From NCBI RefSeq assembly GCF_900091615.1, contig NZ_FMIA01000002.1, positions 558,001 to 622,000 on the forward strand: DNA of 64,000 nt. The letters run 5' to 3'. This DNA comes from Micromonospora yangpuensis (GTDB lineage Bacteria; Actinomycetota; Actinomycetes; Mycobacteriales; Micromonosporaceae). The first letter of the stretch is position 1, and each line of letters opens with the position of its first letter. This document shows, piece by piece, positions 1 to 64,000 of this stretch. The translations under genes were made by a program, and so were the position numbers. The notes below the pieces were generated by a model, which was not told the origin of the DNA, ran no database searches, and saw only the letters and a list, made by a program, of their open reading frames with translations.

Positions 1-2
1 AT

Positions 3-128
3 GCCGGCCGGGTCACCGCGACGGTGCGGGCTCCGGTCCGGGCCCTCGGTGCTCGGTTGCCCCGGCTCAACGTCTCCGCCACCGTCGTCGCCGCCGTGGA
101 ACCGGGCCTACCGGAGCCGTCCCGGTGA
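3..128 (+). CDS. C-terminal fragment, probable TadE-family pilus protein (cut by window edge)
   Basis: Only the last 41 codons lie in the window, read from base 3 to the TGA at 126-128. The tail is rich in Val, Ala, Arg and Pro and carries no recognisable domain. It overlaps the next, TadE-like gene by four bases (GTGA), the usual sign of translational coupling. The helicase found further on belongs to the known actinobacterial helicase/secretion (tad pilus) neighbourhood, so a TadE-type pseudopilin or pilus-assembly protein is the best guess. That assignment rests on context rather than on this fragment. Confidence 0.5.
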   Translation, partial: AGRVTATVRAPVRALGARLPRLNVSATVVAAVEPGLPEPSR

Positions 129-481
129 AAAGTGCGCCCGGGGACCGGGGTGGGGCCACCGTCTGTGTGTTCGCCGCGGGATTGGTGCTGCTCACGTTCG
201 CGACCTTCGCCGCGGCGGTCGCCGCTGCCGGGGTGGCCCGACAGCGGGCCGGCGTCGCGGCGGACTTCGCGGCGCTCGCCGGCGCCGGTGCGGTGGCCCA
301 GGGCGACGAGGCGGCCTGCCGCTCCGCCGCGACCCTCGCCGAGGCCAACGGCGGGCGGCTTACCGGTTGCCGGGTCGACGGCCTCGACGTGCAGGTGACG
401 GCGGCGGTCACCGTGACCGCCCTGCCCGGCCTCACCCGGACCGTCACCGCCACCGCCCGCGCCGGCCCGGTACGCGCGTGA
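125..481 (+). CDS. Rv3654c/TadE-like secreted pilus-neighbourhood protein
   Basis: A 118-residue protein with a short basic start (MKSAPGDRGG) followed by one hydrophobic helix at about residues 11-37 and a small Ala/Val/Thr-rich beta-type domain. This is the TadE-like architecture: an N-terminal signal-anchor helix that can pack as a pseudopilin outside the membrane. Two Cys residues (CRSAAT and GCRVDG) could form a disulfide in the extracytoplasmic part. The GTG start overlaps the stop of the preceding gene. The family (helicase/secretion neighbourhood TadE-like protein) is known to lie beside the DECH helicase that is also present here, on the opposite strand at 1558-4113. Function in tad-type pilus assembly is inferred from family and context. 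Confidence 0.75.
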   Translation: MKSAPGDRGGATVCVFAAGLVLLTFATFAAAVAAAGVARQRAGVAADFAALAGAGAVAQGDEAACRSAATLAEANGGRLTGCRVDGLDVQVTAAVTVTALPGLTRTVTATARAGPVRA

Positions 482-573
482 CGGGGGTGGTGAGCGTGCT
501 GTCGTGGACGGTCCAGCCCGGCCGGGGCGGTGGAGGGAGGTGCCGACCTTCGGCGGTCGGCACCTCCGGCGGG

Positions 574-1152
574 TCACCGGCCCTGGAGCGCGTCCAGGGC
601 GATCGACATGGCGATGACCAGCCGCCGGTCGATCTGCGGGTTGGGGATCTCGACGACGTACCGGTCGCGCAGGCCCCACTTCTTGATCACCGAGAAGACC
701 GGCTGACCGTTGGCGACGAAGTCGAAGTGGTACGGCAGCCAGGAGAGCGAGTCGACGAAGCGCCGCAGGATCGCCACCGGCATGCTGCGTTCCTGGCCGA
801 CGACCGCCGGCAGGCCGGGCTGCTCGACGTGCCAGGTCGAGCGGAGCAGGGACTGGCCGAAGTCCTTACGGAACAGGCCGATCGGGTTGCCGGCCGCGTC
901 GGTCACGTCGTACGTGGCGGCGAGGTCGAGCCGTTGCCGGGCCTTGAAACCGAGCAGCGGCTGCTGCTTGGTGTCGTCGGTGTAGATGGTCACCTGCTCC
1001 TTGAAGGCGAGCCGCTTCTGCTGCGCGAACGCGAGCAGCCCGGCCTCACCACCGTCGGGCCCGACGGCGTGCACCTCGTACTGGTTGACCATCAGCCGGA
1101 TGCGCTGGCGGATGTGGAACTGCTGCTGGCCCTGCAGAACGTCTGGCTGCAT
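574..1152 (-). CDS. LURP-one-related / tubby-like beta-barrel protein
   Basis: About 192 residues, starting MQPDVLQGQQQFHIRQ. The ATG at 1152 is preferred because an AAGGAG box sits seven bases upstream; a longer start at 1191 has no such signal. The pattern of short beta strands, with segments like RIRLMVNQYEVHAVG and LGFKARQRLDLAATYDV, fits the LURP-one-related (tubby C-terminal-like) fold also found in phospholipid scramblases. There is no signal peptide and no obvious catalytic motif. In bacteria these proteins have no firmly established role; membrane or phospholipid association is only suggested by the fold. It stands alone between the TadE-like gene and a small conserved gene. Confidence 0.75.
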   Translation of the reverse strand: MQPDVLQGQQQFHIRQRIRLMVNQYEVHAVGPDGGEAGLLAFAQQKRLAFKEQVTIYTDDTKQQPLLGFKARQRLDLAATYDVTDAAGNPIGLFRKDFGQSLLRSTWHVEQPGLPAVVGQERSMPVAILRRFVDSLSWLPYHFDFVANGQPVFSVIKKWGLRDRYVVEIPNPQIDRRLVIAMSIALDALQGR

Positions 1153-1256
1153 GAATATCTCCTTGGAAGGGTGCGCCGGAGTGTTGCACAATCCGGCAAC
1201 CCGCTGGTGCCTGCTCCCGCCCGGACGACCGGCACCGCGCCGCCCGGGTCAGCGGG

Positions 1257-1463
1257 TCAGCGTCCGCCGTCCACCGGTACCCGCATCACCAAGGTGTTGA
1301 GCACCTGGTGGATGCTGCGCAGCCGCTCACTTATCTGGTCCAGTCGTTCGGCCTGGGCCAGCGCGGCGAGCGCCGAGCCCAGGGCGATCTGCTGGTCGGG
1401 GGTGAGGTGCTCCTGGTTGATCGTGTACAGCAGGTCGACAGTTTCGGCGATGGTGTCGGCCAC
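1257..1463 (-). CDS. small conserved hypothetical protein, alpha-helical
   Basis: A 68-residue protein starting at a GTG (base 1463) that is preceded by a strong GGAGGAGG box; the open frame runs further upstream but without a ribosome binding site. The sequence is highly helical and charged: ADTIAETVDLLYTINQE, then a heptad-like stretch LGSALAALAQAERLDQISERLRSIHQVL that could form a coiled coil. No Cys, no signal peptide and no membrane segment. It is probably cytoplasmic and may dimerise. I do not recognise the family. It lies about 94 bp downstream of the helicase gene and on the same strand, so it may be co-transcribed with it. Confidence 0.6.
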   Translation of the reverse strand: MADTIAETVDLLYTINQEHLTPDQQIALGSALAALAQAERLDQISERLRSIHQVLNTLVMRVPVDGGR

Positions 1464-1557
1464 GACTCCTCCTCCGGCGGAAGGGCAACGAGCTAAGGGC
1501 TGCGCCAACGTCGATGGAAGCGCTCCCACGCCCCCCATTTCCCAGACTGACCGCGAT

Positions 1558-4113
1558 CTATTCCTGCCGCCGGCCAGCCAGCTCGGCCAGCACCACGTCG
1601 AGGACCCGGACCGCCTCCGGCTTGGCCAGCGGGTTGTTGCCGTTGCCGCACTTCGGGGACTGGACGCAGGACGGGCAGCCGGACTCGCAGCCGCACTGGT
1701 CGATCGCCTCCCGGGTGGCCCGCAGCCACTCGGTGGCCGTCCGGTACGCCCGTTCGGCGAAGCCGGCCCCGCCGGGGTGCCCGTCGTAGACGAAGACGGT
1801 CGGGGCCTCGGTGTCCGGGTGCAGCGCGGTGGAGAGTCCGCCGATGTCCCACCGGTCGCAGGTGGCGATCAGCGGCAGCAACCCGATCGCGGCGTGTTCG
1901 GCGGCGTGCAGGGCGCCCGGGACGTCGGCCGGCTCCACCCCGGCCAGCGCCAGCGCCTGCGGCGACACGGTGAACCAGACCGCGACGGTGCGCAGCTCAC
2001 GGGCGGGCAGGTCCAGCGGGCGGGTGTCGATGACCTCGCCGGAGGCGATCCGTCGCCGCTGGTACGAGACCACCTGGCTGGTCACGTCCACCTCGCCGAG
2101 GAAGAGCCCGACCGGGCCGGCGTCCACGTACGACCTTACGGAGACCACCGACAGCGAGGTGACGTCCCGGGCGTGGGTGGACCAGTCCGGCTCCTCCGGG
2201 TGCACCAGCGCGCAGCCGTCGGCGAGGTCCAACTCGTCCACCACGTACGACACGCCCTGGTGCAGGTAGACCGCGCCGGGGTGGATCAGGAAGTGCGACG
2301 AGCCGCCGTCGACGGTGCCGAGCAGCCGACCGGTGGCCGACTCGACCACGCAGACCGGTGCGCCGCCGGAGCCCCGCAGGTCCACCTCGGGGCGTTCCCG
2401 GTGCCGCCAGTACCAGCCGGTCGGCCGGGCCCGCAGCGCGCCGGCGGCGACCAGCGAGTCCACCGCCTCCTTCGCCCCGTCGCCGAAGAGCTCCAGGTCG
2501 GCGGGGGTGAGCGGGGACTCGGCCGCCGCGCAGGCCAACTGTGGGGCGAGCACGTACGGGTTGGCCGGGTCGAGCACGGTCGCCTCGACCGGGCGGCCGA
2601 ACAGCGCCTCCGGGTGGTGCACCAGGTAGGTGTCCAGCGGGTCGTCCCGGGCCACCAGCACCGCCAGCGCCTCCTGCCCCGAGCGTCCGGCCCGGCCGGC
2701 CTGCTGCCACAGCGACGCCCGGGTGCCCGGCCAACCGCAGATCAGCACGGCGTCCAGCCCGACCAGGTCGACGCCGAGTTCCAGCGCGTTGGTGGAGGCG
2801 AGCCCGAGCAGGTCGCCGTCGAGCAGCGCCCGTTCCAACTCCCGGCGTTCCTCCCGCAGGTAGCCGGCCCGGTAGGCGGCGACCCGGTCACCCAGCCCGG
2901 CGACGGCCTCGTCGAGGGCCCGTCGGGCGTTGGCGGCGACCACCTCGGCACCCCGGCGGGACCGGACGAAGGCGAGCGTGCGTACCCCCTCGGCGACCGT
3001 GTCGGCGAGCAGGTCGGCGGTCTCCCGCAGCGCCGACCGGCGGACCTGGGTCAGCTCCGCGACGGCGGCGTCCACGGCGGAGTCCGGCGGGAGCAGCGGC
3101 GGCTCCCAGAGGGCGAAGGTGACCCCGCCGCGCGGCGAGGCGTCCTCGGTGACGGCGGTTACCGGCACCCCCGTGAGTCGTCCGGCGGTCGTCGCCGGGT
3201 CACCGGAGGTGGCCGACGCGAGCAGGAAGACCGGCCCACCGGCCGCCCCCGCCCCCACCTGCCGGGGAATCCGACCATCACCCGCGCCCGCCGAGCCCGC
3301 GCCCGCCGAGCCCGCGCCCGCCGAGCCCGCGCCCGCCGAGCCCGCGCCCGCCGAGCCCGAGCCCGAGCCCGCGGCCGCCGAGCCCGCGCCCGCCGCGCCC
3401 GAGCGGCCCGGGACGCCGGCCGAACCCCGGCCGGACGGCGCGCAGCGGCGGCGGAGCCGGCGGAGCACGTGTGCGACGTGGGAGCCGAAGACGCCCCGGT
3501 AGGTGTGGCACTCGTCGACGATCACGTACGTCAACCGGCGCAGGAACCCGGACCACTGGGCGTGTCCGGGCAGGATGCCGTGGTGCAGCATGTCGGGGTT
3601 GGTCAGCACGAACCGGGAGTGCCGCCGGATCCACTCCCGTTCGGTGCGCGGGGTGTCGCCGTCGTAGCAGGCGGGGCGTACCCCGGGTAGTTCCAGGGCG
3701 GCGACGGCGCGCAACTGGTCGGCGGCGAGGGCCTTGGTCGGGGCCAGGTACAGCACCGTGGCGCGCGGGTCGGCGAGCAGGGTGGCCAGGGCGGGCAGCA
3801 GGTAGGCCAGGGACTTGCCGCTGGCGGTGCCGGTGGCGACCACCACGTGCCGGCCGGCGTACGCCAGGTCGGCCGCCTCGGCCTGGTGCCGCCAGGGCGC
3901 GTCCACGCCGCGCCCGGCCAGCGCCGCCCGTAGCTCCTCGGGGACCCAGTCGGGCCAGGGCGCCGGTACGCCGGTGCGGGCCGGCACCTGCTCGACGTGG
4001 GTGACCGGGTCACCGGCGGTCCGGGCGCGCAGCCGGCGTAGCAGGTCGGCGGGCGCCGCCACCGGCGTCCGCTCGCGGCCGGCTCGGGTGGCTGCGGAGG
4101 TCACGTCCTGCAC
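1558..4113 (-). CDS. DECH-box superfamily 2 helicase with C-terminal DUF1998 four-Cys domain (MrfA/Hrq1-like)
   Basis: An 851-residue ATP-dependent helicase. Walker A ATGTASGKS lies at residues 93-101, motif II DECH at 200-203, SAT (motif III) at 300-302 and QQAGRAGRSG (motif VI) in the second RecA domain. The C-terminus has the DUF1998 signature with a Cys cluster, CGCESGCPSC plus a further Cys, at about 807-822, a metal site as in Bacillus MrfA, which takes part in mitomycin-lesion repair. A role in DNA repair is therefore likely. The family is the actinobacterial helicase/secretion-neighbourhood DEAH helicase found beside TadE-like genes, as here. Odd feature: residues about 227-293, between motifs II and III, form a Gly/Ala/Ser-rich insertion made by a 15-bp tandem repeat. 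Start is the GTG at 4113, divergent from bldG. Confidence 0.92.
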   Translation of the reverse strand: MQDVTSAATRAGRERTPVAAPADLLRRLRARTAGDPVTHVEQVPARTGVPAPWPDWVPEELRAALAGRGVDAPWRHQAEAADLAYAGRHVVVATGTASGKSLAYLLPALATLLADPRATVLYLAPTKALAADQLRAVAALELPGVRPACYDGDTPRTEREWIRRHSRFVLTNPDMLHHGILPGHAQWSGFLRRLTYVIVDECHTYRGVFGSHVAHVLRRLRRRCAPSGRGSAGVPGRSGAAGAGSAAAGSGSGSAGAGSAGAGSAGAGSAGAGSAGAGDGRIPRQVGAGAAGGPVFLLASATSGDPATTAGRLTGVPVTAVTEDASPRGGVTFALWEPPLLPPDSAVDAAVAELTQVRRSALRETADLLADTVAEGVRTLAFVRSRRGAEVVAANARRALDEAVAGLGDRVAAYRAGYLREERRELERALLDGDLLGLASTNALELGVDLVGLDAVLICGWPGTRASLWQQAGRAGRSGQEALAVLVARDDPLDTYLVHHPEALFGRPVEATVLDPANPYVLAPQLACAAAESPLTPADLELFGDGAKEAVDSLVAAGALRARPTGWYWRHRERPEVDLRGSGGAPVCVVESATGRLLGTVDGGSSHFLIHPGAVYLHQGVSYVVDELDLADGCALVHPEEPDWSTHARDVTSLSVVSVRSYVDAGPVGLFLGEVDVTSQVVSYQRRRIASGEVIDTRPLDLPARELRTVAVWFTVSPQALALAGVEPADVPGALHAAEHAAIGLLPLIATCDRWDIGGLSTALHPDTEAPTVFVYDGHPGGAGFAERAYRTATEWLRATREAIDQCGCESGCPSCVQSPKCGNGNNPLAKPEAVRVLDVVLAELAGRRQE
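3281..3355. repeat. 15-bp tandem repeat (5 copies) inside the helicase gene
   Basis: Five head-to-tail copies of CCCGCGCCCGCCGAG, in frame, coding Ala-Gly-Ala-Gly-Ser-type units on the minus strand. A degenerate continuation follows to about 3400. The repeat creates a flexible linker between helicase motifs II and III. Copy number is likely to vary between strains. Confidence 0.9.
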
Positions 4114-4246
4114 TCTCGCACTGGTGTTCGGAGATGAAAACCGGGGGTGCTGGGTATGGGGTGGAGCGGTCGACGCTCCACCGGGGGCTTCGACCGGGGA
4201 TGGTTAGATGCCCCAGAAGAGTTTACGGCTCTTGCGAGGAGGACCG

Positions 4247-4603
4247 ATGGAGCTGTCGCTGGCGACCCACACGGTGGGGGAGCACACGGTGCTCTCCGTC
4301 GGCGGCGAGGTGGACGTCTACACCGCCCCCCGGCTGAGGGAACGGCTGCTGGAGTTGATCGACGGCGGGGACCGGCGGATCGTGGTGGATCTCGGTCGGG
4401 TGGACTTCCTCGACTCCACCGGCCTGGGTGTGCTGGTCGGGGCGCTCAAGCGGCTGCGGGCCGCCGGTGGTTCGTTCGCGCTGGTCTGCGACAAGGAGCC
4501 GCTGCTCAAGATCTTCCGGATCACCGCGCTGGACCAGGTCTTCCCGTTGCACCCCACGGTCGACGCGGCGGTCGAGGCGGACCCGACCGGCTCCGGCGCG
4601 TGA
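4247..4603 (+). CDS. bldG: anti-sigma factor antagonist, BldG ortholog
   Basis: A 118-residue single STAS-domain protein that binds anti-sigma factors when unphosphorylated. The phosphorylation loop is [12 protein letters not shown], with the target Ser at about residue 58. The sequence ([32 protein letters not shown]) closely resembles Streptomyces BldG, which controls aerial development and antibiotic production. The ATG at 4247 has an AGGAGG box at 4237-4242. The next gene, a predicted anti-sigma ATPase, starts within its stop codon. Placement between the DECH helicase and hppA is the same as in Streptomyces, supporting orthology. Confidence 0.93.
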
Positions 4604-5037
4604 TGGCGACCGTCAAGCTCTCCTTCTCGCCCGCTCCGGTGCACGTGCGCACCGCCCGCCTGGTCGGCGTCGCGGTGGCCCGTCGGGCCGGGGTCCGCGA
4701 GGACCTGCTCGACGAGGTACGCCTGGCCATCGGCGAGGCCTGCACCCGGGCGGTCGCCCTGCACCGGCAGTACGGGGTGCCCGATCCGGTGCTGGTGGAG
4801 ATGTCCGACGGCGGGACGTACGCGGTCCGGGTGGTGGACCGGGCCCCGATCGAGGCGAGCATCGGCCTGGCCGCGTTGCCGCCGGACGCGCTGGCCAACG
4901 AGTCGCTCACCGATGAGGCGCTGACCACCGGCGTGGGCTTCGCCCTGCTCGCCGGGTTCGTCGAGGACCTGCAGGTGCGCCCGGTCGACGAGGGCGTCGG
5001 CACCGAGGTCCGGATGGTCTGGCCGGTGTCCCGCTGA
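4603..5037 (+). CDS. anti-sigma factor, divergent GHKL (RsbW-like) ATPase fold
   Basis: A 144-residue protein of the SpoIIAB/RsbW-like family, expected to bind a sigma factor and to phosphorylate the preceding BldG. Its ATG overlaps the bldG stop (TGATG). The N box reads IGEACTRAV: the family has Glu-Ala-x-x-Asn-Ala-Val, so the Mg2+-coordinating Asn appears replaced by Arg. The usual D-x-G-x-G segment is replaced by VDRAPIEA, without glycines, while a Gly-containing lid-like stretch (TTGVGFALLAGF) is present. Kinase activity may therefore be weak or lost. Fold and partner are well supported by position; enzymatic activity is uncertain. Confidence 0.85.
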   Translation: MATVKLSFSPAPVHVRTARLVGVAVARRAGVREDLLDEVRLAIGEACTRAVALHRQYGVPDPVLVEMSDGGTYAVRVVDRAPIEASIGLAALPPDALANESLTDEALTTGVGFALLAGFVEDLQVRPVDEGVGTEVRMVWPVSR

Positions 5038-5060
5038 CCCCGCAGCGGCGGCGACAGGTG

Positions 5061-5076
5061 CTCCGCTAAAGCGGAG
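5061..5076. terminator. short inverted repeat after the bldG operon
   Basis: CTCCGCTAAAGCGGAG forms a 6-bp stem with a four-base loop 24 bp after the stop of the anti-sigma gene. A T-rich stretch (GATTTTTCC) lies some 20 bp further on rather than directly behind it, so this is at best a weak terminator. Confidence 0.35.
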
Positions 5077-5150
5077 TCGACGACTGCCTATATCAGATTT
5101 TTCCTCGTAACACAGCGACGAAGATCATCAGCCGTGGGTGCACCCTCCGT

Positions 5151-5180
5151 GTGACCTCCAACACGACCGGCGGCTACAGT
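5151..5180 (+). promoter_or_regulatory. candidate promoter for hppA
   Basis: GTGACC (5151-5156) and TACAGT (5175-5180) are separated by 18 bp, a reasonable vegetative sigma pattern for a high-GC actinobacterium. It would give a leader of about 150 bases before the hppA ATG. Based on motif matching only. Confidence 0.35.
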
Positions 5181-5333
5181 ACCCGGGTTGTCAGCAAGTG
5201 ATCCGCCCCGCAGCCAGCGGGTACGTTCGGCGCTGGTCTGCCCCGACGGGCCGGCGCACTTGCTTTTCCGCATCCGGGCGCCGGTCGGTGCGTCTCCACC
5301 GTCGGCGCGAGTGCACGGTTCAGGAGGACATAG

Positions 5334-7712
5334 ATGTCCGGGACTCTGGCCGCCCAGGGTGGCGAGCTCTCCCTCACCGGTGCCAATCTGACGTATGTCG
5401 TCATCGCGGCGGTCGTCGCGCTGGTGGCCCTCGTCTTCGCCGCCACCCTCACCAAGACGGTCCTGGCGGCCGGTACGGGCACCGAGAAGATGCAGGAGAT
5501 CTCCGGAGCTGTCCAGGAGGGTGCCTCGGCGTACTTGACCCGGCAGTTCCGGACCCTGGCGATCTTCGTGGTCATCGCGGTGGTGCTGCTCTTCCTGCTG
5601 CCGGTGCACGACACCGACGGCAGTGAGCTGCTGGTCAAGATCGGCCGTTCGGCGTTCTTCGTGGTCGGCGCGCTGTTCAGCGCGTTCATCGGTGGCGCCG
5701 GCATGTGGCTGGCCACCCGCGCCAACCTGCGGGTCGCCGCCGCCGCCCGGGAACGTGAAGGTGGCCGCGAGGCGGCCATGAAGATCGCCTTCCGGACCGG
5801 TGGCGTGGTCGGCTTCCTCACCGTCGGCCTCGGCCTGGTAGGTGCGGCGGCGGTCGTGCTGCTGTACCGGGGTGACGCGCCGACCGTGCTGGAGGGCTTC
5901 GGCTTCGGTGCCGCCCTGCTCGCCATGTTCATGCGGGTCGGCGGTGGCATCTTCACCAAGGCCGCCGACGTCGGCGCGGACCTGGTCGGCAAGGTCGAGC
6001 AGGGCATTCCCGAGGACGACCCGCGGAACGCGGCCACCATCGCCGACAACGTGGGCGACAACGTCGGTGACTGCGCCGGCATGGCCGCCGACCTCTTCGA
6101 GTCGTACGCGGTCACCCTGGTCGCCGCGCTGATCCTCGGTCGGGCCGCGTTCGGCAACGAGGGCCTGGTCCTGCCGCTGATCATCTCGACCATCGGCGTA
6201 CTGGTGGCGATCATCGGTGTCTTCATCACCCGGCTGCGCGCCTCCGACCGCAACGGGCTGACCGCGATCAACCGGGCCTTCTACCTCTCCGCGGTGATCT
6301 CCGCCGCGCTGGTGGCTGTCGCCTCCTTCGGCTACCTCCAGCCCAGCTGGGCCGACCAGCTCGGCGACCAGTGGCGGCAGGGGCTGGGTGTCGACGGCGG
6401 CGACCCGCCGTTCGGCCCGCGCGGCACCGTCATCGCCGCGGTGGTCATCGGTATCGTGCTGGCCGCCGCGATCCAGGCGCTGACCGGCTACTTCACCGAG
6501 ACCAACCGGCGGCCGGTGCAGGACATCGGCAAGAGCTCGCAGACCGGGCCGGCCACCGTCATCCTCGCCGGCATCAGCATCGGCCTGGAGTCGGCGGTCT
6601 ACTCCGCGCTGCTGATCGGCGCGGGTGTCTTCGGCGCGTTCCTGCTCGGCGGCGGGTCGATCACGCTGTCGCTGTTCGCCGTGGCGCTGGCCGGTACCGG
6701 CCTGCTCACCACCGTCGGCGTGATCGTCGCGATGGACACCTTCGGCCCGATCTCCGACAACGCCCAGGGCGTGGCGGAGATGTCCGGCGACATCGACGAG
6801 CACGGCGCGCAGACGCTCACCGAGCTCGACGCGGTAGGCAACACCACCAAGGCGATCACCAAGGGCATCGCGATCGCCACCGCCGTGCTCGCCGCGACCG
6901 CGCTGTTCGGCTCGTACACCGACACGCTGCGCACCGCGTACGCCGACGCGGGTGTCGGTGACGTCGGCGCGGAGATCCTCAACGCGCTGAACGTGGCCAA
7001 CCCGCAGAACCTGGTCGGCCTGATCATCGGGGCGGCGGTGGTCTTCCTCTTCTCCGGGCTGGCCATCAACGCGGTCTCCCGCTCGGCAGGTGCCGTGGTG
7101 ATGGAGGTGCGCCGGCAGTTCCGCGAGCTGCCCGGGATCATGGACGGCACCCAGCGCCCCGAGTACGGCAAGGTGGTCGACATCTGCACCCGGGACGCGC
7201 AGCGGGAGCTACTCACCCCGGGGCTGCTCGCCATCCTCGCCCCGATCGCGGTCGGTTTCGGTCTCGGTCCGGGCGCGTTGGCGGCGTACCTGGCCGGCGC
7301 GATCGGTGCCGGCACGTTGATGGCGGTCTTCCTGTCCAACTCCGGCGGGGCCTGGGACAACGCCAAGAAGCTGGTCGAGGACGGCGCGTACGGCGGCAAG
7401 GGCTCCGAGTCGCACTCCGCCACCGTCATCGGCGACACCGTCGGTGACCCGTTCAAGGACACCGCCGGCCCGGCGATCAACCCGCTGCTCAAGGTGATGA
7501 ACCTGGTGTCGCTGCTGATCGCCCCGGCCGTGGTGGCGTTCAGCGTCGGCGACGACCGCAACGCGCCGCTGCGCATCGGCATCGCCGTGGTGGCGACGCT
7601 GATCGTCGTCGCGGCGGTGGTGTTCAGCAAGCGCAAGGGCGTGGCGATGTCCGACGCCGACGACGGTGACGCCGGGCGCTCGGACCAGCGTCCGGAGACG
7701 GTGAACGCCTGA
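5334..7712 (+). CDS. hppA: K+-independent proton-translocating membrane pyrophosphatase
   Basis: A 792-residue integral membrane enzyme that couples hydrolysis of PPi to proton export, with about 16 predicted helices. The family signature DVGADLVGKVE is in the segment GGGIFTKAADVGADLVGKVE, followed by the Asp-rich DDPRNAATIADNVGDNVGD pyrophosphate/Mg2+ loop. The sequence GNTTKAITKG carries Lys where K+-dependent enzymes have Ala, the established marker of the K+-independent H+-pumping class. ATG at 5334 follows an AGGAGG box. A strong hairpin terminator follows, so it is probably a single-gene unit. In Streptomyces it also neighbours bldG. The C-terminal tail after the last helix is short and acidic. 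Confidence 0.97.
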   Translation: MSGTLAAQGGELSLTGANLTYVVIAAVVALVALVFAATLTKTVLAAGTGTEKMQEISGAVQEGASAYLTRQFRTLAIFVVIAVVLLFLLPVHDTDGSELLVKIGRSAFFVVGALFSAFIGGAGMWLATRANLRVAAAAREREGGREAAMKIAFRTGGVVGFLTVGLGLVGAAAVVLLYRGDAPTVLEGFGFGAALLAMFMRVGGGIFTKAADVGADLVGKVEQGIPEDDPRNAATIADNVGDNVGDCAGMAADLFESYAVTLVAALILGRAAFGNEGLVLPLIISTIGVLVAIIGVFITRLRASDRNGLTAINRAFYLSAVISAALVAVASFGYLQPSWADQLGDQWRQGLGVDGGDPPFGPRGTVIAAVVIGIVLAAAIQALTGYFTETNRRPVQDIGKSSQTGPATVILAGISIGLESAVYSALLIGAGVFGAFLLGGGSITLSLFAVALAGTGLLTTVGVIVAMDTFGPISDNAQGVAEMSGDIDEHGAQTLTELDAVGNTTKAITKGIAIATAVLAATALFGSYTDTLRTAYADAGVGDVGAEILNALNVANPQNLVGLIIGAAVVFLFSGLAINAVSRSAGAVVMEVRRQFRELPGIMDGTQRPEYGKVVDICTRDAQRELLTPGLLAILAPIAVGFGLGPGALAAYLAGAIGAGTLMAVFLSNSGGAWDNAKKLVEDGAYGGKGSESHSATVIGDTVGDPFKDTAGPAINPLLKVMNLVSLLIAPAVVAFSVGDDRNAPLRIGIAVVATLIVVAAVVFSKRKGVAMSDADDGDAGRSDQRPETVNA

Positions 7713-7727
7713 GTCGTACCGGATGAC

Positions 7728-7761
7728 GGGACCCCGACCGATCACCTTCGGTCGGGGTCCC
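7728..7761 (+). terminator. strong hairpin terminator of hppA
   Basis: GGGACCCCGACCGA (7728-7741) pairs perfectly with TCGGTCGGGGTCCC (7748-7761): a 14-bp GC-rich stem with a six-base loop, starting 15 bp after the hppA stop codon. There is no U tract, as is common in high-GC actinobacteria. Confidence 0.8.
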
Positions 7762-7826
7762 CGCCGGGGTCCGGTCGGCAAACCTGACCGGTGGCATGCG
7801 TGGCCTGAGGCCGTACCCTGCAACGC

Positions 7827-8366
7827 ATGCGTACCTGCCGGGCGAGCGCCGCCGGAAAGCTGACGGTCGTCCTGGCCACGCTCCTGCTCGTCGCCGGTTG
7901 TGCCAGCGGGCCCAGCCCCCGGGCCTGGGCCGCCTCGGTCTGCGAGGCGCTCACCCCGTGGCGGGCCGAGATCAGCAAGCTGACCAGCAGCACGCAGCAG
8001 CAGATGACCGCCAAGACCACCCCGCCCCAGGCGAAGGAGAATCTGGTGCGTCTGTTCGCCGGGGCGGAACAGGCGAGCGAGACCGCCCGCCGGACGGTCG
8101 AGGAGGCCGGAGTGCCCCAGGCCGACCAGGGCGAGCAGGTTGCTGCCGGCTTCCTCGCCGCGCTGGGCAAGGTGCGGGACGCGTACGGCCGGGCCCGCGA
8201 CACCATCGACGGACTGGGCACCGGCGAACCCGCCGCCTTCTACGACGGGGTCCGGGCCGCCGTGACGAAACTGAACGAGGAGTACGACGCCGGCGCGCTG
8301 GACACCAGCCGGCTGCATTCGGAAGAGCTCAAACAGGCCTTCGACGAGGTCCCGGAGTGTCGCTGA
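7827..8366 (+). CDS. putative lipoprotein, unknown function
   Basis: A 179-residue protein with a lipoprotein signal peptide: basic start MRTCRASAAGK, a hydrophobic stretch VVLATLLLVAGC and a lipobox LVAGC, so Cys25 would be lipidated and the protein held on the outer face of the membrane. The mature part is helical and charged with a Thr/Ser/Gln-rich segment (KLTSSTQQQMTAKTT). No enzymatic motif is visible. The pattern resembles small actinobacterial lipoproteins of unknown role found upstream of topA. Its last ten bases overlap the next gene, so the two are co-translated. Confidence 0.8.
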   Translation: MRTCRASAAGKLTVVLATLLLVAGCASGPSPRAWAASVCEALTPWRAEISKLTSSTQQQMTAKTTPPQAKENLVRLFAGAEQASETARRTVEEAGVPQADQGEQVAAGFLAALGKVRDAYGRARDTIDGLGTGEPAAFYDGVRAAVTKLNEEYDAGALDTSRLHSEELKQAFDEVPECR

Positions 8367-8983
8367 CGCCACCCGACCCGACCACCGGCCCACCCGGGGC
8401 GGCGGTCCGGCAGCTCTCGCTGTTCGGCGCGGAGGTGGCCGAGCCGTCGGTCGCCGACCTGGCCGGGTTGCTCGCCGGGCCGGGCGAGGTGGTCCGGATG
8501 GGCGGCACGGCCCGCCTGAGCATCGTCGTGGACGCCGCCTGGCGGGTACACGCCCTGGTGCGTGAGCTGGCCCGCCGGGGACTGGCCGCGGCCTGGGAGC
8601 CCACCGCCGACCAGCGGCACACCGTGCGTACCTCGTACGCCAGCACGCTGGCTCCGCTGGCGGTGGCCTGGCTGCGCGGCGACGTCCAGTGCCCACCCGC
8701 CCGCTTCCACCTCGACGGCCGCCGGTTGCGGCTCTGGCTGATGGCCGCCGGTACCGCCGACCCGTCCGGTTTCCGGTTCGGGCTGGGCGGGCACGAGGCC
8801 GGTTGGGAGCCGGTCGGTGCCGCGCTGGCCGCCGTCGGCCTGCCCGGGATCCTGCTGGACCCGGCGGCGGGCGGCCCGGCGTACCGGATCACCGGCCGCC
8901 GTCGGCTGGCCCGCCTGGCCGAACTGGTGGGCGATCCGCCGCCGACGGTGCCCGGGACGCACTGGCCGGCCCGGGACCCCTGA
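8357..8983 (+). CDS. conserved hypothetical protein upstream of topA
   Basis: A 208-residue soluble protein starting at GTG 8357, inside the end of the lipoprotein gene (10-base overlap). The middle contains GGTARLSIVVDAAWRVHALV and the pattern RRGLAAAWEPTADQRHTVRT, typical of a conserved actinobacterial protein that travels with topA. No signal peptide, no membrane helix, and no catalytic motif that I can name. Upstream alternative starts in the same frame are unlikely because they would overlap the lipoprotein gene extensively. Function unknown. Confidence 0.75.
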   Translation: MSLTPPDPTTGPPGAAVRQLSLFGAEVAEPSVADLAGLLAGPGEVVRMGGTARLSIVVDAAWRVHALVRELARRGLAAAWEPTADQRHTVRTSYASTLAPLAVAWLRGDVQCPPARFHLDGRRLRLWLMAAGTADPSGFRFGLGGHEAGWEPVGAALAAVGLPGILLDPAAGGPAYRITGRRRLARLAELVGDPPPTVPGTHWPARDP

Positions 8984-9335
8984 CGCGGTGACGTCCGTCG
9001 CTGTAACGTTCGGTGTGCTGTCCGATGGGGGACAGCCGCACGGGTCGTTTCCGGCGGAGGATGGGCTGGTCCCGCCTCGACCGGTGAGGCGGGTTCGTCA
9101 CGGTCGACGACTGACCGGCCTACCCACGGTGTACGGTCGTGCCGTCCGGGTCGACCGGTGCAGCGGTGGTGTCGACCGCCGTCGCCGGGGCGGGACGGGT
9201 CGCCGCCTGCGACACCGAAACGCGGGCGAGGCGTTACGTTGGACGTCCGGACCGCCGTGGGCCGGTGGGGCCCGGAGCGGGTCCGTGCCGGGCCGGTCGG
9301 CGGGGACACGAGCAGGAGTGAGGTCGGGGAGTAAC
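8984..9335. other. 352-bp intergenic region before topA, no gene seen
   Basis: No open frame here has both a ribosome binding site and convincing codon use. The stretch is GC-rich with several short inverted repeats but no clear terminator. A long topA leader or a supercoiling-responsive promoter would be expected here; I cannot point to specific elements. Confidence 0.5.
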
Positions 9336-12300
9336 GTGCCGAGCAACGCCAGGACCACCCGTCTGGTCATCGTCGAGTCACCGGCGAAGGCCAAGACGAT
9401 CTCGGGCTACCTCGGCCCGGGGTACGTCGTGGAGGCCAGCTTCGGTCACGTCCGTGACCTGCCGCGCAACGCCGCCGACGTGCCCGCCAAGTACAAGGGC
9501 GAGTCGTGGGCCCGGCTCGGGGTCGACGTGGACAACGGCTTCCACGCCCTCTACGTGGTCTCCGCCGACCGCAAGCAGCAGATCAGCAAGCTGGTGAAGC
9601 TGGCCAAGGAGGTCGACGAGATCTTCCTGGCCACGGATGAGGACCGCGAGGGCGAGGCGATCGCCTGGCACCTGGTGGAGACCCTCAAGCCCAAGGTGCC
9701 GGTCAAGCGGATGGTCTTCCACGAGATCACCAAGCCGGCGATCCAGGCCGCGGTGGCCAACCCCCGGGAGATCGACCGGGACCTGGTCGACGCCCAGGAG
9801 GCCCGGCGCATCCTCGACCGGTTGTACGGCTACGAGGTCTCCCCGGTGCTGTGGAAGAAGGTCATGCCGAAGCTCTCGGCGGGCCGGGTGCAGTCCGTGG
9901 CGACCCGGATCGTGGTCGAGCGGGAACGCCAGCGGATGGCCTTCCGCACCGCCGAGTACTGGGACATCCTGGCCACCCTCGCGGTGACCGACGCCGGCGA
10001 GGGCCCGCGAAACTTCAACGCCACCCTGGTCGCGCTGAACGGCGACCGGATCGCCACCGGCAAGGACTTCGAGCCGACCACCGGCCGGGTACGCCCCGGC
10101 GCCGGCGTGGTGCACCTCGACTCCGACGGGGCACGGGGGCTGGCCGCCCGACTCGAGGGCCGGCCGTTCACGGTCACCCGGGTCGAGGAGAAGCCCTACC
10201 GCCGCCGCCCGTACGCGCCGTTCATCACCTCCACCCTCCAGCAGGAGGCGGCCCGCAAGCTGCGGTTCTCGTCCCAGCAGACGATGCGTACCGCGCAGCG
10301 GCTCTACGAGAACGGCTACATCACCTACATGCGTACCGACTCGGTGAACCTGTCGGAGACCGCCATCGCCGCGGCCCGCCGGCAGATCGTCGAGCTGTAC
10401 GGCGAGCGCAGCGTGCCGCCGGAGCCGCGCCGCTACACCGGCAAGGTCAAGAACGCCCAGGAGGCGCACGAGGCGATCCGCCCGGCCGGGGACAACTTCC
10501 GGACCCCGGGCGACGTGGCCAACGAGCTCTCCGGCGAGGAGTTCAAGCTCTACGAGCTGATCTGGCGGCGGACCATCGCCTCGCAGATGACCGACGCGGT
10601 CGGCTCCAGCGTCTCGGTCCGCATCCGCGCGGTCTCGGTCGCCCAGGAGGAGGCCGACTTCGGCGCGACCGGCAAGACCATCACCGACCCGGGCTTCCTG
10701 CGCGCCTACGTCGAGTCCAGCGACGACGAGAACGCCGAGGCCGAGGACGCCGAGCGTCGCCTGCCCAACCTGGTCAAGGGCCAGCCGCTGACCGCCGACG
10801 AGCTGGCCGCGCAGGGCCACCACACCCAGCCGCCGTCGCGCTACACCGAGGCCTCGCTGGTCAAGGCCCTGGAGGAGCTGGGCATCGGCCGCCCCTCCAC
10901 CTACGCGTCGATCATGCAGACGATCCAGGACCGGGGGTACGTCACCAAGCGCGGCCAGGCGATGATCCCCACGTTCCTGGCCTTCGCGGTGATCGGGCTG
11001 ATGGAACGGCACTACCCCCGCCTGATCGACTACGACTTCACCGCCAGCATGGAGAACGAGCTGGACGAGATCGCCGGCGGTGACCACGCGGCGGTCGACT
11101 TCCTCACCGCCTTCTACTTCGGCGGCGCCAACGGCGCGGGTGACCAGGACATCGCCCGCTCCGGTGGGCTGAAGAAGCTGGTCACCGAGAACCTCAGCGA
11201 GATCGACGCGCGCAGCGTCAACTCGATCCCGCTGCACATCGACGACGAGGGCCGCGAGGTAGTCGTCCGGGTCGGCCGGTACGGGCCGTACCTCCAGCGG
11301 GAACTGCCCGGTGGCGAGTCGGCCACGACCGCCGGTGCCGGTGCCGGCGGTGCTGGTGCTGAGGGTGCCGCTGGTGCCGCTGGTGCCGGTGGTGCTGGTG
11401 CTGGCGGTGCCGAGGGCGGTGCTGCCGACGGCGGTAGCCAGGGGGACCGGGCGCCGATCCCGGAGGGGCTGGCCCCCGACGAGCTGACCCCGGAGAAGGT
11501 GCACGAGCTGTTCCTGGGCGGCGGCGGCGAGCGCAAGCTCGGCGACGACCCGGCCACCGGGGAGCCGATCCTGCTCAAGGCCGGCCGCTTCGGCCCGTAC
11601 GTCGCCAGTGGCGAACGCAAGTCCTCGCTGCTGCGCTCCCAGTCGCCGGACTCGCTCACCTTCGACCAGGCGTTGCGGCTGCTCAGCCTGCCCCGCCTGA
11701 TCGGGGTGGCCCCCGACGGCGGCGAGGTCTTCGCCAACAACGGCCGCTACGGCCCGTACGTCAAGCGTGGTGACGAGTTCCGCTCGCTTGACTCGGAAGA
11801 GAAGATGTTCACCGTCACGCTGGACGAGGCGCTGGCCCTGCTGGCCGCCCCGAAGACCCGCCAGCGTCGAGCCGCCGCGCCGCCGCTGCGGGAGATGGGC
11901 GTCGACCCGCTGACCGAGAAGCCACTGGTGATCAAGGACGGCCGGTTCGGCCCGTACGTCACCGACGGGGAGTTCAACGCCTCGCTGCGGCGCGGCCAGA
12001 CCCCGGAGGAGCTGACCGTCGAGCAGGCCTCCGAGATGCTCGCCGAGAAGCGGGCCAAGGGGCCGGCCCCGAAGAAGAAGGCCACCGCCAAGAAGGCCCC
12101 CGCCAAGAAGACCGCCACCAAGGCCGCCGGCGCGACGAAGGCGGCTGCCACCAAGGCGGCTGCGGCCAAAGCCGGTGCGGCGAAGGCGGGCGCGACCAAG
12201 GCGGCTGCTACCAAGGCGGCTGCTACCAAGGCGGCTGCTACCAAGGCCGGTGCGGCGAAGGCCGGTGCCGGTGGTGCGGGTGCGGGTGCGGCGAAGGCGA

Positions 12301-12371
12301 CCGCCGCCAAGAAGGCGGCCCCCCGAAAGGCCGCCCCCAGGAAACAGAGCAGCACCTCAACCTCCGAGTGA
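9336..12371 (+). CDS. topA: DNA topoisomerase I (type IA)
   Basis: A 1011-residue enzyme that relaxes negative supercoils by transient cleavage of one strand. The Toprim domain has RLVIVESPAKAKTI near residue 9 and the acidic triad DEDREGE at about 101-107. The catalytic Tyr is Y331 in YITYMRTDSVNLS. Start is GTG 9336, preceded by GGGGAG. The C-terminal part lacks Cys4 zinc fingers and instead has repeated Lys-Gly-Arg-Phe-Gly-Pro-Tyr-Val modules, as in other actinobacteria. It ends in a Lys/Ala-rich tail (12065-12350) of a kind known to aid DNA binding and processivity. Odd: an Ala/Gly-rich insertion at about residues 665-705 (11326-11450) interrupts the first two C-terminal modules. Confidence 0.97.
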   Translation: MPSNARTTRLVIVESPAKAKTISGYLGPGYVVEASFGHVRDLPRNAADVPAKYKGESWARLGVDVDNGFHALYVVSADRKQQISKLVKLAKEVDEIFLATDEDREGEAIAWHLVETLKPKVPVKRMVFHEITKPAIQAAVANPREIDRDLVDAQEARRILDRLYGYEVSPVLWKKVMPKLSAGRVQSVATRIVVERERQRMAFRTAEYWDILATLAVTDAGEGPRNFNATLVALNGDRIATGKDFEPTTGRVRPGAGVVHLDSDGARGLAARLEGRPFTVTRVEEKPYRRRPYAPFITSTLQQEAARKLRFSSQQTMRTAQRLYENGYITYMRTDSVNLSETAIAAARRQIVELYGERSVPPEPRRYTGKVKNAQEAHEAIRPAGDNFRTPGDVANELSGEEFKLYELIWRRTIASQMTDAVGSSVSVRIRAVSVAQEEADFGATGKTITDPGFLRAYVESSDDENAEAEDAERRLPNLVKGQPLTADELAAQGHHTQPPSRYTEASLVKALEELGIGRPSTYASIMQTIQDRGYVTKRGQAMIPTFLAFAVIGLMERHYPRLIDYDFTASMENELDEIAGGDHAAVDFLTAFYFGGANGAGDQDIARSGGLKKLVTENLSEIDARSVNSIPLHIDDEGREVVVRVGRYGPYLQRELPGGESATTAGAGAGGAGAEGAAGAAGAGGAGAGGAEGGAADGGSQGDRAPIPEGLAPDELTPEKVHELFLGGGGERKLGDDPATGEPILLKAGRFGPYVASGERKSSLLRSQSPDSLTFDQALRLLSLPRLIGVAPDGGEVFANNGRYGPYVKRGDEFRSLDSEEKMFTVTLDEALALLAAPKTRQRRAAAPPLREMGVDPLTEKPLVIKDGRFGPYVTDGEFNASLRRGQTPEELTVEQASEMLAEKRAKGPAPKKKATAKKAPAKKTATKAAGATKAAATKAAAAKAGAAKAGATKAAATKAAATKAAATKAGAAKAGAGGAGAGAAKATAAKKAAPRKAAPRKQSSTSTSE
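12065..12350 (+). repeat. Lys/Ala-rich repetitive tail of topA
   Basis: Degenerate tandem units of the type AAG-GCG-GCT-GC(N)-ACC code for TKAAA, AKAGA and similar pentapeptides. They make a basic, histone-H1-like tail. Exact copies lie around 12196-12245. Confidence 0.8.
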
Positions 12372-12689
12372 GCCCGAAGGTCTGACCGGAGACGGAACCA
12401 CCTTGGACCGGCCTGCCCTGTTCGCCGGCCTGTCCTGTTCGACGGCCTGTCCTGTTCGCCGGCCTGCGAGGCATCTGCGGCAGACAGGGTGACTGGGAAA
12501 CGAAGCCCAAGGGCTCTTCTACCCATCACCTGGACTGCTCGACGCCTCGCTGGCCCGACCGGACAGGTGGGTGCAAGGTGGTTCGATTTCTCGGTCACCC
12601 CCACCAGCCCCGACCCGTCGATCATCCCGGCTCCCGCCCTCTTCCGCCGCCGATGCGCCTCGCCCTCTCCGTGCCCGACCGGGGTGTAG

Positions 12690-12734
12690 ATCTTGGACAC
12701 TTACCGTCCAAATAGAACGGTAAGTGTCCAAGAT
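12690..12734. repeat. 18-bp perfect inverted repeat (9-base spacer)
   Basis: ATCTTGGACACTTACCGT (12690-12707) is followed after CCAAATAGA by its exact reverse complement (12717-12734). The arms are AT-richer than the surroundings, unusual for terminators in this genome. It could be a terminator of topA, a protein binding site, or a copy of a dispersed palindromic element. No T tract follows. Confidence 0.9.
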
Positions 12735-12762
12735 TCACTTCGGGGCCCGCTCCGGCGGTGAC

Positions 12763-12783
12763 GGGGTGGGTGGGTGGGTGGGG
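12763..12783 (+). other. G-quadruplex motif with single-T loops
   Basis: Five runs of three or four G separated by single T bases occupy 12763-12783. Short one-base loops give very stable parallel quadruplexes in vitro. It sits about 390 bp past the topA stop and 77 bp before the end of the convergent oxidase gene. Confidence 0.75.
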
Positions 12784-12859
12784 AGATGGAATGGGCTTGC
12801 GTCGAAGCCGAGGGCCGAGGGCCGACAGCCGAGGGCCGAGGGGTAGGGACAGTTCTCGG

Positions 12860-14290
12860 TCAGGGGCCGAGGAGGTGGGTCAGGTGGGGGTTGGCGAAGA
12901 CGCGGTGGGGGTCCAGGCGGTCGCGGAGGCGCTGGAAGTCGGCGAACCGCGGGTAGGCGGGGGCGAGGGACTCCGCGTCGCGCCAGTGCAGCTTGCCCCA
13001 GTGCGGCCGGCCGGCCAGGTCGGTGGCGACCCGTTCGAAGGCCCGGAAGTACGGCTCGTACGGCATTCCGGCGTACTGGTGGATGGCCAGGTACGCCGAG
13101 TCCCGCCCGTGACCGTGCGACAGCCAGATGTCGTCGGCGGCGGTGAACCGTACCTCGGCCGGGAAGAGCACCCTGGTCGGTAGCGTGTCGACGATGCGGC
13201 GCAGCGCGTCGAGGGCCTCGGGCAGGGCGGCGCGTGGCAGGGCGTACTCCATCTCGGTGAAACGGACCCGGCGCGGTGAGCAGAAGACCCGGTCGGAGCG
13301 GCCGGTGTAGCGGCGTTCACCGAGCAGCCCGGCAGCGGTCGCGCTGATCGTCGGGGCCAACGCCGGTACGGCCCGGCCGAGCCGGCAGGCGGCACCGAAG
13401 ACGGTGTTGGCGAGCAGGTCGTCGTCGAGCCAGCCGCGCCACCGGGACAGTGGCCGGTCGTCGACAGGTACCCGGTCGTTGGTCTTGACCTGCACCCGGT
13501 CGGTGTAGGGGAACCAGAAGAACTCGACGTGGTCGTGTGCCTCGACCAGGGCCGGCAGGTCGGCCAGTACGTCGCCGAGCCGGGCCGGTCGTTCGTGGGC
13601 GTGTAGCACGAACGCGTCGACACACTGGAGGGTCACGTCGACCAGGATGCCGAGCGCGCCGAGGGAGACCCGGGCGGCGGCGAAGACGTCGGGGTGCTGG
13701 TCGGCCGAGCAGTGCAGCACCTCGCCGGTGCCGGTGACCAGGGTCAACGCGGTGACGGCGGTGGCCAGGCAGCCGAGTCTCGCGCCGGTGCCGTGGGTGC
13801 CGGTGGAGATCGCCCCGGCGATGGTCTGCGCGTCGATGTCGCCGAGGTTGGGCAGCGCGAGGCCGTGCCGGTCGAGCAGTCGGTTGAGCGCCCGCAGGGT
13901 CGTCCCGGCCGGCACGGTGACCTGCCGCCGATCGACATCCACCCGGACACCGGCCCCGCCACCCGGCCCGGCAAGCGGCCCGCCACCCGGCCCGGCAAGC
14001 GGCCCGTCACCCGGCCCGGCAAGCGGCCCACCACCTGGCCTGTCGGCCAAGCCATCGAGCGGCCCGGCAAGCGGATCGCCACCCGGCTGGAGGTGGTATC
14101 CGTCGGTGACGGCGAGGGCGGTGAAGGAGTGGCCACTGCCGACCGGTCGGATCCGTCGACCCTGGGCCGCGGCGGCCCGGACGGCGGCGACGGTCTCGGC
14201 GACGGTGCCGGGTCGGATCACCTCGGCGGTGGTCCGTTGGTTGCCCGCCCAGTTGGTCCAGAGGACACGCGGTGTCACCGGTTCGGCCAT
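12860..14290 (-). CDS. FAD-linked oxidase, D-arabinono-1,4-lactone oxidase (ALO) family
   Basis: About 476 residues. ATG at 14290 is chosen for its GGAGGG box; a start six codons earlier is less likely. The N-terminal FAD-binding (PCMH) domain has the GSGHSFT motif, whose His is the usual site of covalent flavin attachment, and PNLGDIDAQTIAGAISTGTHGTG. The C-terminal ALO domain ends HWGKLHWRDAESLAPAYPRF ... LDPHRVFANPHLTHLLG. The family oxidises the C1-C2 of sugar lactones or alditols with O2. The substrate here is unknown. Residues about 78-118 contain an insertion of (GPLAGPGG)n coded by a tandem repeat. It diverges from a TetR regulator that may control it. Confidence 0.9.
   Translation of the reverse strand: MAEPVTPRVLWTNWAGNQRTTAEVIRPGTVAETVAAVRAAAAQGRRIRPVGSGHSFTALAVTDGYHLQPGGDPLAGPLDGLADRPGGGPLAGPGDGPLAGPGGGPLAGPGGGAGVRVDVDRRQVTVPAGTTLRALNRLLDRHGLALPNLGDIDAQTIAGAISTGTHGTGARLGCLATAVTALTLVTGTGEVLHCSADQHPDVFAAARVSLGALGILVDVTLQCVDAFVLHAHERPARLGDVLADLPALVEAHDHVEFFWFPYTDRVQVKTNDRVPVDDRPLSRWRGWLDDDLLANTVFGAACRLGRAVPALAPTISATAAGLLGERRYTGRSDRVFCSPRRVRFTEMEYALPRAALPEALDALRRIVDTLPTRVLFPAEVRFTAADDIWLSHGHGRDSAYLAIHQYAGMPYEPYFRAFERVATDLAGRPHWGKLHWRDAESLAPAYPRFADFQRLRDRLDPHRVFANPHLTHLLGP
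13958..14029. repeat. 24-bp tandem repeat (3 copies) in the ALO-family gene
   Basis: Three copies of the unit GCCACCCGGCCCGGCAAGCG plus GCCC; the third copy has T for C at position 2 of the unit (GTC for GCC). In frame, it codes the octapeptide-like GPLAGPGG units inside the FAD domain. A fourth degenerate unit follows to about 14050. Confidence 0.9.
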
Positions 14291-14383
14291 CGACCCTCCT
14301 CGAAACATAGGTGAACGAACTTCGCAACAGGAACGTTGTCCCTGGTAGATACCGCAATCGAGGTCGGCTCGTTAGTACCGGTA

Positions 14384-14399
14384 GTCACGCATTCGTGAC
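14384..14399. promoter_or_regulatory. candidate TetR operator between oxidase and regulator
   Basis: GTCACG (14384-14389) and CGTGAC (14394-14399) form an inverted repeat with a four-base spacer, 40 bp before the TetR start codon. A second short one (CAACaggaaCGTTG) lies near 14325-14338. Position in a divergent intergenic region suits an autoregulatory operator. Not proven. Confidence 0.4.
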
Positions 14400-14438
14400 G
14401 GGCAGATATGTTCATCCGTCGAAGGGGGGTGGCGCCGA

Positions 14439-15092
14439 GTGTCCACACCAGCCGCCACGACCGGGCCACTGCGCCGGGTACCGGTGCAGGGTCGAAGCGT
14501 CGCTCGGGTCCAGCGGATGCTGGACGCCTGTGCCGAACTCGTCGACGAGGTGGGGTACGAGGGCCTGACCACGACCCTGCTCGCCGAGCGCGCCGAGGTG
14601 GCGATCGGGTCGGTCTACCAGTTCTTTCCGGACAAGCGGGCGATCGTGCAGGCGTTGACCCTGCGCACGATCGAGTCGTACCTGCAGCGACTCGACGAGC
14701 GGTTCGCCGTCGACGACCTCGCCCACTGGTGGGACGGGGTCGACGCGGGCATCGACGAGTACATCACGATGCACCGTACGGTCCCCGGATTCCGTACCCT
14801 CCACTTCGGCGACGTGGTCGACCTGCACCTGCTCGACGAGCAGCGGGACAACAACGGCGTGATCGCCGACCAGTTGGCCCGGGTGCTCATCGAGCGTTTC
14901 GGCATCGCCGACGAGCCCCGGTTGCGGTTCATCCTGGAGATCGCCGTCGAGGCCGCCGACGCCCTGATCAAGCTGGCCTTCCGCCGTCAGCCCGACGGCG
15001 ACGAGCGGGTGCTGGTGGAGGCCAAGGCGCTGATCCGGGAGTACCTGCACCGCCAGGTCGACGCCCCGGCGGTCAGCAACCAGCCCGGCTGA
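14439..15092 (+). CDS. TetR family transcriptional regulator
   Basis: A 217-residue regulator. The N-terminal helix-turn-helix is typical: RVQRMLDACAELVDEVGYEG, TTTLLAERAEVAIGSVYQFF and PDKRAIVQAL (about residues 23-70). The C-terminal part, rich in Trp, His and Arg, is the ligand-binding and dimerisation domain and is family-variable. GTG at 14439 has an AAGGGGGG box upstream. It is divergent from the ALO-family oxidase with about 150 bp between the starts, so it probably represses that gene and itself. It ends 8 bp before the convergent aldolase-like gene. Confidence 0.93.
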   Translation: MSTPAATTGPLRRVPVQGRSVARVQRMLDACAELVDEVGYEGLTTTLLAERAEVAIGSVYQFFPDKRAIVQALTLRTIESYLQRLDERFAVDDLAHWWDGVDAGIDEYITMHRTVPGFRTLHFGDVVDLHLLDEQRDNNGVIADQLARVLIERFGIADEPRLRFILEIAVEAADALIKLAFRRQPDGDERVLVEAKALIREYLHRQVDAPAVSNQPG

Positions 15093-15100
15093 CGTCCGGG

Positions 15101-16309
15101 TCACAGGAAGGCCCGTCCCTCGCCCCGGTATGTGGGCACCGTGGCCACCACCGTGTCGTCGGCGACCAGGTGTAGTTCGTTCACCCGTTCACACAGCTCA
15201 CCGGCCTTGGCGTGGCGGAACCAGACCCGGTCGCCCAGCCGGAGTCCGGCCGCCGCCGGGCCGGTGAGCGGGGTCTGCACCTCACCGGCGCCCTCCGCGT
15301 TGATCAGTTTCAGTCCCTCGGGTAGCCACGGGGTGGGCAGTCGGCTGGGCGCGGCCGACCCGGAGGCGATCCAGCCGCCGCCGAGCACGGTGACCAGCCC
15401 GGGGGCCGGGTGCCGGACCACCGGGCAGGCGAAGAACGCGGCCGGGGTGGGGCGCCAGGTCCGGTAGGCGTCGAAGAGCGTCGGCCCGTACAGCCCCGAT
15501 CCCGCGGTGACCTCGGTGACCGCGGGATCGGCGCTGGTCGCGGCGATGCTGCCGGTGCCGCCGCCGTTGACGAACGCCAGGTCGGCGTGTTCGCGTACCG
15601 CGGCCACCGCCGCACCACGACGGGCCAGCAACTCGCGGTACGACCCGCGCTGGGCGAGCCGGATCGCGGCGGCCAGCGCGGCCCGGCCGGGCGGGGCGTC
15701 GCCGAGGCCGGCGATCTGTGCCTCGTACGCCATCAGCCCGACCAGCCGGAAGCCGGGCCGGGCGGTGATCGCGGCGGCGAGCGCGCCGGCGGCCCGTGCG
15801 CTGTGCACCGGCGATCGGCGTACCCCGAGGTGTAACCGTCCGCGTAGGGGTCGCCAGGAGGCGTCCAGGTCGAGGCAGATCTGGACGGCGGGACGCCGGG
15901 TGGCGGGGCGGACGGCGTCGACGAGGTCGAGTTGCCCGGTGGCGTCCACCATCAGGGTGACCCGGTCGGCGAGGGTGGTGTCGGCGGTCAACTCGGCAAG
16001 CGCCGCCCGGTCGGCGCTGGGGTAGGCCACCAGCACGTCGTCGGTGAGTCCGGTCCGGGCCAGCCAGATCCCCTCGGCCAGGGTGAAGGCGAGTACCCCC
16101 CGCCAGCCGGGCCGCGCCAACGCCCGGCTGGCCAGGTCGCGGCAGCGCACCGACTTGCTGGCCAGCCGGACGGGCTTGGCCCCGGCCCGGTCGGCCAGGG
16201 CGGCGGCGTTGGCATCGAAGGCGGTCAGGTCCAGGACCGCGTACGGCGGGTCGAGGTGGGCGGTCGCCCGGTCGAGGCGTTCGCGAAGTTCGTCACGTTC
16301 GGTGGCCAC
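15101..16309 (-). CDS. fold-type III PLP enzyme: amino acid deaminase/aldolase (D-threonine aldolase / D-serine dehydratase-like)
   Basis: A 402-residue protein. The N-terminal alanine-racemase-like barrel has the PLP lysine in RLASKSVRCRDLA (Lys near residue 52). The C-terminal D-serine dehydratase-like domain contains WFRHAKAGELCERVNELHLV, where His and Cys are positioned to bind the divalent metal of this family. Such enzymes cleave beta-hydroxy-D-amino acids or deaminate D-Ser; the exact substrate cannot be read from sequence. GTG start at 16309. It stands alone, converging on the TetR gene. Confidence 0.88.
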   Translation of the reverse strand: MATERDELRERLDRATAHLDPPYAVLDLTAFDANAAALADRAGAKPVRLASKSVRCRDLASRALARPGWRGVLAFTLAEGIWLARTGLTDDVLVAYPSADRAALAELTADTTLADRVTLMVDATGQLDLVDAVRPATRRPAVQICLDLDASWRPLRGRLHLGVRRSPVHSARAAGALAAAITARPGFRLVGLMAYEAQIAGLGDAPPGRAALAAAIRLAQRGSYRELLARRGAAVAAVREHADLAFVNGGGTGSIAATSADPAVTEVTAGSGLYGPTLFDAYRTWRPTPAAFFACPVVRHPAPGLVTVLGGGWIASGSAAPSRLPTPWLPEGLKLINAEGAGEVQTPLTGPAAAGLRLGDRVWFRHAKAGELCERVNELHLVADDTVVATVPTYRGEGRAFL

Positions 16310-16456
16310 TGGTGCACGCTAACTGTCCGGCGAAGAATGCGAAATAGCCTCACCTCTGTCGGGGCTGCGGTCGGTGGCTCCGGCCACCTAGGCTCGACGA
16401 GCAGGCGATGTCGCGGCGGGGTGACTCCCCTCCGGGGCTAGAGTGTTCCACCGGGG

Positions 16457-18727
16457 GTGCCCAGCGATGGGCCGGCACGTGGAGGTACGGCCATCGAAAG
16501 CCAGCAGCACGGCGAGTCGCCCGGCGTGTCGTCGAACAACGATCCCGCCACCGGCGGAAAGGACCCGACGGGTGCCGGCCAGCCCGGTGGCCAGAGCGAC
16601 CGCTCCGGGTACGCGGGGATCCGCTCGGTGCTGCGCATCCAGCCGTTCCGCCGGCTCTGGATCGTGCTCGGCGCGGCCTCCTTCGGCGACTGGCTCGGCC
16701 TGCTCGCCACCTCGGTCTTCGCCGCCGCCCAGGTGCAGGGCAGCACCGCGCAGGGTGCCGCGTTCGGTGGCGTGATCGCCATCCGGCTGCTGCCGGCGTT
16801 GCTGCTGGGGCCGATCGCCGGTGTCTTCGCCGACCGCTTCGACCGGCGCTGGACGATGGTCATCTGCGACCTGCTGCGGTTCCTGCTCTTCGCCTCGATC
16901 CCGATGGTCGCGCTCCTGGGGGCCCGGGGTGCGGTGGTGGTCGGCTGGGCGGCCGTGGCCACCTTCCTGATCGAGACGATCACCCTGCTCTGGATCCCGG
17001 CCAAGGAGGCCGCGGTCCCGAACCTGATCCCCCGGGCCCGGCTGGAGGCGGCCAACCAGCTCACCCTGATCACCACGTACGGCTTCACCCCGGTGCTCGC
17101 CGCGCTGGGCATCGCGGTGCTCGACCGCAGCGTGCGCGCGGCGACCGGCGGCGAGATGCCCAACTGGGCCGAGCCCGCCCAGTTGGCGCTCTGGTTCAAC
17201 GCGTTCTCCCGGCTGGCCACCGCGCTGGTGGTGGCCTTCGGGATCAAGGAGATCAGCCGGACCCAGGCCGCCGAGCGGGACCGCACCGAGCAGAGCATGA
17301 TGCGCCAGTTCACCGAGGGGTGGCGGTTCATCGCCAAGACGCCCCTGGTCCGGGGCCTGGTGCTGGGGATCTTCGGCGCGTTCGCCGGCGGCGGCATCGT
17401 GATCGGCACCGCCCGGTTCTTCGCCAACTCCCTCGGTGCCGGTGACGCCGCCTTCTACCTGCTCTTCGGCGCGATCTTCATCGGTCTGGCACTCGGCATC
17501 GGGCTCGGCCCGATGATCGTGCGGGACATGTCCCGCCGCCGCTGGTTCGGCATGAGCATCGTGCTGGCCAGCGCGGCCGTGATGACCCTGGCCTTCGCCA
17601 TCCACCTGTCGATGGCGATCGTCGGCGCGATCGTGGTCGGCGCGGGCGCGGGCATGGCGTTCCTGGCCGGCACCACCCTGCTCGGTGGCGAGATCGCCGA
17701 CGAGGTACGCGGCCGGGTCTTCGCGGTGGTGCAGATCGGCACCCGGATGGTGCTGATCCTGGCCATCGGCCTGAGCAGCCTGCTCGCCGGGGTCGGCGGC
17801 TCGCGCGAGCTGAACATCGTCGACCTGGGCATCTCGATCTCCTCGACCCGGCTGCTGCTGCTCGCCGCCGGTGCGGCCGGCATCTTCGCCGGGATCAGCG
17901 CCTTCGGCCAGATGGACGACAAGAAGGGCGTGCCGGTCCTGGCCGACCTCTGGGGCTCGATCCGGGGCCGCCCGCTGATGCCGGCCGAGCCGTTCGTCTC
18001 CGCCGGCCTCTTCGTGGTCTTCGAGGGTGGTGAGGGCGCCGGCAAGTCGACCCAGGTCAGCCAGCTCGCCGGGCGGCTGGACGGTCAGGGCCGGGAGGTC
18101 CTGGTGACCCGCGAGCCCGGGGCCACCGGGGTCGGTGAACGGATCCGCGCGCTGCTGCTGGGCACCACCGAGGCCGACGCGCCGTCACCGCGGGCCGAGG
18201 CGCTGCTCTACGCCGCCGACCGGGCCCACCACGTCGCCACCGTGGTCCGTCCCGCCCTGGTCCGGGGCGCGGTGGTGATCAGCGACCGGTACGTCGACTC
18301 GTCGCTGGCGTACCAGGGTGCCGGACGGACCCTCCCGGTGGACGAGGTCTCCTGGCTCTCCTCCTGGGCCACCGGTGGGCTCAAGCCCGACCTGGTGGTG
18401 CTGCTCGACGTCGACCCGCGCACCGGGCTGTCCCGGGTCACCGCCCGCGGCGCGGACACCGACCGGTTGGAGGCCGAGTCGGTGGCCTTCCACGAGCGGG
18501 TCCGGTACGCCTTCCTCGACCTGGCCGCCACCGATCCGAAGCGCTACCTCGTGCTCGACGCCTCCCGCCCGGCCGAGGAGCTGGCCGAGCTGGTCGCCGC
18601 CCGGGTCGACGAGCTGCTCGTCGCGCCCGGTGACCCGGCGCGGCCCCGGCCGACCGGGACGTCGGAGACGCCGGGCCGCCCGGAGTTATCGGACGAGGAA
18701 CTGGTGGGCGTGAGGCGCCCGGGCTGA
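16457..18727 (+). CDS. tmk: fusion of MFS-type membrane protein with thymidylate kinase
   Basis: A 756-residue fusion. Residues about 60-500 form a major-facilitator-like membrane domain (FADRFDRRWTMVICDLLRF is the MFS loop 2-3 motif). Residues about 513-725 are a complete thymidylate kinase, which phosphorylates dTMP to dTDP: P-loop FEGGEGAGKST, SDRYVDSSLAYQGAGR for substrate binding, and the LID segment. Similar MFS-Tmk fusions are known next to holB in Streptomyces. The start is uncertain: GTG 16457 lacks a good box, while a GGAGG at 16481-16485 precedes an in-frame ATC and the next GTG is further on. It is coupled by TGATG overlap to holB. Confidence 0.92.
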   Translation: MPSDGPARGGTAIESQQHGESPGVSSNNDPATGGKDPTGAGQPGGQSDRSGYAGIRSVLRIQPFRRLWIVLGAASFGDWLGLLATSVFAAAQVQGSTAQGAAFGGVIAIRLLPALLLGPIAGVFADRFDRRWTMVICDLLRFLLFASIPMVALLGARGAVVVGWAAVATFLIETITLLWIPAKEAAVPNLIPRARLEAANQLTLITTYGFTPVLAALGIAVLDRSVRAATGGEMPNWAEPAQLALWFNAFSRLATALVVAFGIKEISRTQAAERDRTEQSMMRQFTEGWRFIAKTPLVRGLVLGIFGAFAGGGIVIGTARFFANSLGAGDAAFYLLFGAIFIGLALGIGLGPMIVRDMSRRRWFGMSIVLASAAVMTLAFAIHLSMAIVGAIVVGAGAGMAFLAGTTLLGGEIADEVRGRVFAVVQIGTRMVLILAIGLSSLLAGVGGSRELNIVDLGISISSTRLLLLAAGAAGIFAGISAFGQMDDKKGVPVLADLWGSIRGRPLMPAEPFVSAGLFVVFEGGEGAGKSTQVSQLAGRLDGQGREVLVTREPGATGVGERIRALLLGTTEADAPSPRAEALLYAADRAHHVATVVRPALVRGAVVISDRYVDSSLAYQGAGRTLPVDEVSWLSSWATGGLKPDLVVLLDVDPRTGLSRVTARGADTDRLEAESVAFHERVRYAFLDLAATDPKRYLVLDASRPAEELAELVAARVDELLVAPGDPARPRPTGTSETPGRPELSDEELVGVRRPG

Positions 18728-19917
18728 TGTCGGACGTCTTCGTCGATCTGGTCGGCCAGGACGACGCGGTCGACACCCTGCGCCGGGCGGCCGCCGCCGC
18801 GGCCGACGTGCTGCGGGGCACCGCCGACCCCGGGGCCGGGATGACCCACGCCTGGATCTTCACCGGCCCGCCCGGTTCGGGCCGCTCGGTGGCGGCGCGG
18901 GCCTTCGCCGCCGCCCTGCAGTGTGCCCACGGCACTGGGTGCGGCCGGTGCCCCGGCTGCCACACCACGCTGGCCGGGACCCACGCCGACGTCCGGCTGG
19001 TCGTGCCGGAGGGGCTCTCCATCGGGGTCACCGAGATGCGGGCGTTGGTGCTACGGGCGGCGAGCACCCCCTCCGGGGGCCGGTGGCAGGTGGTGGTGGT
19101 CACCGACGCCGACCGGCTCACCGAGGCGGCGGGCAACGCCCTGCTCAAGGCGATCGAGGAGCCGCCGCCGCGTACCGTCTTCCTGCTCTGTGCGCCGTCG
19201 ACCCACCCGGACGACGTCTCGGTGACCATCCGGTCGCGGTGCCGGCTGGTCCAGCTCCGGCAGCCGCCGGCCAGCGCGGTGGCCGAGGTGCTGGTCCGCC
19301 GGGACGGGACCGCCCCGGACGTCGCCGAGTGGGCGGCGGCCGCCGCGCAGGGGCACGTGGGCCGGGCCCGCCGGCTGGCGGCCGACCCGCAGGCGCGCGA
19401 GCGGCGGGCCGCGGTGCTGGCGGTGCCGCGTCGGTTGACCGGGGTGGGTGCCGCCTTCGACGCCGCCGCCGCGTTGATCGCCGCCGCCGAGGCGGAGGCC
19501 GAGGCGGTGGTGGCCGAGAGCGACGCCGCCGAGCGGGCGGCGCTGCAGACCGCGCTCGGTGCGGGTGGCACCGGCCGGGGGGCCGCCGGGGCGGCCCGGG
19601 GCAGCGCCGGTCAGCTCAAGGAGCTGGAACGGCGACAGAAGTCGCGGGCCACCCGGGCCCAGCGGGACGCGCTGGACCGGGCCCTGGTCGACCTGGCCGG
19701 CTTCTACCGGGACGCGCTGACCATCGCGGTCGGGGCCCCGGTGGCCCCGGTGCACGCCGACACCGCCGAGCTGGCCGGGGCGGGGGCGCAGAAGTGGTCG
19801 GCCGAGGGGGCGTTGCGCCGGTTGGAGGCCGTACTGGCCTGCCGGTCGGCGATCGAGGCCAACGTCAAGCCCCGGATCGCGGTGGAGTCCATGATGCTCA
19901 CTCTCTGGCGGGGCTGA
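18727..19917 (+). CDS. holB: DNA polymerase III subunit delta-prime
   Basis: A 396-residue clamp-loader subunit that helps load the beta sliding clamp. The AAA+ fold has a modified P-loop, TGPPGSGRSVA, with Arg in place of the catalytic Lys, as expected for delta-prime, which does not hydrolyse ATP. The zinc-binding module is CAHGTGCGRCPGCHTTLAG (four Cys). The sensor region ITDADRLTEAAGNALLKAIEEPP-like segment (19105-19160) is conserved. ATG overlaps the tmk stop. An Ala/Glu-rich stretch at about residues 245-300 looks low-complexity. Its neighbours tmk and ricT also flank holB in many Gram-positive bacteria. Confidence 0.95.
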   Translation: MSDVFVDLVGQDDAVDTLRRAAAAAADVLRGTADPGAGMTHAWIFTGPPGSGRSVAARAFAAALQCAHGTGCGRCPGCHTTLAGTHADVRLVVPEGLSIGVTEMRALVLRAASTPSGGRWQVVVVTDADRLTEAAGNALLKAIEEPPPRTVFLLCAPSTHPDDVSVTIRSRCRLVQLRQPPASAVAEVLVRRDGTAPDVAEWAAAAAQGHVGRARRLAADPQARERRAAVLAVPRRLTGVGAAFDAAAALIAAAEAEAEAVVAESDAAERAALQTALGAGGTGRGAAGAARGSAGQLKELERRQKSRATRAQRDALDRALVDLAGFYRDALTIAVGAPVAPVHADTAELAGAGAQKWSAEGALRRLEAVLACRSAIEANVKPRIAVESMMLTLWRG

Positions 19918-20077
19918 CCTGCCGCTCAGGCAGGCCCCCGCGTAGGGCCATCGACAGTCGCAACCGGGTGCGGTACGGTCCCGGTGATGTCACCGTGACC
20001 CTGGTGGCACGCTGCGTGAGGCAGCGCGGTCGGCCCGACCAGGCGACCGTGGCGAGCACTGCCGGGAGGAGCCGCCG

Positions 20078-20407
20078 ATGCCGCGGGGGGAGATCGACGA
20101 GGCCTGGATCGAGGAGGCGGTGCGCAGGTACCGCCGGATCGAGACCCTGCAGGCCGAGTTCGACCGGGCGGTGGCCACCGTCGAGGTGACCGTCCGGTCG
20201 CCGGACGGGCTGGTCGAGGTGGTGGTGACCGCCGACGGGAAGATCACCGACGTCCGGTTCCTGGGCCCGCTGCACTCCCGCAACCCGCGCGCCGTCGCCG
20301 GCAGCGTGCAGGCCGCGATCGCCGCCGCCGCCGACGCCGCGCAGTGGGCCCGGGAGAAGCTGCACAACGAGACCTTTTCGGCGTACCGCACGTTGGCGGG
20401 GGCCTGA
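20078..20407 (+). CDS. YbaB/EbfC-family DNA-binding protein
   Basis: A 109-residue protein starting MPRGEIDEAWIEEAVRRYRR with a GGGAGGAG box. The helix - three strand - helix pattern, with VEVTVRSPDGLVEVVVTADGKITDVRFLG in the middle, is that of YbaB/EbfC nucleoid-associated proteins, which dimerise as tweezers around DNA. It is not the canonical ybaB of the dnaX-recR locus. Instead it opens a three-gene unit with two WXG100-like genes. In actinobacteria such YbaB-like proteins often accompany ESX-type substrates, which fits this arrangement; the role is unknown. Confidence 0.82.
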   Translation: MPRGEIDEAWIEEAVRRYRRIETLQAEFDRAVATVEVTVRSPDGLVEVVVTADGKITDVRFLGPLHSRNPRAVAGSVQAAIAAAADAAQWAREKLHNETFSAYRTLAGA

Positions 20408-20408
20408 G

Positions 20409-20744
20409 ATGGACCGGTTGCCGGCGCTCGCCGCCCGACTGGACGAGGCGAGCGACACGCTGCGCACGCTTGCCCGCTCGGTGACCGCCACCGACCCGGC
20501 CCACCCGGCCTTCGGCGCCGACGCCGCGGGCCGCCCCGGTGAGGTGGGGCGGGCCCTGCACCGGCAGTGGGTCGCCGCCACCGAGCAGCGGGCCCGCGAG
20601 GCCACCGCCGCCGCCGCGCGACTGGCCGCCGCCGCCACCGCCGTGCGGTCGGCCGCCGAGCGGTACGTCGACACCGACGCCGCCGCCGAACACCGCCTGC
20701 GCGGCCTCGACCCTTCCGCCCACCGCACCGGCGGGCCGCGGTGA
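20409..20744 (+). CDS. WXG100/ESX-like small helical protein
   Basis: A 111-residue protein starting one base after the YbaB-like stop. It is nearly all helical: LPALAARLDEASDTLRTLAR, then a loop, then RALHRQWVAATEQRAREATAAAARLAAAATAVRSAAERY. Size and two-helix hairpin pattern are those of type VII secretion (WXG100-like) proteins, although the central motif is not a clean W-x-G. The C-terminal ERYVDTDAAAEHRL resembles the Y-x-x-x-D/E export signal (YVDTD). No secretion ATPase is nearby. Its stop overlaps the next gene (TGATG). Confidence 0.65.
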   Translation: MDRLPALAARLDEASDTLRTLARSVTATDPAHPAFGADAAGRPGEVGRALHRQWVAATEQRAREATAAAARLAAAATAVRSAAERYVDTDAAAEHRLRGLDPSAHRTGGPR

Positions 20745-21529
20745 TGGACGCGCTGGACCGGCTCGCCGAGCCCGGCCTGGACCTGCTCCGCCGGGTGGAC
20801 ACCCTGCTCGCCGGCGGCGCGCCGGAGGGCCACCCGGTCTGGCCCCTGCTGCGCCGCCTCCAGGTGCTGCCCGCCGAGGCCGTCCGCGGCTTCCTCGACC
20901 TGCATCCCGCGCCGTTGACGACCGCCGGCGACGAGGTGCGCCGGCTGGTCCGCTCCTACGACCAGGCCTGCGCCCCGTTGACCGATCCGGTCGCCTGGTC
21001 GGGGCCGGCCGCCGCGTCGTACGGGCAGGCGCGGGCGGCGTTGCTGCGCCACCTCGACGAGGGGCCGGAGAGCCTGATCGGCCGGCTGGAGTCCACCGCG
21101 GGGTACGCCGACGCGCTCGCCGACTGGGTGGAGCGCAGTCGGATCGCGCTGGCCCGGACCCTGGCCGAGGTGCTCGGCTCGACCGAGGCGGTGACGGTGG
21201 TCGCGGCCACCACGACCGCCACCGGCGCCGGCACCGGCCTGACCGCCAGCGGCACCGGCCTGACGGTCACCGGCGTCGGCGCGGGTGTGACTGCCACCGG
21301 CGGCACCCCGACTGCCGGCGGTGCCGTCGACCAGCAGCCGGGGGCCGGCCGGCGGGGTCACCGCGAGGCGGCCGAGATCGCCCGGCGGGTGCTGGCGGTG
21401 CTCTGTGTGGCCTACGACGGCGCGGAGACCCTGCTGCGGCAGTGGTCGCCGAGCCTGGCCGTCGCGCCCTGGCGGCCGGCGGTGGACGCCCCGCCGCGCG
21501 TCGACGCCACCACCCGGCTGGGTTGGTGA
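20744..21529 (+). CDS. ESX-associated-like helical protein with Thr/Gly/Ala-rich hinge
   Basis: A 261-residue protein coupled to the preceding gene by TGATG. Residues 1-150 are helical and contain LVRSYDQACAPLTDPVAWSGPAAASYGQARAALLRHLDE, with a W-S-G at the expected turn, typical of WXG100-like partners. Residues about 150-205 are a Thr/Gly/Ala repeat hinge (TATGAGTGLTASGTGLTVTG). A further helical segment, AAEIARRVLAVLCVAYDGAETLLRQW, follows. It probably forms a helical complex with the gene before it, and may be a type VII substrate or chaperone. Function is inferred only from architecture. Confidence 0.65.
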   Translation: MDALDRLAEPGLDLLRRVDTLLAGGAPEGHPVWPLLRRLQVLPAEAVRGFLDLHPAPLTTAGDEVRRLVRSYDQACAPLTDPVAWSGPAAASYGQARAALLRHLDEGPESLIGRLESTAGYADALADWVERSRIALARTLAEVLGSTEAVTVVAATTTATGAGTGLTASGTGLTVTGVGAGVTATGGTPTAGGAVDQQPGAGRRGHREAAEIARRVLAVLCVAYDGAETLLRQWSPSLAVAPWRPAVDAPPRVDATTRLGW

Positions 21530-21603
21530 CCGTGACTGCTGACGGTGATCCTCCGGTGACCGCCGGCCGGACGCCGCCGGCCGATCCGTCGTAGGGTGGG
21601 GCC

Positions 21604-22461
21604 ATGGGCATGCTCTGCGCGGTCAGCTTCAACCGGTACGGGCGTCTCTACTACCTGGACCCCGGCGAGTTCAGCCCACAGGTCGGCGACAAGGTGCTGG
21701 TGCCCACCGACGACGGCCCCGAGGTGGCCGAGTGTGTCTGGGCCGCCCAGTGGGTCACCGAGGACACCGACGGTTTCCCCCGGCTGGCGGGGCTGGCCCA
21801 GGACGACGACCTGCGCCGCGACGAGACGCTGCGGCGGCGTAAGGCCGAGGCCAAGGTGGCCGCCAAGCGGCTGATCCGGGGGCACGGCCTGCCGATGAAG
21901 GTGGTCGCGGTGGACCACGTCCTGGCCGCCGCTGACGGCAGCAGCGACCGGACCACCATCTACTTCACCGCGCCGCACCGGGTGGACTTCCGGGCGCTGG
22001 TCCGGGACCTGGGGGCCACCCTGCGGTGCCGGGTCGAGCTGCGGCAGCTCTCGGCCCGTGACTCGGCCCGGGTGCAGGGCGGCATCGGCTCCTGCGGCCG
22101 GGACCTGTGCTGCGCCACCTTCCTCAACGACTTCGAGCCGGTGACCATCCGGATGGCCAAGGACCAGGACCTCCCGCTCAACCCGCTGCGGATCTCCGGG
22201 GCGTGCGGCCGGCTGATGTGTTGCCTCAAGTACGAACATCCGCTGTATGCCGGAGGCGGCACCTCCTATCCGAACCCGGGCCAGCGGGTGGAGACCCCGG
22301 AAGGCCAGGCCAAGGTGATCTCCCGGCACCCACCGAGCGAGACCGTCGTGGTCCGGCAGCTCACCGGGGGCGAGACCAAGCGGTGCGGCCTCGCCGAGGT
22401 CTGTGGCTCCCGCCAGGCGTACGAAGCAGGGGGCGATCCCCTTCCCCTCCGGGCGGAGTGA
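21604..22461 (+). CDS. ricT: RicT / PSP1 C-terminal domain protein (YaaT-like)
   Basis: A 285-residue protein. The PSP1 domain core is MLCAVSFNRYGRLYYLDPGE ... VGDKVLVPTDDGPEVAECVW. The Cys motifs GSCGRDLCCATFL and GACGRLMCCLKYEHP match those that bind [4Fe-4S] clusters in Bacillus YaaT (RicT), part of the RicAFT complex acting on RNase Y-dependent mRNA processing and phosphorelay. In Firmicutes it also lies next to holB, the same neighbourhood as here. No RicA or RicF is visible. In actinobacteria its job is not settled. It ends three bases before the convergent phosphoesterase gene. Confidence 0.92.
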   Translation: MGMLCAVSFNRYGRLYYLDPGEFSPQVGDKVLVPTDDGPEVAECVWAAQWVTEDTDGFPRLAGLAQDDDLRRDETLRRRKAEAKVAAKRLIRGHGLPMKVVAVDHVLAAADGSSDRTTIYFTAPHRVDFRALVRDLGATLRCRVELRQLSARDSARVQGGIGSCGRDLCCATFLNDFEPVTIRMAKDQDLPLNPLRISGACGRLMCCLKYEHPLYAGGGTSYPNPGQRVETPEGQAKVISRHPPSETVVVRQLTGGETKRCGLAEVCGSRQAYEAGGDPLPLRAE

Positions 22462-22464
22462 CGG

Positions 22465-24231
22465 TCAGCTGGATGCCCGGGCGTCGGCCGGGACGACGGT
22501 CGGCGGCTCGGCCAGCCGGGGGCGCAGCGGCTCGGCGGGAGCCAGCCAGGAGGCGTCCGGACCGGGATCGGGGTTGACCTGCCAGCGGCGGCCCACCCGG
22601 TCGATCGCGACCGGATAGATCGTCAGCGTGCCGTCGGGGTCGATCCGCATCCGCAGGAAGGCCTTGGCGTCCTCGATGCCCTGACCGGCGAAGAGCTCGT
22701 TCAGGTTCACCCCGAACGCCCCGGCCAGCAGCAGGTACCCGGCCACCAGCTGGGTGGCCACCAGCCCGGCGACCGGGCCGTACAGCGCCGCGGCGGCGAC
22801 CGCCGGCAGGGGCCAGGGCCAGTCGTGCGGGGGCAGGCCGAGCCAGGCCCAGGTGCCGAGGGCGGCCAGCCCGACATGCGCCAGCCCGTGACCCACCCCG
22901 AGCAGCCAGTGCCGCACCTGCCGGTTGCCGCTGGCCGTGGGCGGCTTGGCGAAGAAGGCCGCCCCGAGCAGGGTCACCACCACCATCATCACCAGCGGTA
23001 CGCTGAACAGCCGCTGGTCGGTGCTGTCCACGTCCTGGGTGGCGACCCCGGCCATGGCCAGCATCAACAGCGTGTGCAGGGTGCCGAGCAGGGTGACGAA
23101 GCCCGGGTTGCGCCAGGGCAGCCGGGCGAAGACCCCGAAGCCGTACCGTCGGGAGCGGCCCGCCGTCGGATAGCGCCCGGCCAGCGCGTACTCCCGGGTG
23201 CGGCTGGCCCGCCGGGACAGCGTCTCCCGGGGCGGCACCTCGATCCGTTCGGGCAGCTGGTGGGTGGGGTAGAGGTACGCCCCGCCGCCGCCACACGTGA
23301 TCAGCTGCCGGTCGCCGCTTTCGTACCGGGAGTAGTGGTGCAGGTCGCCGGAGAGGATCACCCGGACCCGGGCCCCGGTCGGCGCGACCACGGTCCGCAC
23401 GAAGTAGTCGATCGAGTCGTACGCGGTGGGGTCGTCGACGGCCTTGACCCAGGTCGGCTCCGGCACCACCAGGATCACCCGGGACTGCGGCCCGAGCCGC
23501 CGGGCGACCTGCTCGAAGTAGGTAAGCTGCGGATCGTCGAGGTACGAGCCGGACTGGTCGTCCAGGCCGAGCAGCCACCAGTCGGCCGGCAGTTCGGCGG
23601 CGAAGTACGACCGGGTCTGCCCGGTCAGCCAGCCGCCGAAGTGCCGGTCCCGGGTCCGGGCGAAGATCCGCAGGAACGCGGTCAGCCCGTCGTACCAGTC
23701 GTGGTTGCCGGGAATCGCGAAGAGGGTGGGCCGCTCGGGCGGGGTGACCGGCAGCGCGGCCTGGTAGGGCCCCTTGCACCGGTCCTCGTACGCCGCGTAG
23801 CTCGCCGACGGGTAGACCTGGTCGCCTCCCATGATCAGGGTCTGCGCCCGGGGCAGCCGGTGGCCGTCGACGGTCAGCTCCCGCTGGGCGAGCAGGTACG
23901 CCACCGAGTACGTGGCGTCGAAGCCGTCACCCAGGTCGGCGACGTAGTCCAGCCAGAGCCCGCCGTCCGGTCCCACCTGTCGGGGCACCTCGTCGGCGAA
24001 GGCCCGCTGCAACTCCCGCTTGTCCAGGTACGCCCCGAACAACATCGCCAGCAACGTACGCAGCCCGGTGCTGATCAACAGCAGCGGCGCGAGCCACGGC
24101 ACCGGCCGGCGCGGCGTGAAGCCCAACTCGTGCGGCTTGGTGGAACGCGGCCGGTGCGCCTCGCGGCCGCCGGCGGCCTCGCTGGCGTGGGTGTCGTCCG
24201 GCTCGACGACGGGGGCGGAATCGTCGGTCAC
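22465..24231 (-). CDS. membrane-bound calcineurin-like metallophosphoesterase
   Basis: A 588-residue protein. One hydrophobic segment near residues 44-66 (WLAPLLLISTGLRTLLAMLF) precedes a phosphoesterase domain with ADLGDGFDATY, MGGDQVYPS (Asp metal ligand), IPGNHDWYDG (the GNHD/E motif) and LSGDLHHYSRYE (GDxHH). These are the di-metal ligands of the family. After about residue 375 come four or five more membrane helices (VTLLGTLHTLLMLAMAG, VPLVMMVVVTLLGAAFFA, LAHVGLAALGTWAWLGL and others). The substrate is unknown. It converges on ricT and diverges from tRNA-Thr. Confidence 0.88.
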   Translation of the reverse strand: MTDDSAPVVEPDDTHASEAAGGREAHRPRSTKPHELGFTPRRPVPWLAPLLLISTGLRTLLAMLFGAYLDKRELQRAFADEVPRQVGPDGGLWLDYVADLGDGFDATYSVAYLLAQRELTVDGHRLPRAQTLIMGGDQVYPSASYAAYEDRCKGPYQAALPVTPPERPTLFAIPGNHDWYDGLTAFLRIFARTRDRHFGGWLTGQTRSYFAAELPADWWLLGLDDQSGSYLDDPQLTYFEQVARRLGPQSRVILVVPEPTWVKAVDDPTAYDSIDYFVRTVVAPTGARVRVILSGDLHHYSRYESGDRQLITCGGGGAYLYPTHQLPERIEVPPRETLSRRASRTREYALAGRYPTAGRSRRYGFGVFARLPWRNPGFVTLLGTLHTLLMLAMAGVATQDVDSTDQRLFSVPLVMMVVVTLLGAAFFAKPPTASGNRQVRHWLLGVGHGLAHVGLAALGTWAWLGLPPHDWPWPLPAVAAAALYGPVAGLVATQLVAGYLLLAGAFGVNLNELFAGQGIEDAKAFLRMRIDPDGTLTIYPVAIDRVGRRWQVNPDPGPDASWLAPAEPLRPRLAEPPTVVPADARASS

Positions 24232-24344
24232 CCGGGGCAGCGTAGTGCTCCCGGCCCGGTGGCGCTGTCTGGCGACCGACGCTGGGCCGGTCGGGGAACC
24301 CGTGCGGGCGGAGGGCTGCCGGTGCCGTACACTTGCTGATCGTT

Positions 24345-24417
24345 GCCGCCTTAGCTCAGTCGGCTAGAGCGACGCACTCGTAATGCGTAGGTCGACGGTT
24401 CGATTCCGTCAGGCGGC
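24345..24417 (+). tRNA. tRNA-Thr (anticodon CGT)
   Basis: A full cloverleaf: acceptor GCCGCCT pairs with AGGCGGC, D arm GCTC...GAGC, anticodon stem ACGCA/TGCGT around the loop CTCGTAA (anticodon CGT, reading ACG), and T arm GACGG-TTCGATT-CCGTC. The CCA end is not encoded. A -10-like TACACT lies at about 24328. A hairpin terminator follows directly. Confidence 0.97.
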
Positions 24418-24423
24418 TCAGAG

Positions 24424-24459
24424 GATGCCCTGACCAGCGGAGACGCAGGTCAGGGCATC
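24424..24459 (+). terminator. terminator of tRNA-Thr
   Basis: GATGCCCTGACC (24424-24435) and GGTCAGGGCATC (24448-24459) form a perfect 12-bp stem with a 12-base loop, followed by GTTTGT. It starts six bases past the tRNA, a convincing intrinsic terminator. Confidence 0.88.
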
Positions 24460-24530
24460 GTTTGTATCGATGAGGATTCGAGTCACCCCCCCCGGAAGCC
24501 AGGTCAGGTGGCCGATGTGAACTCCGCTTC

Positions 24531-25175
24531 TCAGCTCTGCAGGTAGGCCAGGACCGCCAGGATTCGGCGGTTGTCGTCCTCGGAGGGCTTGAGACCGAGC
24601 TTGGTGAAGATGCTGTTGCTGTGTTTGCTGACAGTCTTCTCGGTGACGAACATCCGGGTGGCGATCGCAGCGTTCGACCGGCCCTGGGCCATCAGAGCGA
24701 GGACCTCATGCTCGCGCTGGCTCAGCTTCAGGAGCTTGGGGTCGGCGGCGCGGTGGGTGAGCAGTGCACTCACCACGTCGGGGTCCATGACGACGCTCCC
24801 GGAAGCGACCTGCCGGACGTTGTCGATGAACTGGCCGACGTCCGTGACCCGATCCTTCAACAGATAGCCCACCGCGCCCGCGCGATCCGACATCAGCTCC
24901 CGGGCGTAAATCTGCTCGACATACTGTGAGAGCACCAGAATGGGAAGCCCTGGAATCTGCCGGCGGACTTCTACGGCGGAACGCAGTCCCTCGTCGGTGA
25001 AGGTCGGCGGCAACCGCACGTCGACGATGGCGACGTCAGGACGGTGCGTCATCAGCGCCCGGATCAGGGCGGCCCCGTTGTCAACGGCTTCCACAACCTC
25101 GAACCCATTGGCCCGCAAGATCCTGATCAGGCCCTCGCGGAGCAGGGCGAGGTCCTCGGCTATCACGATACGCAC
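24531..25175 (-). CDS. LuxR/NarL-type response regulator
   Basis: A 214-residue response regulator. The receiver domain begins MRIVIAEDLALLREGL (acidic pocket ED), the phosphoacceptor Asp is in VAIVDVRLPP at about residue 52, and the switch Lys is in YLLKDRV. The C-terminal GerE/LuxR helix-turn-helix runs LSQREHEVLALMAQGRSNAAIATRMFVTEKTVSKHSNSIF. The GTG start lies 13 bases inside the end of the kinase gene, so kinase and regulator are translationally coupled. Genes under its control cannot be named; the secreted hydrolases upstream on the same strand are candidates. Confidence 0.95.
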   Translation of the reverse strand: MRIVIAEDLALLREGLIRILRANGFEVVEAVDNGAALIRALMTHRPDVAIVDVRLPPTFTDEGLRSAVEVRRQIPGLPILVLSQYVEQIYARELMSDRAGAVGYLLKDRVTDVGQFIDNVRQVASGSVVMDPDVVSALLTHRAADPKLLKLSQREHEVLALMAQGRSNAAIATRMFVTEKTVSKHSNSIFTKLGLKPSEDDNRRILAVLAYLQS

Positions 25176-26518
25176 GGCAGCGACATCCTCACCTCGGTAG
25201 GTCCGCCCGGCGGACTGTCAACGGTCAGCGTGCCGTCGAAGGCCGCCAGCCGACGCTGGATGCCACGCAGGCCGGTGCCGGAATCGATCGAAGCACCCCC
25301 ACGGCCGTCGTCGGACACCAGCATCGTCAACTCTCCCGCAGCGCCGTCCCGATGGGGTGCGAACTCCACGGTGATCCGGATCTGCCGGGCCTGGGCGTGC
25401 TTGATGGCGTTCGACAACGCCTCGGCGACGGCGAAATAGGCCGCGGACTCGACCGGGGCCGGCAGCCGTCCCGGTAGGCGGGTCACCACCGTGGTCGGGA
25501 TCGGATTCACCAGGGCCAGGGCCTTGAGGGCGCCGTCCAGGCCACGGTCGGCCAGTACCGGCGGATGGATGCCCCGCACCAGCTCACGCAGCTCGGTCAA
25601 AGCGCTGGCGGTCGCCTCGCGGGCCTCGGCCAGCAACTGTCGGACGGTCTGCGGATCCTTGGGCAGTAACTGTTCGGCCAAGCCCAGGCTCATGCCCAGC
25701 GACACCAGCCTTGCCTGCGCGCCGTCGTGCAGGTCGCGTTCGATTCGGCGCAGCTCGTGGGCCTGGGTGTCGACGGTCTCAGCGCGTGTGGTCGCCAGCT
25801 GTTGGACGCGGGCCCGCAGGCGCGCCTGCTCGGTGGGGCCGAGCAGAGCGCGGATCATCCGAGCGTTGAGGTTCGCCAGGCGTGCCGCAGTGGCGTACCA
25901 GAGCAGGAGGAAAACCGGACCGAGCGGTACCAGCGCGAAAGACTGCGCGACGTTGTGCAGCCGGAAGGCCTCCCCCAGCGGAGTGCGGAATACCTGAGGA
26001 GGCGTCAGTTGATAGATGAGCGGATAGGTCAGGTAGACGACTCCGAAGGCGAAGAACAGCAGCGACAGTCCGCAACTCCACCATATGGTGATCGAGTTGA
26101 CCACCAACCAGATCCAGTCCCGCCACGTCGCCGGATCGCGCAGGATCGTCCAGAGCCGCACCAGCCAACCGGCGTCCGGCGTGGGCTGATAGGGGTGGGC
26201 GGGCACCGGTACGCCGAGCCGGTCGGCGGCCCACTGGCGGTGCAGGTCGGCAAACCAGCGCACCAGCGCGGTGGTGAGCAGAATCAAGGGGATCCCGACG
26301 CCGAGAGCGGCGACTGACATCGAGGTGATCCAGACCGTGGCCAGCACGGCACCCAGGGCCGAACCCGTCAGCAGCACCAGCGACCAGCCCAACAGGCTCA
26401 TCCGCAAGCCCAGCGCGGAGCGCGGAGCTGGACCGCTGCGTGCGACGGGACCAGGCCCGGAGCGTTCCCGCGAGGGCGAGGAGCCGCCGGGAAGGGTGGT
26501 TCCGCTGGAATCGGTCAT
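25163..26518 (-). CDS. NarL-family sensor histidine kinase
   Basis: A 451-residue membrane kinase. About four or five hydrophobic segments (SLLGWSLVLLTGSALGAVLA, VAALGVGIPLILLTTAL, WIWLVVNSITIWWSCGLSLLF, ALVPLGPVFLLLWYA) form a sensor with a long loop between. The HisKA_3 dimerisation helix has the phosphoacceptor in ERDLHDGAQARLVSLGMSLG (His near residue 268). The HATPase domain has NAIKHAQA (N box), SDDGRGG and GTGLRGIQRRLAAFDGTL. This is the DesK/LiaS type of two-component kinase often tuned to membrane stress; the signal is unknown. It overlaps its response regulator by 13 bp. Confidence 0.95.
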   Translation of the reverse strand: MTDSSGTTLPGGSSPSRERSGPGPVARSGPAPRSALGLRMSLLGWSLVLLTGSALGAVLATVWITSMSVAALGVGIPLILLTTALVRWFADLHRQWAADRLGVPVPAHPYQPTPDAGWLVRLWTILRDPATWRDWIWLVVNSITIWWSCGLSLLFFAFGVVYLTYPLIYQLTPPQVFRTPLGEAFRLHNVAQSFALVPLGPVFLLLWYATAARLANLNARMIRALLGPTEQARLRARVQQLATTRAETVDTQAHELRRIERDLHDGAQARLVSLGMSLGLAEQLLPKDPQTVRQLLAEAREATASALTELRELVRGIHPPVLADRGLDGALKALALVNPIPTTVVTRLPGRLPAPVESAAYFAVAEALSNAIKHAQARQIRITVEFAPHRDGAAGELTMLVSDDGRGGASIDSGTGLRGIQRRLAAFDGTLTVDSPPGGPTEVRMSLPCVS

Positions 26519-26623
26519 TTCACTCCCTCATCGCGCATCGTGCCGAATCGACGGGACTGGCGGTCGGTCCATATCGGCCCCCGGGCGATCCGCAATTTCC
26601 GCGCGGTGAGGTTTCTTCACTTC

Positions 26624-26663
26624 CGCCGGTAGACGACTCAGCCGGCTGAGTCGTCTGCCGGCG
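26624..26663. terminator. 20-bp stem palindrome between hydrolase and kinase genes
   Basis: AGACGACTCAGCC (26631-26643) is directly followed by its exact reverse complement (26644-26656), extended outward by further pairing through one G-U to 26624-26663. It sits 107 bp after the stop of the minus-strand hydrolase and before the kinase start, so it most likely terminates the hydrolase transcript. A perfect 26-bp palindrome could also bind a dimeric regulator. Confidence 0.75.
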
Positions 26664-26769
26664 CACACCTTACCCGCCGCGCAAGCAGTGTCGGCCCGCT
26701 CCCGGAATCTCTGCCGCCACCTCGCCGTCATCGAGATCCGGGCCCCTGTCACCCGCTGGCACGATGCCG

Positions 26770-27699
26770 TTACTTGACGGTGGCGGTCATCTGTGCGATT
26801 TCGTTGAGCACCAGGACGGGCTCGTCCTGGGGAACGTCGTGCGAGCTGCCCTTGGCGGTGACGAGGGTGCGGTCGGGCCCCGCCTTGACGAACGCGGCGG
26901 CCGCGTCGCGCCAGGCCTGAGCGTCCTGCGGAGATCCGTCGAAGGGTGTCTTGTCCGACACGACATAGATGACGGGGACGCTGTCGGGCCAGGAGACCTT
27001 GTGGTACGCCTGGTGCGTGGGACCGAAGTTGTCGGCCGTGGCAATGAGCTGGCGGTTCGCCTTCGTCGACGGCGCCTTCTTGAGCTCTTCGATCTGCGGC
27101 GCGGTCAGCGTGACAATTCGTTGGATCTGGGTGTCGGTGAAGAATTGCGGCACGTTGGCATCGATCAGCACCGCCCCGGAGACAACGCCGGGGTTCGCGA
27201 GGACGAAGTAGTGGGCCACCTCCCCTGCCTGCGAGTGGCCCGCGAGGACCACGTTCTGGGTGACGCCGAGTTCACGCAGACCGGCCTGCAGGTCGGAGGC
27301 GGCGGCCTGGGGGTCCCATGGGCCCTGCACCTCCTCGCTGGCGCCCATACCGGCGCGGTCGTAGGTGATGATCTGCGATCCGGTGGCCTGCGACAGCTGC
27401 GGCACCAGGGCATCCCAGTACGAGGAGTCCTCGCCGCCGCCGGCGTCCAGCACGATGGTGGGAGAACCTCCGGGCGTGACGTGGAAGGCAAGCTGATGCC
27501 CGTTGTTGGCGATCATATGCAGGCCCGCTGCGGGCGCCGCGCTTGTCGAGGTCGAGGGAACCGCGGCTTCCGGACCGGCCGCGGGCGCGGCCTGCGACGC
27601 CGCCGAGTCATCACACGCCGCGAGTGCCCCTATCGCGGCGACGGGAAGGACGAGGGCCACGGCGGCCCGATGAAACCGTGAGATTTTCTGTGTGGTCAT
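26770..27699 (-). CDS. secreted alpha/beta-hydrolase lipoprotein
   Basis: A 309-residue protein with a lipoprotein signal: FHRAAVALVLPVAAIGALAAC, lipobox LAAC, Cys near residue 29. The alpha/beta hydrolase fold shows the HG-like region DAGGGEDSSYWDAL, the nucleophile elbow LAGHSQAGE (Ser), an acid candidate in VVSDKTPFDG, and the His in KGSSHDVPQDEP. It probably hydrolyses an ester or amide at the cell surface; the substrate is unknown. It is separated by 270 bp from the CocE-like gene on the same strand. Confidence 0.9.
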   Translation of the reverse strand: MTTQKISRFHRAAVALVLPVAAIGALAACDDSAASQAAPAAGPEAAVPSTSTSAAPAAGLHMIANNGHQLAFHVTPGGSPTIVLDAGGGEDSSYWDALVPQLSQATGSQIITYDRAGMGASEEVQGPWDPQAAASDLQAGLRELGVTQNVVLAGHSQAGEVAHYFVLANPGVVSGAVLIDANVPQFFTDTQIQRIVTLTAPQIEELKKAPSTKANRQLIATADNFGPTHQAYHKVSWPDSVPVIYVVSDKTPFDGSPQDAQAWRDAAAAFVKAGPDRTLVTAKGSSHDVPQDEPVLVLNEIAQMTATVK

Positions 27700-27971
27700 G
27701 GAAATGAGCTTCCACGGTTTCTAGATCTTGTGCAATCATGCTATCCCCCCAGTCGGGTTGGGAGTTATCTCCACCCTTTCCGGAGGCGAGTCAGAACCCG
27801 TCAGGTACTGCTGGACGCGCATTTTCCAGGATCCGTCCGGGTGATAACGGGGGCGCTGGAGCTACCGCTCCCGCCACGCCAGGTGCGCCCGGTCCTGGGC
27901 GAGAAGCCCGGCCCCGACGCCGTCGGCGTTCGGGTCGGTGCGATTGTGGAAGGGGCGTTCGGCGGTGGGGC

Positions 27972-29750
27972 TCAGCGAAGGGGTACGGGGACGGTGAAGC
28001 TGGGCTTGCCGATGGGCATCTTCTCGGTGGTGGAGAGAGCGGTGTAGATGTCGAGGAACACGGCGCGTTCGCCATCCGTCGGGCGGTCGTCGCGCGGGTC
28101 GTCCAGGTCGAGGTCGAGCCGGACGTTCTCGACGGTGATCTTCCGGTTGGAGGGTGTGTCGGTCCAGTCGCTGAACAGTCCGGGGGCCTGGATGGTGCCG
28201 ATCTGCACGGCGAGGCGGTGGCCGGCGGCGAGGGTCCAGTCGTTCGACTTGAGGTCGAAGGCGAGCTTGCCGCCGTTCACCAGTGCCACCTGCTCGTTGA
28301 AGAAGACCCCGGTGCCGTCGGGGGCGACGTCGTAGAGCCGGACCATCAGGTTGCCGTGGCCCCGGGCGGTGAGGGAGAGGCGAGGAGTGCCGGTCACCCG
28401 GGTGGCCTGGCGCAGCGGCTGTGACCAGCGGTAGAAGCTGTTACCGGTATCGACCTTGGGGTCGCCTTCGGCGCTGTCGTCGAGGTATCGGCCGCCGGGC
28501 AACGCGAGGGTGGGCGAGCTGTCCACGACCGGCCAGGTGTCCTGGGCGCGCCACCGGCCGTTGTTGTCCTGGATGGCGTACGCGGGGTAGTCGACCGTCG
28601 GCGTGACGCCGCGCAGGTACTGGTCGAAGAAGGAGATGGTCTCGGCGAACCAGCTGTCGCGGCCCATCTCCAGCCGGCCGTCGGCGGCGCGTTCGTTGCC
28701 CCGCTTGTGGTCCCACGGTCCGAGCCAGCCCCGCTGCGGACCATGGTGGTTGGTGAGGTATTCCTCCATCCCCTCCGGTTCGGTGTTCCACTCGGTGAAG
28801 CCCTGGGTGAAGAACAGCGGGGTGTCGCTGCCCTTGGCCTGCCGGGCCAGGTCGCGCGTCTGCCAGTACTCGGACTCGTAGTCGGCGGTCAGGTACTGGA
28901 TCGAGTTGACGGCCACGCAGGGATGCTTCTCCTCGTACGCGGCATTGGTCCGGTATCGCTCGTCGTCGTCGGGCAGCTGGGGCAGGGTGGCGATCCGGTT
29001 GTAGCTGGTGGCCACGTTGCCGATGGTCGAGCGGGGTACGCCGTTGGAGCGGATGTTGCGGTACAGGTCCCAGATGGGTTCCTGGGCGACGACCGCCTTG
29101 AGGGCGTCCTGGTTGAGGTTGTTGCCGATCAGGCCGGTGATGGCGTCGTAGGACTTGCCGTACATGCCGACGGCGCCGGTGGACCAGGGCTGGGTGGCGG
29201 CCCAGTCGATGGCCGCCTTCACGTCGGCCTGCTCGCCGGGGCCCTGGAAGTCGAGGCATCCTGTGGAGCCGCCGAAGCCGCGTTGGTCGACCATCACGAA
29301 CGCGTAGCCGCGGGAGAACAGGTCGGTGCCCTCGATGAAGTCGTAGAAGCGGTTCGAGGGGCCGGTGTGCGGGTGCTTCTCGTCATCGAGCTGCCCGGAG
29401 TGCCCGAAGTAGGCACCGACCGACAGGATCACCGGTACTTTCTTGCCCTCGGGCAGGTTCTCGGGCAGCAGGACGTCGGCGTGCAACTCGACGTCCGACC
29501 CGTCGGAGGAGGGGAAGTAGTGCTGGGTCCACCGGGCACCCTTGGCCACCCGCTTGTTCTCGGCATGGGTGACCGCATCTTCGGCGGTGGCGACCGCTGG
29601 CGCCGCCTGGACTGACGGCGTGCAGGCGCCGAGGCCGACCAGCAGGGACGCCGCGGCTGCGGTAGCGACAAGGCGGGCAGCGGTCTTTCCCGAGACGAGC
29701 GGCCTTTCCCGGTGGGTGGTGCGCGGGTCGGGTATGGCGGGCCTGTACAC
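27972..29750 (-). CDS. CocE/NonD-family hydrolase, lipoprotein (X-Pro dipeptidyl-peptidase S15-like)
   Basis: A 592-residue protein. GTG 29750 has AAGGAG eight bases upstream. The signal ends in a lipobox (SLLVGLGAC, Cys near 43). The S15 catalytic domain has VMVDQRGFGGSTG and the nucleophile in GMYGKSYDAITG (Ser), a helical cap with IWDLYRNIRSNGVPRS, and the His in GPWDHKRG. The C-terminal beta-jellyroll (PrtC/CocE C-terminal domain) includes TRVTGTPRLSLTARGHGNLMVRLYDVAPDGT. Family members release X-Pro dipeptides or hydrolyse esters; the substrate here is open. No terminator is seen directly behind it. Confidence 0.92.
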   Translation of the reverse strand: MYRPAIPDPRTTHRERPLVSGKTAARLVATAAAASLLVGLGACTPSVQAAPAVATAEDAVTHAENKRVAKGARWTQHYFPSSDGSDVELHADVLLPENLPEGKKVPVILSVGAYFGHSGQLDDEKHPHTGPSNRFYDFIEGTDLFSRGYAFVMVDQRGFGGSTGCLDFQGPGEQADVKAAIDWAATQPWSTGAVGMYGKSYDAITGLIGNNLNQDALKAVVAQEPIWDLYRNIRSNGVPRSTIGNVATSYNRIATLPQLPDDDERYRTNAAYEEKHPCVAVNSIQYLTADYESEYWQTRDLARQAKGSDTPLFFTQGFTEWNTEPEGMEEYLTNHHGPQRGWLGPWDHKRGNERAADGRLEMGRDSWFAETISFFDQYLRGVTPTVDYPAYAIQDNNGRWRAQDTWPVVDSSPTLALPGGRYLDDSAEGDPKVDTGNSFYRWSQPLRQATRVTGTPRLSLTARGHGNLMVRLYDVAPDGTGVFFNEQVALVNGGKLAFDLKSNDWTLAAGHRLAVQIGTIQAPGLFSDWTDTPSNRKITVENVRLDLDLDDPRDDRPTDGERAVFLDIYTALSTTEKMPIGKPSFTVPVPLR

Positions 29751-30252
29751 GAGTGGCTCCTTGAGTTCGTAGGCAGCAAGTTGCCGACGACCCGAGCGAG
29801 TCGGGTGCGGCTGGAAAGGACCGGCAGCGCCGGTGCCCCGGCGGCCGGCAGGGCAAAAGGCGGACGAGGGCCCGGTCAGGTCGACGAGCCCCGATAGGCG
29901 CGGTCCTCAGCCCGTACCCCGAAGGAGGTCCTTGACGGCGTGGAAGTCGCCGTACGTGAGGTTCAGCCGGTCGACGTCGATGACGGGTGAGGCGGACATG
30001 CACCCATCACAGCGCGGACGACGCCGGCCCGGCAGTGGCGCCGCGTCACCGCCGAATGTGACGTGGTGTCACTGTCCATGGTCCATGGCCAGCTGCGCTG
30101 ACGCCGTCCGCCCATGCGCTGACGGGCGTGTCACTATCCTTGTGGATATTGGCATTGCTGCCACTGGAGGGTGTGGATCGTGCGCGCGACGCTGGGCGGG
30201 AAGCACCGTCCCGGCGCGTCGCGCGCCCCGAACCACGATGAGGAACGTCGAT
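29751..30252. other. 502-bp divergent region holding only a gene remnant
   Basis: Between the CocE-like gene (minus) and the oxidoreductase (plus). It contains the 5' remnant of an ABC ATPase gene (29907-29999) and otherwise no convincing gene. A GAGGAACG box at 30239-30246 precedes the oxidoreductase. Open frames running through on the plus strand into the oxidoreductase lack starts with ribosome binding sites. Confidence 0.6.
29907..29999 (-). pseudogene. 5' remnant of an ABC transporter ATP-binding protein gene
   Basis: An ATG at 29999 opens a 30-codon frame, [19 protein letters not shown] plus [11 protein letters not shown], ending at TGA. The first 25 residues are exactly what begins a drug-type ABC ATPase (start, beta strand [12 protein letters not shown], then D-F-H-A-V-K-D-L). 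The frame then breaks off before the Walker A motif. No Walker or signature motif follows in any frame, so the rest of the gene has been deleted. A short regulatory peptide is a less likely reading. Confidence 0.65.
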
Positions 30253-31260
30253 ATGACGGATTCGATGAAGGCCGTTGTGCTCGCCCGTTTCGGCGGGGCC
30301 GATGCCTTCGAGCTGCGCGATGTCTCCGTACCGCGGGTCGGACCCCGCCAGGTGCGGGTGCGCGTCCACGCGACCGCGGTCAACCCGCTCGACTACCAGA
30401 TCCGTCGCGGAGACTACGCGGATCAGGTGCCGCTCCCGGCGATCATCGGGCACGACATCTCCGGCGTGGTCGAGGAGGTCGGATCCCACGTGACCGAGTT
30501 CCGCGTCGGCGATGAGGTGTACTACACGCCCCGGATCTTCGGCGGCCCCGGCTCCTACGCCGAGCAGCACGTCGCCGACGTCGACCTGGTCGGCCGGAAG
30601 CCTGCGAACCTCAGTCACCTGGAGGCGGCGAGCCTGACTCTCGTCGGCGGCACGGTCTGGGAGGCCCTGGTGACGCGGGCCCAGCTCGCCGTGGGGGAGA
30701 CGATCCTCATCCATGGCGGCGCGGGCGGTGTCGGCACGATCGCGATCCAGATCGCGAAGGCGATCGGCGCCCGGGTGATCACCACCGCGAAGGCCGGCGA
30801 CCACGAGTTCGTACGCTCTCTCGGGGCGGATGCGGCGATCGACTTCACGTCGGCGGACTACGTCGACGCGGTGGCCGAGCTGACCCAGGGCAGGGGGGTC
30901 GACGTCGTCTTCGACACGATCGGCGGCGACGCGCTCACCCGGAGCCCGCTGACGCTCGCCGACTTCGGACGCGTCGTCAGCATCGTCGACATCGCGCAGC
31001 CGCAGAACCTCATCGAGGCGTGGGGTCGCAACGCCGCCTACCACTTCGTCTTCACCCGGCAGAACCAGGGAAAGCTGAACGCGCTCACCACGCTTGTCGA
31101 GCGTGGCCTGGTGAAGCCGGTGATCGGCGCGACTCTTTCGCTGGCCCGGATGGGCGAGGCGCATGAGCTCCTGGAGAACCGGCGGTCGTACGCCCTGCAC
31201 GGCAAGGTCGCGATCGACGTGGCGGGCGAAACCCTCGCGCTTCCCGCGCGCGTCTCGTAG
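30253..31260 (+). CDS. NADP-dependent zinc-free MDR oxidoreductase (quinone oxidoreductase-like)
   Basis: A 335-residue medium-chain dehydrogenase/reductase. It starts [20 protein letters not shown] with a GAGGAACG box. The catalytic GroES-like half has [20 protein letters not shown] and [14 protein letters not shown]. The Rossmann half has [20 protein letters not shown] (GGAGGVG cofactor loop) and [14 protein letters not shown]. No structural-zinc Cys cluster is present, as in quinone reductases and related enoyl reductases. It converges on a GlxA-type regulator only 39 bp away, whose target it may be. Confidence 0.9.
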
Positions 31261-31299
31261 CGGGGCGCTCGGGGGGTGGCCGGACGATGACCGCGGTGG

Positions 31300-32247
31300 T
31301 CAGCTCCGCCCGGAGAAGGTGGCGCGGTACTCCGAGGGGGACACGTCCAGGAGCCGGCGGAAGTGCAGGCGGAGGTTCGCTCCGGTGCCCAGGCCGACCT
31401 CGTGCGCGATGCGGTCGACCGACAGCGTCGTGCTCTCCAGGAGTCCACGGGCGGTGTCGACCCGCGCCCGCAGGATCCACTGCAGCGGGGTGCTGCCGGT
31501 CTCCTCGGCGAAGCGGCGCAGGAACGTGCGGGGCGACAGCTTCGCGTGTGCGGCGAGTCCGGCGATCGTGAGCTGCTTGTCGAGCCGCGTCAGGGCCCAT
31601 TCGCGCGTCGCCGCGAGGGTTTCGCCGTGGGCGGCCGAGCTGCTCTTCGGCAGGTACTGGGCCTGACCCCCGGTCCGGTAGGGCGCGGTGACGAGTCCTC
31701 GGGCGATCTCGTTCGCCGCGCCCACGCCGAGATCCCGCCGGACGATGTGCAGGCACAGGTCGAGACCGGCGGCGGCCCCCGCCGAGGTGAGGATGGCTCC
31801 CTCGTCGACGAAGAGCACGTTCGGCTCGACCGTGATCCGCGGATGCCGCCGGGCGAGCTGCTCCGCCGCATCCCAGTGCGTCGTCGCCCGTAGACCGTCG
31901 AGCAGACCGGCATCCGCGAGGGCGAACGCGCCGTAGCAGATCGACGCGATGCGCGCCCCGCGGGACGCGGCGTTCCGCAGCGCTTCGCGCACCGCCACCG
32001 GTATCGGCCGACCCGCCGGGGCGTACCCCGGTACGACGATCGTGTCCGCGTCGGCCAGGGCGTCCAGGCCCCGCGGGACCGCGTAGCCGAAGTCCCCGTG
32101 GGACGGCACCGTTCCGGCGGTGACCCCGCAGGTCGACACCGCGTAGGGGAACCCCGTCTCCGGATGGAACACCTCCGCCGGGATCCCGACGTCCAGCGGG
32201 AGCGCCCCGTCGAGCACGAGGGACACCACCCGGTGCGGTCGCTGCAT
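31300..32247 (-). CDS. GlxA-type transcriptional regulator (DJ-1/PfpI + AraC HTH)
   Basis: About 315 residues. The N-terminal DJ-1/PfpI-like domain contains VSLVLDGALPLDVGIPAEVF and the nucleophile-elbow segment ASICYGAFALADAGLLDG. The C-terminal AraC/XylS domain has two helix-turn-helix units: LTIAGLAAHAKLSPRTFLRRF and LSVDRIAHEVGLGTGANLRLHF, ending SPSEYRATF. The start at 32247 fits the family's usual beginning; an ATG at 32289 would add 14 residues. Such regulators act as activators. The convergent oxidoreductase and divergent lipoprotein gene are possible targets. Confidence 0.9.
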   Translation of the reverse strand: MQRPHRVVSLVLDGALPLDVGIPAEVFHPETGFPYAVSTCGVTAGTVPSHGDFGYAVPRGLDALADADTIVVPGYAPAGRPIPVAVREALRNAASRGARIASICYGAFALADAGLLDGLRATTHWDAAEQLARRHPRITVEPNVLFVDEGAILTSAGAAAGLDLCLHIVRRDLGVGAANEIARGLVTAPYRTGGQAQYLPKSSSAAHGETLAATREWALTRLDKQLTIAGLAAHAKLSPRTFLRRFAEETGSTPLQWILRARVDTARGLLESTTLSVDRIAHEVGLGTGANLRLHFRRLLDVSPSEYRATFSGRS

Positions 32248-32415
32248 CACCCGACTCCGATCCGACCGACGCGCCGCCGACCGTGTCATGATCCTTGCGC
32301 GTACGCGCATTGCCGCCATCTTCGAGGAAAGTTCCGGTTGGCGGCAACCTGTGGCCGGCGGATCGCATGTACCCGGATGTACGCAACGACCGCCACGATC
32401 CACAGGGGTCCGGAA

Positions 32416-32850
32416 ATGTCTGCACGTCGTCTTCTGCTGCTGCTGCCCGCTGCCGCCGCCCTGGCCGCACTCACCGCCTGTACCGTCACGGCGGCACCCG
32501 GTCCTGACTCCACCGCGTCCGCTCCGTCGCCGGCCGCCCCGGCGGACGGCACCCCCGGTGCTCCGCCCACGGCGGCCACCGGGGCGGCCGGGGATGTCGC
32601 AAGCGCCGCCTGCCCCTCGGGGGCGACCCTGCAGAAACTGGTCGAGCTGCCGGAGGGTGTCACCTTCGGCGGGGTCGAGTGCGTGCAGGGCTGGGCGGGA
32701 GCCGACCCGCAGGGGCCGAACGTCGGTGACGGCGTCTACCTGTTCCGCCACACCGCCGGTACCGGCTGGAAGTACTACGGCGAGGGCAGCGGATACGACT
32801 GCGCGGACCTCGGCGTCACCGAGCCGGCACCGTTCTGCATCTCCGGCTGA
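32416..32850 (+). CDS. lipoprotein with a C-terminal domain shared with the sigma-linked protein at 33494
   Basis: A 144-residue protein. The signal SARRLLLLLPAAAALAALTAC ends in a lipobox (LTAC), then comes a Pro/Ala/Ser/Thr-rich linker (residues about 25-60). The globular domain starts ACPSGATLQKLVELPEGVTF and ends CADLGVTEPAPFC. This roughly 80-residue domain is clearly related to the C-terminus of the protein at 33494-33991 (LVELPQGWSF, AGTGWRYHDQG, CAELGLTQPAPFC), with four Cys at matching places. No enzymatic motif. The domain probably sits outside the membrane in both and may sense the same cue. Confidence 0.8.
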   Translation: MSARRLLLLLPAAAALAALTACTVTAAPGPDSTASAPSPAAPADGTPGAPPTAATGAAGDVASAACPSGATLQKLVELPEGVTFGGVECVQGWAGADPQGPNVGDGVYLFRHTAGTGWKYYGEGSGYDCADLGVTEPAPFCISG

Positions 32851-32975
32851 CCGGGTGACCGCGGTCGCGCGCGGTGGTGTACACCAGCTACGGTGTGCGC
32901 CACAGTGGACGGCCTCGTCGACGCCGCCGCGCCCTGACTGGCAACCTGTGCGGTACGTGGGGGCACGAGCGGGGC

Positions 32976-33494
32976 ATGGCGGATTCGATCGACGACCAGT
33001 TCCGGGAGTTCGTCCGGACCCGCTCGCCGGCGTTGCTCCGGACGGCGTTCCTGCTGACCGGCGACCGGCACCTCGCCGAGGACCTGGTGCAGGACGCGCT
33101 GGCCCGTACCCATCGGGGCCGGCGGCGGCTGGACGATCCGGGGCACTTCGAGGCGTACACCCGCACCGCCATGTACCACCAGCAGGTGAGCTGGTGGCGG
33201 CGCCGCAGGGTGGCCGAGTCCCTGCCCGGGGAACTGGCCGACGTGGCGCAGCCCGGCAGTGACCACGCCCGCCGTACCGAGCTCAAGCTCGCCCTGCACC
33301 AGGCACTCGCCCAACTCACCCCGCGACAACGCGCGGTGCTGGTGGTCCGCTTCTTCGAGGACCGCAGCGAGGCCGAGGCCGCGAACCTGTTGCAGTGCTC
33401 GGTCGGCACGATCAAGAGTCAGACCAGCAAGGCACTGGCCCGGATGCGGGAGATAGCGCCCGAGCTGCTCTCGGCCGTGATGGAGGAGGCCTGA
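32976..33494 (+). CDS. ECF sigma factor, SigE family
   Basis: A 172-residue sigma-70-type factor of the actinobacterial SigE-like family. Region 2 spans FVRTRSPALLRTAFLLTGDRHLAEDLVQDALARTH and region 4 spans LTPRQRAVLVVRFFEDRSEAEAANLLQCSVGTIKSQTSKALARMRE. No C-terminal extension. Its stop overlaps the start of the next gene (TGATG), whose product is a membrane protein and is likely its regulator, as ECF factors usually lie with their anti-sigma factor. The preceding lipoprotein gene ends 125 bp upstream and may belong to the regulon. Confidence 0.94.
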   Translation: MADSIDDQFREFVRTRSPALLRTAFLLTGDRHLAEDLVQDALARTHRGRRRLDDPGHFEAYTRTAMYHQQVSWWRRRRVAESLPGELADVAQPGSDHARRTELKLALHQALAQLTPRQRAVLVVRFFEDRSEAEAANLLQCSVGTIKSQTSKALARMREIAPELLSAVMEEA

Positions 33495-33991
33495 TGACCG
33501 ACCACTTCGGGCCGCTGCGTCAGGCCATGTCCGACCTGAGCGAGCACGGCGGCAGCGCCGACCTCTACGAGCGGTCCCTGCGCAGGTCGCGGCAGTCGCA
33601 ACGGCGGGCGACCCTCGTCACCGGCACCACGGCCGCAGCGGTGGTGTTGGCCCTCGGCGGTACGGTCGCCTTCGTTACCAGCCACCGGCCCGATCCGTGG
33701 GCGACACCCGCCGCCGCCCCCAGCGGTGCCGGATCCGAAGAACCCGACTGTCCATCGGTCGAAGCCCTCGGTGACCTGGTCGAACTGCCCCAGGGCTGGT
33801 CCTTCGGGTCCGTCGGGGTGCAGTGCGCGCAGACCTGGGCGGCGGCCGACGTGCAGCGCCCGGGCGGCGGCAGCGTCCGCTACCTTTTCCACTACACGGC
33901 CGGTACGGGTTGGCGGTACCACGACCAGGGCACCGAATGGGACTGCGCGGAGCTCGGCCTCACCCAGCCGGCACCGTTCTGCACCTCCTGA
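33494..33991 (+). CDS. putative membrane-anchored regulator of the ECF sigma factor
   Basis: A 165-residue protein coupled to the sigma factor. The N-terminal cytoplasmic part (about 38 residues: MTDHFGPLRQAMSDLSEHGG ... RRSRQSQRRA) is helical, followed by one membrane helix, TLVTGTTAAAVVLALGGTVAFV, and a periplasm-side domain beginning ADPCPS-like (EEPDCPSVEALGDLVELPQG). The outer domain is a paralog of the lipoprotein at 32416. The topology suits an anti-sigma factor, but the short N-terminus has no ZAS motif (HxxxCxxC), so that role is inferred from position. Confidence 0.75.
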   Translation: MTDHFGPLRQAMSDLSEHGGSADLYERSLRRSRQSQRRATLVTGTTAAAVVLALGGTVAFVTSHRPDPWATPAAAPSGAGSEEPDCPSVEALGDLVELPQGWSFGSVGVQCAQTWAAADVQRPGGGSVRYLFHYTAGTGWRYHDQGTEWDCAELGLTQPAPFCTS

Positions 33992-34115
33992 CCGGCTGCC
34001 GTCCGCACCGTCGGGCGTCCTGTCCCGGGCCGAACTGCGGCCTCAGCGTCCCCGGGACAGGCCCGCCGGAGGAGTCGGCCCGCCCCGGGGTGCGGGACGG
34101 GCCGGGGCGCGGAGG

Positions 34116-34415
34116 TCAGTTGGCGGTGGTGGCGGCCGGGTCGGCGTTGGCCATCAGCACGACGAAGATCACGAAGAAGAGAACCGAGAGGCCGGTGAAG
34201 AGGTAGCTCAGCACCAGGCCGGCCTTGGCCAGCCCGGCACCCTGCTCTCCGGTCTGCCGGATCTGCCGCTTGGCCAGGTGGCCCAGCACGATGCCGACCG
34301 GCGCGGCGACGAAGGCGAAGACCAGCGACAGGATCGCCAGGATGTTGGTGCCGCCGGCCCCGCCGGTGGGGGCGGCGTCGGACTTGTGGCCTTCGTGAAC
34401 GGTGGCCTGGCTCAC
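34116..34415 (-). CDS. DUF4190 small membrane protein
   Basis: A 99-residue protein with two membrane helices: NILAILSLVFAFVAAPVGIVLGHLA and GLAKAGLVLSYLFTGLSVLFFVIFVVLM. Between them lies KRQIRQTGEQGAGLA, which with LGHLAKRQI is the hallmark of DUF4190 proteins. The N-terminal 20 residues are polar and disordered, with His residues. Function is unknown for the family; many copies occur in actinobacteria, sometimes fused to secreted domains. Divergent from the next gene. Confidence 0.88.
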   Translation of the reverse strand: MSQATVHEGHKSDAAPTGGAGGTNILAILSLVFAFVAAPVGIVLGHLAKRQIRQTGEQGAGLAKAGLVLSYLFTGLSVLFFVIFVVLMANADPAATTAN

Positions 34416-34688
34416 TGAAACCTCCCGTGTGGACTGTCGTCGGTGGCGGCACTGGTTTCCGCTCCGCCGCAGCCGTAAACCTGCCAGGTGCGGATCGGCC
34501 CGGCCCGTTGACCGTCACTGGGACCCACCCGTCCCCGTTGATCTCGGTGACGGCGTCCGCGCGGCCCCACCGCGCGCGAGCGCCGCGGTCAGGTCAGGAG
34601 CGCGCCGGACGCGAGGTTTGCCCCCGAAACAACGGGGTACGGCCTGAGCGACAGGTCCCGGACGCCCGAGGCAGTGGAGAGGCGCACG

Positions 34689-35186
34689 ATGGAGAGCCGA
34701 CTGAAGGTGCTGGGCCATCCCGTCCATCCGATGCTGGTGATGTTCCCGGTTGCCCTGCTGGTCACCGCCGTACTCTTCGACGTGGTCGACACCGTCGGCG
34801 GGCCGGACTTCCTCGGCGAGGTGGCGTACTGGAACATCACCGTCGGTCTGGTCGTCGGTCTGCTGGCGGCGGCGGCCGGGGTCTTCGACCTGCTGGCGAT
34901 CCCCGCCGGCACCCGCGCCAAGCGGGTGGGCCTGACCCACGCCGCCGCGAACATCGCGGTGATCCTGCTCTTCGCCGCCGTCTGGGTGGTCCGGCTCAAC
35001 GCCGAGTCCCGGGCCGCCGGAGGCGCGTTGATCGCGATCGAGGTGGTCGGCGTGGCCATCCTCGGCATCAGCGCCTGGCTCGGCGGCGAGCTGGTGGACC
35101 GGCTCGGGGTCGGGGTGGACCGCGACGCCGACCTGGACGCGCCCAGCTCGCTGCGGCCCGCCGCCCGGTCGGGGGAGCCACGGTGA
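34689..35186 (+). CDS. DUF2231 integral membrane protein
   Basis: A 165-residue protein starting MESRLKVLGHPVHPMLVMFPVALLV; GGAGAGG upstream supports this ATG over one five codons earlier. The motif GHPVHPMLVMFP is characteristic of DUF2231, with paired His residues at the membrane surface that could bind a metal or haem. Four helices are predicted. The tail after GELVDRLGVGVD is polar. Its last four bases overlap the Hsp20 start, forming a three-gene unit with Hsp20 and GT9. Function unknown. Confidence 0.85.
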   Translation: MESRLKVLGHPVHPMLVMFPVALLVTAVLFDVVDTVGGPDFLGEVAYWNITVGLVVGLLAAAAGVFDLLAIPAGTRAKRVGLTHAAANIAVILLFAAVWVVRLNAESRAAGGALIAIEVVGVAILGISAWLGGELVDRLGVGVDRDADLDAPSSLRPAARSGEPR

Positions 35187-35728
35187 CCGAGCCGGAGCGC
35201 GGCTGGTGTTCGCCCGGCTGGGACCCCGTCGGCGAACTCCAGGCCCTGCGCGCCGAGCTGAGCCGGCTGATCAACGGCCGGTCCGGGCCGCCGGAGGTCG
35301 AGCTCTCCGAGGTCGCCGAGGGCTGGGAGGTCGTCGTCCGGCTACCCGGGGTGGCCCCCGAGGAGGTGGCCGTCGAGCTGGACGACCGGGAGCTGTGCGT
35401 ACGGGCCCGTTCGGAGGCCGAGGTCAACGCCGACCAGGGCATCCCGGGCGGCTTCGAGACCCGTGGCTTCGAGTACCGGGTGGACCTGCCGGCCCGGGTC
35501 GACCCCGACTCGATCGACGCGGTGATGGACCACGGACTGCTCCGGATCCGGTTGCCCCGAGCCTCCCGCCCGCGACCGCGCACCATCACCATCGGCGGCA
35601 CCAGTCGCCGGCCGCCCGGCCGTACCGCGCCACCGAGGGCCGGCGGCGGCGCGCCGCGACCGGTCGACCCGGCCGCCGACCGGGAGCTGCACCACCCGGA
35701 CACCCGACCCGACGACGACCGGCGATGA
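35183..35728 (+). CDS. Hsp20/alpha-crystallin small heat-shock protein
   Basis: A 181-residue chaperone that binds unfolding proteins without ATP. The alpha-crystallin domain covers about residues 35-125: VELSEVAEGWEVVVRLPGVAPEEVAVELDD, FETRGFEYRVDLPARVDPDS and the end motif AVMDHGLLRIRLPRA (G-x-L family signature). The C-terminus is Pro/Arg/Gly-rich and disordered. GTG start overlaps the DUF2231 stop (GTGA) and its own stop overlaps the GT9 start (ATGA). No HrcA/HspR-type operator is visible because the promoter lies further upstream. Confidence 0.93.
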   Translation: MTEPERGWCSPGWDPVGELQALRAELSRLINGRSGPPEVELSEVAEGWEVVVRLPGVAPEEVAVELDDRELCVRARSEAEVNADQGIPGGFETRGFEYRVDLPARVDPDSIDAVMDHGLLRIRLPRASRPRPRTITIGGTSRRPPGRTAPPRAGGGAPRPVDPAADRELHHPDTRPDDDRR

Positions 35729-37002
35729 CGGACCTCCCGGCCACCCCGTCCCGGTTCACACCCGTCGGCAGTCCGCCGGCCGGCGGTGCCGCCCCGGGCC
35801 TTCCGGCCGACGGTTTCGGGCTGGGCCTTCCGGCCGGCGGTGCCGCCCCGGGCCTTCCGGCCGACGGTTTCGGGCTGGATCGGGACCGGCCGGTCGACGG
35901 GCCGGGCCCGCTGGGTGAGACGCGGGGTCGGGGGTTGGTGCCGGAGGTCGAGCGGATCGCTGTACTGCGGGCCAACGCACTCGGTGACTTCATCTTCATC
36001 CTGCCGGCGCTCGACGCGCTGCGGGCGGCGTACCCGGGGGCGGAGATCGTGCTGCTCGGCGCGCCGTGGCACGCGAAGCTGCTGCGCGACCGGCCCGGCC
36101 CGGTCGACCGGGTGGCGGTGGTGCCGCCGGCCCCGGGGATCCGGGCGGCCGAGCCGGGCGAGGCCGAGGGCCGGTTGGCCGCCTTCCTGACGGCGGCCCG
36201 TACCGAACGCTTCGACCTGGCGTTGCAGCTGCACGGCGGCGGGGCGAACTCCAACCCGGTGGTCAGCGGGCTCGGCGCCCGGGTCACCGCCGGCCTGCGC
36301 GCCGAGGACGCCCCGCCGCTGGACCGTTGGGTCCGTTACGTCTACTACCAGCACGAGGTGCTGCGGTACCTGGAGGTGGTCACGCTGGTCGGGGCCCCGG
36401 CCACCACCATCGTGCCGAGGTTGGCGGTCACCGACACCGACCGGGCCGAGGCCCGCGCCGTGCTCGGCGAGCCCGGCCGGCCCCGGGTGGCGCTGCACCC
36501 GGGGGCCACCGACACCCGCCGCCGCTGGCCCGTCGAACGCTTCGCCGAGGTCGCCCGGGAGCTGGCCACCGCCGGGTACGAGGTCCTGGTCACCGGTACG
36601 CCGTCCGAACGCGCCGTGGTGGACCGGCTGGTCACCCTCGCCGAGGCGCCGGTCCGGCCACTGGTCGGCACGCTCGGCCTCGGCGGGCTGGCCGCCTGCT
36701 ACGCCGAGTGTGCCCTGGTGGTCTCCAACGACACCGGTCCGCTGCACCTGGCCGCAGCGGTGGGCACGGCGACCGTCGGCGTCTACTGGGTGGGCAACCT
36801 GATCAACTCCGGCAGCCTGGTACGCGACCGGCACCGGCCGATCGTCTCGTGGACCGTGCACTGCCCGGTCTGCGGCGTCGACTGCACCCGGGGCCTCTAC
36901 CCGCACCGCGACGGCAGCGGGGAATGCCCGCACCGGGACTCCTTCGTGGCGGACGTACCCGCCGCCGAGGTCCTGGAAGCCGCCCACGAACTCCTCACCT
37001 GA
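35725..37002 (+). CDS. glycosyltransferase family 9 (heptosyltransferase-like)
   Basis: A 425-residue enzyme of the ADP-heptose heptosyltransferase family. After a disordered N-terminus come the hallmark IAVLRANALGDFIFILPALDALRAAYPGAEI, the donor-site HPGATDTRRRWPVERFAEV and SNDTGPLHLAAAVGTATVGVYWVG. A Cys/His cluster, HCPVCGVDCTRG ... CPHRDSF, near residues 383-408 could bind zinc. HldE, encoded close by, makes the precursor of ADP-heptose, which supports heptosyl transfer to a surface glycan in this Gram-positive organism. Residues about 18-53 are an 18-residue tandem duplication. Confidence 0.9.
   Translation: MTDLPATPSRFTPVGSPPAGGAAPGLPADGFGLGLPAGGAAPGLPADGFGLDRDRPVDGPGPLGETRGRGLVPEVERIAVLRANALGDFIFILPALDALRAAYPGAEIVLLGAPWHAKLLRDRPGPVDRVAVVPPAPGIRAAEPGEAEGRLAAFLTAARTERFDLALQLHGGGANSNPVVSGLGARVTAGLRAEDAPPLDRWVRYVYYQHEVLRYLEVVTLVGAPATTIVPRLAVTDTDRAEARAVLGEPGRPRVALHPGATDTRRRWPVERFAEVARELATAGYEVLVTGTPSERAVVDRLVTLAEAPVRPLVGTLGLGGLAACYAECALVVSNDTGPLHLAAAVGTATVGVYWVGNLINSGSLVRDRHRPIVSWTVHCPVCGVDCTRGLYPHRDGSGECPHRDSFVADVPAAEVLEAAHELLT
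35776..35880 (+). repeat. 54-bp tandem duplication at the 5' end of the GT9 gene
   Basis: Bases from 35776 repeat from 35830 with period 54, nearly perfectly up to about 35878. In frame it duplicates an 18-residue Gly/Pro/Ala-rich unit (PAGGAAPGLPADGFGLGL). It lies ahead of the catalytic domain and is probably a recent, neutral expansion. Confidence 0.9.
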
Positions 37003-37070
37003 CCCGCCGCCCCGTCGCCCGCGCTCGCCGCGCGCTCTCCGCGCCGCGCGCTCTCCGCGCCGATTCGGGT

Positions 37071-37123
37071 GTGAGAAGGGGACCCTTCTCGACTGTATGC
37101 GTTAAGCAGGGGCCCTTCCTTAC
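37071..37123. repeat. dispersed palindromic element, copy 1 (minus orientation)
   Basis: Read on the minus strand: GTAAGGAAGGGCCCCTGCTTAACGC-type start, ATACAGTCGAGAAGGG in the middle and CCCCTTCTCAC at the end. The same element recurs at 44696, 45462, 47625 and 51764. Its first TAA (37120-37122) is the stop codon of the GT2 gene. Internal GC-rich palindromes suggest it works as a terminator. Confidence 0.85.
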
Positions 37124-37968
37124 AGGAGTTGCCAGGCTTCGACGGCGCGGTCGGTGACGGTGGTGGGGGACTCCAGGTGGTAGGCGCCGCTGGGCAGGAC
37201 GCCGGCGCCGCCGTGGGACGCCAGCACGGACAGTTGGGCGGCGACGTCCTCGCCCTGGTGGTTCGGCGGTAGCCGCCGCCAGAAGTCGAAGCCGCCGGCG
37301 TCGACCAGTTTCGCCCGGTCGTACAGCACGCAGCCGCCGATCCAGGAGACCCGGTACGCCCGCCAGCTCTCCGGCGTGAGGTCCAGTCCGGCGGTGACGT
37401 GCAGCAGGTTCGCCGCCGAGTGGATCTGCGCCCGGTCCCACTCCGGGCTGCCCGGCCGGATCCGCTCCGGCACCGGCGGGCCGTCCCACTCCCGGTAGTG
37501 CCGGTGCGTCTCGGGCCGCACGTCGTCCAGGTACGACAGTCCGTGTACGCCGTTGCCGACGAACCCGCAGCCCAGCTCCTCGATGGCGGTGACCAGCCGG
37601 TGTACCGCCCCGGGTGCCAGCCAGACGTCGTCGTCGAGGCAGAGCACGTACCGGGCGGTCGAGGCGGCCAGCAGGTACGCCCGGTGTTCGGCCAGGCCGC
37701 GCCGGGGCAGCCGCCGGGTGAGCAGTACCGGGTGACCCCGGTGGCGCAGGGCCCGGACCATGGTGGCCGCCGCCGGGTGGGCGAAGCCCGGCGGGTCGTC
37801 GGACTGGTCGCTGACCACCACCCCGAATCCGGGTACGCCCTCCTGGGCGGCCAGCCCGGCCAGGGTGACCGCCAGTTCGGCGGGGCGGTCGCGGGTGGGG
37901 ATCAGCACGTCGAGCAGCCGGTCCCGGCGGAACTCCTGCACCGAGCCGGTGGCCAACGGCCGGTTCAC
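37120..37968 (-). CDS. glycosyltransferase family 2
   Basis: A 282-residue GT-A fold enzyme. The nucleotide-sugar site begins LDVLIPTRDRPAELAVTLAGLAAQ, with VVVSDQSDD, and the metal-binding motif is LCLDDDVWL (DDD near residue 115). The acceptor side includes WIGGCVLYDRAKLVDAGGFDFW and EDVAAQLSVLA. It overlaps the end of hldE by four bases on the same strand, so it belongs to the heptose locus. The final codons run straight into a dispersed palindrome that supplies the TAA stop. Donor and acceptor are unknown. Confidence 0.9.
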   Translation of the reverse strand: MNRPLATGSVQEFRRDRLLDVLIPTRDRPAELAVTLAGLAAQEGVPGFGVVVSDQSDDPPGFAHPAAATMVRALRHRGHPVLLTRRLPRRGLAEHRAYLLAASTARYVLCLDDDVWLAPGAVHRLVTAIEELGCGFVGNGVHGLSYLDDVRPETHRHYREWDGPPVPERIRPGSPEWDRAQIHSAANLLHVTAGLDLTPESWRAYRVSWIGGCVLYDRAKLVDAGGFDFWRRLPPNHQGEDVAAQLSVLASHGGAGVLPSGAYHLESPTTVTDRAVEAWQLL

Positions 37969-39920
37969 GACGGCGTGCTCGGCACGGTCTGCTCAGGACC
38001 GGGCCGGGACGCGGCCGGGTCGGCCGGCGAAGCGGCGGGGCCGGGCGGGGTCGTGGCAGGGCCGGGCCGGGTCGCGGCGGGATCGGGTTCGGTCGGTAGG
38101 TGGTGGGCGCGGATCCGGTCGATGATCGCCGAGGTGGACCGGTCCGGGACGTATCCGAGGGTGCGCACCTGACCGCCGAGGCGGCGGACCAGCGGTGCCT
38201 CGGGCACCATCTCGGGCGGGTAGTCGCCGCCCTTGACGTACACGTCGGGGCGGAGGGCTCCGATCAGCCCGGCCGGTGAGTCCTCGGCGAAGACCACCAC
38301 GTGGTCCACGCAGGAGAGTGCGGCCAGCAGGGTGACCCGGTCCTCGACCGGGTTGACCGGCCGGTCCGGGCCCTTGAGCCGGCGTACGCTCTCGTCGGAG
38401 TTGACCGCCACCACCAGCAGGTCACCGAGGCCCCGGGCCTGTTCCAGGTAGCGGACGTGGCCGGGGTGCAGCACGTCGAAGCAGCCGTTGGTGAAGACCA
38501 CCGTCCGGCCCGCCCGTCGGTGTTGGGCGACGATGGCGCCCAGCTCGTCCGGGCCGACCAGCACCGGTCGTACCGTGCTGGTCGGTGCCTCGCCCCCGAG
38601 CGCGGCGAGCAGGTCGTCGCGGCGGCACACGCAGGTGCCGGTGTCGGAGACCGTGCTGGTGGCGGCGAGTTGGGCGAGCTGCGCGGCGACCGGCAGCGGT
38701 GCCTCGGCGGCCAACGCCAGGGTCATCGCGGCGAGGTACACGTCCCCTGCGCCCACCGCGTGGCTGGCCGGCACCGGGGTGCTGTGGCTGCGCCGGGGGG
38801 TGCCGTCGGCCCCGCCGACCACCGCGCCCTCGGTGTCCAGGGTCACCGCCACCACGTCGGCCCCGGTCTGCTCCCGCAGCTCGGTCAGGCGGGACTCGGC
38901 AAGTACGGCCCGGTCCACGCCCTCGCCGACGGTGGCGTTGACGGTCACCCCGGTACCGGTCACGCTCGACCCGTCCACGGTCATCGCCACCCGGCCCTCA
39001 GCCGCTGTCGGTTCCCCCCGCGGCCCGGGTGCACCGGCCGGCGGGTACCCGTCGGTGGGCGCGGACCGGGCGGCCGGCCCGGACGAGTCGGTCGGCCCCG
39101 ATCCTGCGGGGTCCGGCAGTGGGCCGGCGCGGCCGGGGGCGGCACCGACGGTCAGCTCGGACGGGCCGTCGGAGGGGTCGCTGCCCGCGTGTTCCAGGTG
39201 CAGGTCGCTGCCGCCGGAGCCGGCCGCGCCGGGGGTGGCCCGGGCGAGCAGCCGGGTCGCCTCGGCGAAACTCGGGGTCACCACCGTGGGGGCCAGCCCG
39301 TGCCAGTCGGCGAGGTCGTGCGCGTCCAGGGCCACCGTGGTGAAGCGGTCCCGGGCGGCGATCAGCCAGGCGCGTACCGGTGCGGGCAGGGCACCCAGGC
39401 CGTAGTCACAGACCACCAGGGTGGGGCGCTGCCCACCGGCGGCGGCCCGCAGCTCCTCGGTGGCGCAGTCCATGGCGGTGAGCAGCCGGGCCACCCCGTC
39501 GGCGGTGAGCGCGTCCTCCGGGTCGCCGGAGTCCTCGCGCAGCAGGATCTGCCGGTCGGCGAGCATCCGGCGCTTCACCGGGGTCGGCCGGCCGGGTTCG
39601 TTGACGGTACGGTCCCAGACGCCGGCCCGGTCCAGGCAGTCGTGCAACTCGTCACCGGCGACGTCGCCGCCGACCGGGGCGACGAGGACGGCCCGCCCGC
39701 CCAGCGCGGCGATGTTCACCGCCGTGTTGGCCGCGCCACCGGCGGCGGAGATCCGCCGGCGCAGGGTGAGTACCGGGGCCGGTGCCTCCCGACAGAGGCG
39801 CTCGGAGTCGGCGAACCGCCACTCGTCGAGCATCGCGTCCCCGATGACCAGTACGGGCCGTCCCAGCCAGCTCTGCACGACGGTGGCGAGCCGGTGCTGT
39901 TCCGCTGCTGCTCCTGCCAT
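37965..39920 (-). CDS. hldE: bifunctional heptose 7-phosphate kinase / heptose 1-phosphate adenylyltransferase (HldE)
   Basis: A 651-residue two-domain enzyme of ADP-heptose biosynthesis. The N-terminal PfkB kinase has VLVIGDAMLDEW, AAGGAANTAVNIAALGG and the catalytic-base motif SHAVGAGDVYLAAM. The C-terminal adenylyltransferase has TNGCFDVLHPGHVRYLEQA (HxGH) and ends STSAIIDRIR. ATG 39920 begins MAGAAAEQHRLA; a longer frame to 40064 would overlap the divergent MFS gene. An Ala/Gly/Pro/Ser-rich insertion of about 110 residues (near 215-325) splits the kinase domain, and the C-terminus adds a Pro/Ala tail. Gram-positives use this pathway for glycoprotein, S-layer or antibiotic sugars. Confidence 0.93.
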   Translation of the reverse strand: MAGAAAEQHRLATVVQSWLGRPVLVIGDAMLDEWRFADSERLCREAPAPVLTLRRRISAAGGAANTAVNIAALGGRAVLVAPVGGDVAGDELHDCLDRAGVWDRTVNEPGRPTPVKRRMLADRQILLREDSGDPEDALTADGVARLLTAMDCATEELRAAAGGQRPTLVVCDYGLGALPAPVRAWLIAARDRFTTVALDAHDLADWHGLAPTVVTPSFAEATRLLARATPGAAGSGGSDLHLEHAGSDPSDGPSELTVGAAPGRAGPLPDPAGSGPTDSSGPAARSAPTDGYPPAGAPGPRGEPTAAEGRVAMTVDGSSVTGTGVTVNATVGEGVDRAVLAESRLTELREQTGADVVAVTLDTEGAVVGGADGTPRRSHSTPVPASHAVGAGDVYLAAMTLALAAEAPLPVAAQLAQLAATSTVSDTGTCVCRRDDLLAALGGEAPTSTVRPVLVGPDELGAIVAQHRRAGRTVVFTNGCFDVLHPGHVRYLEQARGLGDLLVVAVNSDESVRRLKGPDRPVNPVEDRVTLLAALSCVDHVVVFAEDSPAGLIGALRPDVYVKGGDYPPEMVPEAPLVRRLGGQVRTLGYVPDRSTSAIIDRIRAHHLPTEPDPAATRPGPATTPPGPAASPADPAASRPGPEQTVPSTPS

Positions 39921-40025
39921 GCCCTGCCGGGTCCCCCGGGCGACCCCGGTCAAACCTGGCTCCGGACCGGGCTCCCGCCCGTCAGTTCTCCGGTTCCGCC
40001 GGACGCACTGACCGAAGAGGCATAA

Positions 40026-41708
<1,683 letters not shown>

Positions 41709-41739
41709 GCGTCGGGCCCGCGCCGCGGTCAGCGGTGGG

Positions 41740-42231
41740 TCACTTCAGGATCAGGCGGTTGGTCTGCTCGAAGACGGCCAGGTCGGCGAGGGTCTCCGGG
41801 ACCGAGGCGGAGAGCGGGCCGGGGAACTGCCCCGGCCGGAAGAAGCCGGCGTCGGTGGTCTCGTCGGTGGTCCGGCTCAGCTGTCCGGACCACTCGTCGA
41901 TGCGGAACGCGGCGGTGAAGATCTGGTACGTGTGGCCGTACATGTTGGTGTGGGTCCGGTCCGGGCCGGTGTAGAGGGCGAAGGCGCTTACCCGCAGGGC
42001 GCGTAGTCCGGTCTCCTCGCGCACTTCGCGTACCGCGCAGTCGGCGATCGACTCGCCCAACTCCATCGCGCCGGCCGGCAGCGCCCACTGACCGTTGTCG
42101 GAGCGCTGGATCAGCAGGATCCGGCCGGCGCTGTCGCGCACCACCGCGCGGGCGCCGACGAACATCAACGTCCGGTCACCGGCGAGTGCGCGTAGTTGGC
42201 CCACGTACGAGTCAGCCCAGGAGATGCTCAC
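41740..42231 (-). CDS. NUDIX hydrolase
   Basis: A 163-residue enzyme with a complete Nudix box, GAMELGESIADCAVREVREETGL (positions 41990-42060 on the minus strand; Arg-Glu-x-x-Glu-Glu metal site). It begins MSISWADSYVGQLRAL, has the strand VGARAVVRDSAGRILLIQRSDNGQWALP before the box, and ends FEQTNRLILK. It hydrolyses a nucleoside diphosphate linked to another group. Substrate not predictable. GTG start. A GC-rich hairpin upstream separates it from the next gene on the same strand. Confidence 0.93.
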   Translation of the reverse strand: MSISWADSYVGQLRALAGDRTLMFVGARAVVRDSAGRILLIQRSDNGQWALPAGAMELGESIADCAVREVREETGLRALRVSAFALYTGPDRTHTNMYGHTYQIFTAAFRIDEWSGQLSRTTDETTDAGFFRPGQFPGPLSASVPETLADLAVFEQTNRLILK

Positions 42232-42309
42232 CCGGACAATTTACGAGGGTTCGCCGCTGCGGTGGGGCGTTCCGGGGTTCCCGCCGTAACGTTTTCCGGT
42301 GGGTCGTCG

Positions 42310-42354
42310 CCTTGTGGGGTAGGGGGCAACACTCCTCGATCCCTCCCCACAAGG
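42310..42354. repeat. 10-bp inverted repeat, wide loop
   Basis: CCTTGTGGGG (42310-42319) and CCCCACAAGG (42345-42354) are separated by 25 bases, between the NUDIX start and the oxidoreductase stop. It adjoins the terminator hairpin on the right and may be part of a compound terminator or an operator for the NUDIX gene. Confidence 0.55.
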
Positions 42355-42355
42355 G

Positions 42356-42388
42356 GCGGCCCCGGCGTTCGCACCGCGCCGGGGCCGC
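42356..42388 (-). terminator. terminator hairpin of the quinone oxidoreductase gene
   Basis: GCGGCCCCGGCG (42356-42367) pairs perfectly with CGCCGGGGCCGC (42377-42388), giving a 12-bp all-GC stem and a nine-base loop. It lies 70 bp after the stop of the minus-strand oxidoreductase. No U tract. Confidence 0.75.
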
Positions 42389-42458
42389 CCCGCCCTCCAT
42401 TGTCGCGAAACTTATTCGCTTTCGCCCTGGTGACCGGAAATTCCGGACAACCCGGATC

Positions 42459-43469
42459 TCACTCGGTGGTGGTGACCAGCACCTTGCCGACCACCGAGTT
42501 CTCCACCGCCCGGTGGGCGGCGGCGGTCGCGGCCAGCGGATGGTGGTGCAACGGCAGTCCGGCCGCCGCGCCGACCCGTAGTGCGCCCTGTGCCGCCGCG
42601 GCGGCCACATCCGCGACCCCGTGCGCCTTGGCCGCCCGAGGCGCGGTGTAGACCAGCACGAACTGCCAACGGGCGTTCTGGGCCATCAGCGGACGGATCG
42701 GCAGGGTGACCTCGGCACCGCCGTCGTCGGCGTACACGCAGACCACGCCGCCGGGGGCGACGACCTGGACGTCGGTGGCGGCGTTGCGCGCGGCGGAGAC
42801 CTCGACGACCGTGCGCACACCCTGCGGCGCGACGGCCCGGACCTCGGCCACCACGTCCTGCTCCCGGTAGTCGATCACGTGGTCGGCCCCGGCCGCCGCC
42901 GCGAGCTGCGCCTTCTCCGGGCTGCTGACCGTCGCGATCACGGTCGCGTCGGCCCAGCGGGCCAACTGGATCGCCGCGTTGCCCACCGCGCCCGCCCCAC
43001 CCTGCACCAGCACCGTACGGTCGGCCAGCGCGCCCGGGTGCAACCGGTCCGGCATCGTCTCGCCCACGGTCAGGCACCGGTGCGCGGTCAGGAACGGGAT
43101 GCCCAACGCGGCACCCAGGTCGAAGGAGGCGTCGCCGAGGCGTACCGCCTGGGTCACCGGGACCACCGTGTACTCGGCGGCCGTGCCCCAGGGCCGCTGC
43201 CAGGCGGCCTCCCAGAGCCAGACCCGCTCACCCGTCAACGCCCGGTCCACACCCTGACCGACCGCCTCCACCACCCCCGCGCCGTCCTGCCCGGGGATCT
43301 GCCAACCCGCCGACAACCAGCCCTGCTGGCGGGCCTTCCAGTCGGTCGGGTTGACCCCGGAGACGGCCACCCGCACCAGCACCTCACCCGGGCCGGGCTC
43401 CGGCACCGGCCGGTCGACGAGCTGCAGCACCGAGGCGTCCCCGGCGGATTCGTACACGATCGCCTTCAT
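42459..43469 (-). CDS. NADPH:quinone oxidoreductase (zinc-free MDR)
   Basis: A 336-residue enzyme starting MKAIVYESAGDASVLQLVDR. The catalytic half has VAVSGVNPTDWKARQQGW and IPGQDGAGVVEAVGQGV. The Rossmann half has VLVQGGAGAVGNAAIQLARW (GGAGAVG) and HVIDYREQDVVAEV. It lacks Zn-binding Cys. Such enzymes reduce quinones with NADPH and protect against oxidative stress. It lies 46 bp from the end of the zinc-type dehydrogenase upstream and shares its direction; the two may form a redox pair. Only distantly like the oxidoreductase at 30253. Confidence 0.92.
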   Translation of the reverse strand: MKAIVYESAGDASVLQLVDRPVPEPGPGEVLVRVAVSGVNPTDWKARQQGWLSAGWQIPGQDGAGVVEAVGQGVDRALTGERVWLWEAAWQRPWGTAAEYTVVPVTQAVRLGDASFDLGAALGIPFLTAHRCLTVGETMPDRLHPGALADRTVLVQGGAGAVGNAAIQLARWADATVIATVSSPEKAQLAAAAGADHVIDYREQDVVAEVRAVAPQGVRTVVEVSAARNAATDVQVVAPGGVVCVYADDGGAEVTLPIRPLMAQNARWQFVLVYTAPRAAKAHGVADVAAAAAQGALRVGAAAGLPLHHHPLAATAAAHRAVENSVVGKVLVTTTE

Positions 43470-43515
43470 CCGGGGACGGTACCCGCCCCACCGAAGATCA
43501 TGCCGTTCGGCGCGC

Positions 43516-44652
43516 TCAGGCCGCGGGCTTGAGCACCACCTTGGAGTAGCCCGCCTCGCGCTTGTCGAACCGTTGGTACGCCTCGGGCGCGGCATCCAGC
43601 GGCAGCTCCTTGCTGACCACGAAACTCGGCGTCGCCCGCCCCGCCACGATCAGGTTGCGCAGATACTCGTTGTACGCCTTGACGTTCGCCTGCCCACTGC
43701 CCATCCGCAGGCCCTTCTCGAAGAACCTGCCCATCTTGACCAGCAGCTCACCCCGACCGGAGTGCTCATCCGGCGCGCCCGGGTCATGCGCCAGGTAGAG
43801 CCCGACCACCCCGATCATCCCGGTCGCCCGGACCACCTCGATCAGGCTGTTCAACACCGCCGCCGGCTGCTCCTGCCCACCCGCGCCGTGCGCCTGGTAG
43901 CCGACCGCGTCCACACCCCGGTCGGTGCCAATGCCGTCGGTGCGGTCCAGGATCTGCCCGACCGGGTCACCGGCGGAGAAGTCGATCGGGGTGGCCCCGA
44001 TCGACTCGGCCAGCCGGAGCCGGTCGGCGACCCGGTCCACCACGAAGACCTCCGCCGCCCCCATCAACAGCGCCGAGTACGCGGCCATCAACCCGACCGG
44101 CCCACCACCCATCACGGTGATCGTCTCGCCGGGGCGCAGCTCACTCATGGCCACCCCGTGGTACCCGGTGGGGAAGATGTCGGCCAGCATCGCGAAGTCG
44201 TTCTCGAACCCGGTGCCCGGCGGCAGCTTCAGACAGTTGAAGTCGGCGAACGGCACCCGCAGGTACTCGGCCTGCCCACCCCGGTACGGGCCCATCGACA
44301 CGTACCCGTACGCGCCACCGGCGAAGCCGGGGTTCACCGTCAGACAGAACCCCGTCTTACCGGCCCGGCAGTTGCGGCAGAACCCGCAGGCCACGTTGAA
44401 CGGCATACTGACCCGGTCACCGACGCGCAGGCTGACCACCCCCGGACCGGTCTCCACGATCGTGCCCATGTTCTCGTGACCGAAGACGATGCCCGGCTCG
44501 GCGTCCGTGCGCCCCTCGTACATGTGCAGGTCAGACCCGCAGATCGCGGTCGTCGTGACCTTGACGACCACGTCGTTGGGATCCTCGATGCGCGGATCGT
44601 CGACCTCGGTGACCGTCACGTCGTGCGGCCCCTGGTACACCACAGCCCTCAT
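43516..44652 (-). CDS. zinc-dependent alcohol dehydrogenase, glutathione-independent formaldehyde dehydrogenase type
   Basis: A 378-residue enzyme starting MRAVVYQGPHDVTVTEVDDP. Catalytic zinc ligands are Cys in TAICGSDLHMYEG and His-Glu in VFGHENMGTI. The structural zinc site is CGFCRNCRAGKTGFC (four Cys). The segment GGAYGYVSMGPYRGGQAEYLRVPFADFNCLKLP and the NAD fold VMGGGPVGLMAAYSALLMGA mark the PFDH-like class, which oxidises formaldehyde (Pseudomonas type) without glutathione. Substrate may differ. The start 11 codons inside the longest open frame is chosen from family alignment. Upstream lies a copy of the dispersed palindrome. Confidence 0.92.
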   Translation of the reverse strand: MRAVVYQGPHDVTVTEVDDPRIEDPNDVVVKVTTTAICGSDLHMYEGRTDAEPGIVFGHENMGTIVETGPGVVSLRVGDRVSMPFNVACGFCRNCRAGKTGFCLTVNPGFAGGAYGYVSMGPYRGGQAEYLRVPFADFNCLKLPPGTGFENDFAMLADIFPTGYHGVAMSELRPGETITVMGGGPVGLMAAYSALLMGAAEVFVVDRVADRLRLAESIGATPIDFSAGDPVGQILDRTDGIGTDRGVDAVGYQAHGAGGQEQPAAVLNSLIEVVRATGMIGVVGLYLAHDPGAPDEHSGRGELLVKMGRFFEKGLRMGSGQANVKAYNEYLRNLIVAGRATPSFVVSKELPLDAAPEAYQRFDKREAGYSKVVLKPAA

Positions 44653-44695
44653 ACCCCGACCGTAGGCCCACCCCGCCCCCACCACCCCCCACTCC

Positions 44696-44750
44696 GGTAA
44701 GGAAGGGCCCCCTGTTAACGATTTTTGTATAGCGGGGCACCCCTCTCACC
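44696..44750. repeat. dispersed palindromic element, copy 2
   Basis: Runs GGTAAGGAAGGGCCCCCTGT to CCCCTCTCACC in plus orientation, matching copies at 47625 and 51764 closely at both ends. It lies between the dehydrogenase start and the HAD stop, both minus strand, so it could terminate HAD transcription. Confidence 0.85.
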
Positions 44751-44777
44751 GGCTGCGGGAGGTGAGACGCCGGCGGC

Positions 44778-45431
44778 TCAGGTGAGCTGGTCGACCACCT
44801 GCGGGGTCAGGTCGGCCACCGTGCGCAGGACCACCGCGGCGAGCGCCTCGGCGTCCGGGTCCAACGGGTACGCCCCGTGCGGGATCGCCACCACCCGCAT
44901 GCCGGCGGCGGCTGCCGACCGTACCCCGTTGGAGGAGTCCTCGACCGCGGCGCAGCGGGCCGGATCGACGCCGAGCCGCTCGGCAACGGCCAGGTAGACG
45001 TCCGGAGCGGGCTTGCCCCGCGCGGTCCGCTCGGTCGACAGCGTCGCCCCGAAGGCGTCGGTCAGCTCGGTGGCGGCCAGCGCCGCCTCGATCAGCCGGG
45101 TCGGGGAGGAACTGGCCAACCCCAGCGGCCACCGCGCGGCCAGCCGGCGCACCACCCGGTCCGCGCCGTCGATCACCGGCACCCGGGCGGCGTACCGGCG
45201 GGCCATCTGGTCGACGACCTCGGCGGCGACCTGCTCGGCGCTGCGGTCCACCTCCAGCTCACCACTGAGGTACGCGGCCCACTCGCCGGTGCTCATCCCC
45301 ATCAGCCGCCGCTGGGTGTCCGGTTGCCAGGTGCCGTGATGATCGGCCACGTACGCCCGGCGGACCTCCTCCCACACCGGCTCGGAGTCCACGATCACGC
45401 CGTCCAAGTCGAAGATCACTGCGTCTACCAC
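44778..45431 (-). CDS. HAD-superfamily phosphatase (beta-phosphoglucomutase-like)
   Basis: A 217-residue hydrolase. Motif I is AVIFDLDGVIVDSEPVW (nucleophile Asp and acid Asp), motif II LASSSPTRLIEAALA, motif III Lys in RGKPAPDVYLAVAERLG, and motif IV VEDSSNGVRSAAAAGM. The cap between motifs I and II is the small helical C1 type. This matches phosphoglycolate phosphatase or beta-phosphoglucomutase-like proteins. GTG 45431 is chosen because the frame upstream reads into a dispersed palindrome. Possible role in sugar-phosphate clean-up; substrate unknown. Confidence 0.9.
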   Translation of the reverse strand: MVDAVIFDLDGVIVDSEPVWEEVRRAYVADHHGTWQPDTQRRLMGMSTGEWAAYLSGELEVDRSAEQVAAEVVDQMARRYAARVPVIDGADRVVRRLAARWPLGLASSSPTRLIEAALAATELTDAFGATLSTERTARGKPAPDVYLAVAERLGVDPARCAAVEDSSNGVRSAAAAGMRVVAIPHGAYPLDPDAEALAAVVLRTVADLTPQVVDQLT

Positions 45432-45461
45432 GCCCCCATCCTGCCCAACCCACCCCCGACC

Positions 45462-45544
45462 GAAGGAAGGGCCCCTTGTTAACACCGCGGAGTGAGAGGG
45501 GAACCCTTCTCTACCGAAAGCGTTAACAAGGGGCCCTTCCTTAC
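45462..45544. repeat. dispersed palindromic element, two copies head to head (copy 3/4)
   Basis: AAGGAAGGGCCCCTTGTTAAC (21 bases, 45463-45483) and its exact reverse complement at 45522-45542 enclose AGTGAGAGGGGAACCCTTCT-type inner sequence. It equals two half-elements facing each other, making a long hairpin. It lies between the HAD start and the SCO6745-family stop. Confidence 0.9.
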
Positions 45545-45554
45545 CCGCGGGGGG

Positions 45555-46406
45555 CTAGGCCGGGGGTGGGAGGCCGATCGGGTTGTCGGTGGGGATGACG
45601 CTGTGGCAGCGGCGGGCGATCGGGCCGAGCAGCTCCCGCAGGCGGGCGGTGTGTGTCGCGCCCAGCGCCTCCCACGGCCGGGCGGCGGCCAGATCGGTGG
45701 CGTCCTCCACCGCCTGGAAGGCGGCGTGACCGTCGGCGGTCGGCTCGCCCTCAGCGGTCAGCCAACCCCGCTCGGCCAGCCGCCGCTTCGCGGCCTGCCA
45801 CTGCTGCTCCGACCAGCCGCGCCCGAGTAGCCCCTGGGCGGACAGGTCCACGGCGGCCCGCCAGGCGAGCGTCTCGACCGGGTCCAGGCCGGCGCTGACC
45901 AGCGCTGCGACGTGCCCGTCTCCCCGGTGCTCGCGCAGGGTGGTGGCCGCCTGCCAGAGCCGGGCCAGCGGGTACTCGGCGGTCGGCAGGGCCGCGTTGG
46001 CCGCCGCGAGCACCCGGCCGGCGCAGTCAGCCTCCCCAGCCGCCGCCTCCAGCAGCGCGGCGGCCTCGGCGAGGTACGTCTCGGGCAGCTCGTAGGTCAG
46101 CTCGGCCAGGGCCTGCACGGCACCGGTCAGCCGGGCCCGCAACGCCTCCTGCGGGCCGGCCAGCTCCCAGACCGCCGGCAGCGCCCGGGCCACCATGTGC
46201 GGCGCGAAGGCGAAGAACGCGGCGGTGACCGGTGCCGCGTCGACCGGCCCGAGCGGCGCGGCCCGGCCGGCGAAGTAACCCCGCCAGTACCCGCGCAGCC
46301 CGACCGACTCGTAGGCGGCCCGCGACCGGGGGTGGAAGTAGGTCACCGCATGCACCGGCTCGACGTGGGTCCACATCGACCGGGCCGGGTGCCCCGGCTG
46401 GGTCAC
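45555..46406 (-). CDS. SCO6745-family protein
   Basis: A 283-residue protein. The family hallmark is near the N-terminus: SMWTHVEPVHAVTYFHPRSRAAYESVGLRGYWRGYFAGRAAPLGPV, then FFAFAPHMVARALPAVWELA. It is predicted all-helical and contains a winged-helix-like segment near the C-terminus (QQWQAAKRRLAERGWLTAEGEPTADG), so DNA binding is possible. The function of the family is unknown. GTG 46406 overlaps the FKBP stop (GTGA), so the two are co-translated, a link that could be informative. Confidence 0.85.
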   Translation of the reverse strand: MTQPGHPARSMWTHVEPVHAVTYFHPRSRAAYESVGLRGYWRGYFAGRAAPLGPVDAAPVTAAFFAFAPHMVARALPAVWELAGPQEALRARLTGAVQALAELTYELPETYLAEAAALLEAAAGEADCAGRVLAAANAALPTAEYPLARLWQAATTLREHRGDGHVAALVSAGLDPVETLAWRAAVDLSAQGLLGRGWSEQQWQAAKRRLAERGWLTAEGEPTADGHAAFQAVEDATDLAAARPWEALGATHTARLRELLGPIARRCHSVIPTDNPIGLPPPA

Positions 46407-47062
46407 TGGGCGGCGAGCACGTCGACGACGAAGCGCAGCGGGCCGGTCGGCCGGCCGCCGGAGGCGTCGTCGCCGTACGCCAGGTCGGACGGAAGGTCGA
46501 GCTGCACGCGGCTGCCGACCTTCACCCCGACCAGGCCCTGGTCCCAGCCCTTGATGACCTGGCCGACGCCGATCGAGAAGGTGGCCGGCTCGCCCCGCTC
46601 CCAGGACGAGTCGAACTCCTTGCCGTCGGCGTAGAAGACCCCCACGTAGTTGGTGGTGATGCTCTGGCCGGACTTGACCTCCGCGCCGGTGCCCTCGATC
46701 AACGGGGTCACCTTCAGCTCTTTCAGCTCACCCTGGCCCGCCTCGACCTTCGGCTTGCTGCCCAGGGCCGGGTCCGCGCCCTCGGGCAGCTGCGGCGCGG
46801 GCGGCGCGCCCGGCGCGTTGGGGTCGGCGGCGGGGGCGGAGGCCGAAGGCTCGCTGGCCATGGTGTCGGCGGGGTCGTCGTCGCCCTGGCCGACGACCAC
46901 GAACACCCCGATCAGCACCGCGGCCACGGCCAGGCCGGCGAGGCCACCGGCCCACGCCTGCCGGCGTCGCTTGGCCTCGGCCGCCTTCTGCGCCGCCAGT
47001 TGGGCGGCCAGTCGGCGCTGGGACTTGGAGGCCTGGGCCTGGCCACCCGTACGCTCGCTCAC
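46403..47062 (-). CDS. FKBP-type peptidyl-prolyl cis-trans isomerase, membrane-anchored
   Basis: A 219-residue protein. A basic cytoplasmic N-terminus (ASKSQRRLAAQLAAQKAAEAKRRRQ) precedes one membrane helix (WAGGLAGLAVAAVLIGVFVVV), an acidic Pro/Ala linker and a C-terminal FKBP domain (about residues 115-219) with KSGQSITTNYVGVFYADGKEFDSSW, VIKGWDQGLVGVKVG and LDLPSDLAYGDDA. The isomerase thus faces outside and probably assists folding of secreted proteins. GTG 47062 is supported by a GGGAG box; a longer frame to 47125 lacks one. Confidence 0.92.
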   Translation of the reverse strand: MSERTGGQAQASKSQRRLAAQLAAQKAAEAKRRRQAWAGGLAGLAVAAVLIGVFVVVGQGDDDPADTMASEPSASAPAADPNAPGAPPAPQLPEGADPALGSKPKVEAGQGELKELKVTPLIEGTGAEVKSGQSITTNYVGVFYADGKEFDSSWERGEPATFSIGVGQVIKGWDQGLVGVKVGSRVQLDLPSDLAYGDDASGGRPTGPLRFVVDVLAAQ

Positions 47063-47230
47063 GTCGTCGACTCCCTGCTGGAGAGGTGGTGTGCGTCGGC
47101 GCCGGACACCGTCGCCGACGCACACGGTACCTGGTAGGTGGCGCGCTGCCGACGATCGATGTTGTCACGAGTGACTCCTGGGGCGGTTCGTGCCGGTGAT
47201 CCCACCGGGTTCGGGGGTACTTTCAGCCCC

Positions 47231-47623
47231 ATGACGATCCTTACCGACGAAGACCTGGCCCTGCTCGCCGAGCCGCAGTTGGCGCACGTGGCGACCATCG
47301 AGCCCGACGGCAGCCCGCACGTGACCCCGGTCTGGGTGGACACCGACGGCGAGACCATCGTGTTCAACACCGCCAAGGGTCGGCAGAAGTACAACAACAT
47401 CCTGCGCAACCCGGTGGTCGCGGTCAGCGTGGTGGACAAGGCCGACGACTACCGCACCCTCTGGATCAAGGGCAACGCCGAGTTCGTCACCGAGGGCGCC
47501 GACGCGCACATCGACAAGCTGGCCAAGAAGTACCTCGGCCAGGAGACCTACCCGTTCCGCCAGCCCAACGAGGAGCGGATCATCGTCCGGATCACCCCCA
47601 CCCAGAAGCTCGGCCGCGGCTGA
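47231..47623 (+). CDS. PPOX-class F420-dependent oxidoreductase
   Basis: A 130-residue split-barrel flavin/deazaflavin-binding protein. It reads AEPQLAHVATIEPDGSPHVTPVWVDTDGETIVFNTAKGRQKYNNILRNPVVAVSV, the usual F420-binding PPOX pattern, and ends RIIVRITPTQKLGRG. F420H2 is a coenzyme typical of Actinobacteria, including Micromonospora. The enzyme probably reduces an unsaturated compound, but the substrate is unknown. A dispersed palindrome begins directly after the stop codon and should terminate transcription. Confidence 0.93.
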   Translation: MTILTDEDLALLAEPQLAHVATIEPDGSPHVTPVWVDTDGETIVFNTAKGRQKYNNILRNPVVAVSVVDKADDYRTLWIKGNAEFVTEGADAHIDKLAKKYLGQETYPFRQPNEERIIVRITPTQKLGRG

Positions 47624-47624
47624 G

Positions 47625-47682
47625 GTGTAAGGAAGGGCCCCCTATTATCGCTTTCTGTTGTATAGGGGACCCTTCCTTACAC
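47625..47682 (+). repeat. dispersed palindromic element, copy 5 (terminator-like)
   Basis: GTGTAAGGAAGGG (47625-47637) pairs with CCCTTCCTTACAC (47670-47682); after one C-A mismatch CCCCTAT pairs with ATAGGGG. The loop is TATCGCTTTCTGTTGT-like. It starts one base after the PPOX stop and lies before a convergent gene, so it serves as a bidirectional terminator here. Confidence 0.88.
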
Positions 47683-47694
47683 ACCTGGGAGGGG

Positions 47695-48378
47695 TTAGCT
47701 GGGGGATCGACCTTGGCGGGGGGCTGCGGTCGGAGTGCCGTGCCAGGCGGGGTTGGTCGCCGACGGCTGTTGGTAGGAGGCGCCGGCAGAGGTCAGGGCG
47801 GCGGCGTTCGCCACCAGCGCCTGCGGCGCGGCTCCGGCGGCACGGATCGCGAAGGCCTGCTCGACCAGCGGTTTGACGGCAGTGGCCAGCTCCATTTTGG
47901 CCTGGCTGGCCACCGCCTCGGCGTGCCTCACCTGGTTGATGTCCGTGTGTGTCCCGGCGGCCGAGAGCGCGTCGATGAGCTGCTTCTCCTGCTGGCTGAA
48001 AACCCCCCGGACCTCGGTCAGGTAACTCACCGCAGTAGACTTCTGACCCTCGGGAGTGAACTCTGGTCTTGGCGGTGGAATGACGATGTGATCCGGGTTC
48101 CGGTAGATCATCGACTCCGGTTGACCGAACGGGCCGGGTACGGCCTCCTGGTAGCTGGAATCCTCCTTGCCGTAGGTCGCTCGGTACTGCTGGGCGGCGT
48201 CTCGAATGCCCAGCACCCGGCCGGCTTCCATCAGTTTGTCGAGCGGCCTGGCGACCGCCGGATTCATGACGATCGCGCGGCGTTCCGCATCGGTGAGGCG
48301 GGTCGTGGCTTCCTGGAGGGGACCTTCGTCCAGGTATCGGGCGAGTTGTGTTGCTCTGGCGTCTGTGTGTGGATCCAT
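47695..48378 (-). CDS. unknown protein with Ala/Gln/Pro-rich tail (local family member 1)
   Basis: A 227-residue protein starting MDPHTDARATQLARYLDEGP with CAGGAG upstream. The N-terminal part, RLTDAERRAIVMNPAVARPLDKLMEAGRVLGI, resembles the beginning of the proteins at 51888 (KLTDTERQTLF) and 54877 (QLSRDQQAPIANDA). A middle part with Tyr and Pro (YRNPDHIVIPPPRPEF) is followed by a helical stretch and a low-complexity tail ending GTPTAAPRQGRSPS. No signal peptide or known domain. A 24-base poly-G tract lies 40 bp before its start codon. Function unknown. Confidence 0.7.
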   Translation of the reverse strand: MDPHTDARATQLARYLDEGPLQEATTRLTDAERRAIVMNPAVARPLDKLMEAGRVLGIRDAAQQYRATYGKEDSSYQEAVPGPFGQPESMIYRNPDHIVIPPPRPEFTPEGQKSTAVSYLTEVRGVFSQQEKQLIDALSAAGTHTDINQVRHAEAVASQAKMELATAVKPLVEQAFAIRAAGAAPQALVANAAALTSAGASYQQPSATNPAWHGTPTAAPRQGRSPS

Positions 48379-48417
48379 GAGGTGCTCCTGAGGGGCAAGA
48401 GGGCGGCTGGTGGCACC

Positions 48418-48441
48418 GGGGGGGGGGGGGGGGGGGGGGGG
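48418..48441. repeat. 24-base poly-G homopolymer
   Basis: Twenty-four uninterrupted G (poly-C on the strand of the downstream gene), 40-63 bp ahead of the start codon at 48378. Homopolymers this long mutate by slippage and can change promoter or leader spacing. The exact length may also be a sequencing uncertainty. Confidence 0.9.
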
Positions 48442-48587
48442 CGGTCAGCGGACCAGACGTGACAACGATGATGTCCGAACTCCCGAGCCGCCAGCGGAAC
48501 CGGTACCTACGTACTACGGCACCACCCGTGACCTGGTTCACTCGGTCACGGGCTGACTGCCACCCGGTGCCGGACGGCGGTGGCTGT

Positions 48588-49820
48588 TCAGGCCGACTTG
48601 CGCGGGGCGGCCTTCTTCGGGGCGGTCTTCGTCGTCGCCTTCTTCCCGGCTGCCCCGCCGGAGCGGGCCTCCTTCGCCGAGGAGTGCTCGGCGGTCTTCT
48701 TCGCCGGCGCCTTCTTCCCAGCCGACTTCGCCGCACCGGACCGCGCCGGCTCGGACTTCGCCGCACTGGACCGCGCCGGCTCGGACTTCGCGGCCCTGGA
48801 CCGCGCCGGCTCGGACTTCGCGGCCCTGGACCGCGCCGGCTCGGACTTCGCCGCACTGGACTTCGCGGCCCTGGACCGCGCCGGTTCGGACTTCGCGGCC
48901 CGCTCGGACTTGGTTCCCGTACCCGACTTCGCGGCCTTGCGGGCCGAGCGAGCCGAGGTGATCGGCGTCGGCTCACCGGCCCCGCCACCCCGGCCGGCCC
49001 CGGTCCTGCCGCCCCCGCCAGCGGCGGCCCCGCCGCTTTCGCCCCGGGCGGCCTTGGCGCGTTCCACGGAGGCCTTCAGTGCGGCCATCAGGTCCACGGC
49101 GGCGGCCGGGGCCTCCTCGGCCTCCTCCGGCTGGACCACCTCGCGACCCTCCACCTTGGCGTCGATGACCTCCTGCAACGCTGTCCGGTAGTCGTCGGTG
49201 AAGGCCTCCGGCTGGAACTCGCCGGCCATCGAGTCGATCAGGGAGCTGGCCATCGCCAGCTCCGGCGCGCGGATCTTCAGGTCCTCGTCCAGGAAACCGA
49301 AACCGGGGGTACGGACCTCGTCCGGCCAGAGCATCGTGTTGAGCAGCAGCACGCCCTCGCGTACCCGCAGGGTGGCGAGCTGTTCGCGTTGCCGCAGCGC
49401 CACCTTGACGATGGCCACCCGCTCCGAGTCGGTCAACGCGTCGCGTAGCAGCACGTACGGCTTGGTGGCGGTCCCCTCCGGCTCCAGGAAGTACGCCTTG
49501 TTGTAGAGGATCGGGTCGACCTGCTCGGCCGGGACGAACTCCAGCACGTCGATGGCGCGGGAGGAGGTCAACGGCAGGTCGGCGAAGTCTTCGTCGGTGA
49601 GGATGACCAACTCGCCCCCGCCCAGGTCGTACCCCTTGGCGATGTCGTCGTAGCTGACCTCCTCGCCGCAGATCTGGCAGGTGCGCTTGTACCGGATCCG
49701 GCCGCCGTCTTCCCGGTGTACCTGGTGGAAGCGGATGTCCTTCTCCTCGGTGGCGGAGTAGAGCTTCACGCCGATCGAGACCAGACCGAACGAGACGGCC
49801 CCCTTCCAGATGGCCCGCAC
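48588..49820 (-). CDS. ku: Ku, non-homologous end-joining protein
   Basis: A 410-residue bacterial Ku. It starts at GTG 49820 (MRAIWKGAVSFGLVSIGVKLYSATEEKDIRFHQVH) with a GGAGGAG box. The core beta-barrel ring that encircles DNA ends covers about residues 1-260 and includes RTCQICGEEVSYDDIAKGYDL. The C-terminal 140 residues are Lys/Ala/Ser/Pro/Arg-rich (repeated AAKSEPARS units, 48720-48900), an extended basic tail of the kind seen in mycobacterial Ku that binds DNA and recruits LigD. It diverges from two LigD-type genes. Confidence 0.96.
   Translation of the reverse strand: MRAIWKGAVSFGLVSIGVKLYSATEEKDIRFHQVHREDGGRIRYKRTCQICGEEVSYDDIAKGYDLGGGELVILTDEDFADLPLTSSRAIDVLEFVPAEQVDPILYNKAYFLEPEGTATKPYVLLRDALTDSERVAIVKVALRQREQLATLRVREGVLLLNTMLWPDEVRTPGFGFLDEDLKIRAPELAMASSLIDSMAGEFQPEAFTDDYRTALQEVIDAKVEGREVVQPEEAEEAPAAAVDLMAALKASVERAKAARGESGGAAAGGGGRTGAGRGGGAGEPTPITSARSARKAAKSGTGTKSERAAKSEPARSRAAKSSAAKSEPARSRAAKSEPARSRAAKSEPARSSAAKSEPARSGAAKSAGKKAPAKKTAEHSSAKEARSGGAAGKKATTKTAPKKAAPRKSA
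48720..48900 (-). repeat. degenerate 30-bp tandem repeat in the ku tail
   Basis: Units like GACCGCGCCGGCTCGGACTT code on the minus strand for KSEPARS(R/S)AA decapeptides, about five copies. They extend the basic tail and could vary in number between strains. Confidence 0.8.
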
Positions 49821-49924
49821 GCTGCGCTCCTCCCGCCGGCTCCGCCGCAGGTAGCCGGTACTTCTCAGGATGGCAAAGGATCGAAGCCCAGGTGACCGGT
49901 TCGGCGGGCAATTAATGTCGAAAG

Positions 49925-50902
49925 GTGCCAAAAGCGCCGCTCACCCCGATGCTCGCGATGACCGGCCCGCTGCCCCGCGGTGCCGGCTGGGCGTACGAGT
50001 TCAAGTGGGACGGCATCCGCGCGCTGGCCGACATCCGCGCCGGCCGGCAACACCTGTACGCCCGTACCGGCGTGGAGATCACCGCCGCGTACCCGGAGCT
50101 GGCGACCCTGCCCGGTCAGCTCGCCGCGCGGCCGGTCGAGGAGGGGCCACCGATCGACGACGCGTTGTTCGACGGTGAGGTGGTGCTCTTCGCCGGCGAC
50201 TCCGGGGCACCCTCGTTCACCGCGTTGGCCGAACGGATGCACGTGCGGGACCGGGACCGGGCGGCGCGGCTGGCGGCGGTCGCCCCGGTGACGTACATGA
50301 TCTTCGATCTGCTCCGGCTGCGGGGTGCGGACCTGACCGGCTGGCCCTACCACCAGCGGCGGGCGACCCTGGCCGGGCTCGGGCTCGGCGGCAGCCGGTG
50401 GGCGGTGCCGCCGGACTTCGCCGACGGGCCGGCGACCTGGGCGGCGGCCGGCGAACACGGGCTGGAAGGGGTGCTGGCCAAGCGGGTCGGCTCGGTCTAC
50501 CGGCCCGGGGTCCGCTCGCCGGACTGGGTGAAGGTCAAACTGGAGGTCACCGGGGACTTCGTGGTGGGCGGCTGGCGACCCGGGGCCCGTCGGATCGGCG
50601 GCCTGCTGGTCGGGGTGCCCGGCCCGGATGGGCGGCTGACCTACCGGGGACGGGTCGGTGGGGGCATCGGCGCGACCATGGAACGACAGCTGCTGCGGGA
50701 GTTGGAGCCGCTGCGGACCGGCGCGTCCCCGTTCGCCGGGGACGTACCCCGAGAGGACGTCCGGGGCGCGATCTGGGTGACCCCGACGGTGGTGGTGGAG
50801 ATCAAGTACGGCCAGCGGACCCCGGACGGGCGACTGCGCTTCCCCCGGGTCCTGCGGCTACGCCCGGACAAACCGGCCGAGGAGGTCACCGATGCCCAGT
50901 GA
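49925..50902 (+). CDS. ATP-dependent DNA ligase, LigD ligase-domain type
   Basis: A 325-residue ligase. The adenylated Lys is in motif I, YEFKWDGIRALADI (Lys27). Motif III is FDGEVVLF, motif IV region EGVLAKRVGSVYRPGVRSPDWVKVKL (motifs IV and V), and an OB-fold domain follows. It has neither polymerase nor phosphoesterase domain, so it equals the ligase part of LigD or LigC. GTG 49925 is 104 bp from the divergent ku start. It overlaps the polymerase gene by 11 bp, indicating joint synthesis for end joining. Confidence 0.93.
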   Translation: MPKAPLTPMLAMTGPLPRGAGWAYEFKWDGIRALADIRAGRQHLYARTGVEITAAYPELATLPGQLAARPVEEGPPIDDALFDGEVVLFAGDSGAPSFTALAERMHVRDRDRAARLAAVAPVTYMIFDLLRLRGADLTGWPYHQRRATLAGLGLGGSRWAVPPDFADGPATWAAAGEHGLEGVLAKRVGSVYRPGVRSPDWVKVKLEVTGDFVVGGWRPGARRIGGLLVGVPGPDGRLTYRGRVGGGIGATMERQLLRELEPLRTGASPFAGDVPREDVRGAIWVTPTVVVEIKYGQRTPDGRLRFPRVLRLRPDKPAEEVTDAQ

Positions 50903-51800
50903 GCGGCTCCGGGTCGAGGTGCAGGGGCGGGCGCTGGAGCTGTCCAACCTCGACAAGGTGCTCTACCCGGCGGCCGGATTCACCAAGGGCGAGGTGATCG
51001 ACTACTACACCCGGATCGCCCCGGTGCTCCTGCCGCACCTGGCCGACCGGGCGCTGACCCGGATCCGGTACCCCAACGGCGTCGACGGCGGCTCGTTCTT
51101 CGAGAAGAACGCCCCCGCCGCCACCCCCGACTGGGTACGGGTGGCCACCCTGCCCGCGCCCGGCTCCCGCAAGGGCCGGGACACCATCGACTACGTGGTC
51201 GCCGACGACCTACCCACCCTGGTCTGGCTGGCCAACCTGGCCGCCCTGGAACTGCACACCCCGCAGTGGCGGATCGGCGCGCACCCGGACCTGCTCGTCG
51301 TCGACCTGGACCCGGGCGCCCCGGCCGGGCTGCGCCAGTGCTGCCAGGTGGCGCTGCTGCTGCGCGACCGGCTGGCCGCCGACGGGGTACGGGCCTTCCC
51401 GAAGACCTCCGGCAAGAAGGGCATGCAGCTCTCCTGCCCGATCGCCGGCACCCAGTCCGCCGAGTTGGTCAGCTCCTACGCTCGCCGGGTCGCCCAGGAG
51501 TTGGAGGGTGAGCACCCGAAGTTGATCGTGTCGAAGATGGCGAAGAACCTCCGCCCCGGCAAGATCTTCATCGACTGGAGCCAGAACAACGCGGCGAAGA
51601 CCACAGTCGCGCCGTACTCGCTGCGGGCCGCGCCGACGCCTACCGTCTCCACCCCGCTGACCTGGGACGAGGTCGAGGCCGGCGCAGCCGGCAAGGGTCC
51701 GGCCCGCACCCCGTACGGCCCCCCCGAAGTCCTAGCCCGAGTCGATTCCCACGGCGACCTCCTGGTAAGGAAGGGCCCCTTCTTAACGCTTCCGGTATAG
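50892..51800 (+). CDS. LigD-type polymerase/primase (AEP) domain protein
   Basis: A 302-residue archaeo-eukaryotic primase-like polymerase. Motif I is LLVVDLDPGAP (Asp-x-Asp catalytic pair), the SxH-equivalent region is FPKTSGKKGMQLSCPI, and motif III is KIFIDWSQNNAAKT. It fills or extends ends during NHEJ. It starts in the end of the ligase gene. The C-terminus is odd: the frame runs from SHGDLL straight into a dispersed palindrome and ends VRKGPFLTLPV, so the last 11 residues and the TAG stop are supplied by the repeat. Position next to Ku and the ligase leaves little doubt about function. Confidence 0.94.
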   Translation: MPSERLRVEVQGRALELSNLDKVLYPAAGFTKGEVIDYYTRIAPVLLPHLADRALTRIRYPNGVDGGSFFEKNAPAATPDWVRVATLPAPGSRKGRDTIDYVVADDLPTLVWLANLAALELHTPQWRIGAHPDLLVVDLDPGAPAGLRQCCQVALLLRDRLAADGVRAFPKTSGKKGMQLSCPIAGTQSAELVSSYARRVAQELEGEHPKLIVSKMAKNLRPGKIFIDWSQNNAAKTTVAPYSLRAAPTPTVSTPLTWDEVEAGAAGKGPARTPYGPPEVLARVDSHGDLLVRKGPFLTLPV

Positions 51801-51818
51801 CGGGGCACCCCGCTCACC
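51764..51818 (+). repeat. dispersed palindromic element, copy 6
   Basis: GGTAAGGAAGGGCCCCTTCT starts the element; TATAGCGGGGCACCCCGCTC ends it, with AGCGGGG-CA-CCCCGCT as an inner palindrome. It contributes the stop codon (TAG, 51798-51800) of the polymerase gene. Orientation is the same as copies 2 and 5. Confidence 0.88.
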
Positions 51819-51887
51819 ATCGAGGGTGCCGGTGAGCGGCGGACTACGGCAGCCGGGGACCACGGCGGGCGGGTCAGGGGGCGGTGG

Positions 51888-52502
51888 TCAGCGCTTGAAG
51901 ACCGTGCGGGCGAGGTTCCTGAGATCGTGGTGGCCGGTGGAACTGCTGGCCTGACCGGCCGCCGGGCCACCGCCCAGGTTGGCTGCCGCGGCGACTCCGG
52001 AGTTGCGCCCTCGAACGATGTCCCGGGCCGCGCCGGCCACCACCGGAGTCAGTTCTCCCAGCCGGTTCTCGTACCGCTGACGGGCTTCCAGCAGCAGATC
52101 TTCGGAGGTTGCCAGTCCACTCCTGAGTGCGGCCTCGTAGGCGGTGGCCTCGGGATGGGGGATCCTGTTGGCCCACTCGTACCCCATCGCCTGCATGTTG
52201 ATGTCGTCGTGGGCCTGGCGCGTCGTGTAGTGCACGACCTCCCCGGCGTCGTCATACCCGACATGGTGTCCGGGAGTCTGGAACGAGCCGCCCCCGAGCG
52301 CCTTCTCCTTGATCCCCTCGTGCCGCAGCCACTCGACAAGGTCGGCCTTCGCGGCCGCGAACGCGCCGGCCGCCGCACTGTCCTGGAACAGGGTCTGCCG
52401 CTCAGTGTCGGTCAGTTTGTCGAGCTGCTTCGCATCTCTCCTGGGAAGTCGCTTGCCGAGATCGTCAAGGATCTGCTGGTCGTTCTCGTCCATCTCCGTC
52501 AC
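51888..52502 (-). CDS. unknown protein (local family member 2)
   Basis: A 204-residue protein. It begins MTEMDENDQQILDDLGKRL from GTG 52502 (an ATG three codons later is possible). The segment DAKQLDKLTDTERQTLFQDSAAAGAFAAAKADLVEWLRHEGIKEKALGGGSF recalls the proteins at 47695 and 54877, followed by a short beta part (HHVGYDDAGEVVHYTTRQAHDD). The C-terminus is Ala/Gly/Ser-rich. It is predicted cytoplasmic. Function unknown; relatedness to the other family members is judged by eye and is weak. Confidence 0.65.
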   Translation of the reverse strand: MTEMDENDQQILDDLGKRLPRRDAKQLDKLTDTERQTLFQDSAAAGAFAAAKADLVEWLRHEGIKEKALGGGSFQTPGHHVGYDDAGEVVHYTTRQAHDDINMQAMGYEWANRIPHPEATAYEAALRSGLATSEDLLLEARQRYENRLGELTPVVAGAARDIVRGRNSGVAAAANLGGGPAAGQASSSTGHHDLRNLARTVFKR

Positions 52503-52595
52503 TCCACATCGGCCTGAGTAGGGGCTGCCCCGTCTACGGCCGCGGCTTCGTCCCGGTTCAATCGGTTCCCGGCGACGTCGAGCGACACCGACGCG

Positions 52596-52883
52596 TCACC
52601 CGGCGGCACCGTAGCGGCGCTGGTTGCCACGGCTGGTGCAGGCCGCGACGTGGTCGGTGGGCAGCCCGCACCGCGCCCCGCCGGGCAGTCGCCGGTCACA
52701 GAAGACCCGATGATGTACGCCCTGCTCGTCCTCCCGCGACACGGTCACCTCCCCGACGTCGACCGCGCGGCTGAGCCGCACCAACACCCGAGCGGCGGTA
52801 CGGGCGAAGATCCGCGCCCGGAGCAGATCCGGTACGCCGACCGGCAGGTGGATCACCCACCGGTCCTCGGGTCCGCCGCTCAC
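52596..52883 (-). CDS. small conserved hypothetical protein coupled to DivIVA-like gene
   Basis: A 95-residue protein. GTG 52883 overlaps the stop of the DivIVA-like gene (GTGA). The sequence, WVIHLPVGVPDLLRARIFARTAARVLVRLSRAV, is followed by VTVSREDEQGVHHRVFCDRRL and PGGARCGLPTDHVAACTSRGN. Three Cys and two His residues near the C-terminus could form a small zinc site. No membrane segment. I do not recognise the family; its coupling suggests it acts with the DivIVA-like protein. Confidence 0.65.
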   Translation of the reverse strand: MSGGPEDRWVIHLPVGVPDLLRARIFARTAARVLVRLSRAVDVGEVTVSREDEQGVHHRVFCDRRLPGGARCGLPTDHVAACTSRGNQRRYGAAG

Positions 52884-53194
52884 CGGCACGCCAACTCGGG
52901 TAGGCCGGCGGCCTGGGCGGACTGCCACGAGCGCAGCGTCCGCTTGATCCGGGCGTTCTCCTCCCGGAGCGCCCCGAGCGCGGTCTGTGCCACGGTCAGC
53001 TCGTCGGCCACCAGGTGCAGGAACTCGGTCACCTCGACCGGGTCCAGCCCGTGTCGGCGTACCGTGAACCAGCGGTGCCGGACCTGCCACGGCCGTAACG
53101 GCATCCGGTGGGCCGCCGCCCGGTGGCGGCCGGGCGGTTCGGCCAGGTCGGCCGGGCTCGGCGCGGGTCGGAATCGGCGCAGCAGGGATCGCAT
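52880..53194 (-). CDS. DivIVA-domain small protein
   Basis: A 104-residue protein. After an Arg/Pro-rich start comes PLRPWQVRHRWFTVRRHGLDPVEVTEFLHLVADELTVAQTALGALREENARIKRTLRSW: a DivIVA-type N-terminal membrane-curvature domain running into a coiled coil. It is much shorter than Wag31/DivIVA, so it cannot be the main polar-growth scaffold; it may attach another protein to curved membranes. ATG 53194. A promoter with a perfect TTGACA lies about 210 bp upstream, leaving a long structured leader. Confidence 0.75.
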   Translation of the reverse strand: MRSLLRRFRPAPSPADLAEPPGRHRAAAHRMPLRPWQVRHRWFTVRRHGLDPVEVTEFLHLVADELTVAQTALGALREENARIKRTLRSWQSAQAAGLPELACR

Positions 53195-53281
53195 CGGTGC
53201 CGCCTTTCGCGGGTCGGTGGGGGTGGACCGGCCGGCGCAGCCTTCGATCGGCGGTACGCCGGCAGGGCACATCACGGGGGC

Positions 53282-53320
53282 CCGGGGCGGCCGGACCGGG
53301 GGATGGCCCGGCCGCCCCGG
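53282..53320 (-). promoter_or_regulatory. GC hairpin in the long leader of the DivIVA-like gene
   Basis: CCGGGGCGGCCGG (53282-53294) and CCGGCCGCCCCGG (53308-53320) pair perfectly over 13 bp with a 13-base loop. It lies between the candidate promoter and the start codon, so it could act as an attenuator or a stabilising leader structure. Confidence 0.6.
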
Positions 53321-53401
53321 ACCGGGGGGAGTAAAGCCGACGCGACGGGCCACCACCACGGCAAGCGCCAACCGACCGCAGGCACCCCATCACTAAAAGC
53401 A

Positions 53402-53431
53402 ACGGTACGGCTGTACGCGCAGCAGTGTCAA
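53402..53431 (-). promoter_or_regulatory. candidate sigma-70-type promoter for the DivIVA-like operon
   Basis: On the minus strand TTGACA (53431-53426), an 18-bp spacer and TACCGT (53407-53402). The -35 is a perfect consensus. It would start a leader of about 200 bases. Confidence 0.55.
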
Positions 53432-53493
53432 GAGGGCACGCAGTGTCTTCATTGGCTCCACCTATGTCACCAGTTTCAAAACCCTTAGCTGTG

Positions 53494-53522
53494 TTGATCC
53501 TGCCAACCCGCGCGTCGATACT
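53494..53522 (+). promoter_or_regulatory. candidate promoter for the short GntR gene
   Basis: TTGATC (53494-53499), a 17-bp spacer and GATACT (53517-53522), ending 33 bp before the GTG at 53555. Spacing and sequence fit the vegetative pattern well. Confidence 0.6.
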
Positions 53523-53554
53523 GGCGGTGCCAACCGACTGCAAGGGGCCCTGCT

Positions 53555-53773
53555 GTGCCTATCCCGCCGACCATGGCCGAGCTCGTCGACGATCACATCA
53601 GGCGTATCGAGGAAGGTGAGTGGTCGCCGGGCACCCAGTTGCCTGCCGCGCACGTGATGGCCGACGAGTACAACGTGTCTCTGTCGACCATCAACCGGGC
53701 GTGGGCGACGTTGCGCAAGCGCGGCGTACTGGTTGGGCGGCCTGGTCGGGGGGTTTTCGTCGCCGAGCGGTAG
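53555..53773 (+). CDS. minimal GntR-type winged-helix regulator
   Basis: A 72-residue protein, essentially only the GntR DNA-binding domain: MAELVDDHIRRIEEGEWSPGTQLPAAHVMADEYNVSLSTINRAWATLRKRGVLVGRPGRGVFVAER. GTG 53555 has an AAGGGG box. The effector-binding domain normally found behind it is missing, but the frame ends cleanly and has its own promoter, so it appears complete; such short GntR proteins are common in actinobacteria. Divergent from the DivIVA-like operon, which it may regulate. Confidence 0.88.
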   Translation: MPIPPTMAELVDDHIRRIEEGEWSPGTQLPAAHVMADEYNVSLSTINRAWATLRKRGVLVGRPGRGVFVAER

Positions 53774-53807
53774 CCGAGGGCTGCCGAGCCGGGCTCAGCA
53801 CTCAAAG

Positions 53808-53842
53808 CGTGGACGCGACCATGCGGGCTGATCGCGTCCACG
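53808..53842. terminator. bidirectional terminator hairpin
   Basis: CGTGGACGCGA (53808-53818) pairs with TCGCGTCCACG (53832-53842), 11 bp with a 13-base loop, between the ends of the converging GntR gene and the gene at 53892. Confidence 0.7.
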
Positions 53843-53891
53843 GTAGGGGTGTGTCGTCGCTGGGCGGGGAGCGGGGCTCAGGCGGGCCCGG

Positions 53892-54296
53892 TCACCGACC
53901 CGATCGGCGCTGCTGCGGCGGTACGCCGTCCTTGAAGAAGTGGTCGGCCCCGGGCCGACTGGCCGCGCTGGTCCGGCCCGGCGCGGCCGGGTCCTTCAGG
54001 TACTGGCCGGGCCAGGCACCCGTCGTCCGGGTCTGCTCCGCGAAGTCGTCGGCCGTCGGCCGCCGCGGACTCGGCTCGCTGTCGACCCCCGGTACGACGT
54101 AGAAGTAGCCCTTTCCGCCCTGGCTGGTTGAGGTCGACGGAGCCGGCGCGGTCGGGTCCGGCCCGCCGTACTGCGGTGCCCGTGCCTGGGCCGCCCACGC
54201 CTGGGCGGGGTCGAAGCTGGGCTGCGCCGGGGAGGTCGTCGGCGCTGCGGTCCGGTGCGAACCGTTGGCCCACGCGCTGACGAAAGCGTTGAGCAT
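53892..54296 (-). CDS. unknown low-complexity protein (local family member 3)
   Basis: A 134-residue protein with ATG 54296 and a GGAGAG box. It starts MLNAFVSAWANGSHRTAAPT and is mainly disordered: FDPAQAWAAQARAPQYGGPDPTAPAPS, then GGKGYFYVVPGVDSEPSPRRPTADDFAEQTRTTGAWPGQYLKDP. Only short hydrophobic bits occur. The QARAPQYG segment recalls QARATQYAPS in the protein at 54877 and QARAAGYPPS in that at 59941. No signal peptide. Function unknown. Its start lies close to a truncated methyltransferase gene on the other strand. Confidence 0.6.
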   Translation of the reverse strand: MLNAFVSAWANGSHRTAAPTTSPAQPSFDPAQAWAAQARAPQYGGPDPTAPAPSTSTSQGGKGYFYVVPGVDSEPSPRRPTADDFAEQTRTTGAWPGQYLKDPAAPGRTSAASRPGADHFFKDGVPPQQRRSGR

Positions 54297-54360
54297 CGGC
54301 TCTCCAGTCTCTCGTCGTCCGTGCCGATCCGATCGAGTCCGCCCAAGGGTCTGCTGCGGG

Positions 54361-54873
54361 GATCGATGGGTACCCACCCTGACGGCTGCCGAGGTGACGC
54401 GGTTCACTTTTCCGTCCGATCTGGACTTCAACCTGGATGCCGGCTTCGACCTGGTCACCAGCCGGCACCCGGTCGCACCCGACTGGCCGGAGATCGCCCG
54501 GATTCTGGTCGACGGCGGCACCTACCTGGCCCAGCACGTCGGGCCGGCGTCGGTCTTCGAGCTGATCGAGTGCTTCCTCGGGCCGCAGCCGACGCATCGG
54601 CGGGACCGGGACCCGGCCCAGGAGTCGGCTGCGGCCGAGGCGGCCGGGCTGCGGGTGGTGGACCTGCGCAGCGTCCGGTGCCGGATGGAGCTGTTCGACG
54701 TCGGGGCGGTCGTCTACCTGCTGCGCAAGTGCGTCTGGTGGGTGCCGGACTTCCAGGTCGAGCGGTACCGGGACACGCTCGTGCGGCTCGATGGGCACAT
54801 CCGCGAGCACGGCTGTTTCGTCGCGTACTCGACCCGTACCCTGATCGAGGCGCGGCGGGTGGTCGGGGGCTGA
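54361..54873 (+). pseudogene. C-terminal remnant of a class I SAM-dependent methyltransferase
   Basis: The frame reads TFPSDLDFNLDAGFDLVTSRHPVAPDWPEIARILVDGGTYLAQHVGPASVFELIECFLGPQP and goes on to VVYLLRKCVWWVPDFQVERYRDTLV ... STRTLIEARR. This is the second half of a known methyltransferase type, from the strand-4 segment (F-D-L-V-x-S-R-H-P) to the normal C-terminus. The first half with the glycine-rich SAM-binding motif is absent; upstream DNA belongs to the divergent gene's leader. A GTG near 54394 could still start translation of a fragment. Probably a deletion remnant. Confidence 0.75.
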
Positions 54874-54876
54874 CGG

Positions 54877-55566
54877 TTACCGGCGGGCGGGTCCCTGGGG
54901 CGTCGGTGCGCCGGGCCAGCCGAAGAACTGTTGACCGTAGGGGCCCTGAGGGGCCATGGGTGGCGGCGGCTGGTGTGGGTTCGACGGCGCGTACTGCGTT
55001 GCCCGGGCCTGCGCGACCCCGGCCAACGCGGTCTGGTCTTGGGCGACCGGTCCGGCTGACCACGACGACTGTGCGGGCGGCGCGGTCAGCTCCTGAATCT
55101 TGCCACTGACGACGGAGTTCACACCATTTTGGAGTGTTTGGATCTCCTGTTCGCAGCTCTTCGTCTCGTCGGTGCTGCCGAGGATTCTAGCCTGCTTGGC
55201 GCGTTCGATCTGGGGCGGCTCACCGGGGAGGTTCGGCATGGGCCAGTGACCGCCGAGCAGGTAACTTCCCTGCATCCCCGTCTCCGCATCGCGGAAGACG
55301 ATGTGGGTGCTGTTGCTCAGCGTCTCACGGCCCGGTTCGGAGTAGTAGTTGCCCTTCCCTTTGTCGATCGCATCCATGGCCTTCGCTCGCACCGATTGGT
55401 TATGTCCCACGACGCTTTCGAGATAGGTCAGCTGCTCAAGCGCGTATGCCGCATCGTTGGCGATGGGCGCTTGCTGGTCGCGGCTGAGCTGCTCGAAGTT
55501 CGCTCGAATTTCCGGATCCAGGCGGTGCCGCAGCTGTTCGATCGCTTGGTCTGTGGTCAGGGGCAT
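54877..55566 (-). CDS. unknown protein with Pro/Gln-rich tail (local family member 4)
   Basis: A 229-residue protein with ATG 55566 and a GGAG box. Residues 1-60 (TTDQAIEQLRHRLDPEIRANFEQLSRDQQAPIANDAAYALEQLTYLE) are helical. Residues about 60-165 form a small mixed domain (DKGKGNYYSEPGRE, THIVFRDAETGMQGSYLLGG, IERAKQARILGSTDET). Then comes a Pro/Gln/Ala tail (QARATQYAPSNPHQPPPPM). The protein at 59941-60408 matches residues from about 58 to the tail. It lies 61 bp behind the six-gene operon and may be its last member. Function unknown. Confidence 0.72.
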   Translation of the reverse strand: MPLTTDQAIEQLRHRLDPEIRANFEQLSRDQQAPIANDAAYALEQLTYLESVVGHNQSVRAKAMDAIDKGKGNYYSEPGRETLSNSTHIVFRDAETGMQGSYLLGGHWPMPNLPGEPPQIERAKQARILGSTDETKSCEQEIQTLQNGVNSVVSGKIQELTAPPAQSSWSAGPVAQDQTALAGVAQARATQYAPSNPHQPPPPMAPQGPYGQQFFGWPGAPTPQGPARR

Positions 55567-55627
55567 GGCGGTTACTCCGTTCGGTCGTCGCGCTCCGCTG
55601 CCTTGACGGCTGGCGGCCCCGGCTGGT

Positions 55628-56320
55628 TCAACCCGGACGCTTCTGAAAGGCGAGGATCCGGTGCCCGGCGATGTCTGGTACGTCCCTTTCGCCGACTACC
55701 TTCCAGCCCGTGCGCTCCACTGACTCCCGTGACCGCACGCCGCCCGGCCCGTACGTGTTGACGACGAGGTGGCCGCCCCCTCTGGTAATGCGGTGCAGTT
55801 CCTCGAAGGCGCGTACCGGCAGCGTGAAGTGCAGGACGAAACAGGCAACTGTGAGGTCCATCCGGGAGTTCCCGATGGGAATGTCACCGTCGGTGGAGAT
55901 CTGGAACACCCGTCCCTTCGGCCTGGACCGGCGCAGCGAAGCGAAGCTTATGTCGCACCCGAGCACGTGGGCGTTCGGCAATCTGGTGGCAAGTGTCCGG
56001 GAGAACCTGCCGTCACCGGTTCCGAAGTCCAGCACGACCGGCCCTGCGTCGGCGGCCGCGATCCTCTCCGCCGCCGCCTCGCGGAGCTGGTGGGCCACCT
56101 TCGCGTAGATCGTCTCGTCGATCAGTTCGTCCATGAACTCAAGACGCAGTTCACACAGCTCGGCAACCATCGAAGGATCGAGATCGTGCACCGGTAGCGG
56201 GCTGTACAGGCGATCCATGAACCGGAACCACGGCCGGCCGTCGATCATCAGTTGTCGCGGTCCTCGGGGTTGGCCAGGTGCCAGGAGCAGGAAGGAGCCG
56301 TGCCGGGTGAGGTCAAACAT
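55628..56320 (-). CDS. class I SAM-dependent methyltransferase, last gene of the six-gene operon
   Basis: A 230-residue enzyme. Motif I is VVLDFGTGDGRFSRTLA (residues about 95-111), motif II includes HVLGCDISFASLRRS, motif post-III/IV MDLTVACFVLHFTLPVRAFEELHRITRGGGHLVVNTYGPGG. The N-terminal 90 residues are family-specific and include the Trp/Phe-rich DGRPWFRFMDRLYSPL, possibly for substrate recognition. ATG 56320 lies eight bases within the HD gene. Substrate is unknown; in the operon context a nucleotide or RNA terminus is possible. Confidence 0.88.
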   Translation of the reverse strand: MFDLTRHGSFLLLAPGQPRGPRQLMIDGRPWFRFMDRLYSPLPVHDLDPSMVAELCELRLEFMDELIDETIYAKVAHQLREAAAERIAAADAGPVVLDFGTGDGRFSRTLATRLPNAHVLGCDISFASLRRSRPKGRVFQISTDGDIPIGNSRMDLTVACFVLHFTLPVRAFEELHRITRGGGHLVVNTYGPGGVRSRESVERTGWKVVGERDVPDIAGHRILAFQKRPG

Positions 56321-57023
56321 CGCTCCAGGAACCTATTCTCACGCCCCGGTCGAGCTGCCACCGCACTTCCTCGGCGATGCTGTCGGCGAGGAGCGGGTGT
56401 CGGCGCTCGGCGAGCGGAACATGAAACTGTACGGCCTGCCAGAGCCAGCGGGGAATCTTCCGGTAGGCCTGGTGTCGGTCGTCGACGAACCGACACGAGA
56501 TCAGATTGTCCAACACATCGACCAGATGGACCAGCAGGGTGATCCCGCCCTCGGCGGAGACCCGCTGCCACTTCTCCTGCTTCCGCTGCGAGCGGGCCGT
56601 TGACGACTCGCCGACAGTGGCCGGAGCGGAGAGCAGCACGACCGACCGGGCGACCTGCCCACCGTAGTCGCGGGCCAGCTCGGCAGCGGTGACGCCGCAG
56701 TCCTCGACGACGTCGTGCAGCAGCGAGATGAGGACCGTCTCCACCGGGCCGGCCGGGCGGTAGGCGAGACTCAGCAGGGCGACGCGTCGGGGATGGACGA
56801 TGTACGGCGACCCGTCCCCCCTGGTCTGGCCGCGGTGCCACGTCTCGGCCTGGCGGTCGCAGCGCAGCACGGTCTGGGCCCCGGTTGGCTCGTACGACGC
56901 GTCCTGTGTCGCCTGGGCGAGCAGGTTCCGGTAGGACTCCGCAGGCTCGATGGATTCGCGGAGTCGCGTCACGGTCCGCCCGAAAGCAGGCGCGTCAGAG
57001 GTGGATGGACTTGAGGACTTCAA
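56313..57023 (-). CDS. HD-domain hydrolase of the RelA/SpoT-MESH1 type
   Basis: A 236-residue protein. The (p)ppGpp-hydrolase signature is complete: His63 in TWHRGQTRGDGSPYIVHPRRV, His77-Pro, HDVVED at 103-108, and Asp169/Asn173 in LVHLVDVLDNL, spaced as in SpoT and MESH1. No synthetase or regulatory domain follows. It may hydrolyse ppGpp-like, ppApp-like or another pyrophosphorylated nucleotide; metal dependence (Mn2+) is expected. The start is TTG 57023 with AAGGGG upstream, 29 bases inside the 2H gene; GTG 56972 is an alternative. It is the fifth gene of the operon. Confidence 0.87.
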   Translation of the reverse strand: MKSSSPSTSDAPAFGRTVTRLRESIEPAESYRNLLAQATQDASYEPTGAQTVLRCDRQAETWHRGQTRGDGSPYIVHPRRVALLSLAYRPAGPVETVLISLLHDVVEDCGVTAAELARDYGGQVARSVVLLSAPATVGESSTARSQRKQEKWQRVSAEGGITLLVHLVDVLDNLISCRFVDDRHQAYRKIPRWLWQAVQFHVPLAERRHPLLADSIAEEVRWQLDRGVRIGSWSDV

Positions 57024-57543
57024 GCTTTATCCCCTTCGGTCCGCTTCTGGCGATGTCGATCGTGCTGACGGTGGCTGGCGGAATCGGGGGAGCGGTGTTG
57101 ATTATCCCGTCCAACTGCGCCCCGGACTGCTCCGTGCACGAGATGGTGAGGTGCGGGGTGGCGCTGGTGCGGGACGGTTCCGCGTAGATGTCCACCAACC
57201 GCGACTGGATCAGTGACCGCCAGTTGGCCGCCCGGTCGGGGAGCACCACGTCGAGGAGGATGTAGCGGCCGGTCTCCGTTTCACGGTAGGCGGGACCAAA
57301 CGTCATGTCGAATGGCCCGCCGAGTTCGGTCAGCAGGCTGCGGGTCGCTTCCTCGACAGCGGCCACCCTGCTGCTCGGCAACAGTCCCATCGCCACCGTC
57401 ACGTGCGGTTCGGAGTTGCCGGCTGCTCCCAGCCGCACCTGTACCGGCACCTCGGCCGCCACCGCGTCACTGAGCCGTACGCAGGTGGAGCGGGCCGAAC
57501 CCCCCACCGGAAAGCTGACACCTACCTTGATCAGGTCGGTCAC
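56995..57543 (-). CDS. 2H phosphoesterase (2'-5' RNA ligase-like)
   Basis: A 182-residue protein with the two catalytic His-x-Thr motifs of the 2H superfamily: PHVTVAM (His47) and PHLTISC (His131), in mirror-image halves. 2H enzymes open 2',3'-cyclic phosphates, cleave 2'-5' links, or process ADP-ribose 1'',2''-cyclic phosphate. No membrane segment. GTG 57543 overlaps the stop of the nucleotidyltransferase gene by four bases. Company with a kinase, a nucleotidyltransferase and a methyltransferase suggests RNA-end or small-nucleotide processing. Confidence 0.87.
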   Translation of the reverse strand: MTDLIKVGVSFPVGGSARSTCVRLSDAVAAEVPVQVRLGAAGNSEPHVTVAMGLLPSSRVAAVEEATRSLLTELGGPFDMTFGPAYRETETGRYILLDVVLPDRAANWRSLIQSRLVDIYAEPSRTSATPHLTISCTEQSGAQLDGIINTAPPIPPATVSTIDIARSGPKGIKLEVLKSIHL

Positions 57544-58022
57544 GCCTGCTTCCTCCTTATGTCCTCGATGATGTCGCTGGTGGACCGTTCCTGGGGTCGC
57601 GGTAGCTGCATGAGCCTGATCTCCAGTCGCCGCAGTTCCGCGATGTCAGCTGTCGAGAAGTACTCGAAGTGGGTCGCGCAGAAGCAGGAGGGGCGAACCG
57701 CGAGGATGGTCGAGCACGGGTTCGTGTCGTCGTAGGGGACAATGTAGTCGATCATTGTGAGGCTCGACAGGATGCCGACCCGTTCACGAAAGGTCAGAAT
57801 CGGTCGACCCGGACCCTTGCGTCGCCTGACCGATGTGTCGGTGGCAAGCGCCACCACCAGGGAGTCTCCGTGTTCCCGGGCCATCCAGAGAGATTCCACG
57901 TGACCGAGGTGGGTGAGGTCGTAGACACCCTTGGCCATCGAGATCCGCCCGAGCCGGTTCCGGATCTCGGTGCTCTGCAGATGAGGCAGGTCGACCAGTC
58001 GTGACCTGGGTGACCGGTTCAC
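57540..58022 (-). CDS. HxGH-type nucleotidyltransferase (cytidylyl/adenylyltransferase fold)
   Basis: A 160-residue protein. KGVYDLTHLGHVESLWMAREHGDSLVVALATD has the HxGH motif (His38, His41) of the RfaE/TagD/CoaD superfamily, with the second conserved block RRRKGPGRPILTFRERVGILSSLTMIDYIVPYD and the closing motif STSDIIEDI. It is a distant relative of the adenylyltransferase half of HldE in this window. It should transfer a nucleotidyl group from ATP or CTP to a phosphorylated substrate. Four-base overlaps join it to the kinase before and the 2H gene after it. Confidence 0.87.
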   Translation of the reverse strand: MNRSPRSRLVDLPHLQSTEIRNRLGRISMAKGVYDLTHLGHVESLWMAREHGDSLVVALATDTSVRRRKGPGRPILTFRERVGILSSLTMIDYIVPYDDTNPCSTILAVRPSCFCATHFEYFSTADIAELRRLEIRLMQLPRPQERSTSDIIEDIRRKQA

Positions 58023-58696
58023 GGGGCTGATCCTGGAGTTGGTCCGGCGGTCAGGTCGGGGAACTCCCCGATTATGTGGCGGAGCACGGTGTGTGCGGTG
58101 TCCACCACCCGGCCGTTCAGTTCGGCGGTGTCCACCAGGACGACCTTGCTGGCCATGCCGATATCGGCTCGCGTATCGGCGACCGCCCGCGCGGAGAACT
58201 CAAGCTCGTGCAGGAAGGATCTGTTCATAACTCGGCCGGCACCGGTCGAGAGCTTGTTTCTGGTCTCCCGGTCGAGGCTCAACTCGGGAGTGGTGACGAA
58301 GATGAAGCAGAGGTCCGGGCGCGGGACATCAGTGCAGCCGAGCAGCGCGGTGACAAGCGCTTGATGGGAGTCTGAGACCCGGCCCATGCGAGTAAGTGCA
58401 TCGGTGAAGATGAATCGGTCGACCGGTCCCCGGTCCATCAGGTGAATCTGGGGAGACCTTCTGCGGCTGTTCCCCTCCAGCAGGTACTGGACCGCCTGGC
58501 AGGCGAGGTAGACGTTCAGGGCGCCAAGATCCTCCTTGCCGACCGGAGCGTAGCGTCCGCCGCCGTGGAACTCCGCGATGTCCGCGCCGGACCGGCGCAG
58601 ATAGTGGCTGATGACGTCCACGATCGTCGTCTTGCCGCTTTTCGGCATGCCGGCGAACTCGATGTAGGTGTTCCCCGCACGGATAGCCTGGGACAT
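58019..58696 (-). CDS. P-loop kinase, thymidylate/deoxynucleoside-kinase-like
   Basis: A 225-residue protein. Walker A is FAGMPKSGKTTIV (residues 14-26), and LMDRGPVDRFIFTDAL (87-102) resembles the Asp-Arg substrate motif of dTMP and deoxynucleoside kinases. LCFIFVTTPELSLDRETRNK looks like Walker B plus the LID arginine region. It is not the housekeeping Tmk, which is at 16457. It should phosphorylate a nucleoside, nucleotide or RNA 5' end. ATG 58696 is the last base of the TPR stop region (ATGA). Second gene of the operon. Confidence 0.85.
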   Translation of the reverse strand: MSQAIRAGNTYIEFAGMPKSGKTTIVDVISHYLRRSGADIAEFHGGGRYAPVGKEDLGALNVYLACQAVQYLLEGNSRRRSPQIHLMDRGPVDRFIFTDALTRMGRVSDSHQALVTALLGCTDVPRPDLCFIFVTTPELSLDRETRNKLSTGAGRVMNRSFLHELEFSARAVADTRADIGMASKVVLVDTAELNGRVVDTAHTVLRHIIGEFPDLTAGPTPGSAP

Positions 58697-59814
58697 CAGT
58701 TTCCTTCCCTGAGCACTCGTTTTCGAGCGGACACGACGTCGGCCTCGGGAAAAGCCTGAAGAGACGCTTCGGCATCCAGGTCGATGCCTTTTGCCGCGAG
58801 GTAGAAGGTCATGTGGCCGAGGACCGCCTGCCGGTCCCGCGCCTCGTGGCACGCCACGGCGAGAAGTGCCACGATCTTGTTTGCCGCGTCCTCCTGCTCC
58901 GGAGTGTCGAGGCTGCGGCGATACGTCCACTCGATGGTCATGCACCAGATTTCCTTGATCCTTCTGGCACTCCTGAGCGTCTCGGCGTCGGCGTGGGCGT
59001 CGCGCAGCACGGGAATCGCGGCCCGGTCGTCCTGGAGCTTGGTGAGGATGAGGGCCTGATAGAACTTTCCGAACGGCTCTCGCGGGGCAACCCTCGTCGC
59101 CTCCCCGAAGGCCGACAGCGCGTCCTCGTACCGTTCGCTGTCTCTGAGTAGCAGCCCCAGGTAGTTCCAGTTGTCGCTGGACTTCGGATCGAGGTCGACT
59201 GCCCGCTCGGCAAAGTCGATGGCCTCGGTCAGGTTGACGTAGCGACGACAGGTGGAGAGCGCCCGCCAGGCGTCCGCGTTCAGGGGATCCCGGGTCGTCG
59301 CCGCACGCAGCACGCGTTCGGCACGGCTGTTGAAGCCCTTGTTCACCAGGGCCCGCGCGAAACGGACCTGAATCCGCGGATTGTCGGGTTGAAGCTCCAG
59401 CGCCTGCTGGTAGGAGGAGATCGCTCGATCGTAGTCCGCTTTCGCGTACGCCACCTGTCCCTCGTGGAACAGATGTGCGGTCATCACGAGCGCCTCAAGG
59501 TCGACGTGGAGGCTCTTGAGCTTGCCCTCGATCTCGTCACGGGTCTCCTGGGCCGCGGCCAGGGCCCTACTCAACTCGCGTTGCCGTCGCCTGATCGTCG
59601 CCATCTCCCGCAGGCCCAGGAACGCCAGCAGGGCGAGGAAGAGGGTCAGCACCGTGACGACACCGACGCTGATCTGAAGGGCCAGGTTGGCGGTGTCGAG
59701 ATAGGTCCCGGGGTCCAGTGCGGGGGGTGGTGCGTCCCCACCGGGCGGCGCAGTCCCGGGTGGCGGCAGGCTGATCAGGGGAGAAAGCGGTGTGCGGCCG
59801 GATCCGAGCGGCAC
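58696..59814 (-). CDS. membrane-anchored coiled-coil TPR protein, first gene of the operon
   Basis: A 372-residue protein. GTG 59814 follows a strong AAGGAGA box; an upstream GTG at 59877 has none. After a Pro-rich outer segment, one membrane helix (residues about 45-68, LALQISVGVVTVLTLFLALLAFLGL), a charged coiled coil (69-110) and at least four TPR repeats follow (ADYDRAISSYQQALELQPDN; LTEAIDFAERAVDLDPKSSDNWNYLGLLL; YEDALSAFGEATRVAPRE). TPRs bind protein partners, so it may gather the operon's enzymes at the membrane. No catalytic motif. Confidence 0.88.
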   Translation of the reverse strand: MPLGSGRTPLSPLISLPPPGTAPPGGDAPPPALDPGTYLDTANLALQISVGVVTVLTLFLALLAFLGLREMATIRRRQRELSRALAAAQETRDEIEGKLKSLHVDLEALVMTAHLFHEGQVAYAKADYDRAISSYQQALELQPDNPRIQVRFARALVNKGFNSRAERVLRAATTRDPLNADAWRALSTCRRYVNLTEAIDFAERAVDLDPKSSDNWNYLGLLLRDSERYEDALSAFGEATRVAPREPFGKFYQALILTKLQDDRAAIPVLRDAHADAETLRSARRIKEIWCMTIEWTYRRSLDTPEQEDAANKIVALLAVACHEARDRQAVLGHMTFYLAAKGIDLDAEASLQAFPEADVVSARKRVLREGN

Positions 59815-59940
59815 CGTTGATCTCCTTGCTGCTGGGCCAGAAGATTCATCGACCCCGATTATGTGGGGTGGGTGCACGCGCGTGAAGGTGTGGCGTTGGC
59901 GCAGCAGTTTTCTGCCGGTCGGAGCGGCTTGTGGCGGAGG

Positions 59941-60408
59941 CTACCGCTGGCCTCGCAGCTGGGGTGGCGGTGCGTTGCCCGGGCCGCCGCTGAACTGCTG
60001 CCAGGCCGGGGGCGGCGGGAACTGGGTGGTGGGGTGCTGGCTCGACGGCGGGTACCCGGCTGCCCGTGCCTGCGTCACCTCCGCCAGGGTGGCCTGGTCC
60101 GGCGGAGCTGGTGTCGGTGGTCGCACGCGCAGGATCGCGTCACGCACCCTGGTGTCCAGTGTCGACGTGGCAAGTTCCAGCTGGTCGGTGTGGTACATGA
60201 TCTCGTTCGTGCTGGAGTACCGGCCGTTGGCCTTGGCGTGTTGGATCTGTTCCGCCTCGCCGGCCTGTACAAGGTGGTGGTTCTGGAGCAGGTGACTGCC
60301 CTGCCGGTTCGCCCAGACGACGTGATCCCGGTTTTCCTCGGGCTGGCCGGCTGCCCGGTAGAAGGACGCCTTTCCTGCCGCCACCGCCGCACAGGCCTGG
60401 TCCTTCAC
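59941..60408 (-). pseudogene. N-terminally shortened paralog of the protein at 54877 (local family member 5)
   Basis: The frame from GTG 60408 gives 155 residues: GKASFYRAAGQPEENRDHVVWANRQGSHLLQ, EAEQIQHAKANGRYSSTNEI and a tail QARAAGYPPSSQHPTTQFPPPPAW. These align throughout with residues from about 58 of the protein at 54877 (GKGNYYSEPGRE, SYLLGG, IERAKQARILGSTDET, QARATQYAPS). The first 58 residues are missing and no convincing ribosome binding site precedes 60408, so it may be a remnant, although the body is intact and could be translated. It lies 126 bp ahead of the TPR gene, on its strand. Confidence 0.55.
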
Positions 60409-60486
60409 CGCTTCGCTCGGTCTCTGCTGACGGTGGCGATGACGGATGCCGGATGCCTGTCGGTTCAACCCAGACCCCGCCTGACC

Positions 60487-60523
60487 TTGCCGATCGTGGC
60501 TTTCTCTGACTATGGTCAGAGAA
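60487..60523 (+). promoter_or_regulatory. promoter and operator overlapping the MarR-GNAT start codon
   Basis: TTCTCTGAC (60502-60510) and GTCAGAGAA (60515-60523) form a 9-bp perfect inverted repeat whose last base is the A of the start codon. TTGCCG (60487-60492), 18 bp and TATGGT (60511-60516) make a plausible promoter with transcription starting at that same A. So the mRNA is probably leaderless and autorepressed. Confidence 0.65.
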
Positions 60524-61398
60524 TGGACGGGGTGTTGGTGGGGCAGGTGCGGCGGTTCAACCGTACGGTCACCCAGCGGATCGGGGTGCTCACCGACACG
60601 TACCTGGCGCGTGGGCGGTCGCTGGGGCAGTGCCGGGTGCTGTGGGAGGTCGGTCCGGAGGGGATCGAGGTCCGCGCGCTGCGCGCCCGCCTCGACCTGG
60701 ACTCCGGCTACCTCAGCCGGTTGCTGCGCGCCCTGGAGACCGAAGGGCTCGTCGTGGTCGAGGCCGACGACGACGACGCCCGGGTACGCCGGATCCGGCT
60801 CACCCCGGCCGGCGTCACCGAACGGGCCGAGCTGGACCGGCGCTCCGACGAGCTGGCCGCCTCGATCCTGACGCCGCTCGACGGGCGGCAGCGGGACCGG
60901 CTGGTGGCGGCGATGGCCGAGGTGGAACGGCTGCTGCTCGCCTCGATGGTGGAGGTCACCGCCACCGAACCGACGCACGCCGACGCCCGGCACTGCCTGC
61001 GGGCGTACGCGGAGGAGTTGAACTCGCGTTTCGCGGCCGGCTTCGACCTGACGCGGGCCCAACCGGCGGACCTGACCCCGCCGGCCGGGCTGCTGCTGGT
61101 GGCCCGGTTGCACGCCGCGCCGGTCGGCTGCGGCGCGCTGGTCTTCAAGGGTGACGAGGTGGCGGAGATCAAGCGGCTCTGGGTGTCCACCTCGGTCCGC
61201 GGGCTGGGCCTGGGCCGTCGGTTGCTCACCGAACTGGAGACCACCGCCACCGACCACGGGGTACGCCTGCTGCGGCTGGACACCAACAGCGCGCTGCCGG
61301 AGGCGACCGCCCTGTACCGCTCGGCCGGCTATCAGGAGGTGGACCGGTTCAACGACGACCCGTACCCGGAGCTGTTCTTCGCCAAGCAGCTCGGCTGA
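60523..61398 (+). CDS. MarR-type regulator fused to a GNAT acetyltransferase
   Basis: A 291-residue fusion. Residues 1-140 are a winged helix (RSLGQCRVLWEVGPEGIEVRALRARLDLDSGYLSRLLRALETEGLVVVEADDDDARVRRIRLT). Residues about 150-291 are a GNAT domain with the acetyl-CoA loop SVRGLGLGRRLLTELE (motif A, R/Q-x-x-G-x-G/A) and RLDTNSALPEATALYRSAGYQEV. MarR-GNAT fusions are a known family, often regulating small-molecule resistance. ATG 60523 lacks a ribosome binding site, consistent with leaderless translation. It is divergent from the family-5 remnant and the six-gene operon. Confidence 0.93.
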   Translation: MDGVLVGQVRRFNRTVTQRIGVLTDTYLARGRSLGQCRVLWEVGPEGIEVRALRARLDLDSGYLSRLLRALETEGLVVVEADDDDARVRRIRLTPAGVTERAELDRRSDELAASILTPLDGRQRDRLVAAMAEVERLLLASMVEVTATEPTHADARHCLRAYAEELNSRFAAGFDLTRAQPADLTPPAGLLLVARLHAAPVGCGALVFKGDEVAEIKRLWVSTSVRGLGLGRRLLTELETTATDHGVRLLRLDTNSALPEATALYRSAGYQEVDRFNDDPYPELFFAKQLG

Positions 61399-61493
61399 CT
61401 CGGGCGCCGCTCGCCGGGCACCCCCGCCCGGCCTGACCGGGTTAGGGTGAGGACGATCGTGCTCACCCTGCGTATCCGGCTGGAGAGTTCTTC

Positions 61494-62246
61494 GTGGACG
61501 CTGCCCTTCCCGTGCTGGTCCCCGGCGATGTTCCCGGGGGCGAGCAGCCGCTGCTCACCTACCTCGACGGGACGACCGGGGAACGCACCGAGCTGACCGC
61601 CGCCGAGCTGGGCGGCTGGGCGGCCCGCAGCGCCGGGTTGCTGCGCGACGGGTGCGGGCTGGCCCCGGGCAGTCGGGTCGCGGTGCTGCTGCCGCCGCAC
61701 TGGCGTACCGCGGCGGTGTTGCTCGGGGCGTGGTCGGTGGGGCTGACGGTGTCGTTCCGGCCGCGCGCCACGGCGGGCCTGCCGGTGCTGGAGCCCGGCG
61801 GCGACCGACCCTACGACGCGGTCTTCGTCACCCCGGCCCGGCTCGACGACTGGCTGGAGGAGGTGCCCGCCGGCACCCACCGCTACCTGGTAGGCACCGG
61901 GGCGCAGCCGCTGGTCGAGCCGCCGGCCGGCTGGCTGGACTGGTCGATCGAGGTGCTCCGGCACGGCGACACGCCACCCGCGCACCACCTGATCCACCCG
62001 GCCGATCCGGCGAGCCCCGACGGCACCAGCTACGGCGCGTTGGGGCGGATCGCCGCCGAGATGGCCGGGAAGCTGGACCTGCGGGCCGGTGACCGGTTGC
62101 TGGTGGACGTGGCCGAGCACGAGCAGCCGTTGAAGTGGCTGCTCGCGCCGCTGCTCACCGGGGCGTCGGTGCTGCTCGCCGCCGACCTCGACCCGGACCG
62201 CCGGGCTGCCCTGATCGACGCCGAGCAGATCACCCGCACGCTCTGA
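61494..62246 (+). CDS. TIGR03089 family protein (acyl-adenylate synthetase N-terminal-like)
   Basis: A 250-residue protein of the actinobacterial TIGR03089 family, related to the N-terminal part of AMP-dependent acyl-CoA ligases: PLLTYLDGTTGERTELTAAELGGWAARSAGLLRDGCGLAPGSRVAVLLPPHWRTAAVLLGAWSVG. The Gly/Ser/Thr-rich ATP loop and the catalytic C-terminal domain are absent, so catalysis is unlikely. Function unknown. GTG 61494 with GGAGAG upstream. It converges on the next gene with 12 bp between stops. Confidence 0.88.
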   Translation: MDAALPVLVPGDVPGGEQPLLTYLDGTTGERTELTAAELGGWAARSAGLLRDGCGLAPGSRVAVLLPPHWRTAAVLLGAWSVGLTVSFRPRATAGLPVLEPGGDRPYDAVFVTPARLDDWLEEVPAGTHRYLVGTGAQPLVEPPAGWLDWSIEVLRHGDTPPAHHLIHPADPASPDGTSYGALGRIAAEMAGKLDLRAGDRLLVDVAEHEQPLKWLLAPLLTGASVLLAADLDPDRRAALIDAEQITRTL

Positions 62247-62258
62247 CCCCGCGCCGGC

Positions 62259-63323
62259 TCAGCGGCCCGGTGGGGAGACCCGGCGGGACAGGGTGGCCGC
62301 GTGGTGCTTCGCCGGGGTGGTGTGGCCGTACCAGCTGCTCGGTGTGCTGGTGTTCTCCCACCGGCGGGCCTCGCCGACGCTCTTCGCGGCGAGTCCGACC
62401 GCCTGGAGGCTGAGGCCGGCGTACCGGGCGACCGGGTTGGCGGTGGCGACCCCACCGGCGATGGTGGCCGCGCCCACCGCGCTGAACAGGCCGCCCATCA
62501 GCTTGGGCACGTTCACCCCCTTGCCCTGGACTCCCCGGACCACCTCGCTGGCGAACTCGCCGGCCGCCGTACCGCCGGCGAACAGGGCGGCGGCCACCGC
62601 CGTCGGGATCGGTCCGGCCGTTCCGGTGCCGCCGGTGTCGAGGCTGCGCTGCTCCAGCTGGCGCTGGGTGCGCAGCGCCACGGCCTGTAGCACCGGGGCG
62701 GCGGTGGTGACGAAGGCGCCCACCATCTTGGCGATGTCCCCGCTCGGCGTACGGGTCAGAGCGGGGGTGCCGTCCTCCCACCGGTACCCCTCGCCGACCC
62801 CCTTGAGGACCAGGCCGACGTCCTGCACGCCCATGCCGGCGTACCGGGTCGGATCGACCCGGTTGGCCATGCCACCCACGTTGACCAGCAGCCCACCGGA
62901 GGTGAGGACGCCGCCGAGCAGCTTCGGCACGTTGATCCGGCCCTCCTGGAGGTACTTGACCACCTCACTCGCCGCGTCGCCGATCGCGGTGGCGATGGAG
63001 ACACCGACCCCGGCGGTGGCCAACTGCTGGCCCTGACCGGCCACGTTGGCGATGCCCACCCCGGGCACCGCCAGCGCGACGGCCGCCCCGATCGACTTGG
63101 CCAGGTCCCCGTCCAGGTACGACCGCCGGACCGGCTCGTACCCACCCGACTCCAGCGAGCCGGGTGGGCGGTGTCCCGGGTACGGCGGCGGGCTGGGTTG
63201 CCGGGAAACTGCCGGGCTGGATTGCGGGGAGACCGCCGGGCTGGGCTGCCGGGAGACTGCCGGGCTGGAGTCGCGGGAGGGGGGCAACGGGATCTGCGCG
63301 GGGTCGACGGGCTGTCGTACCAC
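62259..63323 (-). CDS. unknown protein built from a duplicated module
   Basis: A 354-residue protein. The N-terminus is a Pro/Ser repeat (SPAVSRQPSPAVSPQSSPAV). The body has two related halves of about 80 residues: GDAASEVVKYLQEGRINVPKLLGGVLTSGGLLVNVGGMANRVDPTRYAGMGVQDVGLVLKGVGEGYRWED at about 110-190, and GEFASEVVRGVQGKGVNVPKLMGGLFSAVGAATIAGGVATANPVARYAGLSLQAVGLAAKSVGEARRWEN at about 255-330. These Gly/Ala-rich stretches are amphipathic or weakly hydrophobic and may be membrane-active. No signal peptide. I do not recognise the family. Confidence 0.72.
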   Translation of the reverse strand: MVRQPVDPAQIPLPPSRDSSPAVSRQPSPAVSPQSSPAVSRQPSPPPYPGHRPPGSLESGGYEPVRRSYLDGDLAKSIGAAVALAVPGVGIANVAGQGQQLATAGVGVSIATAIGDAASEVVKYLQEGRINVPKLLGGVLTSGGLLVNVGGMANRVDPTRYAGMGVQDVGLVLKGVGEGYRWEDGTPALTRTPSGDIAKMVGAFVTTAAPVLQAVALRTQRQLEQRSLDTGGTGTAGPIPTAVAAALFAGGTAAGEFASEVVRGVQGKGVNVPKLMGGLFSAVGAATIAGGVATANPVARYAGLSLQAVGLAAKSVGEARRWENTSTPSSWYGHTTPAKHHAATLSRRVSPPGR

Positions 63324-63431
63324 GGGAGGACTCCTCGCCTCGGAACCACTGGCGAGGCCAGGCTAGGAAGCCGAAACGGCCGGATCCCTACCCGAAGGTG
63401 AACGGAACGGGTCCCGGAGGCGGCAGGCGGG

Positions 63432-64000
63432 TCACCGCCGCTGACCCGCCCCGGGACGGCCCTGGGCCTGGCTCGATCCGCCTGCCGGCGGTGAGTACCC
63501 GGAGGGCGCGGACTGCGCGGTCTGATGTCGCCAAGACTCGGGCATCTGCTGCCACAGCGGGGCGGACGGGCGCGTCGGGGACGCTCCACCCTGCCCGTGT
63601 AGTCGTTGCAGGTCCGTCGCCGCCCGGTACAACGGGCCGCTGACATGACCTGCCTCCACCATCATCCCCACGACGGTGGCGGCGGCTGCCGCCTGCTGGT
63701 CGGGGCCAATGTTCACCATCCTCGCGATCTGGTAGTTGAGTTTCCCGGTGAGCTCCGGTGCGAGATGGGGGCGCTCGTTCAGAAAGGCCCGTTCCAGTGA
63801 CCGCCTGCTGTCCTGAAAGGATGGTGCCGGATTGGACATCGAGTGCGGCAGGGTGGCTGCCCTGGCCGGTGCGGGCAGGGAACTCTCCGATGCGTTCCCC
63901 GCCACCGGGTGCGTCGCCCGTCGAACGGCCGGACGCGGGGGATCCGTGGGGCCGGTCCGTGAGGCGGGAAAGGCCGCGGCAATCGCCTTGAAGGTCTCCT
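63432..64000 (-). CDS. unknown protein with Pro/Gln/Ser-rich tail (local family member 6), 5' end outside window
   Basis: From 63905 the frame codes 157 residues, and it stays open to the window edge with GC-type codon use (ETFKAIAAAFPASRTGP), while the starts at 63905 (GTG) and 63839 (ATG) lack ribosome binding sites. The gene therefore probably begins beyond base 64000. The recognisable part is helical: DSRRSLERAFLNERPHLAPELTGKLNYQIARMVNIGPDQQAAAAATVVGMMVEAGHVSGPLYRAATDLQRL, then a tail QTAQSAPSGYSPPAGGSSQAQGRPG. Function unknown. Its tail resembles those of the other local family members. Confidence 0.6.
   Translation of the reverse strand, partial: ETFKAIAAAFPASRTGPTDPPRPAVRRATHPVAGNASESSLPAPARAATLPHSMSNPAPSFQDSRRSLERAFLNERPHLAPELTGKLNYQIARMVNIGPDQQAAAAATVVGMMVEAGHVSGPLYRAATDLQRLHGQGGASPTRPSAPLWQQMPESWRHQTAQSAPSGYSPPAGGSSQAQGRPGAGQRR

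What the first reader, a model, noticed from the sequence alone, without database searches (positions are those of the whole stretch)
55628..59814. Six-gene translationally coupled operon: TPR anchor, P-loop kinase, HxGH nucleotidyltransferase, 2H phosphoesterase, SpoT-like HD, methyltransferase
Seen: six minus-strand genes with overlaps of 1, 4, 4, 29 and 8 bases, each with intact catalytic motifs. Known: these folds phosphorylate, nucleotidylate, open cyclic phosphates, hydrolyse pyrophosphorylated nucleotides and methylate. Together they cover the chemistry of RNA-end healing or of making and breaking a modified nucleotide signal. Inference: the set forms one pathway, assembled on a membrane-bound TPR scaffold, perhaps for RNA repair, nucleotide signalling or defence. 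I know of no named system with this combination.
Basis: partly seen in the sequence, partly recalled or inferred. Interest (0 to 1): 0.85.

Follow-up and report, generated by a model that had tools for sequence, protein, structure and literature searches.

The report
Rare mobile nucleotide-enzyme gene cassette
A compact run of overlapping bacterial genes for a membrane-anchored scaffold and nucleotide-handling enzymes also occurs, in the same order minus one enzyme, at an unrelated place in a Streptomyces genome, so it looks like a small mobile unit that makes or clears an unknown nucleotide-like molecule.

Summary
In detail: six minus-strand genes at 55628-59814 overlap by 1, 4, 4, 29 and 8 bases and have the stated folds and motifs. 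They are not a chance row. Five of them (TPR anchor, kinase, HxGH nucleotidyltransferase, 2H phosphoesterase, methyltransferase; 40-55% identity) occur in the same order and strand in a Streptomyces genome, inserted between two genes that lie close together in 4 of 8 relatives. The SpoT-like HD gene is absent there. It belongs to a tight clade; 3 of its 9 other members lie on metagenome contigs of the same length as those of kinase relatives (0 of 50 control HD proteins). So the unit is a five-gene core plus an optional HD hydrolase, rare and apparently moved between genomes. No PADLOC system fits and no RNA ligase is in either block; the nucleotidyltransferase is HldE-like (small-molecule activating), so RNA repair is the weaker reading. 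Best explanation: a membrane-tethered pathway that phosphorylates a nucleoside-like compound, couples it to a nucleotide, methylates it and trims 2'/3' phosphates, so makes or clears a nucleotide signal or antimetabolite. The chemistry is inferred from families, not shown. Defence is possible but unproven.

The parts
58696..59814 (-). gene 1: TPR protein with one N-terminal transmembrane-like stretch (372 aa, GTG start)
   Evidence: 48% identity over 335 aa to the Streptomyces copy
58019..58696 (-). gene 2: P-loop kinase of the nucleoside/thymidylate kinase fold, own family (GMPKSGKTT, HGGGRYAP, DRG)
57540..58022 (-). gene 3: HxGH nucleotidyltransferase, related to HldE domain II / HldC but below the curated cut-off
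56995..57543 (-). gene 4: 2H phosphoesterase with HVT and HLT motifs
56313..57023 (-). gene 5 (optional): SpoT/MESH1-like HD hydrolase with metal and ED residues kept, basic residues of the substrate pocket changed
55628..56320 (-). gene 6: SAM methyltransferase; closest solved relative by sequence RlmA (23S rRNA methyltransferase A)

Best explanation
A self-contained, horizontally moved cassette of five core genes plus an optional sixth encodes a small-molecule nucleotide pathway tethered to the membrane by the TPR protein. Proposed steps: the kinase phosphorylates a nucleoside-like substrate; the HxGH enzyme joins that phosphate to an NMP, giving an X-pp-nucleoside; the methyltransferase modifies the product or precursor; the 2H enzyme opens or cleaves 2',3'-cyclic or 2'-5' linkages; where present, the HD enzyme removes a 2'- or 3'-(pyro)phosphate. 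The product would be a signal, antimetabolite or modified cofactor used in a conflict or stress response. Shown: gene content, conservation of order in one other genus, joint insertion there, folds of kinase and HD, motifs. Inferred: every substrate, the direction (making or clearing), the assembly on the TPR protein and the biological role.
Against: Only two operons could be read in full. Genes in one operon need not act on one substrate. The HD is missing in Streptomyces, and only 3 of 20 kinase contigs of 7 kb or more match an HD-clade contig, so it cannot be essential to the pathway. No substrate residue was tested. Distant kinase relatives in three other genomes (27-32% identity) stand without the partner genes in the 20 kb read, so the fold alone does not imply the pathway. 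The methyltransferase's closest solved relative is an rRNA methyltransferase, which would fit an RNA substrate, though NCBIfam models for small-molecule methyltransferases (BioC 2.1e-10) score it as well or better.
Confidence: 0.4

Rival explanations
1. RNA-end healing or tRNA repair: the 2H enzyme opens 2',3'-cyclic ends, the kinase phosphorylates 5' ends, the nucleotidyltransferase or methyltransferase restores or caps ends.
For: 2H enzymes are widely used to open cyclic RNA ends (passage in PMC9503650); the methyltransferase's closest solved relative is RlmA, an rRNA enzyme.
Against: No RNA ligase in either block; the nearest ligase seen, an ATP-dependent DNA ligase beside Ku at 49925-50902, has no counterpart in the Streptomyces block. 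Kinase matches nucleoside and thymidylate kinases. HxGH enzymes of the HldE type work on small phosphomonoesters (recalled).
Confidence: 0.12
2. Miniature nucleoside antibiotic or antimetabolite pathway (or its self-resistance), with cryptic phosphorylation and activation.
For: Closest solved kinase by Foldseek is AbmG of albomycin biosynthesis, described as a nucleoside kinase that catalyses phosphorylation and dehydration (passage in PMC12691670); actinobacterial hosts; methyltransferase present.
Confidence: 0.2
3. Alarmone control: the HD enzyme is a small alarmone hydrolase that balances a nucleotide made by the other genes or by an outside synthetase, as in toxin-antitoxin pairs.
Against: No RelA-type synthetase domain in either block; HD absent from the Streptomyces copy; the residue after the conserved Arg (RRSG in Thermus Rel) is Gly, Ala or Ser in all 10 family members, the Lys of KLAD is His in all 10, and DRLHN reads DVLDN or DILDN in 9 of 10 and DKVDN in one, which argues for another substrate.
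Confidence: 0.1
4. NDP-sugar or heptose activation for glycosylation.
For: Nucleotidyltransferase is nearest to heptose-1-phosphate adenylyltransferase models (RfaE domain II 100 bits, cut-off 181.5).
Against: No PfkB-type sugar kinase, isomerase or glycosyltransferase domain in either block; 2H and HD enzymes have no known role in such a pathway (recalled).
Confidence: 0.08
5. The genes lie together by chance.
For: Actinobacterial genes often overlap by 1-4 bases (recalled).
Against: Same five-gene order at an unrelated site in Streptomyces at 40-55% identity and joint insertion.
Confidence: 0.02

Closest known systems
NadR/HldE-type kinase + HxGH nucleotidyltransferase modules (recalled as a class)
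   Same: A kinase with a nucleotidyltransferase that turns the phosphorylated compound into a diphosphate-linked nucleotide
   Different: Kinase of another family (thymidylate/nucleoside kinase fold), joined by 2H, methyltransferase, TPR anchor and optional HD; substrate unknown
AbmG (albomycin nucleoside kinase)
   Same: Foldseek first match of the kinase model (8j5f, E 7.9e-10) and the only PDB match of the family profile by sequence (8j5g, 8j5e)
   Different: 18-20% identity; no other albomycin-type genes in the block; thymidylate kinases score somewhat higher in the second look
SpoT/Rel hydrolase domain, small alarmone hydrolases, MESH1
   Different: Separate clade with a sharp score gap (E 2e-44 to 1e-12), altered basic residues, own conserved C-terminal residues (KxPRWxxQ, RG)
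2H phosphoesterases (2_5_RNA_ligase2 / LigT)
   Same: Two HxT motifs, PF13563 above its cut-off in the window copy
   Different: No solved relative by sequence up to E 1; Streptomyces copy just below the Pfam cut-offs
NAD-ADPr and RNA-repair conflict systems described by Aravind and co-workers
   Same: 2H enzymes, P-loop kinases and nucleotidyltransferases occur among their parts (passages in PMC9503650 and PMC7824862)
   Different: The passages I read do not describe this combination; no RNA ligase, KptA or macro domain among the Pfam hits here

Membership tests
RNA repair system (healing and sealing) | RNA ligase encoded with the healing enzymes | tested here: not met
   No ligase domain among the six window proteins or the five of L205
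RNA repair system (healing and sealing) | kinase acting on RNA 5' ends | not testable with these tools
   Fold matches nucleoside/thymidylate kinases; no assay
small alarmone hydrolase / Rel hydrolase domain | HD fold with His, His-Asp and Asp metal ligands and the ED pair | tested here: met
   H77, H103, D104, E107, D108, D169, N173 invariant in 10 members and aligned with Rel; residue roles recalled
small alarmone hydrolase / Rel hydrolase domain | basic residues of the (p)ppGpp pocket (R-K/R-x-G and K-L-A-D-R-x-x-N) | tested here: inconclusive
   First Arg kept in all 10; second basic residue lost in all 10; Lys before the Asp is His in all 10; Arg after it is replaced in 9 of 10, Lys in P0017; roles recalled
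small alarmone hydrolase / Rel hydrolase domain | hydrolysis of ppGpp | not testable with these tools
   needs an assay
HldE domain II / HldC heptose-phosphate adenylyltransferase | score above the curated cut-off of TIGR02199 | tested here: not met
   100 bits against 181.5
HldE domain II / HldC heptose-phosphate adenylyltransferase | HxGH nucleotidyltransferase domain | tested here: met
   PF01467 49.5 bits (cut-off 21); HLGH in the window, HYGH in Streptomyces
thymidylate kinase (Pfam PF02223) | score above Pfam gathering cut-off | tested here: not met
   16.7 bits against 27; 3 of the 41 relatives carry a precomputed PF02223
thymidylate / nucleoside kinase fold | same fold with Walker A | tested here: met
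2H phosphoesterase | two HxT/S motifs and PF13563 match | tested here: met
   33.2 bits against 27 in the window copy; HVT and HLT in both copies; Streptomyces copy 21.9 bits, below the cut-off
known anti-phage defence system (PADLOC-DB 2.0.0) | matches to the models of one system | tested here: not met
   Only LmuB on the TPR protein (0.002) and mad2 on the methyltransferase domain (5.6e-9); none for kinase, nucleotidyltransferase, 2H, HD
mobile accessory cassette | present at unrelated sites, site empty or differently filled in relatives | tested here: met
   Streptomyces site: of 8 relatives fetched (20 searched) 4 empty, 4 with other cargo; the window site could not be tested this way

The most novel reading that the evidence does not exclude
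A previously unnamed membrane-tethered system makes a new class of nucleotide second messenger or antimetabolite (a nucleoside joined to a nucleotide through a diphosphate, methylated, with its 2'/3' phosphates controlled by the 2H and HD enzymes) and serves in anti-phage or inter-bacterial conflict, with the HD hydrolase as an optional off-switch.
Probability: 0.2. Interest if true: 0.85.

Novelty: new variant of a known kind. Interest (0 to 1): 0.58.

Why it matters
If the genes make one molecule, this would be a compact, transferable route to an unknown nucleotide, with two phosphoesterases that point at 2'/3' phosphate chemistry. It gives a defined five-gene unit to express and a clear yes/no test by metabolomics and phage challenge. 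It also sets out two sequence groups that the libraries searched do not resolve as families of their own: the HGGGRYAP kinases (most without a Pfam match) and the HD clade with the PRW tail (only the general HD_4 model).

Tried and rejected
Viral contigs with the HD alignment: 80 kept of 224. A phmmer pass over all 198 loci then held (kinase, nucleotidyltransferase, 2H, methyltransferase; TPR not searched) found, outside the window's own locus and L035 (kinase): other nucleotidyltransferases of the own genome (L002, L003), one nucleotidyltransferase-like ORF in viral locus L134 (1e-7), methyltransferase-like ORFs in L086 (3e-8) and L097 (2e-6), and chance-level kinase-profile hits in L197 and L198; no second block. 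Viral contigs with the kinase alignment: none confirmed. Plasmids: kinase, a Streptomyces kinase relative, 2H, TPR (E 1e-10) and methyltransferase (E 1e-8) no match; HD three Rel-like places; nucleotidyltransferase 31 records, of 15 listed 7 annotated as rfaE1/rfaE2; I opened one (Streptomyces plasmid NBC_01601): a different cluster. Phages: none for a kinase relative, the 2H enzyme or the methyltransferase.

Kinase searches of whole genomes: phylum 396, own plus one distant relative (single protein); class 394, own plus two chance-level hits; genus of G222 343, G991 plus two distant relatives; own family 280, own only; own order 219, own only; two guessed families 57 and 58, none (I had hoped to hit the family of Myceligenerans, which carries relative P0077, and have no sign that either was right). 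Samples overlap. HD in 200 genomes of the own family: 199 match, all but the window's own gene at 58 bits or less, i.e. Rel-like.

The 2H protein search found only a 99%-identical record (P0007), yet a 40% relative exists in G991, so that tool misses true relatives and its empty answers prove little; the same limit holds for the HD and kinase counts. An attempt to find the empty site for the window copy failed: the MarR-acetyltransferase neighbour has relatives at 57-61% in nine congeners, but the six regions I fetched share no other called window gene there, apart from a 28% transporter-like match in one. Riboswitch search: none in the window stretch; one sub-threshold CRISPR-repeat match in L205, taken as chance. 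That the window is from the class of Streptomyces follows from G991 being listed as same class.
Full report
What is there. The finding's six ORFs exist at the stated places and overlap by 1, 4, 4, 29 and 8 bases. Families: TPR repeats; a P-loop protein under the thymidylate kinase cut-off; CTP_transf_like with HLGH; 2_5_RNA_ligase2 with HVT and HLT; HD_4; Methyltransf_11. The TTG start of the HD gene is supported by an AAGGGGA six bases before it and by family residues upstream of the other candidate start, though one database record has the length of the later start.

Is it one unit? The kinase protein search gave 41 relatives at 40-61% identity; one is annotated as from Streptomyces sp. NBC_01498. 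A search of 343 genomes of the genus of G222 found that genome as G991 (contig length 7267618 in both) and two others with only a distant kinase. In G991 the block reads TPR, kinase, nucleotidyltransferase, 2H, methyltransferase on one strand, with 48, 53, 55, 40 and 44% identity over 335, 204, 151, 183 and 222 residues. There the junctions are a 40-base gap, a 4-base overlap, a 6-base gap and a gap of at least 62 bases before the methyltransferase, whose start is uncertain. No HD gene lies in the block, and the whole genome has only two Rel/SpoT-like HD places. The distant kinases of G345, G1119 and G1131 stand without the partners in the 20 kb read; in G345 the next gene reads like a NUDIX protein to me, but Pfam gave no match.

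Mobility. In G991 the block sits between a TetR gene and an acyl-CoA dehydrogenase gene. Twenty-one genomes including G991 were searched with the dehydrogenase and eight of the twenty relatives fetched. All eight have the TetR gene on the far side of the site; the space between aligned ends is 48, 93, 95 and 207 bases in four and 1671, 2037, 3522 and 4492 bases in the other four. Those four hold an M28 peptidase, a lysyl-oxidase-like protein, a histidine kinase with what I read as a response regulator and another gene, and a 1476-residue NACHT protein (its caspase-like start is my reading only). So the site takes variable cargo and the five genes came as one piece. GC3 is 0.77-0.81 in the Streptomyces block, against mostly 0.86-0.94 in flanking called genes. 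In the window the block has 0.80-0.84; called genes below 47.6 kb average 0.91, with the selection bias told under the observation check, and the nearest hypothetical genes are as low as the block. In the window the block lies between two paralogous small genes, 54877-55566 and an ORF ending at 59941 (35% over 144 residues).

Mechanism. From general knowledge of these families, a kinase plus an HxGH enzyme is a usual way to turn a small molecule into a diphosphate-linked nucleotide; 2H enzymes act on 2',3'-cyclic or 2'-5' linkages; SpoT/MESH1 enzymes remove 2'/3' (pyro)phosphates. One consistent scheme is therefore a nucleotide made or cleared at the membrane, with the HD as an optional second trimming step. 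All substrates are inferred. RNA repair is less likely for want of a ligase and by the type of kinase and nucleotidyltransferase.

Novelty. PADLOC gives no system; three kinase relatives and two cargo proteins gave no match either. Six literature searches aimed at the gene set showed no paper on it in their listings; three more concerned AbmG, MESH1 and the strain name. I read passages of PMC9503650, PMC7824862 and PMC12691670 and the abstracts of PMC9765508 and PMC13221220; the rest I saw as listings. Subscription papers are mostly not held, so this is weak evidence. I call it a new variant of a known kind (mobile nucleotide-enzyme cassettes).

Noticed in passing
window 54877-55566 (-) and 59941-60471 (-): The genes on either side of the block are paralogs (35% over 144 aa; 70% DNA identity over 148 bp) with proline-rich tails; no Pfam family above its cut-off. 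The upstream one may lack its 5' part, where the MarR-acetyltransferase gene begins.
   Followed up: partly
window 47695-48378, 51888-52502, 53892-54302, 62259-63323, 63432-63905 (all -): Further small proteins without a Pfam match in the same 16 kb; 53892-54302 shares the QARAxQY stretch of the two paralogs (13 residues, not significant). Perhaps an array of fast-evolving accessory genes.
   Followed up: partly
window 48588-51800: NHEJ set: Ku, ATP-dependent DNA ligase and LigD primase-polymerase as separate genes, with Ku divergent.
   Followed up: partly
window 37965-40064 (-): A second HldE-like protein (PfkB kinase plus CTP_transf_like) beside a family 2 glycosyltransferase; its nucleotidyltransferase part is 38% identical to gene 3.
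   Followed up: partly
L241 1279-5709 (-): 1476-residue NACHT protein with a caspase-like N-terminus (my reading) as alternative cargo at the Streptomyces insertion site.
   Followed up: partly
L202 8758-10079 (-): Distant kinase of the same profile followed by a protein that reads like a NUDIX hydrolase (no Pfam match), in a 2.4 Mb genome of the same phylum.
   Followed up: partly
window near 58078 and 59865: A 13-base stretch CACATAATCGGGG occurs before the TPR gene and inside the kinase gene; probably chance.
   Followed up: no
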